Shown here: positions 1 through 64,000 of the stretch, in pieces
Layout of the letters: each line of letters begins with the position of its first letter
Numbering within the stretch: the stretch's first letter is position 1
Assembly: GCF_003426815.1 (NCBI RefSeq)
Contig: NZ_QKYK01000013.1
Coordinates: 1-64,000, forward strand
DNA length: 64,000 bases
Direction of reading: 5' to 3'
Source: Desertimonas flava
GTDB taxonomy: Bacteria; Actinomycetota; Acidimicrobiia; Acidimicrobiales; Ilumatobacteraceae
Translations under genes and position numbers: made by a program
Notes under the pieces: model-generated
Database searches by the model: none
What the model saw: only the letters and a program-made list of their open reading frames with translations
What the model was told of the DNA's origin: nothing

Positions 1-2
1 GC

Positions 3-212
3 GACCGGATCTCAGTCCGCGTGGGTCTGCTTGCCAGGTCCGCCGAGGCGAGGGGGCTACCGCCCCCTCCCGCACCCCCGACGGAGTCGGATCGTTGATC
101 GGGGGCCGACCGGATCTCAGTCCGCGTGGGTCCGCTTGCCAGGTCCGCCGAGGCGAGGGGGCTACCGCCCCCTCCAGCACCCCCGACGGAGTCGGATCGT
201 TGATCGGGGGCC
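3..212. repeat. Two tandem 105-bp repeats with internal GC hairpin
   Basis: Bases 3-107 and 108-212 are two near-identical 105-bp units (only a few substitutions), followed by a decaying third start (GCCCGGATCTCA). Each unit carries an inverted repeat, GAGGGGGC-TACC-GCCCCCTC, that can form an 8-bp GC stem with a 4-nt loop. The rest of 1-275 shows no convincing gene; a reading frame through it only translates the repeat. The element lies immediately upstream of priA and may continue beyond the left edge. It could be a REP-like intergenic repeat or a double terminator for whatever precedes it. Confidence 0.85.
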
Positions 213-299
213 GCCCGGATCTCATGCCGCCTGGCCCTGCTCGCATGGGCCATTGATGAGAAGCCTGCTGGTGACGTGTTGCGCGGCGATGATGGGAGC

Positions 300-2054
300 G
301 TGACGGCCACTTCACCGTGTCGGGTTCGGGTGTTGCCGGACGTGACGGGGTTGGACAAGCGGTTCGACTATCTCGTTCCGGACGGGATGGCCGTCTCGAT
401 CGGCGACGTCGTCCGGGTACCGCTGCACGGCCGCCGCGTGACGGGCTGGGTGGTCGATCTCGATCCGGACGACGAGGCGGTCGATCCGTCCAAGCTGCAG
501 CCGCTCGTCGCTGTCGTGTCGGCCGGCCCGGCGCCGCACATCATCGAGCTCGCCGAGTGGGCGTCGATCCGCTGGGCCGCGGGACGGCTGCGTCCGTTCC
601 TCGTGACCGCCAGCCCGTCCGTGCGCGTGCGATCGCTGCCCGCGGCGAACCGAAGCGCTCGCCAACTCGTCGGGCCGGGCCCTGTCGGACGGGCCGCGGG
701 GGATCTGATGGACTCGGGCGGTGGCACGCTCGTGCTGCCACCGGCCGTGTCGCCGGTCGAGGCGATCGCCGCGGCCGCCGCCCGCGGCCCGGCGCTGGTG
801 GTGGTCCCATCGGTCGTGCGGGCCGGCGCGATGGCAGCGGCGCTGCGCCGCCGGGGCCTGTCGGTCGCGGTCGTGCCGAAGCAGTGGGCCAACGCCGCCG
901 CCGGGGTGGATGTCGTCATCGGAGCCCGGGCGGCCGCGTGGGCGCCCTGCCCCGGGCTGTCCGCGGTCGTGGTCATCGACGAGCACGACGAGGGGCAGCA
1001 GGAGGAGCGGGCCCCGACGTGGCATGCCCGAGACGTGCTCGTGGAACGAGCGAGGCGGGCCGGGGCCGTGGTCCTGCTCACCTCGCCCAGCCCGACGGTC
1101 GCCGGGGTCGATGCCCTCGCCGGACGCATGGGCCACGTCGACGCCGCGACCTCCCGATCGGGCTGGCCGATCATCGACGTGATCGACCGCAGCGACGAGG
1201 AACCGTGGAAGACGTCGCTCGTCACGTCGGCGCTGATCCGTCACCTGCGCGACGCCGACCACACCGTGGTGTGCGTGCTCAACGCCACCGGCCGGGCCCG
1301 GATCCTCGCCTGCCGGGCCTGCAAGAGCCTGGCCCGTTGCGAGCGGTGCGACGCCGCGGTGAGTCTCGCCGACGATGCGACCTTGGTGTGCCCCCGCTGC
1401 GCGGCGGTCCGCAACCGGGTCTGCCTGTCGTGCGGCGGGTCGTCGTTCGCCAACCTCCGACCCGGTGTGACCCGCCTGCGCGAGGAGCTCGAGGCCGCCG
1501 CCGGCCGTCCCGTCGTGGCCGTCACCGGCCGTGACGACGGTCCGCCCGAGGCGTCGGGCGTGTACGTGGGGACCGAGGCCGTGCTACACCGGGTGCCCCG
1601 CGCCGACGTGGTCGCGTTCCTCGACATCGACCGCGAACTGCTGGCCCCGCGGTACCGGGCCAGCGAGCTGACGATGGCGCTGATCGCCAAGGCGGCGCGG
1701 CTGCTCGGTCCCCGCCAGCGCGGAGGGCGGCTCCTGCTGCAGACGTTCCTTCCCGACCACGCGGTGCTCCGCGCCGCCGTGCTGGCCGATCCGGCCCGGT
1801 TGCTCGACCCGGAGCGCGAACACCGCCGCCTGCTTTCCCTTCCACCGTCGACCGCCCTGGCCGCGGTCAGCGGCACGGGCCGCGACGCGTTGGCTGACGC
1901 CCTCCGGGCCGGGGGACGAGCCGACGTGGGCACGTCCGGCGAGGACTACCTCGTGCGCTCACCCGACTGGACGACCCTGGGTGAGGCGCTCATCGCCGCC
2001 AAGCGCGAGTCGGGATCGAAGGCCCGCATCGTCGTCGACCCGCCACGCGTCTAG
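300..2054 (+). CDS. priA: Primosomal protein N' (PriA), helicase-degenerate actinobacterial type
   Basis: PriA recognises stalled forks and restarts replication. The N-terminal DNA-binding domain is clear (RVLPDVTGLDKRFDYLVP, then the VRVPLHGRRVTGWVV strand region), as is the central zinc-binding cluster with eight cysteines in CxxC pairs (roughly residues 340-385). The ATPase core is degraded: where Walker A (GSGKT) should stand, the protein reads GGGTLVLPPAVSP, while a Walker-B-like VVVIDEHDEG remains. This is known for actinobacterial PriA, which is thought to act without helicase activity. I place the start at the GTG at 300; an in-frame GTG at 276 would add eight residues. The gene order priA-def-fmt is conserved in Actinobacteria, here with a methyltransferase inserted on the other strand. 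Confidence 0.9.
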   Translation: MTATSPCRVRVLPDVTGLDKRFDYLVPDGMAVSIGDVVRVPLHGRRVTGWVVDLDPDDEAVDPSKLQPLVAVVSAGPAPHIIELAEWASIRWAAGRLRPFLVTASPSVRVRSLPAANRSARQLVGPGPVGRAAGDLMDSGGGTLVLPPAVSPVEAIAAAAARGPALVVVPSVVRAGAMAAALRRRGLSVAVVPKQWANAAAGVDVVIGARAAAWAPCPGLSAVVVIDEHDEGQQEERAPTWHARDVLVERARRAGAVVLLTSPSPTVAGVDALAGRMGHVDAATSRSGWPIIDVIDRSDEEPWKTSLVTSALIRHLRDADHTVVCVLNATGRARILACRACKSLARCERCDAAVSLADDATLVCPRCAAVRNRVCLSCGGSSFANLRPGVTRLREELEAAAGRPVVAVTGRDDGPPEASGVYVGTEAVLHRVPRADVVAFLDIDRELLAPRYRASELTMALIAKAARLLGPRQRGGRLLLQTFLPDHAVLRAAVLADPARLLDPEREHRRLLSLPPSTALAAVSGTGRDALADALRAGGRADVGTSGEDYLVRSPDWTTLGEALIAAKRESGSKARIVVDPPRV

Positions 2055-2127
2055 CGCGAACCGTGAGCGGAGCACGCGGAACCCTGCCTTCGCAGCGCAC
2101 ACATCGCCGACGCGGCGGTCGTCGTGC

Positions 2128-2718
2128 TCACGACGTCCGGCTGAGCAGCAGGCGGTAGCCCTTCGCCGCGGCGATGCGCTCGGTGGGCCAGCCCTGCTCG
2201 GTGAGCCAGCGCTGCAACGAGTCCGATCCGAGGTGCTTCTGCACGACGAGCACGGCCTGCCCGTCCGGGGTGAGCAGCCCGAACCAGCGACGGAGCAGGT
2301 CGTGCAGCGCCGGCTTGCCGATCCGGATCGGTGGGTTCGACCAGATGAGGTCGAAGCGGATGGCCGCGTCGACGGCGTCGGGCGCCAGCACCTCCACGTT
2401 GTCGATGGCGTTGGCGGCGGCGTTGCGCGCGCACAGCTCGCGCGCCCGTTCGTTGACGTCGACGGCGATCACACGCGCCGCCGGGGCGCGGCGGGCGAGC
2501 ATCAGGGCGATGGCGCCGGTTCCGCACCCGAGATCGAGGAACGTGCCCTGGGCCGGCGGGAGCGGCGCCTGCTTGAGCAAGAGGGCGGTTCCGGCGTCGA
2601 GCGCGCCGTGGCTGAAGACGCCCCGATCGGTCGTGAGGCGCACCGGCCCGCCGAGGCCGCGCACGACGACCTCGCGCTCGGCCGACGGCACCACGGGTTG
2701 CTCTTCGAAGTACTGCAT
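2128..2718 (-). CDS. RsmC-like class I SAM-dependent methyltransferase
   Basis: A 196-residue protein matching the C-terminal catalytic half of RsmC/RlmG-type rRNA guanine-N2 methyltransferases (MTS domain). It has the SAM-binding glycine motif FLDLGCGTGAIAL, an acidic strand end VIAVDVNERA, and the base-flipping motif NPP within DLIWSNPPIR. The preceding VRLTTDRGVFSHGALDAGT is typical of this family. The ATG at 2718 is preceded by an AAGAGGA ribosome-binding site, so a longer frame extending antisense through def is rejected. It is transcribed convergently with priA and divergently from def. The exact rRNA or small-molecule target is not shown by sequence. Confidence 0.85.
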   Translation of the reverse strand: MQYFEEQPVVPSAEREVVVRGLGGPVRLTTDRGVFSHGALDAGTALLLKQAPLPPAQGTFLDLGCGTGAIALMLARRAPAARVIAVDVNERARELCARNAAANAIDNVEVLAPDAVDAAIRFDLIWSNPPIRIGKPALHDLLRRWFGLLTPDGQAVLVVQKHLGSDSLQRWLTEQGWPTERIAAAKGYRLLLSRTS

Positions 2719-2802
2719 AGACGTCCTCTTCGTTCCCGGCCACGCACGCCGGGTCTGCGGGCAGGCCACCCTGTCCGGCCGATCAGCTCGTATCCTGGCA
2801 GC

Positions 2803-3333
2803 GTGGCCCAGAAGATCCGCACGTTCGGCGACCCCGTCCTGAAGACGAAGGCGTCTCCCGTCGACGATGTCGACGGCAAGGCCATCCGTCTCGTCGACGA
2901 GATGTTCAAGACGCTGTTCACGAGCGGCAACGGGCTGGCCCTGGCCGCCCCGCAGATCGGTGTGCAGAAGCAGGTCGTGGTGTGGGACCTCGGTGATGAT
3001 CCTCAGGCGATCTTCAACCCCGAGGTCACCGAGTCCGACGGTGAGTGGCTCTACGAGGAAGGCTGCCTGTCCATCCCCGGTCTGTACGTCGAGATCGCCC
3101 GCCCGAAGACGGTGCTGGTCACCGGCATCGACGTCAACGGCGAGCATGTGCAGCGCGAGGTCGACGAGCTCGAGGCCCGGATGTTCCAGCACGAGATCGA
3201 CCACCTCAACGGCGTCTTGATGTTCGACCGCATGACGCCCGAGCAGCGCAAGGAAGCGATGGCCGAATACCGCCGACTCACCGAGGACGGCGACAACGGC
3301 AACGGCCCGCGTCGCCGCCTCCGCCTGCGCTAG
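2803..3333 (+). CDS. def: Peptide deformylase
   Basis: Removes the N-formyl group from nascent proteins in the cytoplasm. All three catalytic motifs are intact in the 176-residue product: GNGLALAAPQIG (motif 1), EGCLS with metal-ligand Cys88, and HEIDH with His130, Glu131 and His134. The GTG start at 2803 gives the normal N-terminus (AQKIRTFGDPVL); the frame is open much further upstream but that part is antisense to the methyltransferase. A TATCCT -10-like box ends 6 nt before the GTG, suggesting a leaderless mRNA. Seven bases separate it from fmt, so the two are surely co-transcribed and do opposite steps of the formyl-Met cycle. Confidence 0.96.
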   Translation: MAQKIRTFGDPVLKTKASPVDDVDGKAIRLVDEMFKTLFTSGNGLALAAPQIGVQKQVVVWDLGDDPQAIFNPEVTESDGEWLYEEGCLSIPGLYVEIARPKTVLVTGIDVNGEHVQREVDELEARMFQHEIDHLNGVLMFDRMTPEQRKEAMAEYRRLTEDGDNGNGPRRRLRLR

Positions 3334-3340
3334 CCACCAG

Positions 3341-4228
3341 ATGGCGTCACGCCGGATCGTCTTTCTCGGCACCCCGGAGATGGCGGTTCCGCCGCTTCGA
3401 GCGTTGCATGCCGCTGGTCACGAGATCGCCCTCGTCGTCAGCCAGCCCGATCGCCGGCGCGGACGCGGTGGCGCGACCTCGCCGAGCCCGGTGAAGGCCG
3501 CGGCCCTCGAGCTCGGCCTCCCGGTCACCGACCGCGTCGACGACATCGTCGACCTCGCCGCGGACGCGCCGGTCGACCTCGGCGTGGTGGTCGCCTTCGG
3601 GCGATTGATCAAGGCCCACGTCCTCGACGCGGTCCCGATGGTGAACGTGCACTTCAGCCTGTTGCCGCGCTGGCGCGGCGCCGCCCCCGTGGAGCGCGCC
3701 CTGCTCGCCGGCGACACCGAGACCGGCGTCTGCATCATGGACGTCGAGGAGACGCTGGACACCGGTGCCGTGTACGCCAGCGAGACGGTGGCGATCGGAG
3801 CCGACACGACTGCGGAGCAGTTGCGGACAGAGCTCGTCACCGTGGGCACACGCCTGCTCGTCGACGTGCTGGCCGCCGATCCCCTTCCGGTGCCGGTACC
3901 CCAGCTCGGTGAGCCGACGTACGCCGCCAAGATCGACCCGGGGGAGTGGCGCATCGACTGGACGCAGCCGGCCGAGACGGTCCATCGCTGGGTGCGCGCC
4001 GGCCACGCCTGGACGACGTTCCGCGGCAAGCGCCTGCGGATCCTCTCCGCCGAGCTCACGACCTCGCCGTCCGTCGGCGGCGCCGGAACGTTGCAGGACG
4101 GCGTGATCGTGGCGGCTGGGGGCGCTGTCCGGCCGGTCACCGTGCAGCCAGAGGGCAAGGGGCCGATGGCGTGGGCGGCCTTCGCCAACGGGGCCCGGCC
4201 GGCGCCGGGCGAGCGCTTCGGCGACTGA
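3341..4228 (+). CDS. fmt: Methionyl-tRNA formyltransferase
   Basis: Transfers a formyl group from 10-formyl-THF to initiator Met-tRNA. The 295-residue protein starts with RIVFLGTPEMAVPPLRAL, and contains the formyl-transferase core VNVHFSLLPRWRGAAPVERAL with the catalytic Asn/His, then the metal-site region GVCIMDVEETLDTGAVY. The C-terminal OB-like domain follows (YAAKIDPGEWRIDW). Length is slightly below the E. coli protein (about 315), mainly through a shorter C-terminus. It lies 7 bp after def and is closed by a hairpin at 4248-4278. Confidence 0.96.
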   Translation: MASRRIVFLGTPEMAVPPLRALHAAGHEIALVVSQPDRRRGRGGATSPSPVKAAALELGLPVTDRVDDIVDLAADAPVDLGVVVAFGRLIKAHVLDAVPMVNVHFSLLPRWRGAAPVERALLAGDTETGVCIMDVEETLDTGAVYASETVAIGADTTAEQLRTELVTVGTRLLVDVLAADPLPVPVPQLGEPTYAAKIDPGEWRIDWTQPAETVHRWVRAGHAWTTFRGKRLRILSAELTTSPSVGGAGTLQDGVIVAAGGAVRPVTVQPEGKGPMAWAAFANGARPAPGERFGD

Positions 4229-4247
4229 CCCGCCGCCCGGCGGGCAC

Positions 4248-4278
4248 CTGACGGGGCGTGCCAGGCACATCCCGTCAG
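4248..4278 (+). terminator. Hairpin after fmt, CTGACGG/CCGTCAG family
   Basis: Perfect 8-bp arms CTGACGGG (4248-4255) and CCCGTCAG (4271-4278) enclose a loop that itself contains the dyad GTGCC-A-GGCAC (4258-4268). There is no T-tract, as is common in high-GC actinobacteria. It lies 20 bp after the fmt stop and before the ppdK promoter. Hairpins with the same arms occur after two other genes in this window. Confidence 0.6.
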
Positions 4279-4370
4279 TGGCGTCCCAGCATCGTCGCGA
4301 TCTCGACGAATTCGTTTGGGCGTCCGAGCTTCACCATCCGCCAGCGATCTCCCTCGTAGACTCGATCGTC

Positions 4371-7025
4371 GTGCCGTACGTCTACGCATTCGACCACAAG
4401 CATCGCCGTCCTCCGATGGAGTACAAGGATCTGCTCGGCGGTAAGGGAGCCAACCTCGCCGAGATGACGAGCGTGCTCAAGCTTCCGGTACCCGGCGGCT
4501 TCACGATCTCCACCGACGCCTGCCGCGCCTACCTCGCTGGCGGCTGGCCCGCCGGCCTCGACGACGAGATCGCCGCCCAGGTTGCCAAGCTCGAGGACCA
4601 GATGGGCCGCAAGCTCGGGGACCCGGACGACCCGCTGCTCGTCAGCGTGCGCTCGGGCGCCAAGTTCTCCATGCCGGGCATGATGGACACCGTCTTGAAC
4701 CTCGGTCTCAACGACAAGAGCGTCAAGGGTCTCGCCGCGTCCACCGGCGACGAGCGCTTCGCCTACGACTCGTACCGCCGCTTCATCTCGATGTACGGCC
4801 GAATCGTGCTCGACATCGACGGCGCGCTCTTCGAGCACCCCTTCGAGGAGGCCAAGAAGTCGGCCGGTGTCTCCAACGACGCCGAGCTCACGGCGTCCGC
4901 GCTGAAGGCGCTCTGCACGGAGTACAAGGCGGTCGTCAAGTCGGCCACCGGCAAGGCCTTCCCGCAGGATCCGATCAAGCAGCTGCGCGGTGCGGTCGAG
5001 GCCGTGTTCTCCAGCTGGAACGGCGCTCGGGCCATCGCCTACCGCGTCCGTGAGCGCATCAGCCACGACCTCGGCACCGCCGTCAACGTCCAGGCCATGG
5101 TCTTCGGCAACCGAGACGACAACTCCGGCACCGGCGTGGGCTTCACCCGCAACGCGGCCACGGGCGAGAACAAGCCGTACGGTGACTTCCTCGTCAACGC
5201 CCAGGGCGAGGACGTGGTGGCCGGCATCCGCAACACCGAGGATCTCGACGCCCTCAAGAAGCACTTCCCGGCGATCCACGGCGAGCTGCTCGACATCTTC
5301 GCCCGCCTCGAGCGTCACTACCAGGACATGTGCGACACCGAGTTCACCATCGAGCAGGGCAAGCTCTGGATGCTCCAGACGCGTATCGGCAAGCGCACCG
5401 GGGCCGCCGCTCTGAGGATGGCCGTCGACATGACGAAGGGGTCGGGCAAGGGCGACAAGAGGTGGAAGATCTCCAAGGCCGAGGCGCTCGGCCGCGTCAC
5501 GGCCGACCACCTCGACCAGGTGCTGCACCCGCAGCTCACCGGTGACTTCACGGCGATCGCCAAGGGCCTCGCGGCGTCGCCGGGCGCCGCGGTCGGCAAG
5601 GTGTACTTCACCGCCGACGAGGCCGAGGCCGCCGCGGCGCGCGGTGAAGACGTCATCCTCGTCCGCAACGAGACGAGCCCCGAGGACGTTCACGGCATGA
5701 TGGTCTCCAAGGGCATCCTCACGTCGCGCGGCGGTCTCGTCAGCCACGCCGCCGTCGTCGCCCGCGGTTGGGGCACCCCGGCCGTCGTCGGCGCCGAGTC
5801 GGTGAAGATCTCCGGCAAGCAGTTCACCGCCGGCAACGCCACCGTCAAGGAGGGTGACGTCATCTCGATCGACGGTTCTTCGGGCGAGGTCATCGTCGGT
5901 GCCGTCGAGTTGAAGAACGCCGAACCGCCGGCCGAGTTCAATACGATCCTCGGCTGGGCCGACCAGATCCGCAGGGGCAAGCTCGGGGTTCGCGCCAACG
6001 CCGACACCGGCGAGGACGCCACGGTGGCCCGCGAGCTCGGCGCCGAGGGCATCGGACTGTGCCGCACCGAGCACATGTTCCTCGCCCCCGACCGCCTGCC
6101 GGTCGTGCGCAAGATGATCCTCGCCTCCACGCCCGACGAGGAGAACGAGGCGCTCGCCGAACTGCTCGACGTGCAGCGCGCCGACTTCACCGAGGTGCTC
6201 AGCGCGATGGACGGGCTGCCCGTCACCGTGCGTCTCCTCGACCCGCCGCTCCACGAGTTCCTCCCCTCCATCGAGGAACTGCACATCAAGCAGGCCACGA
6301 GCGGCCTGTCCAGCGAGGAGCAGAAGCTCCTCGCCGCCGCCGAGACGTGGGCCGAGCACAACCCGATGATCGGCACGCGCGGCGTTCGCCTCGGCGTGAT
6401 CAAGCCCAAGCTGTACGGGATGCAGGTGCGGGCCCTGCTCGAGGCCGCGAAGAACCTCCGCAAGCAGGGCAAGAACCCGATCGTCGAGGTGATGATCCCC
6501 CTCACGGTGACCCGTGAGGAGCTCGCCCTGGCCCGCGGCTGGGTGCAGGAGGAGATCGACCGGGCAAACAAGGGCGTGAAGAACCCGCCGAACGTCACGA
6601 TCGGCACGATGATCGAAACGCCGCGCGCGGCCGTCCGCGCGGACGAGATCGCCGAGGTCTCGGACTTCTTCTCGTTCGGCACCAACGACCTCACGCAGAT
6701 GACGTTCGGCTTCTCCCGCGACGACGTCGAGAGCCGCATGATGCCCGCCTACCTCGAACAGGGTCTGCTCAAGCGCAACCCGTTCGAGACCATCGACCAG
6801 AGCGGTGTCGGCGAGCTCGTGAAGCTCGGCGCCGAGCGCGGCCGGGCGACGGACAAGAAGCTCAAGCTCGGCGTCTGCGGCGAGCACGGTGGTGACCCCG
6901 AGTCGATCGCCCTGTTCTACGAGGCCGGTCTCGACTACGTGAGCTGCTCGCCCTTCCGCGTGCCGATCGCTCGCCTCGCCGCGGCGCAGGCCGTGGTCGG
7001 TGCGAGCACCAGTACCACCAAGTAG
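4371..7025 (+). CDS. ppdK: Pyruvate, phosphate dikinase
   Basis: Interconverts pyruvate, ATP and Pi with PEP, AMP and PPi; gluconeogenic or glycolytic depending on conditions. The 884-residue length is normal. The N-terminal ATP-grasp domain begins YAFDHKH...LLGGKGANLAEM; the swivelling domain has the phosphohistidine motif GGLVSHAAVVARGWGTPAVVG with His459; the C-terminal PEP domain ends with GVCGEHGGDPESIALF including Cys836. I choose the GTG at 4371 because it gives the usual VPYVYAFDHKH N-terminus and because a TAGACT box ends 8 nt upstream; the open frame to 4278 would start inside the terminator hairpin. Confidence 0.96.
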   Translation: MPYVYAFDHKHRRPPMEYKDLLGGKGANLAEMTSVLKLPVPGGFTISTDACRAYLAGGWPAGLDDEIAAQVAKLEDQMGRKLGDPDDPLLVSVRSGAKFSMPGMMDTVLNLGLNDKSVKGLAASTGDERFAYDSYRRFISMYGRIVLDIDGALFEHPFEEAKKSAGVSNDAELTASALKALCTEYKAVVKSATGKAFPQDPIKQLRGAVEAVFSSWNGARAIAYRVRERISHDLGTAVNVQAMVFGNRDDNSGTGVGFTRNAATGENKPYGDFLVNAQGEDVVAGIRNTEDLDALKKHFPAIHGELLDIFARLERHYQDMCDTEFTIEQGKLWMLQTRIGKRTGAAALRMAVDMTKGSGKGDKRWKISKAEALGRVTADHLDQVLHPQLTGDFTAIAKGLAASPGAAVGKVYFTADEAEAAAARGEDVILVRNETSPEDVHGMMVSKGILTSRGGLVSHAAVVARGWGTPAVVGAESVKISGKQFTAGNATVKEGDVISIDGSSGEVIVGAVELKNAEPPAEFNTILGWADQIRRGKLGVRANADTGEDATVARELGAEGIGLCRTEHMFLAPDRLPVVRKMILASTPDEENEALAELLDVQRADFTEVLSAMDGLPVTVRLLDPPLHEFLPSIEELHIKQATSGLSSEEQKLLAAAETWAEHNPMIGTRGVRLGVIKPKLYGMQVRALLEAAKNLRKQGKNPIVEVMIPLTVTREELALARGWVQEEIDRANKGVKNPPNVTIGTMIETPRAAVRADEIAEVSDFFSFGTNDLTQMTFGFSRDDVESRMMPAYLEQGLLKRNPFETIDQSGVGELVKLGAERGRATDKKLKLGVCGEHGGDPESIALFYEAGLDYVSCSPFRVPIARLAAAQAVVGASTSTTK

Positions 7026-7064
7026 CACCACGACCCACGAAGGCCCGAGTAGGACCCACCACCG

Positions 7065-8174
7065 ATGTTCCTGATTGCGTCCAGCGACCGGAGTTCGAAC
7101 TTCGTCGACATCAACGTTCACGCGTGGCAGTGGTTGGTCCTGCTCGGGCTCATCGTGGCCCTCCTCCTCGTCGACCTCCTGGTGTTCCACCGGGAGGCCC
7201 ACGAGATCAACACCAAGGAAGCGGCCATCGAGTCCGCCGCCTGGATCTCCGTCGGCGTGGCCTTCTCGCTGGTGGTGCTGTGGTGGTTCGGCGGGGCGGC
7301 GACGGGTGAGTACGTCTCGGGCTATCTGATCGAGAAGAGCCTGAGCATCGACAACGTCTTCGTGTGGGCGTTGCTGATGAGCTACTTCAAGGTGCCGCAG
7401 AAGTACCAGCACCGCGTGCTGTTCTGGGGCATCTTCGGCGCCCTGGTCATGCGGGCGATCTTCATCTTCGCCGGGGTGGCGATCATCGAGCGCTTCGAAT
7501 GGGTCCTGTACATCTTCGGCGCCTTCTTGCTGTTCACGGCGGGCCGCATGCTGGTCTCGGGCGACGACGAGGTCGATCCGGGCAACAGCAAGGTGCTCAA
7601 GCTCGTCAACCGGATCGTGCCGAGCACGGACAAGCTCGACGGCCCGCACCTGTTCACCAAGGTCAACGGCAAGCGGCTGGCCACGCCGCTGTTCGCCGTG
7701 CTGCTGCTCGTCGAGGCCACCGACGTCGTCTTCGCCGTCGACAGCGTGCCCGCCGTACTCGCCGTGAGCCACGAGCAGTTCCTCGTGTTCTCGTCGAACG
7801 CCTTCGCCATCCTCGGCCTGCGGGCCCTGTACTTCCTGCTCGCCGACCTGCACAACCGGTTCAAGTACCTGCAGACCGGCCTGGCGATCATCCTGGCGTT
7901 CGTCGGCGTGAAGATGATCCTCTCGCAGGCGCCGCTGCACTACCACATGCCGACGTGGATCTCACTGCCGGTGATCGGCCTCATCCTCGCCGTGTCGATC
8001 ATCGTGTCGCTGAAGGCGACGCCTGATCCCGACGACCACTTCCCGCACCAGATCCACGACGAGGCCGGTCCCGCCGACGACGCCCGTACCGACGGCGCGG
8101 TGGCCGAGGCCGTCGGGGACGCCACCGACGACGACCCGGCCACCGACCCCACGGTCACCGGCGACCACGCCTGA
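7065..8174 (+). CDS. TerC/Alx family integral membrane protein
   Basis: A 369-residue multi-pass membrane protein of the TerC family, members of which are linked to tellurite resistance, pH response and manganese export. It shows about nine hydrophobic segments and the family core GYLIEKSLSIDNVFVWALLMSYFKVP, followed by RVLFWGIFGALVMR and the second acidic site LLVEATDVVFAVDSVPAVLAVS; the acidic residues in membrane helices are the presumed cation path. The C-terminus (from about residue 320) is an acidic, disordered, Asp/Ala-rich tail. It starts 39 nt after ppdK and may be co-transcribed with it. No yybP-ykoY-type leader fits in the short gap. Confidence 0.9.
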   Translation: MFLIASSDRSSNFVDINVHAWQWLVLLGLIVALLLVDLLVFHREAHEINTKEAAIESAAWISVGVAFSLVVLWWFGGAATGEYVSGYLIEKSLSIDNVFVWALLMSYFKVPQKYQHRVLFWGIFGALVMRAIFIFAGVAIIERFEWVLYIFGAFLLFTAGRMLVSGDDEVDPGNSKVLKLVNRIVPSTDKLDGPHLFTKVNGKRLATPLFAVLLLVEATDVVFAVDSVPAVLAVSHEQFLVFSSNAFAILGLRALYFLLADLHNRFKYLQTGLAIILAFVGVKMILSQAPLHYHMPTWISLPVIGLILAVSIIVSLKATPDPDDHFPHQIHDEAGPADDARTDGAVAEAVGDATDDDPATDPTVTGDHA

Positions 8175-8183
8175 TCCGTCACG

Positions 8184-8200
8184 CCGGGCGATCGGCCCGG
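8184..8200 (+). terminator. Weak GC hairpin after the TerC gene
   Basis: CCGGGC (8184-8189) and GCCCGG (8195-8200) form a 6-bp stem with a 5-nt loop, 10 bp after the TerC stop. The stem is short and lacks a T-tract, so terminator function is tentative. Confidence 0.35.
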
Positions 8201-8255
8201 GTCATCCCGCCAGCGTGCGCCGGGTCGGCGTGCGCTGCGGGCACAATGTGTCGTC

Positions 8256-10019
8256 ATGGCGATCGTCGACGACGACATCGAGCGGCTCAAGGCGACCGTC
8301 TCGATCGTCGATGTGGTCGCCGAGATCGTCCAGCTGCGCAAGGTCGGCCGCAACCACGTCGGCCTCTGCCCGTTCCATGCCGAGAAGACCCCGTCGTTCA
8401 ACGTTCGCGAGGAGACGGGCCGCTATCGCTGCTTCGGCTGCGACAAGTCGGGCGATGCCTTCACGTTCGTGCAGGAGACCAAGCACGTCGACTTCGTCGG
8501 TGCCGTCGAGTACCTCGCCGCCAAGGTGGGCATGCAGATCAGCTACACCGACTCGGCGCAGTCGGCGCAGCGGGCCCGCCGCAAGCGTCTCGTGGAGGCG
8601 ATGGAGGGCGCGGTCGAGTGGTACCACCAGCGCCTGCTGACCGGCAGCGACGCCGGTCCGGCCCGCGGCTATCTGCGCAGCAGAGGGTTGACGGGCGACA
8701 TCGTGCGTCAGTTCAGGATCGGCTGGGCCCCCGACGACTGGGACGCCCTGTCCAAGGGCTCGGGCCTCGACGCCGAGCTGCTGCGCACGGTCGGGCTCGG
8801 CTTCACGAATCGCGTCGGGCGAATGCAGGACGCCCTGCGCGGCCGGATCGTGTTCCCGATCTTCAGCGACTCCGGTGAAGCGATCGCCGTCGGCGGCCGC
8901 ATCCTGCCCGGCTCCACCGATCCGGCCAAGTACAAGAACTCGCCGGAAACGCCGATCTACGCCAAGTCCAAGACGCTGTACGGCCTCAACTGGGCGAAGG
9001 CCGGCATCGCCGCCTCCGATCAGGCGGTGGTGTGTGAGGGGTACACCGACGTGATCGGCTTCCACCGGGCCGGCGTCGCCCGGGCGGTCGCCACGTGCGG
9101 GACGGCCTTCACCGAGGAGCACGTGCGCCTCCTCAAGCGCTACGCGAGCCGCGTGGTGCTCGCATTCGACGCCGACAACGCCGGCCAGGGTGCGGCCGAG
9201 CGCTTCTACGAGTGGGAGCAGCAGTACCAGGTGCAGGTGTCCGTGGCCCGGCTGCCCGACGGCAAGGACCCGGGCGAGCTCGCTCAGACCGACGAAGGGC
9301 GGGCGCTGCTCGCCGCAGCCGTCGCCGAGGCCGTGCCGTTCCTCGGCTTCCGGCTCGGCCGGGTGATCGACCGGGCGGTCGCCCGGACGCCCGAGGAGCG
9401 GGTTCGCCTCGCCGAGCGGGCGATGGCCGTGGTCAACGAGCACCCCAACGCAGAGGTCCGCAAGCTCTACGCCGGCGAGGTGGCGGCGCAGACCGGCATC
9501 GCGGCGTCCGACCTGGTGTCGATCGCCCAGCGCCGCCAGCGAGATCCCTCCGTCGAGATCCGCCGTCCACGGGCGTCGGTGGTGCGCGAGAACGCCGAGT
9601 TCGTGGCGATCGCCCTGCTCGCGCAGGATTGGAACTCGATCGCCAGCTGGCTGATCGAGGAGCTCTTCGCCGACGACGTCCTGCGCCGGTCGTTTCTGGC
9701 CCTGGCCGAGGCCGACGGCGATCTCGACGCGGCGATCGAGGATGCCGATCCGGACGCCAGGGAGGTGCTGGAGCGGGCCGCCGTCGCCGACTTCGACGTC
9801 GATCCCGACGTCGAGGCTCGCAACCTGATCGCCGCGGCGGCGCGCCGGGTGCTCGCCGCACCCATGGCAGGCCTCGATCCGGACCGGATCCGCGAGGACC
9901 GCGAGGCCCGCTTGCAGGTGGAAGAGCTGGGGAGTCAGATCAAAGGGGCAGAGGCCGCCGAGTGGTTGCTAGGTTGGCTCCATCGTCGAACTGGGCAACG
10001 ACTATCCGGGGGACGCTGA
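8256..10019 (+). CDS. dnaG: DNA primase
   Basis: Synthesises RNA primers at the replication fork. The 587-residue protein has the CHC2 zinc ribbon (Cys38, His41, Cys59, Cys62 in CPFH...CFGC), the catalytic core, the TOPRIM domain ([17 protein letters not shown], then [17 protein letters not shown] with the metal-binding Asp residues), and a C-terminal DnaB-interacting region. ATG at 8256 gives the canonical start ([19 protein letters not shown]). No good Shine-Dalgarno is seen. It precedes the principal sigma factor gene by 43 bp, the classic dnaG-rpoD arrangement of the macromolecular synthesis operon. Confidence 0.96.
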
Positions 10020-10062
10020 CACCACGGCGGAACCTCCTCGAAGGGATCTCGGCATCCCGGGC

Positions 10063-11301
10063 GTGGACGCGCTCGAGTGGGCCGAGCTGACGCAGCGCGG
10101 GCACTCGAACGGGGGAACCGTCCACGCCGAGGAGGTCGCCCTGGTACTGCGCGACGTCGAGCTCTCGGGCGAGGTCCTCGCCACCACGAGACGGGCGCTG
10201 CTCGACGTCGGGATCGCCGTCGACGAGGAGGTCGACGCCGACGACGAGGACGAGACGCCCGCCGATGGCCAGGCCGTCGAGGCGGTTCACACACCGTCGT
10301 TCCCCGCCTACGACGAGGGTGCCGACGAGCGCCTGCTCAGCCGGCGGCGGCGCAGCCGGGCCACCCGCCAGGCGCCCCGCGGCGACACGTCGACGGCGGA
10401 CGGTGTGCGCATGTACCTGCGCGAGATCGGTCAGGTCGACCTGCTCACCACCGAGGACGAGCGCCGGCTGGCCCAGCTCATCGAGGTCGGCCACCGCGCC
10501 GCGGCCCGCATCGACGCGGGTGGCATCGACGAGGCCGAGCGGCGGCAGCTCCTGCGCCAGATCCGCACCGGCGAGCGGGCCAAGAGCGAGCTCACGCAGG
10601 CCAACCTGCGGCTCGTCGTCTCCATCGCCAAGCGCTACTCGAATCGCGGCATGCAGCTCCTCGATCTCATCCAGGAGGGCAACCTCGGCCTCATGCGGGC
10701 GGTCGACAAGTTCGACCACACGAAGGGCTTCAAGTTCTCCACCTACGCCACGTGGTGGATCCGCCAGGCGATCACCCGCTCGATCGCCGACCAGGCGCGC
10801 ACCATCCGCATCCCGGTGCACATGGTCGAGCACATGAACCGGGTCATCCGGGCCAAGCGTCAGCTCCACCAGGAGCTCGAGCGCGAGCCGACGGTCGACG
10901 AGATCGCCGCCAACGTGCAGCTCGAGCCCGAGCGCGTCCGCGACCTGCTGCGCATCTCGATGGACCCCCTGTCGCTCGACTCGCCGGTCGGCGAGGAGGA
11001 CGAGTCCAACCTCGGCGACTTCATCGAGGACGCCACGGCCGACGGGCCCGCCGACATCGCCACCAGGCTGATGTTGTCGGAAGCGGTCGGCGACGTGCTC
11101 AACGAGCTGTCCGAGCGTGAGCAGGAGATCGTCCGGTTGCGGTTCGGACTCGACGGTGGCCAGGCCAAGACGCTCGAAGAGGTGGGCCGGGAGTTCGGGG
11201 TCACCCGCGAGCGCATCCGCCAGATCGAGGCCAAGACGCTCGCCAAGCTGCGCCACCCGCAGCGTTCGCAGCGCCTCCGCGAGTTCCTCGAGACCGAGTA
11301 A
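10063..11301 (+). CDS. sigA: Principal RNA polymerase sigma factor (sigma-70 group 1)
   Basis: Housekeeping sigma factor. Regions are evident in order: 1.2 ([22 protein letters not shown], about residue 110), 2.1-2.4 ([38 protein letters not shown]..., with [20 protein letters not shown] for -10 recognition), 3 ([13 protein letters not shown]...), and 4 ([41 protein letters not shown]) for -35 recognition. The first 100 residues are acidic and poorly conserved. The only standard start is the GTG at 10063; the frame continues to a stop at 9970 with just a CTG upstream, so the N-terminus is not completely certain. It lies directly after dnaG. Confidence 0.95.
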
Positions 11302-11313
11302 CCGTCGCCGCGG

Positions 11314-11769
11314 TCAGCCGCGCAAGGCTGCGAGCACCTTGGCGACCCGGCTGTCCCGCGTGGCGTCGGTCTTGGCGCCGGTGATCGACTCGGCGTGGGC
11401 CCGCTGCTTGCTGTAGCTCAGCGCCTCCCAGATCCGCCTCGCGTCGTCGTCACGCTCCAACTCGGCGGCCAACCGCGGCGGCACCTCGACCGTGCGCGGT
11501 GCGTCGTCGACGTCGAGCCGCACCTCGACGATGTCCCCGGCGCCGCGGCCTGTGGCGGCACGCGTCTGGGCGTTGAATGAGAGCAGGAACTGCCCGCCCA
11601 TCGACGCGATGGTGTTCCGGTACCGGTAGCCGCCGTCGATGGTCACGACGACCGGCACCCGCTTGCCGCGCCCGAACGCCGCCACGACGTCGTCGGGCAC
11701 GACGATGCCGACGTTGTTGCCGCCGGCGGCCCACAGCGTCGTCTGGAAAGTCTGCGATGTCTCAGCCAT
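11314..11769 (-). CDS. YdeI/OmdA and DUF1905 family protein
   Basis: A 151-residue protein with an N-terminal DUF1905-like beta-rich domain (WAAGGNNVGIVVPDDVVAAFGRGKRVPVVVTIDGGYRYRNTIASMGG) and a C-terminal YdeI/OmdA-like helical segment (VEVPPRLAAELERDDDARRIWEALSYSKQRAHAESI). This family is called bacteriocin-protection or OmpD-associated, but no biochemical function is established. The ATG at 11769 (MAETSQTFQTTLWA) is preferred over the upstream start, which would add a non-conserved stretch. It converges with the sigma factor gene, with only 12 bp between the stops. Confidence 0.75.
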   Translation of the reverse strand: MAETSQTFQTTLWAAGGNNVGIVVPDDVVAAFGRGKRVPVVVTIDGGYRYRNTIASMGGQFLLSFNAQTRAATGRGAGDIVEVRLDVDDAPRTVEVPPRLAAELERDDDARRIWEALSYSKQRAHAESITGAKTDATRDSRVAKVLAALRG

Positions 11770-11858
11770 GCTCCAACGACGGTACGTCTCGTCCGGACTC
11801 ATCGCCGACGGCCCCGTAGGGCGGGAACTCCGTCACAACCCCTCGTCAAGATGGCGTC

Positions 11859-12512
11859 ATGGGATACCGCGGCAAGCTCGCCGAGCAGCAGCGAGCACGG
11901 GAGTTGAGAGCGCAGGCGTGGACGCTGCCCGACATCGCCGCCGAACTCGGCGTGTCGAAGTCGTCGGTGTCGAAGTGGGTGCGAGACGTCGACTTCACGC
12001 CCAACCCCCGCCGCCACAACTTCACCAAGGACAATCCGCATCCCTTGCAGATCGCCAAGGAGCGGGAGATCGAGCGCTACTTGAACGAGGGAGCAGCAGT
12101 CGTCGGGCGAATGACCGACCGGGAGTTCCTCCTCGTCGGTGCGGCGCTGTACGCAGGCGAAGGCTTCAAGACCGGAGCCAGCCTTGGTATGGCCAACACG
12201 AACCCCGCCATCTTGCTCGCGTTCGTCGCGTGGCTACGCCGATTCTTCGACATCGACGAGTGCCGGCTCCGCGTCCGGCTGTATCTCCACGACGGACTCG
12301 ACCTCGGCTCCGCCGTGGAGTTCTGGTCGCAACTGCTCGAGATTCCACGTCAGCAGTTTCTCAAGCCGTATCGAGCGGTCGCCGATGCGAGTCGCCGGCG
12401 AAGCAAGCATGTCAATGGGTGCCCAGCCGTCACATACTCGTCGAGTTCACAGTTCCGGCGTGCAATGGGCCTTGTTGAGGCGATAACGTCCGAAGTCGCC
12501 TTTCCGGGGTAG
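11859..12512 (+). CDS. HTH protein with LAGLIDADG-like C-terminal domain, running into tRNA-Asn
   Basis: A 217-residue protein. Residues about 8-45 form a helix-turn-helix (ELRAQAWTLPDIAAELGVSKSSVSKWVRDV). The rest resembles a single LAGLIDADG-type fold: FLLVGAALYAGEG looks like the signature helix, followed by a helix (NPAILLAFVAWLRRFF), strand (RLRVRLYLHDG), helix (AVEFWSQLLEI) and a C-terminal strand/helix. Related hypothetical proteins are widespread in Actinobacteria; no activity is known to me. The last residues (FPG) and the TAG stop lie within the first ten bases of tRNA-Asn, so the gene end is borrowed from the tRNA. This could reflect an integration or deletion event. Confidence 0.7.
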   Translation: MGYRGKLAEQQRARELRAQAWTLPDIAAELGVSKSSVSKWVRDVDFTPNPRRHNFTKDNPHPLQIAKEREIERYLNEGAAVVGRMTDREFLLVGAALYAGEGFKTGASLGMANTNPAILLAFVAWLRRFFDIDECRLRVRLYLHDGLDLGSAVEFWSQLLEIPRQQFLKPYRAVADASRRRSKHVNGCPAVTYSSSSQFRRAMGLVEAITSEVAFPG

Positions 12513-12578
12513 CTCAGCTGGCAGAGCACCGGCCTGTTAAGCCGATTGTCGTGGGTTCGAGCCCCACCCCCGGAGCCA
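12503..12578 (+). tRNA. tRNA-Asn (GTT)
   Basis: Folds as a cloverleaf: acceptor TCCGGGG / CCCCGGA (12503-12509 with 12568-12574), D-arm AGCTCAGCTGGCAGAGC, anticodon loop CTGTTAA (12534-12540) with GTT, T-arm GTGGG-TTCGAGC-CCCAC, discriminator G, and an encoded CCA at 12576-12578. The first anticodon-stem pair (12529/12545) is C-A, a small defect. The 5' end overlaps the stop codon of the upstream gene. Confidence 0.95.
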
Positions 12579-12586
12579 GAAGGACC

Positions 12587-12618
12587 ACGGGGTCCGCCGC
12601 AAATGCGGCGGACCCCGT
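12587..12618 (+). terminator. Perfect 15-bp hairpin after tRNA-Asn
   Basis: ACGGGGTCCGCCGCA (12587-12601) and its exact reverse complement (12604-12618) are separated by only AA, so the realistic fold has a 13-14-bp GC-rich stem and a small loop. It lies 8 bp after the encoded CCA and also faces the 3' end of the minus-strand gene at 12656, so it can serve both directions. Confidence 0.7.
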
Positions 12619-12655
12619 CTCCGTTCTCAGGGATCGGCAGGCTCGAGCGCCGTGG

Positions 12656-13006
12656 TCAGGCCGTCGTGTCGGCCAGGGTCTCGGCGTTGCGCAGGCCGAT
12701 GTCGATCGCCAAGTCGGTGAAGACCTCGGCCATCTCCGAGCGGTACCGCAGCTGCACCGTGCGGGGCGTGCCGGAGCGATTGAACACGCTGTTGGCATCG
12801 CGCTGTTCGACGCCGGCCGAGCGGGCCAGCTCGACGCGGAGCGCGGCCTCGGTGAAGAGCTCGTCATGGCCCGGATGGCTGGTGGCAAGCGTCGAGAGGG
12901 CGCCGAGCACGATCTCCTCGTCGATCGTGCCGGTGATCTCGCCGCGGTCGTTGGCGGCGAGCCCGATCGAGTTGGCGACGGCGATGACGTTCACGGTGTC
13001 TCTCAC
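12656..13006 (-). CDS. Hypothetical protein (116 aa)
   Basis: An unrecognised cytoplasmic protein with ordinary actinobacterial codon use. It begins VNVIAVANSIGLAANDRGEITGTIDEEIVLGALSTLATSHPGHDELFTEAALRVE in predicted strand-helix style and ends with a helical region (YRSEMAEVFTDLAIDIGLRNAETLADTTA). No signal peptide, membrane segment or catalytic motif is visible. Two GTG starts are possible (13006 or 12994); GAGAG upstream fits the second better. It is closed by the hairpin at 12587-12618. Confidence 0.55.
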   Translation of the reverse strand: MRDTVNVIAVANSIGLAANDRGEITGTIDEEIVLGALSTLATSHPGHDELFTEAALRVELARSAGVEQRDANSVFNRSGTPRTVQLRYRSEMAEVFTDLAIDIGLRNAETLADTTA

Positions 13007-13074
13007 TTCTGTCTGGATCTCGTGGGCGGCTGCCCACGCCTTCAGTACAACGCCGTATCACCTCAGGTCATTGC

Positions 13075-13512
13075 GTGACATCGATCACCCCTGCCGTCGC
13101 CTACCGTGGCATGGGTGATGCCACTCGAACGTCCGGATGTCTCACGTTGAACGGGGAAGGCGTGCGCCGCCACCACCTCCGCCTCCAGCACTGGCTCGCC
13201 GGCGGTGACCAGGCTGCTCTCGAGGAGTTCGTGGGCGCTCACGGCGAGGACTTCACGCTGGTCAGGAGCGACGGGGCCGTGCTGACCCGCGACCAAATGG
13301 TGGCCGCCCTGCGAGAGGTGGGCGGCAGCCAGCCCGATCTCGAGATCGACATCAGCGAGATCTCGTCGCCGACGGCGGGGGCCGTCCGCTTCCTCGAGCG
13401 CCACACGCGAGGCTCGAAGAGCGAGTTGCGCAGGGTGACGGCGCTGGTGGACGGCAACACGTGGCTCAGCGTGCACGAGACGACTGTCCGCTCCAGACGG
13501 GGAACCGCCTAG
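13075..13512 (+). CDS. Small NTF2/SnoaL-like hypothetical protein
   Basis: Up to 145 residues (GTG 13075), with a likelier start at ATG 13111 giving MGDATRTSGCLTLNGEG, or even GTG 13162. The body (LQHWLAGGDQAALEEFVGAHGEDFTLVRSDGAVLTRDQMVAALREV, then alternating strands ending DGNTWLSVHETTV) resembles the cone-shaped NTF2-like/DUF4440 proteins, whose roles are diverse. No catalytic residues can be assigned. The TAG stop (13510-13512) is made from the TA target and first base of the miniature element inserted here, so the original C-terminus may have been longer. The family call is inference from pattern only. Confidence 0.5.
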   Translation: MTSITPAVAYRGMGDATRTSGCLTLNGEGVRRHHLRLQHWLAGGDQAALEEFVGAHGEDFTLVRSDGAVLTRDQMVAALREVGGSQPDLEIDISEISSPTAGAVRFLERHTRGSKSELRRVTALVDGNTWLSVHETTVRSRRGTA

Positions 13513-13674
13513 TGGTCTGTCGCCGGATTGGTAAGGGTGTCTCGCTTGCTGGATCTCGCCGCTGGCTGCGTTGCTCGTCCTCGAAAGACTGGGTGTATTC
13601 CTTCGTCCTCGCGCCTTGCCAGCGACGAGCCCAGCGGCGCGATCGCACCCCACCAACTCGACGACAGACCACTA
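13510..13674. mobile_element. MITE-like element with 13-bp perfect terminal inverted repeats
   Basis: TAGTGGTCTGTCG (13510-13522) and CGACAGACCACTA (13662-13674) are perfect inverted repeats bounding 165 bp. Similarity continues imperfectly inward for about 15 more bases, and further in, GCCGCTGG is matched by the reverse complement of CCAGCGGC, so the element can form a long imperfect hairpin. The outer TA dinucleotides look like a TA target duplication as made by IS630/Tc1-mariner-type transposases. No coding capacity is visible inside. It begins exactly at the stop codon of the preceding gene and ends 14 bp before tRNA-Met. Confidence 0.75.
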
Positions 13675-13688
13675 GCGTTGCCCGTTCC

Positions 13689-13781
<93 letters not shown>

Positions 13782-13827
13782 CCCGCACAGCTCCACGCGG
13801 AGGCATCTCACCGAGCGTCGTCGAACC

Positions 13828-14547
13828 TCAGCCGGTGACGACGACGATGTCGACCATGCCGTTCATGAAGTGCGGGGCCCCGCCGTCCACCTCGGGCGGC
13901 GTCGACGACTCCTCCTGCATGGCGGCCATGAACTCGGCCGGATCGGCGCCCGTCGGGATGGAGCAGAGGACGAGGTAGCGGCCGGGATCGTCGAGACGCC
14001 CGTTGCCCACGGCGACGACCGGCTCGCCACCTTCGGGGGCGGCGACGATCACCAGGGCGGGCGGGCCGAGGGTCATCAGCTCCTCCATGCCACCGTCGAG
14101 GATCTCGTCGGCGCTGCGCTCGTCGCCTTCGGGCAGGCGCATGGCGACGAGCTCGTGGACCTCGGTCTCCGACGAGTTCTCGACGGTGATCTCGGTGCCG
14201 GCCTCGATCTCCTCAGGAAGGCCGCCGAAGTGGTAGTCGCCGAGCAGCACGGTGATGCTGTCGCCGCGCGGGACCGACGCGTCGCCGTCGTGGTTGGAGG
14301 GGCCGTGTCCGGACGTCTCCGAGCCGGGCGCTGACACCGCCGGTTCGGTGGCGGCAGCCTGCTCGGCGATCGTGCCGGTGGCGGCGTCGGCGGAGTGCTC
14401 GTCGTCGCCGCAGGCGGTGAGGAGGGTTGCGCCGGCGAGGGCGAACAGGGCCGCGGCCGTCGCGGTGCGGCGACGCCGGGGGCTGGCGCCCGTCTTGCCG
14501 CTGCGGCGGTCGGTCGCGTCGATCTGGGGTGCCGGGGTCTGGAACAT
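13828..14547 (-). CDS. Secreted lipoprotein, probable cupredoxin-like domain
   Basis: A 239-residue protein. After a basic N-terminus (SPRRRRTATAAA) comes a hydrophobic signal segment ending in the lipobox LLTAC, so Cys should be lipidated and the protein anchored outside the membrane. The mature part has a Gly/Ser/His linker (HGPSNHDGDAS), then ITVLLGDYHFGGLPEEIEAGTEITVENSSETEVHELVAMRLPEGD and a late CSIPTGADPAEF segment, which reads like a plastocyanin-type beta-sandwich (VNSSxxxHE, C...). The metal ligands are only partly conserved, so copper binding is uncertain. The ATG at 14547 has a CAGGAGG ribosome-binding site. Confidence 0.75.
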   Translation of the reverse strand: MFQTPAPQIDATDRRSGKTGASPRRRRTATAAALFALAGATLLTACGDDEHSADAATGTIAEQAAATEPAVSAPGSETSGHGPSNHDGDASVPRGDSITVLLGDYHFGGLPEEIEAGTEITVENSSETEVHELVAMRLPEGDERSADEILDGGMEELMTLGPPALVIVAAPEGGEPVVAVGNGRLDDPGRYLVLCSIPTGADPAEFMAAMQEESSTPPEVDGGAPHFMNGMVDIVVVTG

Positions 14548-14661
14548 TGGACATGCCTCCTGGTGAGGTACGACGTGGGTCGTCGATCTGATGAGCCCAC
14601 TGTCCACCGGCCGCCTTGTACGGTGCTTGCGGATCGCTTGCACCGCTCCAGCGGAGGTCGT

Positions 14662-16347
14662 TCAGCCCTCTGTGGAATCGCCCGAGGGATCGACGCGTGC
14701 CGACTCCAGCCACTCGGCGGCAGCTGCGGCGCGGTCGGCGCCCGGCTCGGCGACGGCCCGCAACTTGACCTTGTTGACCTTGGCGAGTGTGGAACGAGGC
14801 AGTTCGCGCACGACGTACACCTCACGGGGCACCTTGAAGTCGGCGAGGTCGTTGGCGCACGCGGCGATGACCTGCTCGGCAACCCGTTGTTCCGTGTCAC
14901 CATCGATGTCCCCGGCGACGGTGACGAAGGCGACCGGGACCTCGTCGAGCTTGGCGTCGCGACGACCGACGACGGCGGCCTCGCGGACGGCGCCGCTGGT
15001 CATGATGACCCGTTCGATCTCGGACGCCGCGACGTTCTCGGCGCCGACCTTGAGCATGTCCTTGGAACGGTCGGCAAAGGTGATGTAGCCGTCGGCGTGC
15101 ACGATGACGCGGTCGCCGGTGCGGAACCAGCCGTGATCGTCGAAGCTGTCGGCGGTGGCCTGCGGTTGATTGAGGTACTCGGCGAACATCGAGACGCCCG
15201 GTTCGCCGCGGAACAGCAGGTCACCCGTCTCCTCGGCCTCGACGGGGGTCACGCCGTCGTCGCGGACCACGGCGATGCCGTATTCGGGCGCCGGTCGGCC
15301 GATCGCCCCCGGCCGGTCGGGCGTGGTGGGGCTGCCGACGATGCCGTGGGAGATCGTCTCGGTCATGCCCCACCAGCCGATCGACTTCGTGCCGAGGACC
15401 GAGTCGACCGGCGTGTCGCAGATCGGACCGCCGAGCAATCGGTAGGAGTGGCCGGCGGGAACTTCTCCGGTGGCGCCGGTGAGCAGCGAGCGCAACGAGA
15501 GTCCGATCGTGGAAAGAAACGTGCAGCCATGCTCCATCGAGACGTCCCAGAAACGACTCGTGGACCACTTGGGCACCAGCACCATGCGCGCCCCGACCCA
15601 GAGCGCCGCCAGCATCGAGTACGAGAGGGCGTTGGCGTGGAACAGCGGCAGGTAGACGAGATGGCAGTCGTCGGCCCGCAGCCCTTCGTGAACGGCGTTG
15701 ATCCGAGCCCCCCAGAGGGCGTTGGCGTGGGTCCACACGACGCCTTTGGGTCGTGAGGTCGTCCCCGACGTGTATTGCACGCTCATCATGCGGGCAGGCT
15801 CGGCGTCGCGGGCCGGAAGCGACCCAGCGGAGCGGCCGGCGGCGAGCAGGGACCGGAACGGGTCACCGCCGCCCGTGACGTCGCTCTCCGTCCCGGCGTC
15901 GTGGTCGGTCACCGTCATCCACGACAGGCCAGGAGCGCTCGCCGCCACGAGATCGGCGTAGAGCGGTTGGGTGATCGCCCCGATGACGGCGCTGTCGTCG
16001 GCGAAGTAGGCGAGCTCATCACGGGCCGACCGCGTGTTGGTGGTGACAGCGGTGACGCCGAGGGCCGCGCAGGCGAGCCACGAGGTGACGAACTCCGGGC
16101 TGTTGTCGAGGTGGATGAGCACGCGATCGCCGGGAACGACGCCCCGAGCGGCGAGGCCGGCCGCCGCGGCCGAGGCGTCGGCGGCGATCGCGGCATACGT
16201 CCACGTGCGTCCGACGCCGTCGTACGGGTGCCATTCGAGGAACGCTGCGTCGGGCCGCCGGGCGACCCACAGTTCGAGCAGGGACCACACGTCGGTCCGG
16301 TGGCCGGTGGCGGGGATCGAGATCGGTGACTGCATCGGCGCTGGCAT
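14662..16347 (-). CDS. Acyl-CoA synthetase (AMP-binding)
   Basis: Activates a carboxylic acid to its acyl-CoA through an acyl-adenylate. The 561-residue protein has the AMP-binding P-loop MSVQYTSGTTSRPKGVVWTH, the acyl/adenine region WWGMTET, the hinge GDLLFRGEPG...GWFRTGDRVIVHADGYITFADRSKDMLKVGAENVAASEIE, and the C-terminal catalytic lysine in RSTLAKVNKVKLR. It resembles fadD/caiC-type carnitine- or crotonobetaine-CoA-ligase-like enzymes; the substrate cannot be told. Start at ATG 16347 or the next ATG at 16335; the frame upstream is antisense to the secreted-protein gene. It is 114 bp upstream of the lipoprotein gene on the same strand and divergent from the secreted TPGN protein. Confidence 0.9.
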   Translation of the reverse strand: MPAPMQSPISIPATGHRTDVWSLLELWVARRPDAAFLEWHPYDGVGRTWTYAAIAADASAAAAGLAARGVVPGDRVLIHLDNSPEFVTSWLACAALGVTAVTTNTRSARDELAYFADDSAVIGAITQPLYADLVAASAPGLSWMTVTDHDAGTESDVTGGGDPFRSLLAAGRSAGSLPARDAEPARMMSVQYTSGTTSRPKGVVWTHANALWGARINAVHEGLRADDCHLVYLPLFHANALSYSMLAALWVGARMVLVPKWSTSRFWDVSMEHGCTFLSTIGLSLRSLLTGATGEVPAGHSYRLLGGPICDTPVDSVLGTKSIGWWGMTETISHGIVGSPTTPDRPGAIGRPAPEYGIAVVRDDGVTPVEAEETGDLLFRGEPGVSMFAEYLNQPQATADSFDDHGWFRTGDRVIVHADGYITFADRSKDMLKVGAENVAASEIERVIMTSGAVREAAVVGRRDAKLDEVPVAFVTVAGDIDGDTEQRVAEQVIAACANDLADFKVPREVYVVRELPRSTLAKVNKVKLRAVAEPGADRAAAAAEWLESARVDPSGDSTEG

Positions 16348-16447
16348 GCACGCGTTGGTAGCAGGACCCGAAGCGGCGTTCGTCACCGAAGCGGTCGTTG
16401 TTCTCTGGCGAGCTGGCGAGGTGGTCGGAACGGTTCGTGTAACCGGT

Positions 16448-16461
16448 GGCCCCCGGGGGCC
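16448..16461. promoter_or_regulatory. 14-bp perfect palindrome in a divergent intergenic region
   Basis: GGCCCCCGGGGGCC lies in the 179-bp gap between the acyl-CoA synthetase start (16347) and the secreted-protein start (16527). It may be an operator or a chance GC palindrome. Nothing else stands out in this gap. Confidence 0.3.
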
Positions 16462-16526
16462 GTCGTGTGGGGAGTTACTCAGCGTTGACGCGCCATCGAC
16501 CCCACTCACGAAAGAACGAGATCCCC

Positions 16527-17855
16527 ATGTTGCCGACAGAGCAGCCGAACCCTCCCTCCCGCCGCCTCCGGTACCTCGCCGTCGGAGCACTCACGATCGC
16601 CGGGTTCTGTGCCGGCGCCACCCCGACCGGGGCCACTGCCACGCCGACGGCCATCGAATCGGCCCACGCGGCGACGCTCGCCCAAGGCGTGATCGACGTC
16701 GGGACCGCCGACCATCACTGGGTGCTGCAGGCCTTCCCCGCAGTGACCGCGCCGGTCGACGTGCCGGCGGCGGGCCCGACGTTCGTCATCCCGACCTCGT
16801 CGACCGTTCGAGTGTTGGGCGAGGGTGGCGCCGGGCTCGGCACCTCTGTCGAGAACGGCGAAGGTCACTATGTGCCGTCTGGACGCGGCCATCAGTTGAG
16901 TGCGGCCGTGGCCGCCGACGTGCTCGAGTTGGGGCTGGCAGGAGGAACCGGCCTCGGCACGTTCCCGTTGACCGAGGGTCTCTACGACTTCGAGCTCGTC
17001 CGCGACGTCCTGGCGTCCGGGGAGGCCTTGACCATCGCGGGGGTCCAGGCCGGCTTGATCGTCGTCGTCGGAGGGAGCGTCTCGCTGCCGGACGGGTCGG
17101 TACTGCCGGCCGGCTACAACCTGCCGTTCGTCGGATCGTCGGTGCTGACCAACAACAGCGGCGGTCAGTCCGTGGTGTTCGTCGCGACGCTGGCTCCGAT
17201 CGCCAGCCCGTCGACGGCCGGAGCGCTCCCGTCGACCGTGGCTCCGGCCACACCTGCGGCTGGGGCATCTCCTGCTGCGACACCAGGCAACCCGACGCCC
17301 GGCAACCCGACGCCCGGCAACCCGACACCCGGGGGCTCGACCCCGGGGGCCTCGACGCCGGGCAACTCGACGCCGGGCAATTCGACGCCGGGCAATTCGA
17401 CGCCGGGCAACTCGACCCCGTCGAACTCGACGCCCACCACCGTCGGCGGCGGTGCTGCGACGACGGCTCCCGCGACATCACCTCCGACCACGCAGCCTCC
17501 CGCCACCACCCAGCCGCCGGCCACCACCCAGGCGGGTGAGGGACCCTTGTCCGTGCAACTCGTCAGCTGCTCGGGTGGTCAGACACTGAACATTCGGGTC
17601 GACGCCAGCGCCGGGACCGGCTATCGGCGCAACGTCCAGTCGGTCAGCGTGTCGCGACAGAACAACGAAGGGGCCTACACGTCCCCGTGGAATCTCTCCT
17701 GGATCGGCGAGGACACCGCCGACCACGACGAGTGGTCGACCGCGGGTCAAGTGGTGGGGCAGAACCAGAACATGGGCGACGGTTTGCGGATCACGGCCCG
17801 CTCCGTCGGCGGCCAGACACAGACGATCAACACCACGTTGAGCGCGAGCTGCTGA
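16527..17855 (+). CDS. Secreted cupin-like protein with TPGN-repeat linker
   Basis: A 442-residue exported protein. Signal peptide: RRLRYLAVGALTIAGFCAGATPTGATA. Residues about 50-225 form a beta-rich, cupin-like module (QGVIDVGTADHHWVLQAFP..., later DFELVRDVLASGEALTIAG and LIVVVGGSVSLPDGSVLPAGYNL), which is clearly paralogous to the protein encoded at 60690. A low-complexity Thr/Pro/Gly/Asn linker of ten 5-residue units follows, then Thr/Pro-rich stretches. The C-terminal domain of about 100 residues has two cysteines (VSCSGGQTLNIRV...LSASC), likely an Ig-like fold. No histidine metal site typical of cupin enzymes is obvious. ATG 16527 is the only start that leaves a proper signal peptide. 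Confidence 0.75.
   Translation: MLPTEQPNPPSRRLRYLAVGALTIAGFCAGATPTGATATPTAIESAHAATLAQGVIDVGTADHHWVLQAFPAVTAPVDVPAAGPTFVIPTSSTVRVLGEGGAGLGTSVENGEGHYVPSGRGHQLSAAVAADVLELGLAGGTGLGTFPLTEGLYDFELVRDVLASGEALTIAGVQAGLIVVVGGSVSLPDGSVLPAGYNLPFVGSSVLTNNSGGQSVVFVATLAPIASPSTAGALPSTVAPATPAAGASPAATPGNPTPGNPTPGNPTPGGSTPGASTPGNSTPGNSTPGNSTPGNSTPSNSTPTTVGGGAATTAPATSPPTTQPPATTQPPATTQAGEGPLSVQLVSCSGGQTLNIRVDASAGTGYRRNVQSVSVSRQNNEGAYTSPWNLSWIGEDTADHDEWSTAGQVVGQNQNMGDGLRITARSVGGQTQTINTTLSASC
17280..17429 (+). repeat. Ten 15-bp in-frame tandem repeats (TPGNP/TPGNS)
   Basis: Ten units of the form ACGCCGGGCAACTCG encode TPGNP (3), TPGGS, TPGAS, TPGNS (4) and TPSNS. Units 6-9 are nearly identical in DNA, which points to recent slippage and probable length variation between strains. 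Confidence 0.85.
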
Positions 17856-17865
17856 CCGCGGCGCA

Positions 17866-17906
17866 GCCGACCTGACGGGTGCCCCCGGGCCATCCGTCAG
17901 GTCGGC
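17866..17906 (+). terminator. 13-bp hairpin after the TPGN protein gene, CTGACGG/CCGTCAG family
   Basis: GCCGACCTGACGG (17866-17878) and CCGTCAGGTCGGC (17894-17906) pair perfectly around a 15-nt loop. It starts 11 bp after the stop and shares the CTGACGG/CCGTCAG core with hairpins at 4248 and 28836. Confidence 0.7.
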
Positions 17907-17954
17907 GCGCAAACAGCCGCGCCCTCCCGACACCCGCGGGTACGTTCTTGCGCC

Positions 17955-20900
17955 GTGGGAGGGGTGCATGTCCGGGTGCTCGGCACGGTCGACGTGGGCA
18001 CCCGTACGGGGCCCCGCTTGACCCTGCGGTCGGCGCCGGCGTCGCTCGTCGGCTTCCTCGCGCTCGCCGCGACCGAGGGGCGGTTCCTCAGCCGTGACCA
18101 GGTCGCGTTCGGGCTCTGGCCCGACCGCACCGAGCGCAAGGCGCGCCGCGCGCTGAGTGACACGATCTATCGACTCGGCGGGGCCGCCGGCCCACTCGTC
18201 GACGAGCTGCTCGCCCTGAGCAGCAGCGCTGTCGGCCTCGGCCCGCTCGTCACCGTCGATCTCGCGTCGTTCCGGGCCGGCTGCTCATCGCCGCATCCCG
18301 CCGAACGGGCCTCGGCGCTCGACCTGGTCCGCGGTGAACTGCTCAGCGGGATCGACCAGTCCTGGGCCGACGACGCCCGGCATGCCCATCAGCGGGAGCT
18401 GAGCGGCCTCCTCGCCACGGTCTGGGACGACCGTCGCCGCGTCGGCGATCGGTCCGGCGCGATCGACATCGCTCGTCGTTGGATCGCCACCGATCCCTAC
18501 GACGAATCGGCACACCGGGCGCTGATGCGCTCGCTCGCCACGGCGGGCGACGTGGCAGCCGCCTCGAGCCACGGCCAACGGTTCGCCGAGCGGTTGGCTG
18601 ACGAACTGGGCGTCGGACCGTCGCCAGAGACCGTCGAGTTGATCGGCCAGCTCGACGCCGAGCTCGAGGCCGCGGCCAGGACCGTCGCCGCACCGGCGCC
18701 GCCCGCCCTGGTCGGGCGGGTGCGCGAACGGGGTCGTCTCGTCGGGCTCGTCGACGCGTGTGTCGCCGGGCGCGGCGGCTTGGCGGTCGTCATCGGTGAT
18801 GCCGGGTTGGGCAAGACACGACTGCTCGACGAGCTCGAGACTGCGGCCGGTTGGCGCGGGGCTCAGGTCACCCGGGCCGGCGCCGACGAGCGCGACCGGC
18901 TGTCGCCGTACGGACCAGTGGTCGACGCCCTGCAGCAGGCGGTCACGCCGTCGCGGCGCCAGGTGCTGAACGACCTCGTCGACCGTGTCTGGCTCCACCA
19001 GCTGGATGCCGTGATGACCCCCGCCGATCCCGCCACCGAGGGGATCACCGTGGAGGTCGCCGCACTCCTGCGGCAGGTGCTCGCCGGACTGGCCAGGGTG
19101 GCGCCGCAGGTGTGGCTGCTCGATGACCTGCACTGGTCTCCTGACTGGACCTGGGACCTGCTCGACGAGCTCCTGCCGGCCGTGGCCGACCTGCCGGTCC
19201 TCGTCGTCGCCGCAGTTCGCCGCGAAGGGCTGGCGTCCAGTCCGCCGGCCCGTGCCGCGGTGTCGAGGTGGGACGCGGCCGGGGTGCCGCTGGTGCCGCT
19301 CGAGCCCCTCGCCGACGCCGATGTCGCCACGCTGGCGCGGTCGCTGCTCGACCGGTCCGACGCCGACACAGGGGTTGCCGTCGATGACGTGGTCGAGGCG
19401 GCGGGAGGCAACCCACTCGTCGCGATCGCCATGTGCGGGTTGACGGCTGCTCCCCACTCCGGCGCCGTGTCGATCGCCGAGGTGGTCGGGCGGCAACTGG
19501 CGGCGATGGCGGTCGATGACGTGGCCGCCCTCGAAACCGCGAGCGTGCTCGGCGACCGCTTCGACTACGGGCTGTGGCGCGAGGTGGCCGCCGACCCGGG
19601 GCTCGCCGACCGGGTCGCGACGCTCGAGCGCACGGGTCTTATCGTGCCGGCTGGCCGTGGCTACCGCTTCTCGAACGGGGCGGTCCGGGCGGCGATCGCG
19701 ACGAGGCTGCCCGCACGCCGAACGCGCGCCATGCACCATCGGGCGCTCGACTCCCTCGCTCGACGCGAGCCCCACCGGCTCGTCGAGCTGCTTGCTCACG
19801 CCGAAGGCGCGGGGCTTCCCGCCGAGATCACGCGCTATGCGCTGGAGACGGGGGTCAACGCGCTGGGTGCCTCGAACTTCCGGCTCGCTGCCGAGCACTT
19901 CCGCCGGGCGCTCGAGGTGGCGAGCGACGACGATGCTCGGCGAGTGGCGCTGGGAGGCCTCGCCCGGGCGCTGCACGTCCTCGCCGAGCGCGACGAGGAG
20001 GACGTCGTGCTGACACAGCTCGAAGCGATCTCCGCGGCCGGCGAGGACGCACACCGGAGGGCAGCGGTCGCCCGCCAACGGTCCCGTTGGCAACTCGCCA
20101 CCAGTCGCTTCATCGACGCGCTCGACACCGTGGGCCGCGCACTCGCTCTGCTCGACGAATCGTCTGACGACGTCGAGCTCCGAGCGTCGTTCCTCATCGA
20201 CCGGGCGGCCGCGCTGCGAGCGCTGGGTCGCAACGATGAGGCGGCGGCGGCGGCCGAGGCCGCACGGCGGGCCTTCAGCGCGGCGGGCGCAGCGCTCGGC
20301 GAGGCGACGGCGTCGGACGTGCTCGGGGGCATCGCCTGGGCGCGCAGCGACTACACGTCGGCGATCGCCCTCCACGGCGAAGCCGCCGAACGTTTCGCCG
20401 AGCTCGGCGCGCCGAGCCACCGGGCCAGATCGTTGAACAACCTCGGGTCGGCGCTGTGGGGCCGGGGCGACTACCGCGCGGCCGGCGAGGCGCACGAAGT
20501 GGCGCTCGAGCTGTGCCGGGCGCTCGGCGACCGGCTGAGCGAGGGGGACAACCTCGACAACCTGGGTGGGGTGGCATTCATGCTCGGCGAGCTCTCCACG
20601 GCCATCGTCCGATACCGCGAGGCTCTGGCCATCCGTCTCGACATCGACGACCCGTGGGGCATCTCGATCAGCCTGTCCAATCTGGGCGACACGTATCGCG
20701 CGCTCGGCGAACCCGAGCGGGCCATCGATCAGTATCTTCGGTCGCTCGAGGTGAACGAACGGGCCGGGGTGGTGCGCAACGATCTCACGACCCGGCAAGG
20801 CCACGCGATGGCGCTGCTCGACCTCGACCGCCCAGACGAGGCGTTGTGCGTGCTCGAGATGGTCGCCGCCGGTCATGCGGCCGTCGACGACCATGCCAAT

Positions 20901-21506
20901 CACCAAGAGACGCTCACCGGTGTCGCCCGTGCCCGTCTGGCCCTTGGCGACCGCCCCGGTGCGCTCGCCGCGGCCGACGAGCTCATCGCCCGTCAGCGGT
21001 CCGACGACCGGCCCGAACTGCGCCAGATCGTCCACCTCACCGTCGCCGCGGTCCACGACGCGGCCGGCATCGACGAGGCTGCGTGGGACCAACTCGGGCG
21101 GGCGGTCGCGGCGATGGAGCAGGCGCTGGCCGGGCACTCACCCGGCGACCGCCAGCGCATCATCGACTCGTTGCCGCACCACCGGAACACCTTGGCCGCC
21201 GTCGCCGCAGCGGCGACGACCGTCGAGGTGACCCTCGCCGCGCACGCCGGGGCTCGGCGGGGCGGGGCGGCCGGCGACCGGGTGCGCATCACGTGGACCC
21301 TTCGGTGCCCGGGCGACCGCGAGTTGGCGACCACCGAGGGGCGCCGAGCGGTGCTCGCCCGCCTGCTCGCCGAAGCGGCGGCGCAAGGCGGCGTCCCGAC
21401 CGATGATGATCTCGCGGCGGCGCTCGGCGTGAGCCGCCGAACGGTCCTGCGCGACCGCGCCGCGTTGCGCGGCGGCGCCGGACCTCCAACGCCTGTCACA
21501 GTGTGA
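17955..21506 (+). CDS. Giant BTAD/AAA/TPR transcriptional regulator with C-terminal HTH
   Basis: A 1183-residue SARP-related regulator. Domains in order: winged-helix (VRVLGTVDVGTR... to about 90), bacterial transcriptional activation domain (about 95-235, ending DELGVGPSPETVELIGQLDAEL), a STAND/AAA ATPase with Walker A GDAGLGKT near residue 281 and Walker B VWLLDDLHW near 385, then helical TPR repeats from about 640 (NNLGSALWGRGDYRAAGEAHEVAL, DNLGGVAFMLGELSTAIVRYREAL, SNLGDTYRALGEPERAIDQYLRSL). The last 50 residues hold a second HTH (TDDDLAAALGVSRRTVLRDRAAL). A TACGTT box ends 8 nt before the GTG, suggesting a leaderless start; GTG 17964 is an alternative. Its target is unknown; an ECF sigma factor follows. 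Confidence 0.88.
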   Translation: MGGVHVRVLGTVDVGTRTGPRLTLRSAPASLVGFLALAATEGRFLSRDQVAFGLWPDRTERKARRALSDTIYRLGGAAGPLVDELLALSSSAVGLGPLVTVDLASFRAGCSSPHPAERASALDLVRGELLSGIDQSWADDARHAHQRELSGLLATVWDDRRRVGDRSGAIDIARRWIATDPYDESAHRALMRSLATAGDVAAASSHGQRFAERLADELGVGPSPETVELIGQLDAELEAAARTVAAPAPPALVGRVRERGRLVGLVDACVAGRGGLAVVIGDAGLGKTRLLDELETAAGWRGAQVTRAGADERDRLSPYGPVVDALQQAVTPSRRQVLNDLVDRVWLHQLDAVMTPADPATEGITVEVAALLRQVLAGLARVAPQVWLLDDLHWSPDWTWDLLDELLPAVADLPVLVVAAVRREGLASSPPARAAVSRWDAAGVPLVPLEPLADADVATLARSLLDRSDADTGVAVDDVVEAAGGNPLVAIAMCGLTAAPHSGAVSIAEVVGRQLAAMAVDDVAALETASVLGDRFDYGLWREVAADPGLADRVATLERTGLIVPAGRGYRFSNGAVRAAIATRLPARRTRAMHHRALDSLARREPHRLVELLAHAEGAGLPAEITRYALETGVNALGASNFRLAAEHFRRALEVASDDDARRVALGGLARALHVLAERDEEDVVLTQLEAISAAGEDAHRRAAVARQRSRWQLATSRFIDALDTVGRALALLDESSDDVELRASFLIDRAAALRALGRNDEAAAAAEAARRAFSAAGAALGEATASDVLGGIAWARSDYTSAIALHGEAAERFAELGAPSHRARSLNNLGSALWGRGDYRAAGEAHEVALELCRALGDRLSEGDNLDNLGGVAFMLGELSTAIVRYREALAIRLDIDDPWGISISLSNLGDTYRALGEPERAIDQYLRSLEVNERAGVVRNDLTTRQGHAMALLDLDRPDEALCVLEMVAAGHAAVDDHANHQETLTGVARARLALGDRPGALAAADELIARQRSDDRPELRQIVHLTVAAVHDAAGIDEAAWDQLGRAVAAMEQALAGHSPGDRQRIIDSLPHHRNTLAAVAAAATTVEVTLAAHAGARRGGAAGDRVRITWTLRCPGDRELATTEGRRAVLARLLAEAAAQGGVPTDDDLAAALGVSRRTVLRDRAALRGGAGPPTPVTV

Positions 21507-21563
21507 GTCGATCGACGAGCACACGACGAGATCGGCGCGAGAGGCGGCGCCGATGGTGGTCGC

Positions 21564-22235
21564 ATGTCGATCTTCAACCCCTCCCCGGAACCGGCCGTCG
21601 CCCCGATCGACGTGGTGCGCCTGGAACGGTCCATCGCTCGATGTGGCGTCGGTCTGCCGCCCCGACCGGCGGCCCGCACCCGCGGTCTGGGATCGAACAC
21701 AGCGGATCAGGACGACGCGACGCTGGTCGGAGATGCTCGCGCCGGTGACCACCGGGCGTTCGGCATCTTGTTCTCACGCCACCGCGGCGCCGTGCGCGCC
21801 GCCGTCGCCTGCCGAGTACGGGATCGTCATCGCGTCGAGGACGTGGTACAGGACACGTTCCTGAGGGCCTTCCTCCGGCTCGAGCTCCTGCGCGACGCAG
21901 CCAACTTCCGGTCCTGGGTCTTGCAGATCGCCCGCAACGCCAGTGTCGACGAGCTACGCCGGCAGCTGCGGGCCCGGCCGACGGACGTGCTTGACGACGA
22001 CGCCGTTCCGGCCGTTCGCGACGATCCGGCCGAACTCGTCGAGGTTCGCCAGCTCGTGGCCCGGATGGATTCGGCGATGACGCGGCTGGCGACGCGGGAT
22101 CGTCGAGCGCTCGTCCTCGCCGCCCGGTACGGGTGTGGTCCGGCCGAGCTGGCGGTCGCCCTCGGCGTGTCGCCGGGAGCCGCCAAGGTGGTGCTGCACC
22201 GGGCCCGTCGTCGCCTGCTCGCCGAGATCGCCTGA
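21564..22235 (+). CDS. ECF-type RNA polymerase sigma factor
   Basis: A 223-residue extracytoplasmic-function sigma factor. Sigma region 2 is seen as LVGDARAGDHRAFGILFSRHRGAVRAAVACRVRDRHRVEDVVQDTFLRAFLRLELLRDAANFRSWVLQIARNASVDELRR, and region 4 as ALVLAARYGCGPAELAVALGVSPGAAKVVLHRARRRLL. About 50 N-terminal residues are extra and may be disordered. No anti-sigma factor is encoded next door, unlike most ECF loci. It follows the BTAD regulator by 57 bp on the same strand, so the two may be one regulatory unit. The start at ATG 21564 is the first in frame. Confidence 0.88.
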   Translation: MSIFNPSPEPAVAPIDVVRLERSIARCGVGLPPRPAARTRGLGSNTADQDDATLVGDARAGDHRAFGILFSRHRGAVRAAVACRVRDRHRVEDVVQDTFLRAFLRLELLRDAANFRSWVLQIARNASVDELRRQLRARPTDVLDDDAVPAVRDDPAELVEVRQLVARMDSAMTRLATRDRRALVLAARYGCGPAELAVALGVSPGAAKVVLHRARRRLLAEIA

Positions 22236-22259
22236 CGGCTGGTCGGCGGTCAGATGGCG

Positions 22260-22547
22260 CTACGCGACGACTTCGCTGACCTGGATGACCGGCGTGATGG
22301 TCGTGTAGTTGGCGACGTCGGCCATGATCGCGGCCGAGCCCTCGTGCGCGAGTGCGGCCTGCATCGCCTCCGCCGACTCGAACGTGATGTGGACCGCGGC
22401 GACGTTCGGGCCGTCGACGCCCTTGTCGATGGTCGCCGACACGGGATTCCAGGTGGTCTGGCACAGCGGCACGTGGTGGTCCCGGTAGTAGTCGTGGTCG
22501 AAGGTGGCACCGTCGCTGGCCGGGTAGAAGACGCTCATGCGGATCAT
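22260..22547 (-). CDS. EthD-family protein
   Basis: A 95-residue dimeric alpha-beta-barrel-type protein of the EthD family: MIRMSVFYPASDGATFDHDYYRDHHVPLCQ, then AVHITFESAEAMQAAL and a terminal strand TPVIQVSEVV. EthD members accompany ether-degrading cytochromes or act as small monooxygenase-like proteins; a precise role cannot be given. ATG 22538 is an alternative start. It is convergent with the ECF sigma gene (24 bp between stops) and lies downstream of the arylamine N-acetyltransferase gene on the same strand. Confidence 0.8.
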   Translation of the reverse strand: MIRMSVFYPASDGATFDHDYYRDHHVPLCQTTWNPVSATIDKGVDGPNVAAVHITFESAEAMQAALAHEGSAAIMADVANYTTITPVIQVSEVVA

Positions 22548-22602
22548 GGCGCGAACGTAACCGACCGTGAGCGGGCCGCTCGCCACGAGCTCCCGTCGGC
22601 TG

Positions 22603-23385
22603 TCAGGACCGAGAGCCCGGGGGAGCGGGTTCGGTCGGCAGGCGGTCGAGTTCGATGCCGAAGTGGTCCCGGTAGGCGGTGAGGACCTCCTCGTCGCTGC
22701 CGAGCGTGGTCTCGGTGCGGGTGCCCTCGGCGCTCGTGCGGATGAGGAGGTGGCCGGCGAGCGTGACCCGGCCTCCGGCGTCGAGCCGCGAGCACGTCGG
22801 ACCTTGCGTGAAATGGCTGTCGGGCGATGTCTGCTGGAACCAGCACATGGCGGCGAAGTCGGCGAGCTCGAGGGGACGTGGATCGGTGCGGCAGACCGGT
22901 GCGCCGTTCCACGACACGTCGACGAGACCGTCGCCGGTGTCGGCCAGTCGATAGACACCGGTCGGGTCGGTCTGGTCGACGCGGTCGGTCCAACGCAACG
23001 GCTCGGTGGCGAACCGCCCGAACCCGACGTCGACGAGGTGCGGCTCGTCGGCGTCCGGCCACGTGGCCACGAGCTGCATGTGGTCGAGGGGCGGGCCGAA
23101 GCGGCCCCCGCCCCACACGCGCGAGCCGAGCCGCTGCACGTCGGCCCCGAGGGCGTCGAGCAGGTCGGCGAAGAGACCGTTGAGCTCGTAGCAGAACCCG
23201 CCGCGCCGCCGGTGGACGACCTTGTCGAAGAGGGCATCGGGATCGATCGTGATCGCCTTGCCGAGATGGATGTCGAGGTTCTCGAACGGGACGTGGTGGA
23301 GGTGGAGGCGCTGGAGGTCGGCGAGCGGGGTGTCGCGGGAGGCCCCGATCCGGGCGAGATACTCATCCACCTGCTGCTCGTTCAT
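22603..23385 (-). CDS. nat: Arylamine N-acetyltransferase
   Basis: Transfers acyl groups from acyl-CoA to arylamines or hydrazines. The 260-residue protein has the catalytic triad in the expected order: Cys65 (RRGGFCYELNGLF), His102 (PLDHMQLV) and Asp119 (LVDVGFG). The N-terminal LHLHHVPFENLDIHLGK is the family signature. ATG 23385 gives the usual start. In mycobacteria NAT sits in a sterol-degradation operon; here the neighbours (EthD-like protein, MscS channel) do not repeat that context. Confidence 0.93.
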   Translation of the reverse strand: MNEQQVDEYLARIGASRDTPLADLQRLHLHHVPFENLDIHLGKAITIDPDALFDKVVHRRRGGFCYELNGLFADLLDALGADVQRLGSRVWGGGRFGPPLDHMQLVATWPDADEPHLVDVGFGRFATEPLRWTDRVDQTDPTGVYRLADTGDGLVDVSWNGAPVCRTDPRPLELADFAAMCWFQQTSPDSHFTQGPTCSRLDAGGRVTLAGHLLIRTSAEGTRTETTLGSDEEVLTAYRDHFGIELDRLPTEPAPPGSRS

Positions 23386-23452
23386 CGCCGCTGACGGTAG
23401 CGAGGGATGAGCGGCCGTGAGCTTCGTCACGTGACTGTAACAATGGCACGCA

Positions 23453-24307
23453 GTGTCCCATACTGGGTACGTGTCCGCAGTGCCCGTCTCCGTCGTCGTG
23501 GTCGCCGCCCTGGTTGTCGGTGCGGTGATCCTCACCCGTCTTTCCGGCGTCGTGCTCCGACGCGTCGTGCGACGGGTCGCCGAGCGCAGCGCGGTGGCCG
23601 GCAGTGTCACGCGCTGGTGGCGCGCCGGGACGTCGCGCGGCGTCCTCGACGTGGTGGACGGGGGCGAGCGCCGCCGGCGCCAGCGGGTCGATTCGGCGTC
23701 CCGCATGCTCAACCACGTCGTCGCCATCGTCGTGTGGATCGGCGTCACGATCGCCGTCTTCCATGTGCTCGACGTCGACGCCGCGTTCTTCCTGTCGAGT
23801 GCCGGGTTCATCGGCGCCGGTGTGGCGATCGGCGGCCAGCACAAGGTCAACGACTACCTGACCGGCCTGTCGGTCCTGTTCGAGGACCGCTACGGCGTCG
23901 GCGACACGATCGTCGTCGAGTTGTCCGGGCGGGACCCGATCCAGGGCGTCGTCGAGCACGTCGGGCTGTTCACCACCCGTCTCCGCGACCAGGAGAGCAC
24001 GCTGCACGTGCCCAACGCCGGTCTCGTGCTCGTGCGCAACTTGAGCCAGAGCGCCCACATCGAGACACTGCGGCTCCACGTGCCCGAGGAATCCGACGCC
24101 GGTGTCGATGAGCACACCGCCGCCGACGCCGTGCGCCGCATGGCCGGCCAGGAGCATCTCACCGACGTCATCTTCGTGGGCGACATCGCCGCCGCCCGCC
24201 GTGGCGACGGCGACATCGACGTCGCCGTGCGTACCGCCCGTCCGCTCGCCACCCGCGAGCGTGAAACCCTTGTCCGCCGCGCCGAACGCTCCCTCCGCGC
24301 CCACTGA
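23453..24307 (+). CDS. MscS-family mechanosensitive channel
   Basis: A 284-residue inner-membrane protein. N-terminal helix VSVVVVAALVVGAVILTRL, a cytoplasmic basic stretch, a second helix (HVVAIVVWIGVTIAVFHVL), and the pore-lining TM3 region FFLSSAGFIGAGVAIGGQHKVNDYLTGLSVLFEDRYGVGDTI, which leads into the beta domain. The C-terminal alpha/beta domain is present. It looks like a small-conductance osmotic-release channel. Two starts are equally plausible (GTG 23453 or GTG 23471). It diverges from the nat gene. Confidence 0.88.
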   Translation: MSHTGYVSAVPVSVVVVAALVVGAVILTRLSGVVLRRVVRRVAERSAVAGSVTRWWRAGTSRGVLDVVDGGERRRRQRVDSASRMLNHVVAIVVWIGVTIAVFHVLDVDAAFFLSSAGFIGAGVAIGGQHKVNDYLTGLSVLFEDRYGVGDTIVVELSGRDPIQGVVEHVGLFTTRLRDQESTLHVPNAGLVLVRNLSQSAHIETLRLHVPEESDAGVDEHTAADAVRRMAGQEHLTDVIFVGDIAAARRGDGDIDVAVRTARPLATRERETLVRRAERSLRAH

Positions 24308-24327
24308 CGGTCCCGCCGCGACGTCAG
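24304..24327 (+). terminator. Short hairpin at the end of the MscS gene
   Basis: CTGACG (24304-24309, covering the TGA stop) and CGTCAG (24322-24327) form a 6-bp stem around 12 nt. It resembles the CTGACGG/CCGTCAG family but is weaker. Confidence 0.3.
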
Positions 24328-24366
24328 CGTGACGTGGCCGGAGGCGGTGCCGTCCGGTGTGGCAGC

Positions 24367-25017
24367 ATGGCGGCCGTGTCGCCAGCAGGAGTGTCCCGTG
24401 ACGTCGTCGCCGCGTTCGACGTCGACGGCACCCTGACGACCCACGACTGCGTCGTGCCCTTTCTCCGGCGCGTGGCGGGCACGGCGCGGCTCGCCGCCGG
24501 CCTGGCCGCGCGGCCGCACCGGCTTGTCCCTGCCCTCGTTCGCCGCGACCGGGACGCGCTGAAGGCGTTGTCCGCCGACGTGGTGTTCCGGGGCCGTTCG
24601 GTCGCCGCGGTCGCCGCCGAGGCGACGGAGTTCGCCCAGGCCGTCCATCGCGACCGGCTGCGCCCCGACACCGTCGCCACGCTGCGGCGGCACCAGGCCG
24701 ACGGGCACACGGTGGTGCTCGTGTCGGCGTCGTTCGCCGTCTATCTCCATCCTCTGGCCCGGCTCCTCGGGGTGGACCACGTCGTGGCCACCGAGCTCGA
24801 GACCGACCAATCGGGTGCGCGGTACACCGGCGCGCTCGAGGGACCCAACTGCCGGGCTCACGAGAAGGTGGTGCGCCTGCATCGCTGGCTCGACGAGCGC
24901 GACTCGTCCCGGGCCCGAGTGGAGTTGTGGGCGTACGGGGATTCGTCGGGGGACCGGGAACTGCTCGCCGATGCCGATCACGGGGTGTGGGTCGCCGGAG
25001 CGGCCGCCGCGGCGTGA
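24367..25017 (+). CDS. HAD-IB family phosphatase (SerB-like), candidate DPPR 5'-phosphatase
   Basis: A 216-residue HAD hydrolase with nucleophile motif VVAAFDVDGTLTTHDC, motif II VLVSASFAVYL, and motif IV AYGDSSGDRELLADAD. It is the first gene of a five-gene coupled operon and overlaps the UbiA gene (GTGA). The pathway from phosphoribosyl pyrophosphate to decaprenyl-phosphoryl-arabinose needs a phosphatase to remove the 5' phosphate of decaprenylphosphoryl-5-phosphoribose; this gene's position suggests it does that. That role is inference. ATG 24367 is chosen because the longer frame adds an Ala/Gly-rich unconserved start. Confidence 0.88.
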   Translation: MAAVSPAGVSRDVVAAFDVDGTLTTHDCVVPFLRRVAGTARLAAGLAARPHRLVPALVRRDRDALKALSADVVFRGRSVAAVAAEATEFAQAVHRDRLRPDTVATLRRHQADGHTVVLVSASFAVYLHPLARLLGVDHVVATELETDQSGARYTGALEGPNCRAHEKVVRLHRWLDERDSSRARVELWAYGDSSGDRELLADADHGVWVAGAAAAA

Positions 25018-25937
25018 TCGTCGACGACGGTCTGGACGGGGCCGCAACCGTGAGTCGTCCGCCGCTCGCTCGCGCCCTGTGGCAGACGGCGAGGCCGCTG
25101 CAGTGGCTGAAGAACCTCCTCGTCTTCGCCGCGCCCGGGGCGGCCGGCGTGCTCGACGATCCGTCGGACATGGGCAAGGCGGTGATCACCTTCGTCGCCT
25201 GCTGCTTGGCCTCGAGCGGCCTCTACTTCTGGAACGACGCGTTGGACGTGGAGTCCGACCGGCGGCATCCGGCGAAGCGCCACCGGCCGATTCCAGCCGG
25301 GCAGCTCGGGATCACGATGGCGATGGTCATCGGCACCGGACTCATCGTGGCCGGCCTCGCCCTCGCCGGAGCGACCGGCCGCTGGCAGACCGTGGCGATC
25401 GTCGGGGTCTACGTGGTCAGCACGATGGCGTACACGCTCTCGCTCAAGCACGTCGCGGTCGTCGACCTCGTCGTGGTCGCGTCGGGATTCGTCCTGCGCG
25501 CCGCGGCAGGCGCCGTGGCCGTGGACGTCGGCATGTCGAGCTGGTTCGTCCTCTGCACCGTCTTCGGCTCGTTGTTCATCGTGACCGGCAAGCGCTACGC
25601 CGAGCTCCGCGAGATCGGCGACGGCGCGGCGGAGATCCGCCGCACGCTCGGCTCGTACACGCCCGGCTACCTCCGCATCGTGTTGACCGTGGCGTGTGGC
25701 GGCGCCCTGCTCACGTACTGCCAGTGGGCGTTCGAGCGCAAGGAGATGGTGGGGAGCGACCGGCCGTTCTACGAGCTGTCGATCGTGCCCATGCTCACCG
25801 CGCTGCTGCGGTACGCGCTGGTGCTGGAGAACGGCAAGGGAGCCGCTCCCGAGGAGGTCTTCGCCAACGATCGTGTCCTCCAGCTCCTCGGGCTCTGCTG
25901 GGTGGTCCTGTTCGGACTGGCCGTCTACGTCCGATGA
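25014..25937 (+). CDS. ubiA: Decaprenyl-phosphate phosphoribosyltransferase (UbiA superfamily)
   Basis: Attaches 5-phosphoribose from PRPP to decaprenyl phosphate, the committed step to the lipid-linked arabinose donor. The 307-residue membrane protein has the first Asp-rich site YFWNDALDVESDRRHPAKRHRPIPAG, the second region TLSLKHVAVVDLVVVASGFVLRAAAGA, and the FGSLFIVTGKRYAELREIGD...LGSYTPGYLRIV block that distinguishes DPPR synthases such as mycobacterial Rv3806c from quinone prenyltransferases. The start GTG at 25014 overlaps the upstream stop, and the stop overlaps the next ATG (ATGA), so expression is translationally coupled. Confidence 0.92.
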   Translation: MIVDDGLDGAATVSRPPLARALWQTARPLQWLKNLLVFAAPGAAGVLDDPSDMGKAVITFVACCLASSGLYFWNDALDVESDRRHPAKRHRPIPAGQLGITMAMVIGTGLIVAGLALAGATGRWQTVAIVGVYVVSTMAYTLSLKHVAVVDLVVVASGFVLRAAAGAVAVDVGMSSWFVLCTVFGSLFIVTGKRYAELREIGDGAAEIRRTLGSYTPGYLRIVLTVACGGALLTYCQWAFERKEMVGSDRPFYELSIVPMLTALLRYALVLENGKGAAPEEVFANDRVLQLLGLCWVVLFGLAVYVR

Positions 25938-26644
25938 TCGAGGGCTGGCTCACCGACGAACAGGCAGTGATGCTCGCCGCCGCGGCCGAGCGCTGCCCGC
26001 CCGACGGCGAGATCGTCGAGATCGGCAGCTTCCGCGGGAAGTCGACCATCGTCCTGGCGACGCACGCCCCCGAGGGCGTCGCCGTGGTCGCCATCGACCC
26101 GCACGCCGGCAACGACCGCGGCCCTCAGGAGATCGACGGGTACGCGGCCGAGGCGGCGTCAGACCGTGCCGCGTTCGAGCGCAACCTCGTCGACGCCGGG
26201 GTCCGCCACAGGGTCAGGCACGTCGCCCGGTTCTCTGCCGATGCGCACTCCGACGTCCACGGTGAGATCGACGTGCTCTTCATCGACGGAGCCCACCGCT
26301 ACGGCCCGGCCCGGGCGGACATCCGCGACTGGGGCGGGCGGGTCACCGACGGGGGCACGATGTTGATCCACGACTCGTTCTCGTCGATCGGCGTCACGCT
26401 GGCGATCGGGCGGGAGCTGGTCGTCGGGGGGCGGTTCCGCTACGTGGGGCGGTCGCGATCGCTCGCCGAGTACCGTGCCGATCTCTCCGGCGCCGGTACC
26501 CGAGCCCGGTTGGCCAACGCCGGCCGGCAGCTCCTGCAGGGCGGCTGGTTCGTGCGCAACGTGGCACTCAAGGTGTTCCTGACGGCGGGCGGACGCCCGC
26601 TCCTGCGCCTGCTGCGCCTCCCGATCCCGGACTGGCCGTACTGA
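25934..26644 (+). CDS. Class I SAM-dependent methyltransferase inside the DprE operon
   Basis: A 236-residue enzyme of the Methyltransf_24 type: VEIGSFRGKSTIVLA (SAM motif I), VVAIDPHAG (motif II), IDVLFIDGAHRYGPARADI and GGTMLIHDSFSSIGVTLAI. The C-terminus (RNVALKVFLTAGGRPLLRLLRLPIPDWPY) is hydrophobic and basic and could touch the membrane. It overlaps UbiA by ATGA and DprE1 by TGATG, so it belongs to the same pathway in expression. A methyl acceptor is not known: a sugar, a polyprenyl carrier or a glycan end are possible. Mycobacterial dpr loci lack such a gene as far as I know. Confidence 0.85.
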   Translation: MIEGWLTDEQAVMLAAAAERCPPDGEIVEIGSFRGKSTIVLATHAPEGVAVVAIDPHAGNDRGPQEIDGYAAEAASDRAAFERNLVDAGVRHRVRHVARFSADAHSDVHGEIDVLFIDGAHRYGPARADIRDWGGRVTDGGTMLIHDSFSSIGVTLAIGRELVVGGRFRYVGRSRSLAEYRADLSGAGTRARLANAGRQLLQGGWFVRNVALKVFLTAGGRPLLRLLRLPIPDWPY

Positions 26645-28023
26645 TGCCGGCGGGCACCAGCGGACGCCGGCTACTCACGGGCTGGGGCGGCACGGCCGCA
26701 TCGGCGACCGAGGTCGTACGCGCCAGCGGCGGCGACCTCGCGGGACTGCTCGGCGTCGTCCGTTCGGCGTCTCGCCGCGGCGTCATCGCCCGTGGGCTCG
26801 GCCGCAGCTACGGCGACAGCGCCCAGAACGGCGGCGGACTGGCCGTCGAGTTGGAGCAGGGGCCCGAGACGATCAACATCGATGCTCGGACGGCGACCGC
26901 CACGGTCGGAGCCGGCGTGAGCATCGACGACCTGCTGCGCGCCAGCGTCCCCGCCGGCCTGTTCGTGCCGGTCACGCCGGGCACCCGGTTCGTGACCGTC
27001 GGCGGCGCGATCGCCAGCGACATCCACGGCAAGAACCACCACGTCGACGGCACGTTCGGGCGTCACGTCCGCTCACTGCGCCTGCTGCTCGCCGACGGCG
27101 ACGTCGTCGAACTCAGCCCCGACCAGCGGCCGGACCTGTTCTGGGCGACGGTCGGGGGGATGGGCCTCACCGGCATCATCCTCGAAGCGACCGTCGCCAT
27201 GCTTCCGATCGAGACCAGTCGGTGCACGGTGGACACCGAGCGGGTCGCCGACCTCGACAGCCTGCTCGCCCACATGGACGCCGACGACGACGCATTCCGC
27301 TATTCGGTGGCGTGGATCGATCCGATGGCGAGTGGCCGCTCGCTCGGCCGCAGCATCCTCACCCGCGGCGATCACGCGCGCGTCGACGAGCTCCCGCCCA
27401 GGCAGGTCGCCGGCGCCCTCGAGTACCGGCCGGGACACCTTGCCACGATCCCACCCGTGGTGCCCGGGCCCGGCGTGATGAACCACGCGACGATCAGCGC
27501 GTTCAACGAGATGTGGTACCGCAAGGCGCCGCGGCGGCGCGTCGGTCAGATCATGTCGATCCCGCAGTTCTTCCACCCGCTCGACGCGGTCGGGCACTGG
27601 AACCGGCTCTACGGCCGGCGTGGCTTCGTGCAGTACCAGTTCGTCGTGCCGTTCGGTGAGGAGACGGCCCTGCGCAACGTGATCGAACGGCTCGCCGACG
27701 CCCGCGCGCCGAGCTTCCTCGCCGTGCTCAAGCGCTTCGGTGCTGCCAACCCGGCGCCGCTCAGCTTCCCCCGACCGGGCTGGACGCTGGCCGTCGACGT
27801 CCCGGCGGCCACGTCCGGACTCGCCGAACTGCTCACGGAGCTCGACCGGCTCGTCCTCGATGCCGGCGGGCGGCACTACCTCGCCAAGGACAGCGCCACG
27901 ACGCCGGAGGCCATTCGCCGCGGCTACCCGCGGCTCGGCGAGTGGCGCACCATCCGCGATGCGGCCGACCCCATCGGCCGCTGGGTCAGCGACCAGAGCC
28001 GCCGCCTGCGGCTCACCGCGTGA
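26644..28023 (+). CDS. dprE1: Decaprenylphosphoryl-beta-D-ribose 2'-oxidase
   Basis: FAD-dependent oxidase that turns decaprenylphosphoryl-ribose into its 2'-keto form. The 459-residue protein has the FAD domain (ARGLGRSYGDSAQNGGG; FVTVGGAIASDIHGKNHHVDGTFG with His128) and the substrate domain with Lys415 in HYLAKDS, matching mycobacterial His132 and Lys418. At the position of the mycobacterial Cys387 that benzothiazinones attack, this protein has Ala383 (PGWTLAVDVPA against PGWNICVDFPI). Start and upstream stop overlap by one base (TGATG). It partners with DprE2 downstream, 32 bp away. Confidence 0.95.
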   Translation: MPAGTSGRRLLTGWGGTAASATEVVRASGGDLAGLLGVVRSASRRGVIARGLGRSYGDSAQNGGGLAVELEQGPETINIDARTATATVGAGVSIDDLLRASVPAGLFVPVTPGTRFVTVGGAIASDIHGKNHHVDGTFGRHVRSLRLLLADGDVVELSPDQRPDLFWATVGGMGLTGIILEATVAMLPIETSRCTVDTERVADLDSLLAHMDADDDAFRYSVAWIDPMASGRSLGRSILTRGDHARVDELPPRQVAGALEYRPGHLATIPPVVPGPGVMNHATISAFNEMWYRKAPRRRVGQIMSIPQFFHPLDAVGHWNRLYGRRGFVQYQFVVPFGEETALRNVIERLADARAPSFLAVLKRFGAANPAPLSFPRPGWTLAVDVPAATSGLAELLTELDRLVLDAGGRHYLAKDSATTPEAIRRGYPRLGEWRTIRDAADPIGRWVSDQSRRLRLTA

Positions 28024-28055
28024 GAGCCCACGGCCCGCAAAGGAGAATGACGTCC

Positions 28056-28814
28056 ATGGAGAACGCCCTCGGTGAAGTGCAGACGATCGTGCTCTTCGGT
28101 GGCACGAGCGAGATCGGCCGGGCCATCGTCGACCGCCTGCTCACCCCGGCGACGACGACGGTGGTGCTCGCCGTTCGTGATCCCGAGTCCGTGTCGATCG
28201 CCGGGACCTCCCTCGAGCGTCCCGGTCTCACCGTCGACGTCGTGGCGTTCGACGCCGCCGACACGGACACTCACCAGGGCCTCGTCGACGATCTGGTCGC
28301 CCGTCACGGCGACCTCGACGTGGTGATCGAGGCGTTCGGACAGCTCGGCGATCCCCACGTGCTGGCCGCCGACGCGGCGGCCGCGGCCGCCCTGGTGCAC
28401 GTCAACTTCACGGGGTCCGTCAGCGTGGCCACGGCCGTCGCCGCCCAGTTCCGGCGCCAGGGTCACGGTCGACTGGTGGTGCTCTCCAGCGTGGCGGGGG
28501 AGCGGGTGCGCAAGGCCAACTACGTGTACGGGTCGTCGAAGGCCGGTCTCGACGGGTTCGCCCAGGGACTCGGCGATTCCCTGGCGGGCACGGGCGCGTC
28601 CGTCCTCGTCGTGCGTCCCGGCTTCGTGACGTCGAAGATGACCGCCGGGCTGAAGCCGGCACCGCTGTCGACGACTCCCGAGGCGGTGGCCGACGCCACC
28701 GTGAAGGCCTTGCGGTCGGGGAAGCGAACGGTCTGGGCACCGGCGGCCCTGCGCGTGGTGTTCAGCGTCTTCCGCCACCTGCCCGGGTCCGTCTGGCGCC
28801 GCCTGAAGGTCTGA
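28056..28814 (+). CDS. dprE2: Decaprenylphosphoryl-2-keto-ribose reductase
   Basis: A 252-residue short-chain dehydrogenase that completes the C2 epimerisation begun by DprE1, giving decaprenyl-phosphoryl-D-arabinose. NAD(P)-binding motif FGGTSEIGRAIVDRLL, active-site SSVAGERVRKANYVYGSSKAGLDGFAQGL (Ser, Tyr-x-x-x-Lys), and the typical DprE2 tail (VWAPAALRVVFSVFRHLPGSVWRRLKV), which is hydrophobic and basic. ATG 28056 lies 10 nt after AAAGGAG; ATG 28047 is too close to it. It is the last gene of the operon, ending in a large inverted-repeat structure. Confidence 0.93.
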   Translation: MENALGEVQTIVLFGGTSEIGRAIVDRLLTPATTTVVLAVRDPESVSIAGTSLERPGLTVDVVAFDAADTDTHQGLVDDLVARHGDLDVVIEAFGQLGDPHVLAADAAAAAALVHVNFTGSVSVATAVAAQFRRQGHGRLVVLSSVAGERVRKANYVYGSSKAGLDGFAQGLGDSLAGTGASVLVVRPGFVTSKMTAGLKPAPLSTTPEAVADATVKALRSGKRTVWAPAALRVVFSVFRHLPGSVWRRLKV

Positions 28815-28877
28815 GCGCGACCGACGAGCCGCCGACTGACGGTTGGGACCAGGCACCAACCGTCAGGTCGCGCTCAG
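28811..28877. terminator. Nested bidirectional terminator-like palindrome shared by two convergent stops
   Basis: Inner perfect 11-bp arms CTGACGGTTGG (28836-28846) and CCAACCGTCAG (28856-28866) enclose 9 nt. An outer 12-bp perfect inverted repeat, CTGAGCGCGACC (28811-28822) and GGTCGCGCTCAG (28866-28877), includes the TGA stop codons of both converging genes, so dprE2 and the opposite membrane-protein gene both end TGAGCGCGACC. Confidence 0.7.
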
Positions 28878-30646
28878 CAGCGGTTGTAGAGCCGGACGAG
28901 GCCGCCCTGGTACTCGCCGAAGAGGCAGAAGTCGTCCTTGATCACCTGGTTCGGTTCCGGTGAGCCGAAGTCCATCGACGAGTTGGGCTCGTCCCAGCCG
29001 GCCCAGAACGCCGTGAGGATCGCCCAGTCTGCGGACCGGAGGTCGTCGGCGAGCCGCGACCCCGCCTTGTTCGCCAGGCCCGGATCCATCTCGATGTAGT
29101 ACGTCGCCGGCTCGAGCTCCGGGAACATCCAGTAGAACATCGAGTCGCTGTACCACGTGCGGCTGAGGTCCATCGGTCCGACGAACAGCAGCTCGCCCGG
29201 CGTGGACCACTGGTCGAGGACGTCGATCACCTCCTGCGAGGCGAAGGCCGCGTCGACGGCGCCGAAGTAGAAGCTGCGCGGCCCGCGCTTGACCTCGATC
29301 GCCTCGGGCACCCGGCCGAGGCTCACCCGTGACTGGAAGAGGTAGTAGCGGAACGTGAACAGGGACGTCAGCGTGAACGCGAGCACCACGGCCGCAGCCA
29401 TGCCGACCGCGACGCCGAGGCGTCGTGGGCGACGAGGGTGCCAGCGGCGCACCAGATCGGCCACGAACACCACGAAGAACGGCCACGACACGCACGTCAC
29501 CCACGTGAGATGGGTGGAATCGGGGCGTTGCCACGCCTGCGGCAGGATGCCGACCGACACGATGGCGGTGACGAGCAGCGCCGTCGAGCGGCCGTCCCGC
29601 TCGCCGCGGCGGCGCTGCCAGATGGCGAAGCCCAGCATGGCGAAGGCGATGAGGAACATCGCGAAGAACCACAGGAACAGGGCGTTCGACGCCGCGACGT
29701 GGGGGAACGGCCACCACGGCGGCACGGTCTCGGCGATCCGCTGCAGCGCACCGTCGAGCCGGCCCCACGACGGCGGCCGCGGGAGCTCACGCCCGGCCCG
29801 GAGGTGGAACACGGGGTCGAGGAACATGCCCCGCCAGATCGCCGCCGGCCCGGCCATGGCGAGATGGACCCACATCGGCACCATGCCGACCACCGCTCCA
29901 GCGAGCACCGTCAACCGAGATGCCCGAGCCTCTGCGGCGCGGCGGTGGCGCCACAGCACCCAACCCAGCACGGCGCCGACGGCGATGACGAGGTCGGGGC
30001 GATAGGTGAGGGCGAGCGCCCCGAGGAACCCGGCGACCGCCCAGGCCGCCCGCTGGCTGCGGCCCGAGACGTAGGTCGAGCGGACGGCGAACACGCCGCA
30101 CCACAGCGTCAGGGCGAGCCCGCCGTTCCACGCCATGGCCGACAGCCCGATCGGCGTGAGGATGTAGAAGATGGCGAGCGTGCCGACGGCGGTCGCTGCC
30201 GCCCGCCCCCACGGGCGGGCCAGCGTGAACAGGGCGAGGATGATCCCGACGTGCTGGATCAGTCCGAACGTTCGCTCGGCGGCGAGCGTGTCGCCGAACA
30301 GCCGGTACCAGAACATCAGCACGTGCAGGGCGCCCGGCCCGTAGAGGTGTAGGAAGTCGACGTTGGGCACGTCGCCCTTCCAGATGCGCTCGGGGAAGTA
30401 GAGCATGAAGCCCTCTTCCATCGTGCCGCCGGTGAAGTGGTAGAGGCCCTTCAGCGGCAGGGCCACGATGGCGGCGATGAGCACCAGGCCGAGCCAGGTG
30501 CCGACGGCGCCGCGGTCGCGGCGGCGCAACCCGCCCGACCCGCCGAGCACGAAGGCGGTGCCGTCGTCCGATGCCGTTCGTGGCGAGGGGGACGGCGTGG
30601 CGACCGGCGCGGCGAGTGGCTCCAACGCCTGGTCGTGATCGGTCAC
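28874..30646 (-). CDS. Multi-pass membrane protein, probable GT-C glycosyltransferase
   Basis: A 590-residue protein with about ten to eleven hydrophobic helices (first: GTWLGLVLIAAIVALPLKGLYHF). The first loop (GGTMEEGFMLYFPERIWKGDVPNVDFLHLYGPGALHVL) has the acidic residues expected of polyprenyl-phosphate-sugar-dependent GT-C enzymes, and the last 150 residues are extracytoplasmic with an (LFVGPMDLSRTWYSDSMFYWMFPEL) segment. No sequence family is certain. It converges with dprE2 and diverges from another such protein, which suggests envelope glycan work. The start is GTG 30646; a TAGTTT box ends 9 nt before it, indicating a leaderless mRNA. Confidence 0.7.
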   Translation of the reverse strand: MTDHDQALEPLAAPVATPSPSPRTASDDGTAFVLGGSGGLRRRDRGAVGTWLGLVLIAAIVALPLKGLYHFTGGTMEEGFMLYFPERIWKGDVPNVDFLHLYGPGALHVLMFWYRLFGDTLAAERTFGLIQHVGIILALFTLARPWGRAAATAVGTLAIFYILTPIGLSAMAWNGGLALTLWCGVFAVRSTYVSGRSQRAAWAVAGFLGALALTYRPDLVIAVGAVLGWVLWRHRRAAEARASRLTVLAGAVVGMVPMWVHLAMAGPAAIWRGMFLDPVFHLRAGRELPRPPSWGRLDGALQRIAETVPPWWPFPHVAASNALFLWFFAMFLIAFAMLGFAIWQRRRGERDGRSTALLVTAIVSVGILPQAWQRPDSTHLTWVTCVSWPFFVVFVADLVRRWHPRRPRRLGVAVGMAAAVVLAFTLTSLFTFRYYLFQSRVSLGRVPEAIEVKRGPRSFYFGAVDAAFASQEVIDVLDQWSTPGELLFVGPMDLSRTWYSDSMFYWMFPELEPATYYIEMDPGLANKAGSRLADDLRSADWAILTAFWAGWDEPNSSMDFGSPEPNQVIKDDFCLFGEYQGGLVRLYNRC

Positions 30647-30676
30647 AAGCCCTGCAAACTACCGGTACTGGACCGT

Positions 30677-30696
30677 CCCCCTGGTGACCAGAGGGG
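30677..30696. promoter_or_regulatory. Palindrome between two divergent leaderless promoters
   Basis: CCCC-CTGGT-G-ACCAG-A-GGGG sits midway between -10-like boxes TAGTTT (minus strand, 30656-30661) and TAGCCT (plus strand, 30703-30708). It therefore covers the -35 position of both divergent genes and is a candidate shared operator. Confidence 0.45.
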
Positions 30697-30717
30697 CCGC
30701 ACTAGCCTCGCCTGCTT

Positions 30718-32544
30718 GTGACCGGCGCCCCTCGATCGCTGCCGCGCCCCAGCGCGCTCGCCGGAGCGGTCGCCGTCGTTGCCCTCCCGCTCGTCATCGC
30801 CGCCATCGCCCTCCGCGCCGATCACTGGTATCCCGTGCTCGATCTGGCGATGACGGAGTTCCGGGTGCGCGACGTGTTCAGCTCACACACGCCGATCATC
30901 GGCCTCCCCGGCCGTATCGGCGAGTATCCGAACCAGGGGAGTCACCCCGGTCCCCTCAGCTTCTACCTGCTCGCGCCGACCTACCGGCTGCTCGGCTCGT
31001 CGTCGTGGGCGCTCCAGGTGTCGGCGGTGGTCGTGCACGTGGCGGCCGTCGTCACCGCCTTGTGGATCGGCCGCCGGCGCGGAGGACTCGCCGGTGTGGC
31101 GGCCGTGGCCGCGCTCCTCGCGGTCGTCATCCGCGGGTACGGCCAGCTGCTCCTCACGCAGCCGTGGAATCCCTACCTCCCGCTGTTGGCCTGGATCGTC
31201 GTGCTGCTCGCCGTGTGGTCGGTGCTCGCCGGTGACTCCCTCATGCTCGTGCCCCTCGTCGTGGCGGCGTCCCTGTGCGCGCAGACCCACGTGCCCTACC
31301 TCGTCTCGTGCGCGGTGCTGACGATCGGTGCGCTGGTGTACGCGGCGTCGCGACCCGGCACCAGCCGCCGTCATGCCGCGATCGCCGCCGGTGTGGGGGT
31401 CCTCCTGTGGCTGCCACCGATGCTCGATCAGCTGGTGCACGACCCGGGAAACGTGCGCAAGCTGCTCGACCACTTCTCGACGCCGAGCGAGCCGGTGATC
31501 GGCTTCGGCGACGGTGTCCGCCTGGCCCTGCGCCACCTCGACGTGTGGGCCGGGTTCGTCGGCGATCTCGGCGGCAGCGGACAGTTCGTGTCACCGTCGT
31601 CACCGTGGCGTGGGGTGGCGACGTTGGTGGTGTGGGCGGTGTCCGTCGCCGTCGCGTGGCGGATCGGCTCGCGGACGCTGAAGTGCCTGCACGTCACGGT
31701 CGCCGCGGCACTGGTCCTGGGGTTGTTCTCGATGGTCCGGATCTTCGGCCTCGCGTGGTACTACCTGACGCTGTGGGCGTGGGGGACCACCACGATTGCC
31801 GTCGCGGCGATCGTGTGGACCGGGTTGAGCCTCGTTCGCAATCTCCGGCCTCGCCATGCGGGATCGGCTCGGCCTGCGGTCGCCGGGGCGGCCGCCGCGC
31901 TGGCTGTGCTGGTCTCGGTCTCGTCGGCGGTCGCCTTCGCCGACGCCGAGGTGCCTGAGGAGCGTCTGAGCGAGGCGGTGGCGGCGCTGTCGGGACCCAC
32001 GTACGATGCCGTCGTCGCCGGGCTGGGGGTCGCCGACGGGACCGGCGTGCCGTACCAGGTGCGATGGAGCGACGTCGCCGACATCGGCAGCCCGGGTTTC
32101 GGGTTGCTCAACGAGCTCGAGCGCCGCGGGCTCGACGTGGCCGGCGACGAGTTCTTCGACGTCCCACTCACCGCCTACCGATGGCGGGACCGCTCGGCCG
32201 ACATCGCCCAGATCCATCTGGCGACCGGGGCCTGGATCGACACGTGGGCGGCAGTCCCTGGCGCCGTGCTCGTGGCGTCCTACGAGCCGCGGGACCGGCA
32301 GGAGCAGGTGCTGTACGCCGAGACGAGGCAGCGCGTCATCGATCGGATGCGGGCTGAGGGACGGTCGCCGGAGCTGATCGGCAATGTCGACTGCAACCTG
32401 TTCCTGACGTCGCTGAGCACGGCGCTCTCGTCGGCCGACCTCGCCGACATCGAGCTCCTCCTCGAGTTGGGCCAGCCGATGGCCGTGTTCATCGCGCCGG
32501 GCGACGCCGATCCGCCCCCCGGTGGCCCCTGCGGCTTCGTCTGA
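30718..32544 (+). CDS. Multi-pass membrane protein, probable GT-C family glycosyltransferase
   Basis: A 608-residue membrane protein with about ten helices. The first helix is followed by LDLAMTEFRVRDVFSSHTPIIGLPGRIGEYPNQGSHPGPLSFYLLAPTYRLLG, an acidic first loop and aromatic re-entry typical of GT-C folds; a further motif is LTQPWNPYLPLL. The C-terminal roughly 200 residues are soluble and extracytoplasmic, with VDCNLFLTSL and GGPCGFV cysteines. Substrate unknown. A TAGCCT box ends 9 nt before GTG 30718 (leaderless). Confidence 0.7.
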   Translation: MTGAPRSLPRPSALAGAVAVVALPLVIAAIALRADHWYPVLDLAMTEFRVRDVFSSHTPIIGLPGRIGEYPNQGSHPGPLSFYLLAPTYRLLGSSSWALQVSAVVVHVAAVVTALWIGRRRGGLAGVAAVAALLAVVIRGYGQLLLTQPWNPYLPLLAWIVVLLAVWSVLAGDSLMLVPLVVAASLCAQTHVPYLVSCAVLTIGALVYAASRPGTSRRHAAIAAGVGVLLWLPPMLDQLVHDPGNVRKLLDHFSTPSEPVIGFGDGVRLALRHLDVWAGFVGDLGGSGQFVSPSSPWRGVATLVVWAVSVAVAWRIGSRTLKCLHVTVAAALVLGLFSMVRIFGLAWYYLTLWAWGTTTIAVAAIVWTGLSLVRNLRPRHAGSARPAVAGAAAALAVLVSVSSAVAFADAEVPEERLSEAVAALSGPTYDAVVAGLGVADGTGVPYQVRWSDVADIGSPGFGLLNELERRGLDVAGDEFFDVPLTAYRWRDRSADIAQIHLATGAWIDTWAAVPGAVLVASYEPRDRQEQVLYAETRQRVIDRMRAEGRSPELIGNVDCNLFLTSLSTALSSADLADIELLLELGQPMAVFIAPGDADPPPGGPCGFV

Positions 32545-32635
32545 CCGGGCGCCGCACGTCTCCGTCTCCGCGGAGATCGATGTACAACTCGAACGGATGG
32601 CGCGACCATGGAGTTGCACCGAAGGGAGATCCGCC

Positions 32636-33355
32636 ATGGGCGAGAGACGACGGAGCCGGTTCGCAAGCATTCGGGGTCTGGTGGGCGCGAGCGTTGCGCT
32701 CGTTGCCCCGTCGATGCTCGCGCAGTCGCCTGCGGGTGCGGCGACCGAGCTCGATCAGCCGGCGATCTGGCCGGCGGCCGATGTGGTGTTCGCCACGCCC
32801 GAGGAGGCGGCCGCGGACTTCGTCTCCGAGGTGCTCATCTCGGAGGGAGACCCGGTGCTCGGTGAGTTCCAGCAGGGCGACGCCCGCAGCGGGGAGATCG
32901 CGGTGTTGTTCGCCGGTGAGACCGGCGACCTCGACCCGCCGCGCCAGTCGGGCGTGCTGCTCATGCGTCAGATCGGGCCGACCGACGGCTGGTACGTGAT
33001 CGGCGCGACGAGCGACGGCGCGGTGATCGACAGCCCATCGGCGTCGCAGCGCGTCCCCGCCGGCGCCCTCACCGTCTCGGGTGTGGGCCGGGGATTCGAG
33101 GGGACCCTGGCCGTGGCGGCATTCCCGCCCGGCGACGCCACCGGCACGTTCGACCGGCAGATCGGTGCCGGAGGAGCGTTCGAGGAGCTCGAGCCCTTCA
33201 GCGTCGACCTCGATCTGTCCGGGGCCGCAGCAGGTGAGGTCGTGGTGATCCTGGTGCGCGGTGACACCGGGCTGGGCAGCGATCCGGGCACGTTTGCCGC
33301 GGTCCCTGTGGTGGTCGCCGCCGGGCCATCGGTCACGGTCCCGCCGACGAAGTAG
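32636..33355 (+). CDS. Exported protein with Gmad2-like immunoglobulin domain
   Basis: A 239-residue secreted protein. Signal peptide RGLVGASVALVAPSMLAQSPAGAA. The first mature half (PEEAAADFVSEVLISEGDPVLGEFQQGDARSGEIAVLF...LLMRQIGPTDGWYVIGATSDGAVIDSP) resembles the domain that often precedes Gmad2; the second (LTVSGVGRGFEGTLAVAAFPPGD...FEELEPFSVDLDLSGAAAGEVVVILVRGDTGLG) fits the Gmad2 Ig-like fold found in spore and envelope proteins. ATG 32636 has a good AAGGGAGA ribosome-binding site. Confidence 0.72.
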   Translation: MGERRRSRFASIRGLVGASVALVAPSMLAQSPAGAATELDQPAIWPAADVVFATPEEAAADFVSEVLISEGDPVLGEFQQGDARSGEIAVLFAGETGDLDPPRQSGVLLMRQIGPTDGWYVIGATSDGAVIDSPSASQRVPAGALTVSGVGRGFEGTLAVAAFPPGDATGTFDRQIGAGGAFEELEPFSVDLDLSGAAAGEVVVILVRGDTGLGSDPGTFAAVPVVVAAGPSVTVPPTK

Positions 33356-33367
33356 GAGCTGGCGCGG

Positions 33368-34936
33368 TCAGGGAGCCGGCACCGCCGCGCGCTGCCGGTA
33401 GTCCTCGCGCAGCTCACGCTTGAGTGGCTTGAGCGCTCCCGACAACGGGAGCGCTTCCGTTCGCAGCTCGATGGACTTGGGCACCTTGTAGCCGGCGATC
33501 CGCTCCCGTGCGTGGGCGATGATGTCGTCGGCGGTGATGTCCGACCCGGGCTCGAGGACGACGATCGCGTGGACCTGCTCACCGAGCACGTCGTGCGGGA
33601 CACCGATCACCGCGACCTGGGCGACTCCGGGGAGCGTGGAGATCGCGTTCTCCACCTCGATGGAGTACACGTTCTCGCCGCCGGACACGATCATGTCCTT
33701 CACCCGGTCGACGAGGTACACGTACCCCTCGTCGTCCACGTGGCCCTCGTCACCGGTGCGGTACCACCCGTCCGTCATCACGGCGGCCGTCTCGTCGGGG
33801 CGACGCCAGTACTCGCGCATGAAGTTGCCGCCACGCGCCCACACCTCTCCGTTGTCGCCGCTATCGACCGGGCGGCCCGACTCGTCGCGCACGCTGATCT
33901 CGACGCCGAGCACAGGGCGGCCGGCGGAGCGCAGCACGCGTCCCCGGCGTCGGTGATCGTCCGGGGTGAGGAACGTCAGCACCGACGAGCACTCCGTCAT
34001 CCCGTAGCCCTGCCAGAGATCGACCTCGGGGAGGAGCTCGAAGATCCGGTCGAGGAGAGCCGCAGGCATCGGCGACGCCCCGTAGACGAGGTCGCGCAAC
34101 GACGCCAACCGCGACGGGAGGAAGTCGGGGTGGTTGAGGACCATGGCGATCATGGTCGGCACCATCATCGTCCAGTCGACACTGTGACGTTCGATCACCT
34201 CCATGACCTGCGAGGGCTCGAACAGTGGCACGAAGACCGAGGTGCCGCCGATCGCCGGGATGCCGATCACTCCGCCCATCGACGCCGCGTGGAACATGGG
34301 CGTCTGGTGCAGGTACACCCGTCGGTCGCTCATCTCGACGGCGATCCCGATGTGGTACAGGTTGAGGATCTCGGCCCGCTGTTCCAGCACAGCGCCCCGG
34401 GCGCGGCCGGTGGTTCCACCCGTGTACATCAGGACGGCCGGGTCGGTCTCGTCCGGCTCGGCGGGGGCCACGGGCCGGGCGGCGTCGATGAGGTCCTCGT
34501 AGCGCACATCGTGCGGTACGTCGCCGTCACCGATCAGCACCACCTTCCGCAGGGAGAGCTCGTCACGGACCGGCGCGATGTTCCGGGCGAAGTGCTCGGC
34601 GAAGACGGAATCGACGAACACGACCGTGGCGCCGGAATCCAACAGGATGTCCTGCAACTCCCGGCCGGCCAGGCGAAGGTTGAGCGGGTTGATCAGGCCG
34701 GCGCCCAGCATGCCCGCGTGGTACAGCTCGAGGAACTCGTGGCCGTTGCAGGCCATCACGGCGAAGCGGTCGCCGCGCTCGAGGCCGAGCTCGTTGCGTA
34801 TGGCGTCGGCGAGTCGGAGCACTCGATCGGAGTGCTGACCGAACGTGGCGCGGTAGGCGCCGTCGTGGAATCCCAGCTTGTCGGCCCACCGCTCCATCGC
34901 CGGCCGGAAGAGGCGGGGGAAGATCAGTTCTTTCAT
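33368..34936 (-). CDS. Fatty-acyl-CoA ligase (AMP-binding)
   Basis: A 522-residue acyl-adenylating enzyme, the last gene of the lipid operon. P-loop AVLMYTGGTTGRARGAVL, adenine-site YGMTECSSV, hinge GWYRTGDEGHVDDEGYVYLVDRVKDMIVSGGENVYSIEVE, and catalytic lysine in SGALKPLKRELR. It lies 41 bp after the RND transporter gene. Its acyl-CoA products are the natural substrates of the two WS/DGAT acyltransferases upstream. ATG 34936 (MKELIFPRLFRPAMERWADK) gives a standard start. Confidence 0.92.
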   Translation of the reverse strand: MKELIFPRLFRPAMERWADKLGFHDGAYRATFGQHSDRVLRLADAIRNELGLERGDRFAVMACNGHEFLELYHAGMLGAGLINPLNLRLAGRELQDILLDSGATVVFVDSVFAEHFARNIAPVRDELSLRKVVLIGDGDVPHDVRYEDLIDAARPVAPAEPDETDPAVLMYTGGTTGRARGAVLEQRAEILNLYHIGIAVEMSDRRVYLHQTPMFHAASMGGVIGIPAIGGTSVFVPLFEPSQVMEVIERHSVDWTMMVPTMIAMVLNHPDFLPSRLASLRDLVYGASPMPAALLDRIFELLPEVDLWQGYGMTECSSVLTFLTPDDHRRRGRVLRSAGRPVLGVEISVRDESGRPVDSGDNGEVWARGGNFMREYWRRPDETAAVMTDGWYRTGDEGHVDDEGYVYLVDRVKDMIVSGGENVYSIEVENAISTLPGVAQVAVIGVPHDVLGEQVHAIVVLEPGSDITADDIIAHARERIAGYKVPKSIELRTEALPLSGALKPLKRELREDYRQRAAVPAP

Positions 34937-34977
34937 CGGGTGTGTCCTCGTGGGTGATGGTGGTGGTCGTGGTGGTG

Positions 34978-37920
34978 TCAGCTCTCGGCCGCGGCAGCGA
35001 GCTGCTCGGATGTGACGCCGCACCGCGTCGCGGCGGCGGCGAGGAGCTCGTCGACCGCGGCCGGCCGCGGGTCGGCCGCGATCCCCATGGCCAACAGGTC
35101 GGCCTCGGCGGTGGTGGCGATGAGGTCGTCGGCGGCGCAGCGCGCCGTGCCGGGCTCCACGCCGGCTCCCGTGAGGGCGTCCCAGAACAGGCCGGCCACG
35201 AGACCGCTCGGCCGCTCGGCCGGCCCGGGGGCAAGGATGTCGCCGTCGTTCGGGACAGAGGCGGCCACGACGTCCGCCGGCGACGACGTCGCGGACGTCT
35301 GGTCCTGTGCGGGGACCTCGGCCGACTCGGTGCGGCGCGGCGCAGCGGCGGTCTCGTCACCGCCGCCCGTCGTGGCGACGACCAGCGCGGCACCAGCGAT
35401 CGCGAGCGCGAGTCCACTCGCCCAGCCGACGGGAGCCCGCCAGCGCGCGGGTGTCCGGCGCTCCGCCTCGTGCCCGCCGATCGTGAGCAGCCCGCGGCGG
35501 TCCGCCTCCATGACGAGCGGCGGGATCACGACCAGAGCTGACAGCACTGCGACGCCGATGTTGATGGTGACCACGAGACCGAAGTCCGCCAGCAGCGGCA
35601 ACGGGGAGAGCATCAGTACGGCGAAACCGCCGAGCGTCGTCAGCGCCGACGTGAAGAAGGCTCGTCCTGTGCGCTCGGCGGCGACGCGCGTGCTCTCGTG
35701 GGGGTCCAGGCCGCGCTCGCGCTCCTCGGCGTAGCGCGCGACCAGCAGGATCGAGAACTCGGCGCACGTCGCCACGACCAGGGGTCCGCCCACGGTGGTC
35801 AACGGGCTGAGCGTGACGTCCAGGAGCCGGATCAGCAGGGCCGAGGTCCCGACCGCCAGGAGCACCGGCACCATCGTGAGCAGCCCGCGCGCCACGTCCC
35901 GGTGGGCCAGCACCACGAACGCCCCGACCAGCAGCAGCGCGACGATCGTGAGCGCCGAGCGGTTCGCGGTGATGTTCTCGAGCAACCCGACGCCCACCAC
36001 GGCGAGGCCGCCGGTGGTCGCCGTGGCGTTCGCCGGCAGCAGCGCGGCGTCGCCGGGGTCGGCGATCGCCTCGCCGATCCGGTCGAGGACGACTGACCGT
36101 TCCTCGAGGCCCGACGGCCCGAGCTGGAACAGCACCTGCGCGGCGTTGCCGTCGGCGGCGACGAGCGTGCGCTGGAGCGCCGGCGGCGCGACCTCGTAGG
36201 CCTGCAGCATGTCCAGCCCACTCGGCGGGATCGACGGCGCGCCGTCCACATCGGTCAGCCAACCGACCGTTGTGGCCAGGCTCGACGCGCCGACCACCTC
36301 GGCGTTCTCCTCGCCGGTCCGGTCCACCAGGTCGACGACGAAGGCGCCCATCTGATCGGTGAACACGCCGTTCCCGGTGGACGGCCCGTCGGTCTCGACG
36401 AACACGCCGAGCGTCGTCGCCAGGCCGGTCTCGTCCTCGAGATGCCGGGCGTCCACGATGGTCTGGCTCGACGGGTCGGCCCAGTTGATCGGATCGCTCT
36501 CGATCCGCGTCCCGCTCTCGAGCAGGAGCCCGGCCACCGGCAGCACGACGGCGAGGACCACGAGCGGGACGACCGTCGCTCGAGGCAAGCTCCCGAGCCA
36601 GCGGACGGTGCGTTCGACCCACCCCACGCGGGGAGGCTTGCGCGTCGGCCAGCGGCGCTCGCGTGCCCCGATGATCGTCGTCGGCAGCACGATGCCGGCG
36701 GCGAGCAGAGCGATGATGCCGACCGAGAGGAGCAGCCCGAAGTCCTGGACCATGGGCACTCTCGAGATCCGCACGGTCAAGAAGGCGATCACGGCGGTCG
36801 CCGTCGCCCCCAGCATCGGTGGGCCCATGCGCCGCAGCGTCTCGCCGTACGGGCCGGGTGTGCGGTCGAGGGTTCGCTCCTCCTCGATGCGGTTCTGGAT
36901 CTGGATGGCGAACTCGATGCCGAGACCGATGAGAATCGGCAGGCCGGCGATGGTGACGAGTGACAGGCTGGTGCCGGTGTAGCCGAACACGGCGAAGCCC
37001 CACAGGACGCCGACGGCCATGCCCAGCATGGGCAACAGCCGCCAGCGCACCGCGAAGCCGACGAGCAGGATGACCGCCATCACCACCACGGCGACGGCAC
37101 CCAGTGTCATCATCCCGCCCTGGAGGTAGTCGTTGATGTCGGTGAGGAACGTCGGCGTGCCGGTGATCGTGATCGCCACGTCCTCGAAGGCGTGCCGCGA
37201 GAACGCCGTCTCCACGGCGCCGGACCCGTTCGACAACTCGTCGAGGGCGGCGTTCCCGACGAGCACCGCAGCGAACACGGCGTGGTGGGAGTCACGGATG
37301 AACGCCTGCAGCGGCCGCCTCACGACGAGGTCGTCTGCAGGAGGAGCGACGAGCGCGCCCTCGGCGTCGAGAGCGAAGCCGTCGTTGCCGAAGATGAGGA
37401 ACGCTCGCCAGTCGGGGTTGGCGAGATCCTGCTCACCGGCGGCGGTGAGGCGCAGCGCGGTGATGGTGAGATCCTCCTGGCGTCGCGCCACCGCCGCGGC
37501 ATCGGGCTCGCGGGCCGAGGTGCGGGCGAGGATGTCCGTCGCCACCCCGGTGGCCACCATGTCCTGAGTCCACGTCAGCAGGGCGACCGGCGAGATCACC
37601 GACTCGATCGCCGGGTCCGCCGCGATCTCGGCCTCGATCGCGTCGAGCTTGTCGATGTTCTCCGGCGTGAACAGGTCGACGACGGTCCGGCCCGGCGGCA
37701 TCGTGAACAGCACGACCATGTTCTCGCCACCGAAGAGCGACTGGTAGCGGGCGTTGTCGTCGGCCACCTGGGAGTCGGGGTCGATGTAGCTGTCCTGGCC
37801 GGTGGCGAACTCGAGACGGGTGAGGCCGAAGCCGAGCAATGCGGTGACGACGGCCACGACCAAGAGTGTTCGCCCGGTGCGCCGGCTCAACGCCTCACCG
37901 ACCCGCGACCACGTGCTCAT
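34978..37920 (-). CDS. RND/MMPL-family transporter with an added C-terminal domain
   Basis: A 980-residue exporter of the MMPL/HpnN type. N-terminal helix (RTLLVVAVVTALLGFGLTRL), a large periplasm-side loop, then five helices including GLPILIGLGIEFAIQIQNRIEEE with the charged residues expected in TM4, then a second half repeating this (helix, loop, helices with GGPLVVATCAEFSILLVARYAEER). After the last helix (SGLALAIAGAALVVATTGGG) come about 130 extra residues: a Pro/Ser/Ala linker and a small domain with two cysteines (TARCAADDLIATTAEADLLAMG...TRCGVTSEQLAAAA), not part of canonical MMPL proteins. Its start overlaps the upstream WS/DGAT stop (ATGA). Substrate is probably a lipid. Confidence 0.9.
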   Translation of the reverse strand: MSTWSRVGEALSRRTGRTLLVVAVVTALLGFGLTRLEFATGQDSYIDPDSQVADDNARYQSLFGGENMVVLFTMPPGRTVVDLFTPENIDKLDAIEAEIAADPAIESVISPVALLTWTQDMVATGVATDILARTSAREPDAAAVARRQEDLTITALRLTAAGEQDLANPDWRAFLIFGNDGFALDAEGALVAPPADDLVVRRPLQAFIRDSHHAVFAAVLVGNAALDELSNGSGAVETAFSRHAFEDVAITITGTPTFLTDINDYLQGGMMTLGAVAVVVMAVILLVGFAVRWRLLPMLGMAVGVLWGFAVFGYTGTSLSLVTIAGLPILIGLGIEFAIQIQNRIEEERTLDRTPGPYGETLRRMGPPMLGATATAVIAFLTVRISRVPMVQDFGLLLSVGIIALLAAGIVLPTTIIGARERRWPTRKPPRVGWVERTVRWLGSLPRATVVPLVVLAVVLPVAGLLLESGTRIESDPINWADPSSQTIVDARHLEDETGLATTLGVFVETDGPSTGNGVFTDQMGAFVVDLVDRTGEENAEVVGASSLATTVGWLTDVDGAPSIPPSGLDMLQAYEVAPPALQRTLVAADGNAAQVLFQLGPSGLEERSVVLDRIGEAIADPGDAALLPANATATTGGLAVVGVGLLENITANRSALTIVALLLVGAFVVLAHRDVARGLLTMVPVLLAVGTSALLIRLLDVTLSPLTTVGGPLVVATCAEFSILLVARYAEERERGLDPHESTRVAAERTGRAFFTSALTTLGGFAVLMLSPLPLLADFGLVVTINIGVAVLSALVVIPPLVMEADRRGLLTIGGHEAERRTPARWRAPVGWASGLALAIAGAALVVATTGGGDETAAAPRRTESAEVPAQDQTSATSSPADVVAASVPNDGDILAPGPAERPSGLVAGLFWDALTGAGVEPGTARCAADDLIATTAEADLLAMGIAADPRPAAVDELLAAAATRCGVTSEQLAAAAES

Positions 37921-39353
37921 CGGGATCGCCCCGAGGTCGCTTTCCGGGCCCGTCGCCTCGGGGCGGCCAGGTCGGCGTGCTCGCGTAGCGTCGTCATCTG
38001 CGCTTCGATGCGCTCGGCCATGAAGTGCACGTCGGGCGCGGCGTCGTAGTCGCCGGTGATCCCGAACGTGAGATGGCCGTTGTACGACAGCACGGCGACA
38101 CCGATGCGGACGCCCGAGCTGAGCGGCACGAAGGGCAGGTACTCGAGCATTCCTCGACCGAGCGCGTACAGCGGGTACTGCGGTCCGGCCACGTTGGTGG
38201 TCACCGTGTTGATGTTGTGCTGCGGCATCCGTCGCAACGTCGCGGTGAGTGCTCGCACGGCGAGCGCTTGCAGCACGGGCGGTGAGAACGAGGCGATCGC
38301 CGTCGCCGCCGCCCCGGCCTCGACCTGATGAGCGGCCTTGAGACGGGCGAGTTCGGCGTGGACCGCGGTGAGGCGCTCGCGCGGATCGGAGACGGCGATG
38401 GGCAGCTCGGCGATCATCAGCGACACCTGGTTGTTCCGCGACGCGTCGCCGGGCGCACGTGTGGAGACGGGTACGAGCGTGCGTAGCGTCGTGTCGTCCA
38501 CCGCCTCACCGCGCGTGGACAGCACGTCACGGAAGGCGCCGGCGATCACGGCCAACACCACATCGTTCACGGATCCTCCGAGTGCGGCACGGATCGCCTT
38601 GGCGTCGTCGAGCGTGCAGCGCGCCGCCGCGTACCGGCGATGCGGTCCGATCGACCCCTCGATCGACACCGGCGGGGCCGGCCGGGCGTAGTTGGCCAGT
38701 GAACGCGCGCCCGCCACGACGTCGGCAACCTGGCGAAGTGCAGCCCGAGGTCGCCGCACATTGCCGGCGAATGCGCGGAGTTGACGGATCGGCAGCCCGG
38801 CGAGCTCCCACGCCGCGCCCAGTGCCAGCTCGGCGTCACTCGGCTCGCGCGCCGGTGACCACGAGGCGGGCGTCGGGACGGCGGCGTCGCGGGCCGGATC
38901 GAGCAGGACGGCCATCATGTCCGTGCCCGCCACGCCGTCGACCATGCAGTGGTGCACCTTGGAGATGAGGGCCCACCGGTCGTCGGACAGGCCGTCGACG
39001 ACCCACGCCTCCCACAGCGGCCGGTCGCGGTCGAGCTCCTGGGACATCAACCGCCCCATGAGGTTCTCCAGTTCGGTCTCGCCGCCGGGTGGCGGAAGGG
39101 CCGAGTGACGAACGTGGTAGTCGAGCTGGAAGTTCGCGTCGTCGACCCAGACGGGATGCGTGAGGCCGCCTGGCACCCTGCGGAGGCGCTGCCGGTAGCG
39201 CGGCAGAAGATCGAGCTTGCCGGCGATGAGGCCGACGACCTCGGCGAACAACGGCGGAGGCCCGGCGAAGATGGCGCACGAGCCGATGTGCATGTGGGAC
39301 ACGCCGTCCTCGGCGTTGACGAACAGAGCGTCGAGCGGACCGAGTCGTTCCAT
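37917..39353 (-). CDS. Wax ester synthase/diacylglycerol acyltransferase (second copy)
   Basis: Esterifies acyl-CoA to fatty alcohols or diacylglycerol. The 478-residue protein has the catalytic HHxxxDG motif as KVHHCMVDGVAG, N-terminal MERLGPLDALFVNAEDGVSHMHIGS, and NVAGPQYPLYALG near the C-terminus, which is the family's second conserved block. It starts 3 bp after the other WS/DGAT gene's stop and overlaps the transporter start. Confidence 0.93.
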   Translation of the reverse strand: MERLGPLDALFVNAEDGVSHMHIGSCAIFAGPPPLFAEVVGLIAGKLDLLPRYRQRLRRVPGGLTHPVWVDDANFQLDYHVRHSALPPPGGETELENLMGRLMSQELDRDRPLWEAWVVDGLSDDRWALISKVHHCMVDGVAGTDMMAVLLDPARDAAVPTPASWSPAREPSDAELALGAAWELAGLPIRQLRAFAGNVRRPRAALRQVADVVAGARSLANYARPAPPVSIEGSIGPHRRYAAARCTLDDAKAIRAALGGSVNDVVLAVIAGAFRDVLSTRGEAVDDTTLRTLVPVSTRAPGDASRNNQVSLMIAELPIAVSDPRERLTAVHAELARLKAAHQVEAGAAATAIASFSPPVLQALAVRALTATLRRMPQHNINTVTTNVAGPQYPLYALGRGMLEYLPFVPLSSGVRIGVAVLSYNGHLTFGITGDYDAAPDVHFMAERIEAQMTTLREHADLAAPRRRARKATSGRSR

Positions 39354-39356
39354 GGC

Positions 39357-40823
39357 TCACTGGCTCCCCGCCGCCAGCACCGCTCGGAACCCGTCGTGCA
39401 CGCAGTCCCGCAGCACGTCGGGATCGTGGACAGCCGCGGTGTCGATGGTGATCCCGACACACCCGCGGTCGCGATGCGACAGGAACGCGATGCCGCAGGC
39501 GGCACCCGACGGCGGCGGGAACGCGTAGTGGGCGATCGCTTCGGCACCTGCCAGGTACGCGCGGCCCGTGAGCCCCGGCACGTTGGTGGCCACCAGGTCG
39601 ACGCCCTTGAGCATCGTGCCGAAGAGCGACGTGGTCGCGACCACCGGCAGGCGGTTGAGCGCGCCGGCGATGATGTCGCTGAGGGGGACTGCTGGTTCCC
39701 GCCGCCAGCGCCTGGCGATCTCGCCGAGGCGGTGCATCTGATCGACGGGAGCCTCGTCGGTGATCGGCAGGGCGAAGCGCACGGGGGTGAATCGGTTGTT
39801 GCCGACGGGGTCGTCGTCCCGCCGCAGGTTGACGGGCATCGTCACTCGTAGGGATTCGGCGGTCACGCCGTGACGGACGTGGTACCGCCGCATGCCCTCG
39901 GCGACGGCGGCGAGGAACGCGTCGTTGAGCGTCGCCCCGGCGGCGTGCGCCGCGGCGAGCATCTCGGGCAGGGACACGTCGAACGCTTCGAGACGACGTG
40001 ACATCCCCCGCCCCCGCATCGCCGGCGACAACGGCGCACCAGCCGGGCGCAGCATCCGGCCGACGGAGCGAACCCCGCGGACGGCAGCGGCCGCGGTGTG
40101 CACCGGATCCCGGAGGGCCGACGCCGTCCACCTCGGGATGGCGGCCCCGAGGCGAGCGCTCGAGAGGGCGACCCGGGCGTTCTCCACCATGGCGTCGGCG
40201 ATCGACGTCAGGTAGGGGCTCGGGCCCCGTGATGACGAGGTGGAGGGGACGGGAACAACGGCACCCTCGCGCCGTGACGCCGCACGCCGGCGCGGGTTGC
40301 GGACGTCGTCGACGATCGCCCGGGCGAGCAGCATTCCTCCCACCCCATCGGTGACGCTGTGGTGCATCTTCTCGATCAGTGCCGCCCGGCCCCCGGTGAG
40401 CCCTTCGACGAGCGTGAACTCCCAGAGCGGGCGTTCCTTGTCGAACGCGGCCATCGCCATCGGGGCGGCCATGGCGAGCACGGCGTCGAGGTCACCCGGC
40501 GGTGGCACGACAGCGCGACGGAGGTGGTAGTCCACGTCGAATCGGTCGTCGTCGATCCAGTGCGGATTCGCCAGACGCATCGGGGCCGCGACGACGCGCT
40601 GCCGAAGGCGCGGGATCGCGGCCGAGACGTCGAGCAGGCGGTCGCGCAACCGATCCCAGTCGGGAACTCGGTCGAAGACGGCGACGGCCACGATGGTGGT
40701 CCGCAGCGTCGGATCGCGCTCGATGTTCCAGAGCAGTGTGTCGGACTCGTTGAGCCGTTTCCTGAAGCGGTCGGCGGTCAGACCCGGGGAGGGGACGCTT
40801 GCGGATGCGGGTCGGACTGGCAT
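39357..40823 (-). CDS. Wax ester synthase/diacylglycerol acyltransferase (first copy)
   Basis: A 488-residue WS/DGAT-family acyltransferase with the catalytic motif MHHSVTDGVGG and the conserved NVPGLTGRAYLAG block. N-terminus: RFRKRLNESDTLLWNIERDPTLRTTIVAV, a form found in many actinobacterial members. The ATG at 40823 has a strong GGAGGGAG ribosome-binding site, marking it as the first gene of the lipid operon. Sequence differs strongly from the second copy, so the pair is not a recent tandem duplicate; they may prefer different acceptors. Confidence 0.92.
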   Translation of the reverse strand: MPVRPASASVPSPGLTADRFRKRLNESDTLLWNIERDPTLRTTIVAVAVFDRVPDWDRLRDRLLDVSAAIPRLRQRVVAAPMRLANPHWIDDDRFDVDYHLRRAVVPPPGDLDAVLAMAAPMAMAAFDKERPLWEFTLVEGLTGGRAALIEKMHHSVTDGVGGMLLARAIVDDVRNPRRRAASRREGAVVPVPSTSSSRGPSPYLTSIADAMVENARVALSSARLGAAIPRWTASALRDPVHTAAAAVRGVRSVGRMLRPAGAPLSPAMRGRGMSRRLEAFDVSLPEMLAAAHAAGATLNDAFLAAVAEGMRRYHVRHGVTAESLRVTMPVNLRRDDDPVGNNRFTPVRFALPITDEAPVDQMHRLGEIARRWRREPAVPLSDIIAGALNRLPVVATTSLFGTMLKGVDLVATNVPGLTGRAYLAGAEAIAHYAFPPPSGAACGIAFLSHRDRGCVGITIDTAAVHDPDVLRDCVHDGFRAVLAAGSQ

Positions 40824-40967
40824 GTGACTCCCTCCGAGGAGTGGCCTGCATCGACCGTACGCAGGCACCGCCTGGAGCCGGTAGAGGCGAACGTCCTGAG
40901 CCGCCCTGCCGAGCCGACCGTTGCGGTTTGGTGCCGAACGCCAAGCGCAACGGGGCTGGCCGCCCCC

Positions 40968-41501
40968 TCAGTCGTCGGTCTCGGTGGCGACGACGGTGAG
41001 GTCGTCGGCCAGCTCGACCTCGACGGTCGTGCCGTCGGCGAGCTCGACGTCGGCGTCGTAGCCCCCGTCGTCCTCGTCGTGGTCGACTTCGACGACCACG
41101 CCGTCGTCGCCGGCCTCCGTCAGCGCCGCATCGTGGGCGCCGGCGAGGTCGACATCGGCCAGGGCGGCGATCTGGGCCGACGTGAGCGTGTCGTCGTCAT
41201 CGTCGTCGCGGCTCTCGTCGGTCGTGCCGGTGACGACGAACTCGTCGTCGAGGCGGACCTCGATCACGGTGCCGTCGGTCAGGGCGACTTCGACCTCGTA
41301 GCCGTTGCGTTCGACCGAGTAGGCGACGACGGTCCCGTCGCCCGTCTCGGCGAGGGCCGCCTCCGAGGCCCGGCCCAGATCGGTCGTCGGCTCGGCGCTG
41401 GTTGGTTCGGGTGGAGTGGTCGTTGCGGCGGCGAGGCCACCGACGAGAACGGCGGCGGATGTGGCGAGGCCGGCAGTGGCAAGCAGTCGGGAGGTGTTCA
41501 T
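40968..41501 (-). CDS. Secreted protein with two PepSY-like repeats
   Basis: A 177-residue exported acidic protein. The signal peptide is LLATAGLATSAAVLVGGLAAA. The mature part contains two PepSY-like repeats: ASEAALAETGDGTVVAYSVERNGYEVEVALTDGTVIEVRLDDEFVV and AHDAALTEAGDDGVVVEVDHDEDDGGYDADVELADGTTVEVELADDLTVV, separated by an Asp-rich stretch. PepSY proteins bind or modulate envelope proteases, or bind metals. It is divergent from the two-component system at 41621, whose signalling may control it. The 144-bp gap between this gene and the upstream operon holds an imperfect hairpin at 40921-40950 and GGGGC-TGGCC-GCCCC at 40949-40963. Confidence 0.8.
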   Translation of the reverse strand: MNTSRLLATAGLATSAAVLVGGLAAATTTPPEPTSAEPTTDLGRASEAALAETGDGTVVAYSVERNGYEVEVALTDGTVIEVRLDDEFVVTGTTDESRDDDDDDTLTSAQIAALADVDLAGAHDAALTEAGDDGVVVEVDHDEDDGGYDADVELADGTTVEVELADDLTVVATETDD

Positions 41502-41521
41502 GCCATCACTCTGCGGACCGC

Positions 41522-41571
41522 AACCTGACAGGAACCTGACGGTGCGTCGCAAGGGTTCAGCGTCTGTTCAG
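41522..41571. promoter_or_regulatory. Two pairs of 11-bp-phased direct repeats, candidate OmpR-family sites
   Basis: AACCTGAC occurs at 41522 and 41533; GTTCAG occurs at 41555 and 41566. Both pairs are spaced exactly 11 bp, one DNA turn, the spacing used by OmpR/PhoB-type dimers. They lie between the divergent PepSY and response-regulator genes. Confidence 0.5.
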
Positions 41572-41620
41572 CCGTGCACGGACATCATCCGAGGGTGTCC
41601 GGCCCGGCGATGATGTCCAC

Positions 41621-42301
41621 GTGAAGTTGCTCGTCGTCGAGGACGACCGCAAGATCGCTGCCGCCGTGCGACGGGGGCTCGAGGCCGAGGGTTTCACCGT
41701 GGACGTCGCCCACGACGGCGACGACGGCTGGTGGATGGCGACCGAGGGCGTCTACGACCTGATCGTTCTCGACCTGATGCTGCCGGGCCGCAACGGGTTC
41801 GTGATCTGCCGCGACCTGCGAGCGGCGGGCGACTGGACGCCGATCCTGATGCTGACGGCCAAGGCCGGTGACCTCGACGAGGCGGAAGGTCTGGAAACGG
41901 GCGCCGACGACTACCTCACCAAGCCGTTCTCGTTCCCCGTGCTCGTCGCCCGCATCCGGTCGCTGATGCGCCGCGCCCAGCGGGGGCGTGGCCTCGGCGA
42001 CACGACCGTGGTCGGCGACGTCATCGTCGACTCGGCGAGCCGCCGCGTGCTGGTGGGTGACGACGAGATCGACCTGACGCGGCGTGAGTTCGACGTCCTC
42101 GAGTTCCTCGCCCGGCGGGCGGGGACGACCGTGTCCAAGGATGCGATCCTCGACGGAGTCTGGGAGTTCGACTTCGACGGCAACCCGAACATCGTCGAGG
42201 TCTACGTCGCCCGCCTACGCCGCAAGCTGGACGAGCCGTACGGCACCAACCGCATCGTCACGCTGCGTGGCGCCGGGTACCGGATGGAGTCGTCACCATG
42301 A
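41621..42301 (+). CDS. OmpR-family response regulator
   Basis: A 226-residue two-component regulator. Receiver domain: acidic pair ED at 7-8 (VVEDDRK), phospho-acceptor Asp51 (LIVLDLMLPG), Thr79 and Lys101 (DYLTKPF). C-terminal winged-helix of OmpR/PhoB type: LTRREFDVLEFLARRAGTTVSKDAILDGVW...NIVEVYVARLRRKLDEP...RIVTLRGAGYRM. The start is GTG 41621. It overlaps the histidine kinase by ATGA and diverges from the PepSY gene. Confidence 0.94.
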   Translation: MKLLVVEDDRKIAAAVRRGLEAEGFTVDVAHDGDDGWWMATEGVYDLIVLDLMLPGRNGFVICRDLRAAGDWTPILMLTAKAGDLDEAEGLETGADDYLTKPFSFPVLVARIRSLMRRAQRGRGLGDTTVVGDVIVDSASRRVLVGDDEIDLTRREFDVLEFLARRAGTTVSKDAILDGVWEFDFDGNPNIVEVYVARLRRKLDEPYGTNRIVTLRGAGYRMESSP

Positions 42302-43620
42302 TCCGGCGAGCCTCGTTGCAGCTGAAGGTCACGACCGTGGCGATCGTGGCCGTGGCGGCGGTGCTCGCCGTGGCCTCGGCAGCGCTCGTCGTCCTGCATC
42401 GCAACGCGCAGATCGACTCGCTCGACGACCGGATCGCGGCTCGGGCCGAGCTGCTCGCCGAGTCCCCCGCGACCGCCGGATCCGACGGCGGCGACGACCT
42501 GTTCGTCGTGCTCGACGCGAGCGGTGCCGTCGTGGCAACCAACGCCGACGAGGACGAGCTGGCCGAGCTGGCCACCCTCGCCGGCGCCGGCGACCACGGG
42601 ACGTCCGACGTCGACGGCGACGCCGTGCGCTACGTGGTCGAGCGACACGACGACGCGACCGCAGTGGTCGCCGGTGACCGTGACGACGTCGACGAGAGCG
42701 TGAGCGAGCTGACACGCCTGCTGCTGTGGATCATCCCCCTTGCCGTCGTCCTGCTTGGAGCGCTGGTCTGGCTGGTCGTGGGACGGACGCTGCGGCCGGT
42801 CGAGCGGATGCGGGCCGAGGTCGATCAGATCGGGCTCACCGAGCTGGACCGGCGAGTCCCGCAGCCGCCCGGGAGGGACGAGATCGCCCGGTTGGCGACG
42901 ACCATGAACGCCATGCTCGACCGGCTGCAGGCGGCGGCCGAGGCGCAGGGGCGCTTCGTCGCCGATGCGTCGCACGAGCTGCGTACGCCGCTGGCCCGGA
43001 TGCGTGCCGAGCTCGAGGTCGACGAGAGCGCCCCGGACCGCGCCGATCCCGCGGCGACCCGCCACAGCCAGCTCGAGGAGATCGCCACGCTGCAGCGGCT
43101 GGTCGACGACCTCTTGGTGCTCGCGCGGAGCGACGCCGGCGCGGTGCGGCGCACCTCCCCGGTGGACCTGGGCGACGTGGTGCTCGACGAGGCGGCGCGA
43201 CGGGCGCCGACCGATGGCGGCATCGTGATCGGGACAGACGGGGTCGGCGACGCCAGAGTGGACGGTGTGGAGAGCGAGCTGCGCCGGGTTGTCGCCAACC
43301 TGTTGGACAACGCCGTTCGGTACGCCCGATCGACGGTGACGATCACGCTGCACCGCGCCGACGCATCGACGGTGCTCGTGGTGGCCGACGACGGGCCGGG
43401 GATTCCCGTCGAGCGGCGCAGCGACGTGTTCCAACGCTTCACCCGCCTCGACGCGTCGCGCACCGCCTCGACGGGCGGCACCGGGCTCGGGTTGGCGATC
43501 GTGCGTGACCTGGTGGCCCGCCACGGTGGCACGGTCACCGTGGACGAGGCCCAGGGCGGCGGCGCCCGCTTCATCGTCGAGATCCCCACCACGGACGCGC
43601 TCGCCTCCGGGCGCGCTTGA
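42298..43620 (+). CDS. Two-component sensor histidine kinase
   Basis: A 440-residue membrane kinase partnering the upstream response regulator. TM1 about residues 10-33, an extracytoplasmic sensor loop (about 34-140) rich in Asp, TM2 (LLLWIIPLAVVLLGALVWLVV), HAMP, then the phospho-acceptor His226 in RFVADASHELRTPLARMRAE. The ATPase has the N-box ANLLDNAVRYARS and G-boxes VVADDGPGIP and TGGTGLGLAIVRDLVARHGG. The very acidic sensor loop may sense cations, or an acidic PepSY partner, but this is inference. Confidence 0.94.
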   Translation: MIRRASLQLKVTTVAIVAVAAVLAVASAALVVLHRNAQIDSLDDRIAARAELLAESPATAGSDGGDDLFVVLDASGAVVATNADEDELAELATLAGAGDHGTSDVDGDAVRYVVERHDDATAVVAGDRDDVDESVSELTRLLLWIIPLAVVLLGALVWLVVGRTLRPVERMRAEVDQIGLTELDRRVPQPPGRDEIARLATTMNAMLDRLQAAAEAQGRFVADASHELRTPLARMRAELEVDESAPDRADPAATRHSQLEEIATLQRLVDDLLVLARSDAGAVRRTSPVDLGDVVLDEAARRAPTDGGIVIGTDGVGDARVDGVESELRRVVANLLDNAVRYARSTVTITLHRADASTVLVVADDGPGIPVERRSDVFQRFTRLDASRTASTGGTGLGLAIVRDLVARHGGTVTVDEAQGGGARFIVEIPTTDALASGRA

Positions 43621-43647
43621 CTTCAAGCGCACTTGATGCCCTACCGT
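43617..43647 (+). promoter_or_regulatory. MerR-type promoter with 19-bp spacer before the MFS gene
   Basis: TTGACT (43617-43622) and TACCGT (43642-43647) are separated by 19 bp. The dyad TCAAG-CGCA-CTTGA (43623-43636) fills most of the spacer, the arrangement used by MerR-family activators of over-long promoters. The -35 overlaps the histidine kinase stop codon. The -10 ends 10 nt before the MFS ATG, so the mRNA would be nearly leaderless. No merR gene is nearby. Confidence 0.6.
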
Positions 43648-43657
43648 TCGGCCGGCC

Positions 43658-45103
43658 ATGACTGACACGCCCCACGAGCCGGATCCGGCACAAACCAGCG
43701 CCCCGACCGCGTCGCGCAAGACGCTCCGGATCGGTCTCGTCGCCGTCGTCACGCTGGTGGCGTTCGAGTCCCTCGCCGTCATCACGGTGCTGCCCGAGAT
43801 CGAGGACGACCTCGGTGGCGTGGAGTGGTACGGCTGGGTCACCACTGCGTTCTTCCTCGGCACCATGCTCGGCATCGTCGCCGCCGGCGAGCAGGCCGAT
43901 CGCCGCGGGGCCGGGCGTCCGTACGTGATCGGTCTCGTCCTGTTCGCCGCCGGGCTGGTGATCGGTGGATTGGCGCCGTCGATGCCCGTGCTCGTCGCCG
44001 GCCGACTCGTGCAGGGCTTCGGCGCCGGCGTCGTGCCGGCCATCGGCTACATCGCCATCGGTCGCGCCTTCTCGCCCGAGGAGCGGCCACGGATGTTCGC
44101 TCTGCTCTCGACGGCATGGGTGGTTCCGGGCGTCGTCGGTCCGGTCATCGCCGAGCGGGTCGCCGCTGCGGTGGGTTGGCGCTGGGTGTTCCTCGCCCTC
44201 ATCCCGCTCGTCGCCGTGGCCGGGTCGTTCGTCGTGCCGGCGATCCGCACGCTGGGCCCGAGCGCCGCCGCCCCTTCCGGCGGCGACGGTGAATCGACAC
44301 CGTTCCTGCGGCGGCGCATGGTCGAGGCGGTCCGGGTCGCCGCGGGCGCGGCGCTGATCGTCGCCGCGCTCGAGGAGCGCGGATGGGTGCTCGTCCCGGG
44401 GATCGCCGCCGGTGTGCTCGTCGGGATCGGCTCGCTCCGTCGCCTGGCACCGGCCGGCACGCTCCACGCGGCACGGGGTCTCCCCGCTGCGGTGCTCTCG
44501 CGCGGCCTGCTGACCTTCGCCTTCTTCGGCACCGACACGTTCGTGCCCTACGCCATCACCGACGGTCGGGGACACTCGACATTCTCCGGCAGCGTGGTCG
44601 TCACGACTGCGACGCTGACGTGGACGATCGGCACGTGGAGCCAAGAGCGCTACATCACGCGGACCGGCGAGCGCTTCTTCGTCCGCGCCGGCTTCTGCGT
44701 GATCACGGTCGGGGTGCTCATCGTCGCCCTCTCGGCGATGCCCGACGTGGTGCCGTTCTGGGGCATCCACGTCGGGTGGACGCTCGGCGGACTCGGGATG
44801 GGTCTGGCCTACGCCGCCCACTCGCAGCAAGTGCTGCGGCTCGCACCGACGGGGGGTGACGGAGCGGCGACGGCGTCATTGCAGCTGTTCGACAATCTCG
44901 GCATCGCCCTCGGCACCGGAGCGGTCGGGGTGGTGGTCTCGTACGGGGACACCTCCGGGTGGGCAGCCGGTGACGCCGTGGCCCTCGCCGTCCTCCTGTC
45001 GGCCGCGGTCGCCGGGACCGGCGTCTTCGTCGCTCGTCGCCTCGACGGAGGGCGCGCGTCGACGCGAGACCACGGCGCCAGGGTCCACCAAGTCTCCGTC
45101 TGA
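43658..45103 (+). CDS. MFS transporter (drug-efflux type)
   Basis: A 481-residue major-facilitator protein with twelve to fourteen helices. TM1 ends VAFESLAVITVLPEIEDDLGG, typical of DHA-type drug exporters; the loop 2-3 motif is GEQADRRGAGRPYVIG; and motif C lies in STAWVVPGVVGPVIAERV. It probably exports a toxic compound, by proton antiport. The gene has its own MerR-type promoter and no visible Shine-Dalgarno. Confidence 0.88.
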   Translation: MTDTPHEPDPAQTSAPTASRKTLRIGLVAVVTLVAFESLAVITVLPEIEDDLGGVEWYGWVTTAFFLGTMLGIVAAGEQADRRGAGRPYVIGLVLFAAGLVIGGLAPSMPVLVAGRLVQGFGAGVVPAIGYIAIGRAFSPEERPRMFALLSTAWVVPGVVGPVIAERVAAAVGWRWVFLALIPLVAVAGSFVVPAIRTLGPSAAAPSGGDGESTPFLRRRMVEAVRVAAGAALIVAALEERGWVLVPGIAAGVLVGIGSLRRLAPAGTLHAARGLPAAVLSRGLLTFAFFGTDTFVPYAITDGRGHSTFSGSVVVTTATLTWTIGTWSQERYITRTGERFFVRAGFCVITVGVLIVALSAMPDVVPFWGIHVGWTLGGLGMGLAYAAHSQQVLRLAPTGGDGAATASLQLFDNLGIALGTGAVGVVVSYGDTSGWAAGDAVALAVLLSAAVAGTGVFVARRLDGGRASTRDHGARVHQVSV

Positions 45104-45139
45104 TCGTCCTGGTCGGGGCGCTCCCGTCGCCCGGGCTTC

Positions 45140-46315
45140 TCAGGATCCGGCGATGAGCACCAACTCGTTGCCTTCGGGGTCGGCCAGCTGCCAACGGCCG
45201 TCCATCCCGTCGAGGAGTGTTCCGCCGGCATCGACGATCGTCTCGAGGCGGGCGGCACCGACGTCCTCGGGTACGGCGAGCTCCACATGGATGCGGTTGC
45301 GCTGTCGGCGCCGCTCCGTGTCCGACACGTCGAGCGGTTGGAACACCAGCACCGGGTTCAGCCGGCGTGGATCGATGAGGTCGGTGACCCCGGACCGGCG
45401 GTCGGGGACGTAGCCGAGCGCACCCGTCCAGAACGCGCGGACGGCCGCGACATCGGCGGCGTCGAGGAAGAGTTGGGTGAAGCGAGGCAGCTCGGCGTCG
45501 GCGACGGCCCCGACGCTCCGGGCCGCGGCTTGGACCGCTGCGGCGAGGTCGTCGAACCCGATGTCGAGGCCGTGCGCGTCTCGTTCCCACAGGTCCTTGC
45601 CCGAGTCGAGGATCACGAGTCCGGGACGCAGATCGACGAGCAGGGGGAAGCCAGCATCGTCAGCCAGGTCGGCTGCCGCAGCCACGAGGTCGCGCTGTTG
45701 CGCAGGCGACGACGTGCGGTAGCACGCCATCGCGCTGAACACGGCCTGCCAGTCGGCGATCTCGTCGCGATCACCCAGCGCGCCGGCCGGCACGACGTCG
45801 GCCTCGTTGCCGTCCGGGTCGGAGTGACGCACCCCGTAGGGACCGGAGCCGTCACCCAGCCCCACCTGCGCGACGGACGTGGCCGGTCGCACGATGTCGA
45901 GGTGGATGCGGTTCCGCAACGGCCGCAACTCGGTGGACTCGCTGATCCGAAGCGGGGGATCGCGACGCTGCGGATCCGTCAGCCTGCCGTCGGGCCCGGG
46001 CTCGTAAGCGAGGGTGCGCTGCCAGAACTGCCTCACGCCCGTCGGCTCGGACGATTCGATCACGACGCGCAGCTGTTGCAGGACGGCGGGGTCCGGCGTC
46101 AGTCCGAGCCTGCGGGCGGCGGCCGACAGCAGCGCGGCGTGCTCGTCCGAGTCGAGGCGCACCCGGACGCCGGTCGGGCGTACGTCCACATCGGCGGCGA
46201 CCGGTAGCCCGACGATGTGTCCGGCGAGGGCGGCGCCCTGGTTGAGGGATGCGGCGGCGAACCACGCCGTGGCCACTCCGTCGACCAGCCACCACTCTGA
46301 TCCGTTCCCCGTCAT
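45140..46315 (-). CDS. Duplicated pterin-dehydratase-like/VOC protein
   Basis: A 391-residue protein that reads as an internal duplication of [pterin-4a-carbinolamine-dehydratase-like + VOC]. Half one: WWLVDGVATAWFAAASLNQ...VRPTGVRVRLDSDEHAALLSAAARRLGLTPDP, then a VOC domain ending HSDPDGNEADVVP. Half two: WQAVFSAMACYRTSS...LVDLRPGLVILDSGKDLWERDAHGLDIGFDDLAAAVQAAARSVG, then a VOC domain ending LADPEGNELVLIAG. VOC Glu residues at the ends (GNEADVV, GNELVLI) could bind metal. Neither enzymatic function is proven by the sequence. ATG 46315. Confidence 0.72.
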   Translation of the reverse strand: MTGNGSEWWLVDGVATAWFAAASLNQGAALAGHIVGLPVAADVDVRPTGVRVRLDSDEHAALLSAAARRLGLTPDPAVLQQLRVVIESSEPTGVRQFWQRTLAYEPGPDGRLTDPQRRDPPLRISESTELRPLRNRIHLDIVRPATSVAQVGLGDGSGPYGVRHSDPDGNEADVVPAGALGDRDEIADWQAVFSAMACYRTSSPAQQRDLVAAAADLADDAGFPLLVDLRPGLVILDSGKDLWERDAHGLDIGFDDLAAAVQAAARSVGAVADAELPRFTQLFLDAADVAAVRAFWTGALGYVPDRRSGVTDLIDPRRLNPVLVFQPLDVSDTERRRQRNRIHVELAVPEDVGAARLETIVDAGGTLLDGMDGRWQLADPEGNELVLIAGS

Positions 46316-46409
46316 GCCCGCACCGTACGCCGATTTCATCAGGCGATGCGCCGGATCGAACCGTCCCTCCGGTCCGAGACGGCCCAAGCGTGCAGGCAAG
46401 ACTGTGGCG

Positions 46410-47465
46410 ATGTCATCCACTGTGGAGGCCGCATCCGGGCCGGACGTCCAGAACGATCGTCGTCTCGATCCACGCGTCAAACGAGCCCTGCGCAACGTCC
46501 CGTCGCGCCCCCTCGACGACATCGACAGCCGTGATCGCCTGGTCGAGATCTCGAACTCCGAATCGGCCTTGGCCATGGCCGCCAAGCTCGAGGATCTCTA
46601 CGCCCGCTTCGACACCGCCGACGTCGCGCCGTTCGACGGATTGCGGATCGAGACTCGCGAGTTCGTGTCGTCTCCCGACGGCAACGCCGTCAAGGTGCTG
46701 TTCATCCGGCCCGACACCGACGACGTCCTCCCGGGCGTCGTCTATCTCCACGGCGGCGGGATGCAGACCGGTTCGTGTTTCAACGCCATCTATCGGATGT
46801 GGGGCCGCGTGCTGGCCCACCAGGGTCTCGCCGTGTCGATGATCGACTTCCGCAACTGTCTCACGCCGTCGTCGGCGCCCGAGATCGAGCCGTTCCCCGC
46901 CGGCCTGAACGACTGCGCGGCCGGGGTTCGGTGGACCGCGGACAACGCCGACGAGCTGGGGATCGATCCGGCGCGTGTGATCGTGGCGGGGGAGAGCGGG
47001 GGCGGGAACCTGACCCTGGCGACGGGCTTGCAGCTACTGCGCGATGGCGACATGGGGCTCGTCCACGGCCTGTACGCCCTGTGTCCCTACATCGCCGGAC
47101 AGTGGCCACAGGAGCGATTCCCGTCGTCGATCGAGAACGAAGGCATCCTCCTCAACCTCCACCACAACCGCGGAGCCGTCGCCTATGGCATCGAGCAGCT
47201 CGAGGCGGGAAATCCCCTGGCCTGGCCAGCCTTCGCCACTGAGGACGACGTTCGTGGACTGGCGCCGACGTTCATCAGCGTCAACGAAGCCGACCCGCTG
47301 CGCGACGAGGGCATCGAGTTCTACCGCCTGCTGCTGCAGGCCGGAGTCAGCGCGCAGTGCCGTGTCGTGATGGGCACCTCGCACGGCATGGACATCTTCG
47401 CCGCTGCGCTCCCCGACGTCGCCGCCCAGACGGCCGCCAGCATCGCGCTCTTCGCCCGTACCTGA
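46410..47465 (+). CDS. Alpha/beta hydrolase of the hormone-sensitive-lipase family
   Basis: A 351-residue esterase-like enzyme. Oxyanion motif VVYLHGGGMQTG (HGGG), nucleophile elbow GESGGGN, acid site ISVNEADPLRDEGIEFY and His in GTSHGMD complete the catalytic triad. The start ATG at 46410 gives a normal N-terminus; a long in-frame upstream extension is antisense to the VOC gene. It converges with the SDR/FMO operon and could hydrolyse an ester made by the Baeyer-Villiger-type monooxygenase; that link is inference. Confidence 0.9.
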   Translation: MSSTVEAASGPDVQNDRRLDPRVKRALRNVPSRPLDDIDSRDRLVEISNSESALAMAAKLEDLYARFDTADVAPFDGLRIETREFVSSPDGNAVKVLFIRPDTDDVLPGVVYLHGGGMQTGSCFNAIYRMWGRVLAHQGLAVSMIDFRNCLTPSSAPEIEPFPAGLNDCAAGVRWTADNADELGIDPARVIVAGESGGGNLTLATGLQLLRDGDMGLVHGLYALCPYIAGQWPQERFPSSIENEGILLNLHHNRGAVAYGIEQLEAGNPLAWPAFATEDDVRGLAPTFISVNEADPLRDEGIEFYRLLLQAGVSAQCRVVMGTSHGMDIFAAALPDVAAQTAASIALFART

Positions 47466-47516
47466 AGGATCGACGCCGGTACGCCTGCGTCTCGATGTCG
47501 AGGAGAGCGATGGCGT

Positions 47517-48350
47517 TCACCTCGGGCGTCGGCGGGCGCCGGCGCTGATGAGGCGTTGGCTCAGCGCGGCCGGCAGGCGCGCGAGGCCGTCGATCACGGT
47601 GGCGTCGGGGCCGACGAGCACGCGTCGCCGGTTGCGCCGCACGGCCTTGACGATGGCCTTGGCGGCCCTCTCCGGCGACGTGATGGCGATCTTGTCGAAG
47701 TCGGCGACCGCCTGGTCGCGTGAGCCGGCGAGCACCGTGACGCTCTCGTCCATCCGGGCGTTGCGGGCGATGTTGGTCGTGATGCCTCCGGGATGCACGG
47801 TGGTGGCCGACACGCCGCACCTGGCTGCGTCGAGCTCCATGCGGAGACAGTCGGTGAAGCCGCGCACGGCGAATTTGCTGGCGTTGTACGTGCCCTGCGA
47901 CGGCACGCTGATCAGCCCGAACACGCTGGACAGGTTGACGATGTGACCGGCCCCGGACTGCATCAGATGGGGCAGGAAGGCCTTGGTGCCGTGCACCACG
48001 CCCCAGAAGTTGATGTTCATCAACCACTCGAAGTCCTCGTACGACACCGACTCGATGGTGGAGGCGACGGCGACGCCGGCGTTGTTGACGACGAGGTTGA
48101 CCTTGCCGTGCTCGGAGACCACCTCGTCGGCCCAGGCGTACACGGCATGGCGATCAGCGACGTCGACGCGTTGCGACGTGACCTTCACGCCGCGGCCCTC
48201 GCAGCGGGCGACCGTGTCGGCGAGGCCGGACTCGTCGATGTCGGAGAGGGCGAGGTGCATGCCGCGTCCCGCCAGCTCGATCGCGAGGGCGCGGCCGATT
48301 CCCGATCCGGCACCCGTGATCGCCGCGACCCGGCCGTCGAGCTTCTTCAT
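47517..48350 (-). CDS. Short-chain dehydrogenase/reductase
   Basis: A 277-residue SDR, last gene of the FMO operon. Rossmann motif VAAITGAGSGIGRALAIELA, NNAG site VNLVVNNAGVAVAST, active-site LSSVFG...YNASKFAVRGFTDCLRMEL (Ser, Tyr-x-x-x-Lys). Likely an alcohol/ketone dehydrogenase feeding or following the monooxygenase, resembling sadH in the mycobacterial mymA operon (inference). It follows the FMO by 19 bp. Confidence 0.9.
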   Translation of the reverse strand: MKKLDGRVAAITGAGSGIGRALAIELAGRGMHLALSDIDESGLADTVARCEGRGVKVTSQRVDVADRHAVYAWADEVVSEHGKVNLVVNNAGVAVASTIESVSYEDFEWLMNINFWGVVHGTKAFLPHLMQSGAGHIVNLSSVFGLISVPSQGTYNASKFAVRGFTDCLRMELDAARCGVSATTVHPGGITTNIARNARMDESVTVLAGSRDQAVADFDKIAITSPERAAKAIVKAVRRNRRRVLVGPDATVIDGLARLPAALSQRLISAGARRRPR

Positions 48351-48369
48351 GGTCGATCCGAGCGCCGCG

Positions 48370-49887
48370 TCACGACCCGGCCGCGGCGAGGAGATCGGGG
48401 CCGGCTGTCGCCGGCGAGACCGCTGGGACCGGATTGGAGAACTCCATCGCCTCGTCGGTGATGCCGCGGAGCTTGAGCGCCCGGTAGTCGGCGAGGTAGC
48501 TCTGCTTGACCCGCCACGGGAACTTCGAACCCTGCTTCGGGAATCGATCGGCGGCGCGCTGGATGTAGCCCGACGAGAGCCCGAGCAATGGCTGAGCAGA
48601 CACCGACGTGTCCGAGTTGCGGGGCGTGCATTGCCGCAGGCCGTTGTCGCGGAGGTGATTGAGCAGCCGTGTGACGTAGTCGCACGTGAGGTCACACTTC
48701 AGCGTCCACGAGGCATTCGTGTAGCCGACGGCCAACGCGAGGTTGGGCAAGCCCTCGAGCATCATGCCCTTGTAGGTCAGACGGCTGGGGACGTCGACGG
48801 GCTCGCCGTCGACGGCGAGCTCGATACCGCCGATGAAGAGCAGCTCGAGCCCGGTCGCGCTGACGACGATGTCGGCATCGAGGTGATCGCCCGAGACCAG
48901 CTCGATGCCGGTCTCGTCGAACGTGGCGATGTGATCGGTGACCACCGACGCGGTGCCGGCCGAGATCGCCTTGAACAGGTCGCCGTCGGGCACGGCACAG
49001 AGGCGCTGGTCCCACGGGTTGTAGCGGGGGTTGAAGTGCGTGTCGACGGGGTAGCCCTCGGGGAGCTGACGGACGGCGCCGCGGCGCAGCAGGCGCTTGA
49101 CGAACTCGGGGCGGCGCTGGCTGAGCTGGAAGAAGCCTTGCGTGCTGAGGGCCAGCATCCAGCGAATCGTCCGTCCGGCGACGCGGTCCGGTAGCACTCG
49201 CTTGAGCAGGTTGGCGATGAGGTTCTGCTGCGGCACGTTCGCGACGTACGTGGGAGAACGTTGGAGCATCGTGACGTGGGCCGCCCGCTCGGCGAGTGAC
49301 GGCACGAGGGTGACGGCGGTGGCGCCGCTGCCGATCACGACGATGCGCTTGCCGTCGTAGTCGAGGTCCTGGGGCCAGTGCTGCGGGTGCACCACGGTGC
49401 CGGCGAACCGGTCGAGTCCGGGGAAGTCCGGCTCGTAGCCATGGTCGTAGCGGTAGTAGCCGGTGCAGGAGAAGATGAAGCCGGCGGTCAGCCGGACGGT
49501 CTCACCGGTGTCGGTCCGTTCGGCGGTCACGTGCCAACACGCGTCTTCGGTGGACCAGTCCGCGTTCACGATGCGGTGGTGGAAGCGGATCTGCCGGTCG
49601 ACGCCGGACTCGGCCGCCGTCTCCCTGATGTAGCGGAGGATCGACGGGCCGTCGGCGATCGTCTTCGCGCCGGGCCACGGCCGGAACGAGTAGCCGAGCG
49701 TGTACATGTCCGAGTCGGAACGGATGCCGGGGTACCGGAACAGATCCCAGGTCCCGCCGATGGCGTCACGCGACTCGAAGATCGCGTAGCTCACCCAGGG
49801 GCACTTCTCCTGCAGGTAGTGACCGGCCCCGATCCCCGACAGTCCGGCGCCGACGACGAGGACGTCGAGGTGCTCGGGGATCGTCAC
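48370..49887 (-). CDS. Flavin-containing (Baeyer-Villiger-type) monooxygenase
   Basis: A 505-residue FAD/NADPH monooxygenase. FAD site VLVVGAGLSGIGAGHYL, the type I BVMO fingerprint FAGTVVHPQHWPQ (FxGxxxHxxxWP), and NADPH site VVIGSGATAVTLVP. The closing CTGYYRYDHGYEPDFPG and SATGLELLF segments fit. It inserts oxygen into ketones (giving esters) or oxidises N/S atoms. Its GTG start (49887) overlaps the upstream stop (GTGA). Confidence 0.92.
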   Translation of the reverse strand: MTIPEHLDVLVVGAGLSGIGAGHYLQEKCPWVSYAIFESRDAIGGTWDLFRYPGIRSDSDMYTLGYSFRPWPGAKTIADGPSILRYIRETAAESGVDRQIRFHHRIVNADWSTEDACWHVTAERTDTGETVRLTAGFIFSCTGYYRYDHGYEPDFPGLDRFAGTVVHPQHWPQDLDYDGKRIVVIGSGATAVTLVPSLAERAAHVTMLQRSPTYVANVPQQNLIANLLKRVLPDRVAGRTIRWMLALSTQGFFQLSQRRPEFVKRLLRRGAVRQLPEGYPVDTHFNPRYNPWDQRLCAVPDGDLFKAISAGTASVVTDHIATFDETGIELVSGDHLDADIVVSATGLELLFIGGIELAVDGEPVDVPSRLTYKGMMLEGLPNLALAVGYTNASWTLKCDLTCDYVTRLLNHLRDNGLRQCTPRNSDTSVSAQPLLGLSSGYIQRAADRFPKQGSKFPWRVKQSYLADYRALKLRGITDEAMEFSNPVPAVSPATAGPDLLAAAGS

Positions 49888-50744
49888 GCGACCCGTCCGG
49901 CGCCCACGAGCTTGTCGTTGTGCGTACCGTTCGGTCCGAACAGGCGCTCGCACCACTCCTCGAGGAGAGCGTCGGTGTCACTGTCGTCGGGGTGGAAGTC
50001 GGATCGGTTGTAGTCCTTGAGCTGGGCCCACAGGGCGGGCTGCGCGAGGGGCGAACGGCGGAAGCGCCGCCAGCTCGCGCGCAGCTTGCCCTTGCGGTAC
50101 GTCTCGCGGTCGCCGAGGAGCGAAGCGGTGGTGAACAGCGTCATGGCCACCACGAACCCGATACGGATCATGTTCATGGTCCACACTCGCATGCGCTCGG
50201 TGCCCCCGACGGCCTTGTAGACGTCGAACGCCACCGCCTTGTGTTCGCTCTCCTCCAGGGCGTGCCACACGAAGACGTCGCGAATCGCCTCGTGGCCGAA
50301 GAGACGCCGCGTCTCCTCGTTCGACAGCACGAGCTCGGCGAGGGTCGCCGTCCAGTGTTCGAGGGCGGCCGTCATGGCGAGGTTGGCCTTCGGGGGAGCG
50401 AGTCGCTCGCGAAACGTCACGGCGCGGCGGGTGATGCGCTCGATCCGCTTGACCGGGTAGCCCAGCTCTCCGAGGCGGTCGTTCAGGGCCCGGTGCTCAC
50501 GGCCGTGCATCGCCTCCTGGCCGATGAAGCCGGCCACCTGTCGCTTGAGCGCCGGATCGGTGATGTCGTCGCGGAAGTGGCGCACCGAGCGGACGAAGAA
50601 GTCCTCGCCGTCCGGAAAGACCGCCGACAGGCAGGCGGTGAGGTGGCTGCTGATCAGGTCGCCGTCGGCGGCGAAGTGCTTGGGAACGGTGGCGAGCGAC
50701 GCCTCGAAGGAGATGCGACGGGTGAGCACGTTGCGCGGCGTCAT
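49884..50744 (-). CDS. PF10118-type predicted metal-dependent hydrolase
   Basis: A 286-residue helical protein with the family's His/Glu ligand motifs: FIGQEAMHGREHRALND, AALEHWTATLAELVL, and FVWHALEESEHKAVAFDVY. These suggest a di-iron/manganese helical bundle. The annotation 'hydrolase' is nominal: the fold is more like ferritin-type oxygenases. It is first in the operon with the FMO and SDR, with promoter TTGAGC-N17-TAGAGT on the minus strand (50774-50779 and 50751-50756) only 6 nt from the ATG, hence leaderless. Confidence 0.85.
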   Translation of the reverse strand: MTPRNVLTRRISFEASLATVPKHFAADGDLISSHLTACLSAVFPDGEDFFVRSVRHFRDDITDPALKRQVAGFIGQEAMHGREHRALNDRLGELGYPVKRIERITRRAVTFRERLAPPKANLAMTAALEHWTATLAELVLSNEETRRLFGHEAIRDVFVWHALEESEHKAVAFDVYKAVGGTERMRVWTMNMIRIGFVVAMTLFTTASLLGDRETYRKGKLRASWRRFRRSPLAQPALWAQLKDYNRSDFHPDDSDTDALLEEWCERLFGPNGTHNDKLVGAGRVA

Positions 50745-50760
50745 ACCCGGACTCTAGACG

Positions 50761-50789
50761 AATTGAGAGAAGTGCTCAACCCCTCAATT
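50761..50789. promoter_or_regulatory. TetR operator candidate between divergent genes
   Basis: AATTGAG (50761-50767) and CTCAATT (50783-50789) are perfect inverted repeats, and an additional CTCAA (50775-50779) pairs with the same left arm. The AT-rich stretch overlaps the -35 and spacer of the minus-strand FMO operon promoter, so binding should repress it. Confidence 0.55.
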
Positions 50790-50817
50790 TTGCATCCCGG
50801 ATTGGTACGTTAGGGGC

Positions 50818-51438
50818 GTGACGACCGACGACCCGACGCGTGATCCGGACACGCCACTGACCTCGAAGGGCGCGCGCACCCGCCGGTCCATCCTCGATGC
50901 GGCGATCGTCCGCTTCGGTCGCGACGGCTACCGCGCCACCTCGGTGGCCGACGTGGCCCGTGACGCAGGCGTCGGTGGCACCGTGGCCTATGCCTACTTC
51001 CCCAACAAGGAAGCCCTCTTCCTGGCCGCCGCCGACGAGGACGCCGCCGAACTGGTGGCCAAAGGCCTCTCGATCGTGTTCGACGACCCGCAGCGCGTCG
51101 ACTGGTTCGCCCGGGTCATGTCGACACTCGTCGGCTCGCTCGACGATCACCCGCTGGCCCGGCGCCTGCTCGCCGGCCTCGAGCCCGACGTCACCCAGCG
51201 AGTGCTCGAGATCCCGGCCCTCGCCGAGTTGCGCAAGGCATGCACCGAGCGCCTGCGCGCCGAGCAGCTGGGTGGATCGGTGCGGCGTGACATCGATCCG
51301 GCGCAGATCGCCAACGGCATGGTGATGGTCATCCTCTCGCTGCTGCGTTCGACGGTGCAGCTCGGCCTCGAGGCGACGGCTCCGTACGCCACCGACATCA
51401 CGGCTGTCTTCTCCGCCGCCATCGACATTCCGCGCTGA
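50818..51438 (+). CDS. TetR-family transcriptional regulator
   Basis: A 206-residue repressor. The N-terminal HTH is RRSILDAAIVRFGRDGYRATSVADVARDAGVGGTVAYAYFPNKEALFLAA; the C-terminal helical ligand domain (about 70-200) is hydrophobic and divergent. It is divergent from the FMO operon, which it probably controls through the dyad at 50761-50789. A TACGTT box ends 6 nt before GTG 50818 (leaderless). Confidence 0.92.
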   Translation: MTTDDPTRDPDTPLTSKGARTRRSILDAAIVRFGRDGYRATSVADVARDAGVGGTVAYAYFPNKEALFLAAADEDAAELVAKGLSIVFDDPQRVDWFARVMSTLVGSLDDHPLARRLLAGLEPDVTQRVLEIPALAELRKACTERLRAEQLGGSVRRDIDPAQIANGMVMVILSLLRSTVQLGLEATAPYATDITAVFSAAIDIPR

Positions 51439-51526
51439 CGTCGCCGACGCTCCCGTCGGCTCGTACTCGGAGCGGCGCGGGTAACCCAGAGCGCTGGCCC
51501 GCACCCCGGGGCCTACGGTCGTCCGT

Positions 51527-52447
51527 GTGCGAGTGGACTCCGAGGGCCTTCGGACCGGGCGTGCGTACCTGGACGACGTGACGACGCTCTTGCGGCTGGT
51601 CCGCCGCGCCCACCCGACGAAGGGCCTGTTCGAGGCCGCCGACCTGCAGTGGTGGTGGCGAGCGCCGCGTCCGACCGACGAGATTCCCCAACTCTTCTGG
51701 TTCGACGAGGACGGACGTCCGACGGCCGCCGTGATCGTCACGGCGTGGCGCGACCGGACCGCCCTCGATCCGATTCTCCTGCCCGACGCGACCGCCGAGT
51801 GGACCGATCAGGTCGTCGAGCGTGGTCTCGCTCACGCCGGGGCTTCCGGATTCGGGACCGTCCAGCTGGAGGCCGACCGATCCGACGAGACGCTGATCGC
51901 GGCGTTCGTCGAGCGCGGCTTCTCGATCGACGAGAACGAGCAGATGGTCGAGACCTGGATGGACGCCGACTCCCGGCCGGCGGTCAGCCCACTTGCGGAC
52001 GGGTACCGGCTGTTCACCCGCCTCGAGCGGGCCGGCTGCCCGCACCACATGGTGAGTAGGAACGGACCGGACACCGAGCGGCGCCTGAACGAGACGTCGC
52101 TGTATCGCCCGGACCTCGACCTGGTGGTGGTCGACCGGAACGACGACGATGCGGCGTACGCGTTGTTCTGGATGGACCCGGCGACAGCGACCGGCCTCGT
52201 CGAACCGATGCGGACCGAGGATGCCCATCAGCGGCAGGGCCTCGCCCGCCACGTGCTCATCCAAGGCCTCGAACGTCTGGCGGCGGCCGGGGCCAAGCGC
52301 ATCAAGATCTGCTTCGAAGCGGCCAACCCGGCGTCCAAGCACCTCTATCTCAGCGTGGGGTTCCGACCGGTCAAGGAGACCGTGACGCTGTCGGGCCCGA
52401 CGCTGGATCCGGCGTCCTCGCCGGGCGGTTGCGGGCCAGGGCGCTGA
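51527..52447 (+). CDS. Tandem GNAT-type acetyltransferase
   Basis: A 306-residue protein with a degenerate N-terminal GNAT half (VERGLAHAGASGFGTVQLEADRSDETLIAAFVERGFSID) and a C-terminal GNAT domain with the acetyl-CoA pyrophosphate loop VEPMRTEDAHQRQGLARHVLIQGLERLAAAGAKRIKICFEAANPASKHLYLSVGFRP. Substrate unknown. A TACGGT box ends 7 nt before GTG 51527. Its last 77 bases overlap the 3' end of the convergent AftD-like gene. Confidence 0.8.
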   Translation: MRVDSEGLRTGRAYLDDVTTLLRLVRRAHPTKGLFEAADLQWWWRAPRPTDEIPQLFWFDEDGRPTAAVIVTAWRDRTALDPILLPDATAEWTDQVVERGLAHAGASGFGTVQLEADRSDETLIAAFVERGFSIDENEQMVETWMDADSRPAVSPLADGYRLFTRLERAGCPHHMVSRNGPDTERRLNETSLYRPDLDLVVVDRNDDDAAYALFWMDPATATGLVEPMRTEDAHQRQGLARHVLIQGLERLAAAGAKRIKICFEAANPASKHLYLSVGFRPVKETVTLSGPTLDPASSPGGCGPGR

Positions 52448-55400
52448 CCCCGAGCGAGACGGCGAGGAACAGCCCGAGCCAGTGGAGGTGCTCGAAGTGG
52501 CCCGGGAAGCTGGGCGTCGGCTGCGGATGCTCGCGGCGCACGTACGTGATCACGTCGTGGGCGATCTTGACGAGTCCGGCGATGGTCACGTAGGCCGCGA
52601 CACGGACACGCCGTGTCGCCACGATGACGGCGCCGCCGGCGAGGCCCCACCACGCGTAACCCGGCTGCACGAACAGCGCGGCGGCTGCCGTGTAGACCGC
52701 CGCCGCGACGAGGCTCCGGCCGAGGCCGTCGGAGGGGCCGAGGAACCGGAAGCGGGCGGGTTCGACAGGGGGTGAGGGCGGGAGCCGTCGCTCGCGGATG
52801 ACGAGGACGACCGACGCGATGGCGGCCAGCCCGCTGATCGTCAGGGCGATGTCGAGTCGGCGTTGCACGGTCCAGGCGATCTCGACGGTGACGGGTCCGG
52901 CATCGTCGCCGCGTTCCTCCAGCGACGGGATCCACCAGCCGTTGAATCCACCGGCGATCAGCCGTGGCTCGCCGAGCGACTCGCCGTCGATGGTCGCCTT
53001 CCATCCGCGGTGGTATCCCTCGCCCTGGATCAGCCAGCAGCCGTCGTCGCAGCCGTCCACCTCGACCGTGCGGCCCGTCCGGGACTCGTCGACCACGGTC
53101 GCTGTGGCCGCGCCCGCCCCGGGGCCTGCCGAGATGCCTGGAGCCCTGACGCCGCCGAGCACGATGCGGTCGACGGTGAGCCCGATGCGGCGGGAGTCCT
53201 GACCGGTGACGAGATGCTCACCGGCTGCCAGCATCACCGGCGACGCCTCGCACACCGTGGCGGTCAACGCCGCGCCGTGCATCGCGTCGGCAACCTCACC
53301 CTCCACCCGCACGGGCACGGGCGTGCCGTCCACGGCCACGAGATCGTCACGGCACTCGGTCTCGAAGTGCTCGGGCACGGTCGATGGGGCGACGTTCTCC
53401 ACCTCCGACACCGCGGCGGGCATCAACACGGTGTCGGCATATCGAGCGTCGCGGGTGGTCTGCTCGACGAGCCCGACGATCCGCATCGTCGTCGTCCCGG
53501 AGGAGAAGCCCTCCGGCACAGTGAGCTCGGACCAGCCGTCGCTGGCGGGCGTGGGGACGTCGACCTCGACCGACTGGGCGCCCTGGCCGAGGACGACGCG
53601 GGTGATGCGCGAGTAGTTCCCGACGGGCTGGCGGATCCGCAGCGGCCGGCCGGGGTCGACGAGATCGACGGTGAGCGTCGATCCGTAGACCTGTCCGAAG
53701 GGCGTGATCCACGCCGTGGATTCGTCGCCGTCGGCCGCCGCCCAGCCGCCGGCCACCGGTGCCCCGGTGAGACGGCTCGACGCCGTCGGGCCGTCGATAC
53801 CCAGCAGGGAGGCGAGCACCACGTCGCTCGCCCGCCGATCGAGTCGCACGTCGCCGGCGACCTCCACCTCCTGCGCGAAGGGGACGTCGATGCGTCGCAC
53901 GATGCGCCACTCCGGATCGGTGCGCAGGCGATCGGTGGGACGCACGCGTTCGCGGGTGAGGACGTACACGACGGGCACGTCCAACTCACCGTCACGCAGC
54001 GCCGTCGTCAGGTCGGTGGGAACACTGACCACCTCTGGGCTGGGACCGAGCCCGGTGTCGATCTCGGCGAAGCCGACGCCGGCCCGGTCCGGTCCGACGG
54101 CGTGACGGCGGCCGGTCATCGATCCGAGGGAGATGCGGATGGTCGTCGGCCCGTCGGTGGCCGGGAACTCCACCGGTTGACCGGCGACGAGCGAACGGTC
54201 GTCGAGCGTCACGGAGAACCGTTCGCCGCCGTTGACGCTGATGCGCACGTCCCGCAGGTGGCGGACGTCGGCGAGGCCGTTGGGCTGGAGCAGCGTGACG
54301 TGGTCGACCCCGGCGTCGGTCTGCACCTCGATGAACTGGTTGGCCGGATCGAGCACCGTCCACGCCGTGTTGGGATCGCCGTCGATGGCCATCGCCGGAC
54401 GTGACTCGGGCTCGTACACGAACCGGGCGCCGTAGGCGGTGGCGATGGCACGAGTGGGGCCGTCGGACCTCGCCGTCGTCGACTCGGAGGGACCGTCGTC
54501 GGCGAAGACGTCGAGCCGGGCGTCGCCCGAGTCGGGCCACACCACGGCCGAGCCGGTGCCGGTCTCGGTGTAGCCGGTCGTCTCCTGGGAGCCGCGCCAG
54601 TTGCGAGCCCGGATGCGATTGGAGTCGGTGATGATCACGAAGCCCGCGTGGGCCGCAGCTTCGAGCAGCTCGTCGGTGTCGAGCGACGCGCTGTAGAGGA
54701 TCGCCTCGGACCCGTCGATGAGCCCGGCCGCCGCGGCGTCGACGAGACCGTCGCCGCTTCCCGACACGACGACGATGTCGCTGCTGGCGCGAATGATCGG
54801 GACGGGGTCGATCACGGAGACCAGCTCGACCGGCGCGATGGCGTCACCGATCACCGGTTCCGACAGCGACTGTTCGTCGACGACCGGCATCGCGGGGACG
54901 TTGACGACGGGTTCGCCGTACGGCTCGGGCCCGCCGAGATCGTTGGCGTCGTCGCTCGCCGCGACGGCGAAGAAGTCGGACGTCAGTTCCGGGCGGGGAG
55001 TGCGGAAGCGTTCGAACGCGACGTCGCCGGTGAGCCAGATCACGTCGGCACCGAGGAGCCGGGCGATCGGCGCGATGGCGGCGGCCTCCGGCCGTCCCTG
55101 CTGGAAGCGGTCGTCGAGCGCGTACAACAGGTCCATCGTCGCGGCCGAGCCGAGCGGCAACAGGTCGCGGGTGACGAGGGGGCGGTCGGTGAGTGCGGGC
55201 AGTGGGGGATCGACGGTGTAGCCCCATCGATACGCCCCGAACTCGGCGCCAGGGAGCTGGAGCACCCGATAGCCGCCGGGCAGCTCGTCGAGAGCTGCAG
55301 CCGCGTCGTACCAGGACGCCGGCGGGTACTCGGCGCGCTCCAACGCCGGGTCGACGAGCCGGTGCCCGACGAGGACCGGGAGGTTGCCGAGCGCGGCGAC

Positions 55401-56663
55401 GATCAACACGGCAGCGGCACCGAGGCGTAGCGACGGGCGTCGCCAGCCGATGGCGTCGACGAGGGCGCCGGCGCCGAGAGCGAGACCGATCGTCATCACG
55501 GGCAGGGCGCGTGTGCTCGAGCGCAGGGCGAGCGCCAGTCCCGACTCGCCGTCACCCCGGAACCAGTCGGCGAGCGGCGAGGGGTCGGTGAAGCGGTGGA
55601 CGCCGACGGCCAGCACGAGGCCGGTGAACGTGAGCACGACGGCATAGCGGCGGGCGGCGAAGCGGGTGACGGCGAGGCCGGCGACGGAGACGATGACCAG
55701 GGCGAATCCGAGATAGAGCGGTGCCGTGTGGGTCATGTAGTCGCGTCCGGCCGTGGTGGTGGGTGCGAACGCCGAGCTGACGTACGTCAGCCAGTAGCCG
55801 AGCGAGCGCCAGACCTCGACCGACGTGGCGGTGAGGCTGACGTCCTGGAGCGACTCGGAGAAGGCCAGGAGGTCGGCTCCCTCCTTGCTCTGGATGCTCT
55901 GCATCATCAGCCACCAGGCCGACGTGAGGATGCTGAGGCCGCCGATCTTCGCGGCGGTCACCGCCGCGGTTCGCGGAGCGATGCGGCGCTCGGCGGCCGA
56001 CACGATCAGCCACAGGACCGGCGCCGGGGCGATCATCGTCACGGCCGTTCCGTTGACCGAGCCGACCGAGGCCACCACGAGGGCGCACAGAGCGGCGTCG
56101 CGCCACTTCGATCGCGTCGCGGCGCCGACGGTGAGGCCGATGATCCAGCCGAGGCCGGCCCAGGGGAGCAGCATCGACGACGTCCGGGAGATGTACGGCA
56201 CGAGGTAGGGCGACAGCTGGTAGAGCAGACCGGCGGCCACCGCGGCGACGAGCGAGAGGCCGAGCCGCCGAGCCGCCCAGGCGACGCCCGCGCCGGCGGC
56301 GAACATGATCGTGCCGATCCAGAGCCGATGTGCGACCCAGTCGGGCAGCCCGACAGCCTGGGCGACCGTGTACCACGGGCCGGTCGGCCAGAGGTAGGCG
56401 ATGATCTGGTGGGGGACCCAGCCGGCGAACTGGCGGGCATCGAAGCTCCAGATCGAGTCCGACAGCAGCCGCCCGGGGTCGAGGTACAGGTAGAGCTTGG
56501 TGTCGGACGGCATGCGGCCGGGCGACGACATCAGCGACGGCACGTAGGCGAGCAGGGCCATCACCGCGGCGCCGATCAGCCAGAGCGGGCGGCGCGCGGT
56601 GAGGCGATGGGCGGTCGACCGGGTCTGGTCCGGCCTCGCGGCGACGGTGATCGCCGCGCTCAT
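52371..56663 (-). CDS. aftD: AftD-like alpha-(1->3)-arabinofuranosyltransferase
   Basis: A 1430-residue GT-C transferase, almost the length of mycobacterial AftD (about 1400). N-terminal first loop PGRMPSDTKLYLYLDPGRLLSDSIWSFDARQFAGWVPHQIIAYLWPTGPWYTVAQAVGLPDWVAHRLWIG matches the DUF3367/AftD pattern, including the acidic residues for decaprenyl-phosphate-arabinose. About ten helices follow; then a long extracytoplasmic part with two discoidin-like carbohydrate-binding regions (about 745-830, AMAIDGDPNTAWTVLDP..., and about 930-1080, AADGDESTAWITP...), and C-terminal helices ending FEHLHWLGLFLAVSLGVSALAR. Expected to add alpha-1,3-arabinofuranose to a surface glycan. It overlaps the upstream epimerase gene by ATGA. 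Confidence 0.85.
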   Translation of the reverse strand: MSAAITVAARPDQTRSTAHRLTARRPLWLIGAAVMALLAYVPSLMSSPGRMPSDTKLYLYLDPGRLLSDSIWSFDARQFAGWVPHQIIAYLWPTGPWYTVAQAVGLPDWVAHRLWIGTIMFAAGAGVAWAARRLGLSLVAAVAAGLLYQLSPYLVPYISRTSSMLLPWAGLGWIIGLTVGAATRSKWRDAALCALVVASVGSVNGTAVTMIAPAPVLWLIVSAAERRIAPRTAAVTAAKIGGLSILTSAWWLMMQSIQSKEGADLLAFSESLQDVSLTATSVEVWRSLGYWLTYVSSAFAPTTTAGRDYMTHTAPLYLGFALVIVSVAGLAVTRFAARRYAVVLTFTGLVLAVGVHRFTDPSPLADWFRGDGESGLALALRSSTRALPVMTIGLALGAGALVDAIGWRRPSLRLGAAAVLIVAALGNLPVLVGHRLVDPALERAEYPPASWYDAAAALDELPGGYRVLQLPGAEFGAYRWGYTVDPPLPALTDRPLVTRDLLPLGSAATMDLLYALDDRFQQGRPEAAAIAPIARLLGADVIWLTGDVAFERFRTPRPELTSDFFAVAASDDANDLGGPEPYGEPVVNVPAMPVVDEQSLSEPVIGDAIAPVELVSVIDPVPIIRASSDIVVVSGSGDGLVDAAAAGLIDGSEAILYSASLDTDELLEAAAHAGFVIITDSNRIRARNWRGSQETTGYTETGTGSAVVWPDSGDARLDVFADDGPSESTTARSDGPTRAIATAYGARFVYEPESRPAMAIDGDPNTAWTVLDPANQFIEVQTDAGVDHVTLLQPNGLADVRHLRDVRISVNGGERFSVTLDDRSLVAGQPVEFPATDGPTTIRISLGSMTGRRHAVGPDRAGVGFAEIDTGLGPSPEVVSVPTDLTTALRDGELDVPVVYVLTRERVRPTDRLRTDPEWRIVRRIDVPFAQEVEVAGDVRLDRRASDVVLASLLGIDGPTASSRLTGAPVAGGWAAADGDESTAWITPFGQVYGSTLTVDLVDPGRPLRIRQPVGNYSRITRVVLGQGAQSVEVDVPTPASDGWSELTVPEGFSSGTTTMRIVGLVEQTTRDARYADTVLMPAAVSEVENVAPSTVPEHFETECRDDLVAVDGTPVPVRVEGEVADAMHGAALTATVCEASPVMLAAGEHLVTGQDSRRIGLTVDRIVLGGVRAPGISAGPGAGAATATVVDESRTGRTVEVDGCDDGCWLIQGEGYHRGWKATIDGESLGEPRLIAGGFNGWWIPSLEERGDDAGPVTVEIAWTVQRRLDIALTISGLAAIASVVLVIRERRLPPSPPVEPARFRFLGPSDGLGRSLVAAAVYTAAAALFVQPGYAWWGLAGGAVIVATRRVRVAAYVTIAGLVKIAHDVITYVRREHPQPTPSFPGHFEHLHWLGLFLAVSLGVSALARNRPARTPDPASGPTASRSP

Positions 56664-57703
56664 AGCGCCTTGACGGCGGCCTTGAGCGCCGACAGCAGCC
56701 GTGACGACGCGCTCCGGCGGTGGTGTGACGCCGACTCGCCAGCGGCGGCCGCCTCACGGTGCTGGACGAACCAGTCGTAGCTGTCGGCGAACATCTCGTC
56801 GTTGGAGTAGCGCGGCACCCAGCCGAGCCGCTCGGTGGCGTGAGAGATGTCGAACCACATGGAGCGGGAGTACATCAACCAGTGGTACGGCGCGAACGGC
56901 GTGAGACCTGCTGCGGCCGTGAGCCGCATGGCGGCGGCGGCCGGGCGGGCGGGCAGTGACCGCACCCGGGCTCCTGTGCCGGCGTGGTCGCAGACGTGCT
57001 GGACGGCCTCGCGCATCGTGCCGAAGCGGTCGGTCCCACCGTTGAACACGGCGGGACCTGGTGAGTCGGCGGCGGCGACGCAGAGGGCGGCGAGGTCGTC
57101 GGCGTGGACGAACTGGTAGCGATTCGATCCGTCGCCGAGCACGAAGGGGTCGGCCCCGTCGGCGATCCAGTCGAAGAGGATGCCGAAGATGCCGAGGCGG
57201 CCGTGACCGAGGATCGTGCGCGGCCGCACGATCGACACGTCGAGCCTGTCTTCGGCGGTGGCCCGGAGGCAGGCCCACTCGGCGGCGAGCTTCGCCGCAC
57301 CGTAGGCCTCCTCCGGTTTCGGTACCGTGGTGGGCAGGACGGGGTTGACGTCGGGGATGCCGAACACCGCGCTCGACGACGTGTGCACGACCTTGGCGAC
57401 GCCGGCGTCGGCCGCTGCCTCGAGCAGGCGATCGGTACCGTCGACGTTCACGCTGCGTAGCAGCCGATCATCGCGGGCGAGGGGGACCTGAGCGACGTTG
57501 TGGTACACGACGTCGATGCCGTCGACGGCCTCACGAATGCTCGACCGGTCGCGAATGTCGCCGACGATCACCTCCACACTGGCGGGCTGATGCCCCGTCG
57601 AGTCGATGTCGAACACGCGCACCGAGTCACCGCGCTCGAGCAGGTGACGGACGAGCAGCGACCCGAAGTAGCCGTTGCCGCCGGTGACCAAGGCGGTGCT
57701 CAC
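56660..57703 (-). CDS. NAD-dependent epimerase/dehydratase
   Basis: A 347-residue extended SDR. NAD motif VTGGNGYFGSLLVRHLL, NVAQVPLARDD...VNVDGTDRLLEAAADAG, active-site TSSSAVFG...YGAAKLAAEW (Tyr-x-x-x-Lys). The sequence resembles sugar-nucleotide 4-epimerases and 3-beta-HSD-like proteins; substrate uncertain. The GTG start (57703) overlaps the previous stop, and the end overlaps the AftD start, so it is tightly coupled. The C-terminus is basic and Ala-rich. Confidence 0.87.
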   Translation of the reverse strand: MSTALVTGGNGYFGSLLVRHLLERGDSVRVFDIDSTGHQPASVEVIVGDIRDRSSIREAVDGIDVVYHNVAQVPLARDDRLLRSVNVDGTDRLLEAAADAGVAKVVHTSSSAVFGIPDVNPVLPTTVPKPEEAYGAAKLAAEWACLRATAEDRLDVSIVRPRTILGHGRLGIFGILFDWIADGADPFVLGDGSNRYQFVHADDLAALCVAAADSPGPAVFNGGTDRFGTMREAVQHVCDHAGTGARVRSLPARPAAAAMRLTAAAGLTPFAPYHWLMYSRSMWFDISHATERLGWVPRYSNDEMFADSYDWFVQHREAAAAGESASHHRRSASSRLLSALKAAVKAL

Positions 57704-58773
57704 AGTGTCAGCCCCTGGTCGAGGCACCACCGGACGCTGCGACGCATCCCCTCGGCGAGATCGATCTCGGGGTCGTAGCCGAGCTCGTCGCGGGCCGCCG
57801 TGATGTCGCACGCGATCGTGTGGCCGAGCTCACCGAGCACGTGGAGCTGGGCGTTGTAGCGGCCGGTGGCCTGGATGACGCGGTCGAGTCGTTCTGCGAC
57901 CGTGCTCGCCAGGCCGGGCAGCCGGATCTGGCGGGAGGCGACGTCGAGGCCGGCGCTGGCGAGCGCCTGTTTGACTGCGGCGACGATCTCGGTGATGGCG
58001 TAGGGCTCGGCGTCGGCGATCCACCACCCCCGTCCCGGAGGAGTCTCGGTGAGCTCGGCGGCGACCACGCCCTGCACGAGGTTCTCGACGTACACCATCG
58101 AGCGTCGCTGTCCGCCGCCGGCGACGACGGGGAAGCGCCCGGTGCGGATCATCGTGAAGAACGTCGTCTGGCGGGCCGGCTGGTGGGGTCCGTAGAACCA
58201 TGGCGGCCGCACGATGACGGCGTCGAGGCCCGAACCGACCTCGTCGAGCAGGCGCCGCTCGGCGCGCATCTTGGATCGCCCGTAGCCGAGATATGGGTGG
58301 TAGGGCTCCTCGTTGCGGAAGCGGTCGTCGGGGTGGGCGTTGGTACCGAAGGGGCTGTTCGACGAGATGTGGACGACGCGGCGGACACCGTTGCGCCGCG
58401 CCGCCGCGGCGACGTTCTGCGTGCCCCGGGTGTTGACCTCGATGAAGTCGCCCGTGGAGCTCGGATGGATCACGCCGGCCGCGTGCACGACGTCGGTGAC
58501 GCCGGCGAGATCGGCGAAGAGCTCTCTGACCCCAGCGGTGGAGCGGACGTCGCCGACGACCACATCGAGCCGAGGGTCGCGGGGAAGCGTGGCGGCGTCG
58601 TCGTCCGGCCCGAGCAGGGCGCGGATCCGGCCCGGCCGTGCGTACGGCCCGTCCCGATCGAGGAGCGCAGCCAGGAACGCCCGTCCGAACCAGCCGGCAG
58701 CACCGGTGACGATCGTCAGGTCCGGCGTCCCCCGGCGCGCGACGGCGGACGGCACCGGCGGCTCAGTGGTCAC
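57700..58773 (-). CDS. NAD-dependent epimerase/dehydratase (second)
   Basis: A 357-residue extended SDR. NAD motif IVTGAAGWFGRAFLAALLDR, VVHAAGVIHPSSTGDFIEVNTRGTQNVAAAAR, active-site SSNSPFG...YGRSKMRAER. The C-terminus has a basic/neutral extension. It differs from the neighbouring SDR by more than a recent duplication would allow. Its first 11 bases overlap the end of the GMC oxidoreductase gene. The substrate may be a polyprenyl-linked or nucleotide sugar (inference). Confidence 0.87.
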   Translation of the reverse strand: MTTEPPVPSAVARRGTPDLTIVTGAAGWFGRAFLAALLDRDGPYARPGRIRALLGPDDDAATLPRDPRLDVVVGDVRSTAGVRELFADLAGVTDVVHAAGVIHPSSTGDFIEVNTRGTQNVAAAARRNGVRRVVHISSNSPFGTNAHPDDRFRNEEPYHPYLGYGRSKMRAERRLLDEVGSGLDAVIVRPPWFYGPHQPARQTTFFTMIRTGRFPVVAGGGQRRSMVYVENLVQGVVAAELTETPPGRGWWIADAEPYAITEIVAAVKQALASAGLDVASRQIRLPGLASTVAERLDRVIQATGRYNAQLHVLGELGHTIACDITAARDELGYDPEIDLAEGMRRSVRWCLDQGLTL

Positions 58774-60205
58774 CGCGTCCTCCGGCGAGGAAGTGGCGAG
58801 CGTTTCGCAAGGCGACCGCCATGATCGACGCCTGCGGGTTCACACCGGGCGCGTCGGGAAGGAGCGAGGCGTCGTTGACGTACACGTTGGCGGTTCCGAG
58901 AAGCCGCCCGAACGAGTCGGTGGCGGATCGCCCCGGGTCGCCGCCCATCGGGACGGTGGAGCACAGGTGCACCGTCATCACGCTCGCACTCGATGCGCGG
59001 AACGTTCCGCGCAGCGCAGCGAGATCACCGCGGCCGGTGACGACCGGTGCTCCGCGGTATGACGGGAAGACCTCGCGAGCGCCGGCTTCGAGCATCACCA
59101 GGGCGAGCCGGGCGAGGCCTTGGCCGAGCAGATCGCGGTCCCGGCGGGTGAGGTGATACGTCACCAGAGGGTCGGGCACACCGGGAACACTGATCACGCG
59201 ACCGCGGCCTTCGCTGGTGATCGCCGCGTAGTAGACGGCGATCTGCTTCCACTGCTCGATCGCCGGGCCGAACCTCGGCCAGGCGTCGGACAGCGAGAGG
59301 GCGATGAGACCGGGGCTGGACGCCGACCCGCCGAAGGAGAGGTCGGGGGCGAACTCCTTCACCTGGTGGACCGGCACGTCGTCGGGGACGTTCATCTCGT
59401 GGTCGAAGCGGGCGGCGAGCTTCACCGTCGGGTGGACCGCGAGGCTGGTCCCGATGCGGTGGCGCCAGCCCGAGCGCTGGAGGAGCGCAGGTGTCTGGAT
59501 CGCGCCGCCGCAGACGATCACGTCGGCGAAGTGGACGGTCGACCTGTTGCCGGAGCGGTCGATGAGTCGCGCCGACACGGCTCGGTCTCCCACACGTTCG
59601 AGTCGCTGCACCCGGTTGCCGGTGAGCAGGCGGGCACCTGCACGAAGGGCGCGTGGCAGGTACGTCTCGGTCATGCTCAGGCGCCGAGCGGCCGGGGTGC
59701 CCTGAGAGCCGTGCTCGTACGCCATCCAGCGGGGGATCTCGTCGGCCGCCCAGCCGAGACGCTGGGCGCCGTGCTGGAGTGCGGCGCTGGCGGCGATGGG
59801 GTCACCGGGGAGCGTCTGCACGCTCAGCTCGCGTTCGAGCTCGTCGCAAATGGTGTAGATGTCGGCGGTGTCGAACTGCTCGATGTGATGATCGTCGCGC
59901 CAGCGCGTCAGCACGTCCTCGGGCGGCCGGCGGTAGAGGCCGGAGTTGATCTCGGTGCCGCCCCCGGCGCAGCAGGCCTCGGTGTAGGCGATGGACGGGC
60001 GACCGATCGCCGCCGTCACGCCGCCGGCGCGGTACTGGCGGTCCATCTGGTCGAGGGAGAACGGCACGACCTCGCCCTGGCGCACGTCGGGACCCTCCTC
60101 GACGACGAGCACATCGAGGCCGGCCTCGGCGAGCAGAGCCGCCGTCGGCGCCCCTCCGGCCCCCGAGCCGACCACCAGCACGTCGGCGGTGAGCACCGCA
60201 CTCAC
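58763..60205 (-). CDS. GMC-family FAD oxidoreductase
   Basis: A 480-residue flavoprotein. ADP-binding motif VLVVGSGAGGAPTAALLAEAG, second signature ACCAGGGTEINSG, catalytic-His region VMTVHLCSTVPMGGDPGRS, and the closing DASLLPDAPGVNPQASIMAVALRNARHFL. Typical substrates are alcohols, sugars or sterols. It overlaps the small upstream gene by GTGA and the epimerase gene by 11 bp. The two are probably partners: some membrane-bound GMC dehydrogenases need a small subunit. Confidence 0.9.
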   Translation of the reverse strand: MSAVLTADVLVVGSGAGGAPTAALLAEAGLDVLVVEEGPDVRQGEVVPFSLDQMDRQYRAGGVTAAIGRPSIAYTEACCAGGGTEINSGLYRRPPEDVLTRWRDDHHIEQFDTADIYTICDELERELSVQTLPGDPIAASAALQHGAQRLGWAADEIPRWMAYEHGSQGTPAARRLSMTETYLPRALRAGARLLTGNRVQRLERVGDRAVSARLIDRSGNRSTVHFADVIVCGGAIQTPALLQRSGWRHRIGTSLAVHPTVKLAARFDHEMNVPDDVPVHQVKEFAPDLSFGGSASSPGLIALSLSDAWPRFGPAIEQWKQIAVYYAAITSEGRGRVISVPGVPDPLVTYHLTRRDRDLLGQGLARLALVMLEAGAREVFPSYRGAPVVTGRGDLAALRGTFRASSASVMTVHLCSTVPMGGDPGRSATDSFGRLLGTANVYVNDASLLPDAPGVNPQASIMAVALRNARHFLAGGRGDH

Positions 60206-60567
60206 GGCAGCGGCGCCCCATCAGCGGCGGTGTCCGGCCACGTCTCCCAGATGTAGGCGTACGCCAGCGACCGCACGAGACGGAGGTACTCACCGGCGAG
60301 GGGGAGCGGCACGCGATCCAGCAGCCCCACGGTGCGTTCGACCCCGGCGATCGCGGCGGCGACGCCGGTCACGGCGGCAACGGCCGCAACGCCGAGGTGC
60401 ATCGGTGCCGGCAGCCGGGCGGCGCGGCGAGCCACGAAGCGGCGGACCTCATCGCGACGGGACGGCGGAAGCTGCGGGAAGTCGTGAGCCAGCACGGCAT
60501 TGGTGAAGCGGTCGATTCGGCCGGTCGGCAGCCAGGTGAGCAGCCGGTCCGGCAGCAGCGACGACAT
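60202..60567 (-). CDS. Small protein upstream of GMC oxidoreductase
   Basis: A 121-residue protein: LLPDRLLTWLPTGRIDRFTNAVLAHDFPQLPPSRRDEVRRFVARRAARLPAPMHLGVAAVAAVTGVAAAIAG, then VRSLAYAYIWETWPDTAAD. One hydrophobic helix (HLGVAAVAAVTGVAAAIAG). Its position and size recall the small subunits of membrane-bound GMC dehydrogenases (gluconate 2-dehydrogenase subunit 3-like), but no signal peptide is seen; that role is inference. First gene of the operon. Confidence 0.65.
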   Translation of the reverse strand: MSSLLPDRLLTWLPTGRIDRFTNAVLAHDFPQLPPSRRDEVRRFVARRAARLPAPMHLGVAAVAAVTGVAAAIAGVERTVGLLDRVPLPLAGEYLRLVRSLAYAYIWETWPDTAADGAPLP

Positions 60568-60689
60568 CTGGGGAGAATCTAGACGGCGCCGCTGCTACAC
60601 GCGGTAACAGACCCCTGACCTGGTGCCCGTCCGCCGTCGCCGTTCAAATCTGTGGACGGACCGAGCCGTGGTTCCTACGGTGCGGCGCC

Positions 60690-61745
60690 GTGAACCCCCG
60701 AAACCCCCTCATCGTTGCGTCGCTCGCGCTCGGCGTGCTGGCCCTGGCCCCCAACCCAGTCGGGGCGGCGGTCGACCCTCCCTCGCCGGCCACCGGGCAT
60801 GCCGCGGTGGTCACTCAGGGGGTCGTGGACTTCGCCGAGGGTGCGTTCAGCTGGCAGCTCACCACGGTCCCGGTCACGTCGGCTCCGACGCCGCTCGACG
60901 CGTCCGCTCCGGCGTTCGTGCTGTCGAGCGGCGCAGCAGCCGTCGTCGTGGACGGCGATGCCGGCCCGGTGGCCAGACTCGCACCTGGCGAGGCGGTCTT
61001 CCGGCCGGCCGGTGCTCCGACCGCCCTCCACACAGCCGCGCCGGCCGGCGCAACGGCGGTGATCGTCTCGGCCGCCGCTGGCGCCGGCGACGGGTCGGCG
61101 ACGTTCACGCCGGGGGCGTCGACGCGGGACGTCGACCTCGTCCGCGACGTGCTCAACACCAACGAGGCACTCGTCTTGCGGGCCGAGGTCTCGGCGCTCG
61201 TCGTGGTGACGGCGGGCGAGGTGTCGGCCGGCGGTGTCCCCGTCACCGCCGGGTCCTCGACCGCGATCACGGGCGACGTCACGTTGATCAACACGGCCGG
61301 TCAGCCGGCCACGGTCTTCGTCGCCGTGATCGGTGCGACCCTCGGCGATGTCGCCGAACCGGCTGCGACGGCACCCACCGACACGCAGGCGCCCGCCGCG
61401 ACCAACGCCCCGGCCGCTCCTCCGGCCCCGGCGCCCGAGGACCCGCCGGCCACCGATGCCCCACCTGAGACCGAGCCGGCACCGCCGGCGACCGAGCCCG
61501 AACCGGAGCCGGAGCCGGAGCTGGATCCGATGGGCGACGCCGACGGCGACGGGCTGCTCAACAGCGACGAGGCCGGTTTCGGTTCCGACCCCTTCGACTC
61601 GGACACCGACAATGACGGCTTGACCGATGGGGTCGATCGCGGGAACGGATGCAGCCCGACCTCCTATGACACCGACGGCGACGGCTTCTCCGACGGTTCG
61701 GAGGTCAATGCCGGAACCAACTGCGCCGTCGCCAACAACGGATGA
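60690..61745 (+). CDS. Secreted cupin-like protein with C-terminal TSP3-type calcium repeats
   Basis: A 351-residue exported protein, paralogous to the one at 16527. Signal peptide NPLIVASLALGVLALAPNPVGA. The beta-rich module (about 35-225) aligns with the paralogue: QGVVDFAEGAFSWQL, LAPGEAVFRPAGAP, DVDLVRDVLNTNEALVLRAEV and SALVVVTAGEVSAGG. A Pro/Ala/Glu/Thr linker follows, then thrombospondin-type-3-like DxDxDG calcium repeats from about residue 282 (DADGDGLLNSDE, DSDTDNDGLTDG, DTDGDGFSDG), with a final cysteine pair. Start GTG 60690, with TACGGT ending 8 nt upstream. Confidence 0.75.
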   Translation: MNPRNPLIVASLALGVLALAPNPVGAAVDPPSPATGHAAVVTQGVVDFAEGAFSWQLTTVPVTSAPTPLDASAPAFVLSSGAAAVVVDGDAGPVARLAPGEAVFRPAGAPTALHTAAPAGATAVIVSAAAGAGDGSATFTPGASTRDVDLVRDVLNTNEALVLRAEVSALVVVTAGEVSAGGVPVTAGSSTAITGDVTLINTAGQPATVFVAVIGATLGDVAEPAATAPTDTQAPAATNAPAAPPAPAPEDPPATDAPPETEPAPPATEPEPEPEPELDPMGDADGDGLLNSDEAGFGSDPFDSDTDNDGLTDGVDRGNGCSPTSYDTDGDGFSDGSEVNAGTNCAVANNG

Positions 61746-61806
61746 ACAACAGCCGCCCGGCGTGACGGCCTCGGTCGTCGCGAGATCGGCGGCTACGGTC
61801 CCGGCC

Positions 61807-62970
61807 GTGACGGACACAGGGGCCGCAACGATCGCGGACATGGCCGCCGACATGATCGAGCGGGGTGTGCGCCGCGTCCACGTGCTTGCGTGGCGTGATC
61901 TCGACGACGACGATGCGGGGGGTTCAGAGGTCCACGCCGACGAGTTCATGCGGCGGTGGGCCGCCGCGGGCCTCGAGATCACCCACCGCACGTCGGCGGC
62001 CGTGGGTCGCCCTCCGGAGGCCGACCGCAACGGCTACCACGTCGTGCGCAGGGGCAGCCGGTACAGCGTGTTCCCCCGCACCGCCGTCGCCGAGGTGCTC
62101 GGGCGGATGGGGCCGTTCGACGCCCTCGTGGAGATCTGGAACGGGGTGCCGTGGTTCTCGCCCGTGTGGTGCCGCCGGCCGCGGATCACGGTCCTCCACC
62201 ACGTGCACGGACCGATGTGGGACCAGATCCTTCCCCGGCCCCTTGCCGGACTCGGGCGAGCCCTCGAGGCGCGGCTGGCGCCGCCCTTCTACCGTCGGAC
62301 GTCGGTGGTCACGCCGTCGGAAGCGACGCGCGACGAGTTGATCGGGCTCGGCTTCCGTCCCGATCGCGTGACGGCCGTGCACAACGGGGTCGACCCCTTC
62401 TTCTCGCCCGGCCCGGAGCGATCGCCGACTCCACTGGTCGTGGCCGTCGGACGCTTCGCGCCCGTCAAGCGATTCGAGGTGACGATCGCCGCCGCCGTCG
62501 AGGCTCGCCGCCACGTGCCTGAGCTCCGCCTCCGCCTCGTCGGCGACGGACCGCTCCGCGGCGAGCTCGAGCGACTGGTCGCGTCACACGGGGCCGGCGA
62601 CTGGGTCACGTTCACGGGGCGCGTGGCCGGCGAGCGGCTGCGGGACGAGTACCGCCGCGCCTGGGTGGTGGCGAGCGGCTCGCTCGCCGAGGGCTGGGGG
62701 CTCACCCTGACCGAGGCCGCGGCGTGCGGCACACCCGCCGTGGCGACCGACATCCCCGGGCACCGTTGCTCGGTGGTCGACGGCGTCACCGGCGTGCTGG
62801 CGTCGCCTGATGCGCTGGGAGCGGCGCTCACGGCGGTGCTGACCGATGGCGCCCGCCGTCAGTCGCTGGCCGACGCCGCTCTGGCCCGGGCGGCGATCCT
62901 CACGTGGGAGGCCTCGGCGACCGGCGTGCTGCGCGCGCTGCACGGCGAGGTCGCTCGCCAGCCGCACTGA
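61807..62970 (+). CDS. GT4-family glycosyltransferase
   Basis: A 387-residue GT-B enzyme. N-terminal acceptor domain with RRVHVLAWRDLDDDDAGGSEVHADEFMRRW, and the C-terminal nucleotide-sugar domain with VVAVGRFAPVKRFEVTI, LRLVGDGPL, WVTFTGRV, and the E-x7-E loop SLAEGWGLTLTEAAACGTPAVAT. Likely acts at the inner leaflet. GTG 61807 with TACGGT ending 7 nt upstream; GTG 61762 is an alternative. It lies 61 bp after the TSP3 protein. Confidence 0.9.
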   Translation: MTDTGAATIADMAADMIERGVRRVHVLAWRDLDDDDAGGSEVHADEFMRRWAAAGLEITHRTSAAVGRPPEADRNGYHVVRRGSRYSVFPRTAVAEVLGRMGPFDALVEIWNGVPWFSPVWCRRPRITVLHHVHGPMWDQILPRPLAGLGRALEARLAPPFYRRTSVVTPSEATRDELIGLGFRPDRVTAVHNGVDPFFSPGPERSPTPLVVAVGRFAPVKRFEVTIAAAVEARRHVPELRLRLVGDGPLRGELERLVASHGAGDWVTFTGRVAGERLRDEYRRAWVVASGSLAEGWGLTLTEAAACGTPAVATDIPGHRCSVVDGVTGVLASPDALGAALTAVLTDGARRQSLADAALARAAILTWEASATGVLRALHGEVARQPH

Positions 62971-62985
62971 GCCGGCGCTCGAGGC

Positions 62986-63315
62986 TCAGCAGGAGCTGAC
63001 TGGGCTGAGGACGTCGCCGACGCCGGCGGCGAACTGCGTACCGCTCGGGATCGCTATCGACTCGCCGACGTTGGGGAGGTTGCCGACGTCGTCGGTCGTC
63101 ACCGGTACGTCGACGAAGGCGATGAGTGTCCCAGGGGCTCCGGCCCCACTGCGGTAGAAGGTGACGACGTAGTCGTTGTTCGGTAGGAAGCCGGAGAGCG
63201 AAGCGTTGACGTAGCACTGAGAGCTCTGGGGGGATTCCGAGAACGACACGGCGACCCGAGGTTCGGTCGAACCTTCGGTCGCCGGCATTGCCACACTGTC
63301 ACCCACGTCGTTCAC
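62986..63315 (-). CDS. Hypothetical beta-rich protein, probably extracytoplasmic domain
   Basis: A 109-residue protein with no recognised family. Sequence is strand-rich: EPRVAVSFSESPQSSQCYVNASLSGFLPNNDYVVTFYRSGAGAPGTLIAFVDVPVTTDDVGNLPN..., ending VLSPVSSC, with two cysteines. That composition suits a secreted fold, yet no signal peptide is seen. GTG 63306 is better placed relative to the upstream GGAGGAGG than GTG 63315. It could be a truncated 3' part of a longer secreted protein or a separate cytoplasmic gene. Confidence 0.5.
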   Translation of the reverse strand: MNDVGDSVAMPATEGSTEPRVAVSFSESPQSSQCYVNASLSGFLPNNDYVVTFYRSGAGAPGTLIAFVDVPVTTDDVGNLPNVGESIAIPSGTQFAAGVGDVLSPVSSC

Positions 63316-63377
63316 CCTCCTCCGTCCAGCGGCCCACGTGCTGGTCGTGGCGCGAGTGTACCGCGCTCATCTGAGCG

Positions 63378-64000
63378 TCAGCGGCGGCGGTGAAGAGCAG
63401 GGGAGTAGCGCACGATGCACACGAGGGCCCACAGGCCGTCGCGCCAGCCGATCTTCTTGCCCTCTTCGTAGGTTCGCCCGTCGTATGAGATGCCCACCTC
63501 GTAGAGCCGCCAACGGCCTCCGGCCACCTTGGCGGTGATCTCCGGCTCGATGCCGAAGCGGTCCTCGCGCAGCTCGATCGACTCCAGGACCTCGCGTCGG
63601 AAGGCCTTGTAACAGCTCTCCATGTCGGTGAGGTTGAGGTCGGTGAACATGTTGGACAGCAGCGTGAGCAGCCGGTTGCCGAGCGAGTGCCAGAAGTACA
63701 GCACCCGGTGCGGCCGCCCCGTGAGGAACCGCGATCCGAACACGACGTCGGCGACGCCCCGCTCGAGCGGCTCGAGCATCAGGCCGTACTCCCTCGGGTC
63801 GTATTCGAGGTCGGCGTCCTGCACGATCACGTACTCGCCGCGCACGGTGGCGAACGCGGTCCGCAGCGACGCGCCCTTGCCACGGTTGCGGCCGTGCTCG
63901 AGGACGCGTACCCGCTCGTCGGTGACCGATCGGAGCACGTCGACCGTGCCGTCGGAGGAGCCGTCGTCGACCACCACGACCTCGGCCACCCACGGCGACT
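63378..64000 (-). CDS. GT2-family glycosyltransferase (5' end beyond window)
   Basis: A dolichol-phosphate-mannose-synthase-like GT2. Visible residues start SPWVAEVVVVDDGSSDGT at the right edge, so the N-terminus is outside. Further motifs: HGRNRGKGASLRTAF, VIVQDADLEYDP (metal-binding DxD region), GSRFLTG, and ESCYKAFRRE. The stop is TGA at 63378-63380. It lies near the GT4 gene and may be part of a glycan cluster continuing to the right. Confidence 0.88.
   Translation of the reverse strand, partial: SPWVAEVVVVDDGSSDGTVDVLRSVTDERVRVLEHGRNRGKGASLRTAFATVRGEYVIVQDADLEYDPREYGLMLEPLERGVADVVFGSRFLTGRPHRVLYFWHSLGNRLLTLLSNMFTDLNLTDMESCYKAFRREVLESIELREDRFGIEPEITAKVAGGRWRLYEVGISYDGRTYEEGKKIGWRDGLWALVCIVRYSPALHRRR

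Follow-up and report, generated by a model that had tools for sequence, protein, structure and literature searches.

Five adjoining genes of Desertimonas flava form an operon whose product is very probably the lipid-linked arabinose donor familiar from mycobacteria, where UbiA, DprE1 and DprE2 produce decaprenyl-phosphoryl-D-arabinose (DPA) and a phosphatase is required between UbiA and DprE1. Our reading as a whole, which we consider probable, is that the operon yields polyprenyl-phosphoryl-β-D-arabinofuranose, with a HAD protein as its 5'-phosphatase, and that GT-C enzymes transfer the sugar to a non-arabinogalactan envelope glycan. The HAD-IB enzyme would cleave the 5'-phosphate through an aspartyl-phosphate intermediate, as is usual for such enzymes, inversion at C2 by DprE1 and DprE2 would produce the arabinose donor, some flippase, for which no gene is seen in the operon, would then flip it, and an AftD-like protein, perhaps with the two membrane proteins GTCa and GTCb, would place arabinofuranose on a glycan other than classical arabinogalactan. 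For DPPR synthase (DPPRS), DprE1 and DprE2 the assigned steps are backed by curated families and conserved residues; beyond these, we infer the HAD step, a flippase and the acceptor.

The operon lies on the forward strand at 24367-28814 of the window, the whole stretch of 64,000 nucleotides that was analysed. The HAD-IB phosphatase gene (24367..25017, ATG at 24367, stop at 25015-25017) overlaps through GTGA at 25014-25017 with the gene of DPPRS (decaprenyl-phosphate phosphoribosyltransferase, UbiA superfamily; 25014..25937, GTG at 25014, stop at 25935-25937), which in turn overlaps through ATGA at 25934-25937 with a SAM methyltransferase gene of the Methyltransf_24 type (25934..26644, ATG at 25934, stop at 26642-26644). 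The latter joins the gene of DprE1, the polyprenylphosphoryl-ribose oxidase (26644..28023, ATG at 26644, stop at 28021-28023), through TGATG at 26642-26646. Thus the first four genes overlap, and that of the 2-keto-pentose reductase DprE2 follows DprE1 after 23-32 bases. The open frame of DprE2 is 28047..28814 (ATG at 28047, stop at 28812-28814); a second ATG at 28056 is better spaced behind AAGGAG at 28040-28045 and, judged by this spacing, may be the true start. Re-reading of the sequence confirmed the coordinates and overlaps given for the five genes in the original prediction. As the same order was found again in other genomes, it is not due to chance.

The assignment of DPPRS, DprE1 and DprE2 to the DPA pathway, also part of the original prediction, is firmly supported by curated protein models and solved homologues. 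DPPRS passes the equivalog cut-off of NF008978 (342 bits, cut-off 207), does not pass that of NF008976, which models this enzyme more narrowly (269 bits, cut-off 474), and matches the solved structure PDB 8j8j (E 1.7e-61). Reading the 8j8j alignment against the residues named in PMC10994848 showed that 9 of the 12 PRPP/Mg-site residues of Rv3806c are identical in the window's enzyme (R22, K28, Y70, N73, D77, K87, R90, Y138 and K143) and that three are changed (Q135 to T, Y157 to F and K208 to R). Across 22 aligned rows, eight of the nine identical residues are invariant and K145 is conserved in at least 90%. DprE1 (NF053785, 603.1 bits, cut-off 500; PDB 4aut, E 1.3e-127) and DprE2 (NF053786, 305.6 bits, cut-off 250; PDB 21gq_C, E 3e-63) both pass their equivalog cut-offs.

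Searches of the genome turned up none of the markers of the classical mycobacterial wall. Emb (PF04602), GlfT2 (PF17994) and UDP-galactopyranose mutase (PF03275) gave no genome match at E 0.001, whereas the same search found each of them in Corynebacterium glutamicum; GtrA, which we take to be the family of Rv3789, had no match in the genome either. A 73-contig draft of 96.6% completeness, as this genome is, could miss one of the three wall markers but hardly all of them. Some arabinosylated glycan is likely made, and this glycan is likely not classical arabinogalactan. In the available text of one paper (PMC12263773), the whole-cell sugars reported for an Acidimicrobiia strain, which may or may not carry DprE1, are rhamnose, ribose, mannose and galactose and do not include arabinose. 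The available passages of the Ilumatobacter coccineum genome paper (PMC3910706) contain no sugar data.

Candidate users of the donor are encoded nearby. GTCa (28874..30646, reverse strand), a predicted GT-C-fold membrane protein that could use lipid-linked pentose, is convergent with the operon in 11 of 40 relatives' loci and in 6 of the best 80 named loci. GTCb (30718..32544, forward strand), a second multi-pass membrane protein of the PTPS_related family (PF10131, 31.5 bits, cut-off 26.4), adjoins GTCa in several relatives' loci and is a candidate GT-C enzyme. The window also encodes, at 52371..56663 on the reverse strand, an AftD-like arabinofuranosyltransferase of 1430 amino acids that had not been noted before. 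It is the only match in the genome to PF11847 (GT-C_AftD, 255 bits, cut-off 26); its N-terminal 561 residues match mycobacterial AftD (PDB 6wbx, E 2.3e-32), and its match to CBM_AftD (25.1 bits) is below the cut-off of 27.

It is conceivable, though we think it the less likely course, that the product mainly decorates targets other than a wall polymer, for example glycoproteins or exopolysaccharide, for which the pilin arabinosylation proposed in Pseudomonas, as described in PMC11127046, offers a precedent. The missing galactan markers would agree with such targets, and so would the model of GTCa (pLDDT only 72.3), which is nearest to protein O-mannosyltransferases (Pmt4, Z 19.8) and more distant from EmbB (14.5), AftA (13.5), AftD (13.2) and AftB (13.2), although helical GT-C folds score alike. 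However, AftD-like enzymes are familiar from arabinan synthesis, and AftD goes together with DprE1 in the window's family, where 26 of 37 genomes have both, one has DprE1 only, one AftD only and nine neither. Outside the family the association is weak (P 0.41): among 24 genomes at the order level, both genes occur in nine, DprE1 only in four, AftD only in five and neither in six.

The HAD protein scores 130 bits with PF12710 and passes the cut-off of the subfamily model TIGR01490 (140 bits, cut-off 98.3). It carries the four HAD motifs with catalytic D18, D20, S120, K167, D192 and D196, which in 23 aligned orthologues are invariant except for D192, conserved in at least 90%. The predicted structure (pLDDT 94.0) has a SerB-like fold, and the first matches of a fold search were SerB-like HADs together with an uncharacterised protein of Bordetella, so that the fold does not tell the substrate. 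Histidinol phosphatase (77 bits, far below the model cut-off of 280) and phosphoserine phosphatase (far under the curated cut-off) were rejected as identities. In a tree the orthologues form one clade separate from nine paralogues with support of 100/100.

What points to the DPPR step is the company that the gene keeps. Among related genomes, 34 of the 40 that carry DPPRS have an orthologue, as does 1 of the 21 that do not (Fisher 7e-10, on manually entered counts and ignoring kinship). The proposed neighbourhood of HAD, DPPRS, DprE1 and DprE2 recurs in relatives' and in named loci in several arrangements, and since the HAD gene immediately precedes DPPRS or immediately follows DprE2 in 24 of 25 HAD-bearing loci of relatives and in 16 of 17 among the best 80 named DPPRS loci, the linkage has been kept through several different gene orders. 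Within the available stretch, these 80 loci comprise 17 with HAD, 28 with a PAP2 gene of the Rv3807c type, none with both and 35 with neither. PAP2 genes were detected with a profile made from five sequences of the Mycobacteriales type, which match their own model by construction; motif patterns gave zero matches even at loci that contain PAP2 and were dropped in favour of the profile. Linkage, co-occurrence, mutual exclusion of HAD and the Rv3807c-type gene and a biochemical precedent elsewhere thus give good support to the original prediction that the HAD protein is the DPPR phosphatase. We still word it as a probable removal of the 5'-phosphate between DPPRS and DprE1, and the gene is detached from the operon in some genomes.

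An improbable alternative is that the HAD protein is a general small-molecule phosphatase, belonging for example to aromatic or histidine metabolism, whose gene came to lie next to that of DPPRS by chance, and that DPPR loses its phosphate through the action of a different enzyme, for example a distant PAP2. Seven of 35 HAD-bearing genomes have a copy away from the operon, one of them in addition to a linked copy, with aroA (three), SDR or Lpd (three) or an ABC exporter (one) as neighbours; HAD lies between aroA and DPPRS at locus L099 and beside EPSP synthase at L184, and genome G027 has HAD where neither DPPRS nor DprE1 was found. The score with the histidinol-phosphatase model, low as it is, the eight PAP2 matches in the genome and the six relatives that have DPPRS and no HAD orthologue would also suit a general phosphatase. 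Nevertheless, the linkage persists across several gene orders, HAD is almost confined to genomes with DPPRS, and detached copies nest within the operon-linked clade, through which those beside aroA are scattered. None of the eight PAP2 matches is on the window's contig, where accordingly no PAP2 gene adjoins DPPRS, and relatives' matches to the Rv3807c model reach at most 61 bits, compared with 148-323 bits at DPPRS loci elsewhere, and among those listed for relatives every one is more than 60 kb from any DPPRS gene. A single substitute phosphatase was sought in nine loci of HAD-less relatives with intact surroundings, with no PAP2 found by profile and no clear candidate by eye.

That the operon serves classical arabinogalactan synthesis of the mycobacterial style is very improbable and unsupported, for although the genome has DPPRS, DprE1, DprE2 and an AftD-like protein, the three wall markers are unmatched in a search whose control was positive.

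In the window's family the methyltransferase (PF13578, 72.4 bits; PDB 6g7d by profile, E 4.5e-16) keeps its place between DPPRS and DprE1, and 18 aligned sequences are 58-67% identical to the one of the window. As a speculation to which we give little weight, it might modify the lipid-linked pentose while this is still in the cytoplasm, so that methylated polyprenyl-phosphoryl-pentofuranose would be exported. The GT-C enzymes would then use it to cap arabinan chains, ending or tailoring them, on an envelope polymer that lacks galactan in Ilumatobacter relatives. If true, the cell would possess a methylated lipid-linked arabinose donor, and with it a new means of controlling arabinan length.

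The DPA pathway is a major mycobacterial drug target that is generally associated with arabinogalactan; the present lineage appears to have the whole of it in a single operon, and searches for galactan genes found none. DPPRS loci that have HAD or PAP2 never have both, which neatly illustrates how one type of enzyme stands in for another and means that the DPPR phosphatase can be identified by direct test. Ilumatobacter relatives are abundant bacteria of freshwater, sea and sludge, and their acceptor glycan could be sought by simple sugar analysis. In titles and abstract openings, with few subscription papers among them, we found no account of a stand-alone HAD within a DPA operon or of DPA in Acidimicrobiia.

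The mycobacterial pathway (Rv3806c, Rv3807c, DprE1, DprE2) shares with the window orthologous DPPRS, DprE1 and DprE2 and an AftD-like enzyme, whereas the window has HAD-IB in place of the PAP2 phosphatase Rv3807c, puts all steps in one operon with a methyltransferase inside, and belongs to a genome without matches to Emb, GlfT2, GLF or GtrA. A Lactococcus plasmid cluster of DPPRS, HAD-IB and GtrA likewise has a separate HAD-IB gene adjoining DPPRS, but downstream of it, among exopolysaccharide-type neighbours and with no DprE1 or DprE2 annotated within the stretch examined. Two alphaproteobacterial plasmids, of Cereibacter and Salipiger, combine HAD, DPPRS, a DprE1-like FAD oxidoreductase and a DprE2-like SDR in one operon; they differ in that HAD is distant and fused to the UbiA-type DPPRS, GtrA is present and no methyltransferase lies between DPPRS and the oxidoreductase. 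As the Lactococcus HAD (56 bits) and the fused Cereibacter domain (14 bits) score no better on the window's HAD model than paralogues do (55-99 bits; the 23 rows from which the model was built match by construction), their functional equivalence to the window's protein rests on context. A biochemical parallel, described in PMC11127046, is Citrobacter youngae ORF15, in which a HAD (PRP) domain is fused to a polyprenyl phosphoribose synthase. Its D18A variant yields farnesyl-P-ribose-5-phosphate instead of farnesyl-P-ribose, and retained some activity, indicating that other phosphatases are able to do the step. ORF15 is fused, lacks DprE1 and DprE2 and comes with a MATE flippase, whereas the window's HAD is separate and accompanied by both; the two are likened here in role, as a HAD phosphatase and a DPPRS that act, in the window by prediction, in sequence on polyprenyl-linked ribose phosphate. 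Since the fused domain has been biochemically shown to serve this step, the idea of a HAD phosphatase is less novel than had been implied, and a HAD acting as a DPPR-type phosphatase is of a known kind.

The operon at 24367-28814 (plus strand) is a complete set of genes for polyprenyl-phosphoryl-arabinose, with a HAD enzyme as the putative phosphatase, in a lineage that lacks galactan markers. The coordinates and overlaps of its five genes are exactly as originally predicted. The first encodes a HAD-IB hydrolase (140 bits against a cut-off of 98.3) and the product of the third belongs to Methyltransf_24 by family model, while curated models identify DPPR synthase (DPPRS; 342 bits, cut-off 207), DprE1 (603.1 bits, cut-off 500) and DprE2 (305.6 bits, cut-off 250), whose solved homologues are Rv3806c (8j8j, E 1.7e-61), 4aut (E 1.3e-127) and 21gq_C (E 3e-63), respectively. 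Nine of the twelve PRPP-binding residues of Rv3806c that the excerpt of PMC10994848 describes are identical in our DPPRS, as read from the alignment, and this gene is the sole match to NF008978 among the three UbiA-family genes of the genome. DprE1 (26644-28023) carries alanine at residue 383, which aligns with the cysteine that binds benzothiazinones, Cys394 of the M. smegmatis enzyme (excerpt of PMC3206020); across 93 DprE1 sequences from the compared loci this position is A in 65, T in 23, S in 3 and C in 2.

The proposal that the HAD protein supplies the phosphatase step of the pathway is favored by co-occurrence. Across the window's genome and 60 relatives (61 in all), matches to the HAD model split cleanly, with 36 places in 35 genomes at 174 bits or more and the next best at 102. 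With kinship ignored, the orthologue was found in 34 of the 40 genomes with DPPRS (39 above cut-off and one, G013, in which it lies as two pieces at contig ends) versus 1 of the 21 without, and in 33 of the 40 with DprE1 (at least 245 bits). Two of the 21 genomes lacking DprE1 carry HAD, namely G023 (63% complete), in which a short contig carries HAD together with the methyltransferase and DPPRS, and G027, which kept HAD with neither DPPRS nor DprE1. A neighborhood search of 40 DprE1 loci from relatives detected DPPRS in 36 and HAD in 25, directly upstream of DPPRS in 22, directly downstream of DprE2 in two and directly downstream of DPPRS in one (L072). In one genome, G034, DPPRS, DprE1 and DprE2 each occur twice, as two sets (L060 and L070) of which only one has a linked HAD.

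HAD also did not coincide with Rv3807c-type PAP2, its proposed mycobacterial counterpart: among the best 80 of at least 504 confirmed named DPPRS loci, some of them on the same contigs as relatives, 17 had HAD, 28 had PAP2, none had both and 35 had neither, a zero overlap with a random chance of 2e-4 when kinship is ignored. Rv3807c-type genes in the relatives reached at most 61 bits and, among the matches listed, none lay within 60 kb of DPPRS. Five Acidimicrobiia-like DPPRS loci (L097, L119, L162, L148 and L127) belong to entries whose titles name Bifidobacterium breve, Bacillus or Thermoanaerobacterales, probably in error.

Against the phosphatase reading, six DPPRS-bearing relatives (G056, G038, G055, G046, G051 and G048) showed neither a HAD orthologue nor a PAP2 match nearby, and seven genomes have a HAD copy away from the operon, beside aroA in G006, G034 (in addition to its linked copy) and G027, next to an SDR or Lpd gene in G059, G041 and G054 (where a DprE2-like gene is also located, about 1 kb off), and adjoining an ABC exporter in G057. 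In a tree of 53 orthologues and nine paralogues the orthologues form one clade (support 100/100) in which the detached copies are dispersed, a pattern that fits an operon-linked enzyme having been moved at times. The order in L099 is aroA, HAD, DPPRS; aroA (EPSP synthase) adjoins the HAD orthologue in L183, L184 and L186 as well.

The methyltransferase gene separates DPPRS from DprE1 in 18 of the 40 loci from relatives, each belonging to the window's family, and also occurs in 5 of the best 80 of at least 504 named DPPRS loci, with products 58-67% identical to ours. Its profile matches PDB 6g7d (E 4.5e-16), which we take to be the mycobacterial methylmannose 1-O-methyltransferase MeT1. MeT1 is described in PMC9883506, the excerpt of which does not name the 6g7d entry. 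Since a SAM enzyme acts in the cytoplasm, lipid-linked pentose prior to export could be the substrate.

The genome (6.22 Mb in 73 contigs, with a completeness of 96.6%), searched in full at a threshold of E 0.001, gave no match to Emb, GlfT2, UDP-galactopyranose mutase or the flippase family GtrA, whereas every one of these searches was positive in the Corynebacterium glutamicum control. Because Emb, GlfT2 and UDP-galactopyranose mutase had no match, the organism probably makes its arabinose donor for a purpose other than classical arabinogalactan. Candidate glycosyltransferases are present in the window. Two candidate GT-C membrane proteins adjoin the operon, GTCa (28874-30646, minus strand) and GTCb (30718-32544, plus strand), and an AftD-like protein of 1430 aa (52371-56663, minus strand) matches PF11847 (255 bits) and the AftD structure 6wbx (E 2.3e-32). 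GTCa has a GT-C fold in its predicted model (pLDDT 72.3), matching Pmt4 (Z 19.8), EmbB (14.5), AftA (13.5), and AftD and AftB (both 13.2), where helical folds alone yield middling Z values and the fold says nothing of the donor. Next to these candidates, 33368-40868 (minus strand) holds consecutive genes for an acyl-CoA ligase, an MMPL transporter and two wax ester synthase/DGAT proteins.

A HAD phosphatase is an already known type of solution. According to the excerpt of PMC11127046, the HAD domain of Citrobacter ORF15 takes the phosphate off lipid-linked ribose phosphate, and the D18A variant yields farnesyl-P-ribose-5-phosphate with residual activity remaining. Among 70 plasmid records matching DPPRS, we examined the loci of five. 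Those of Cereibacter and Salipiger encode a HAD-UbiA fusion followed by GtrA and DprE1/DprE2-like genes, with one further gene in between in Cereibacter, and that of Lactococcus has HAD-IB as a separate gene, as in the window. The Agrobacterium locus is without HAD, and in Marivivens (L211) a DUF212 (divergent PAP2) gene directly follows DPPRS, possibly a further phosphatase type. As the plasmid HADs are no closer in sequence to ours than its own paralogues are, they support the phosphatase role by context alone. What is new here is that the galactan genes are missing, that a methyltransferase is inserted and that a separate HAD accompanies DprE1 and DprE2.
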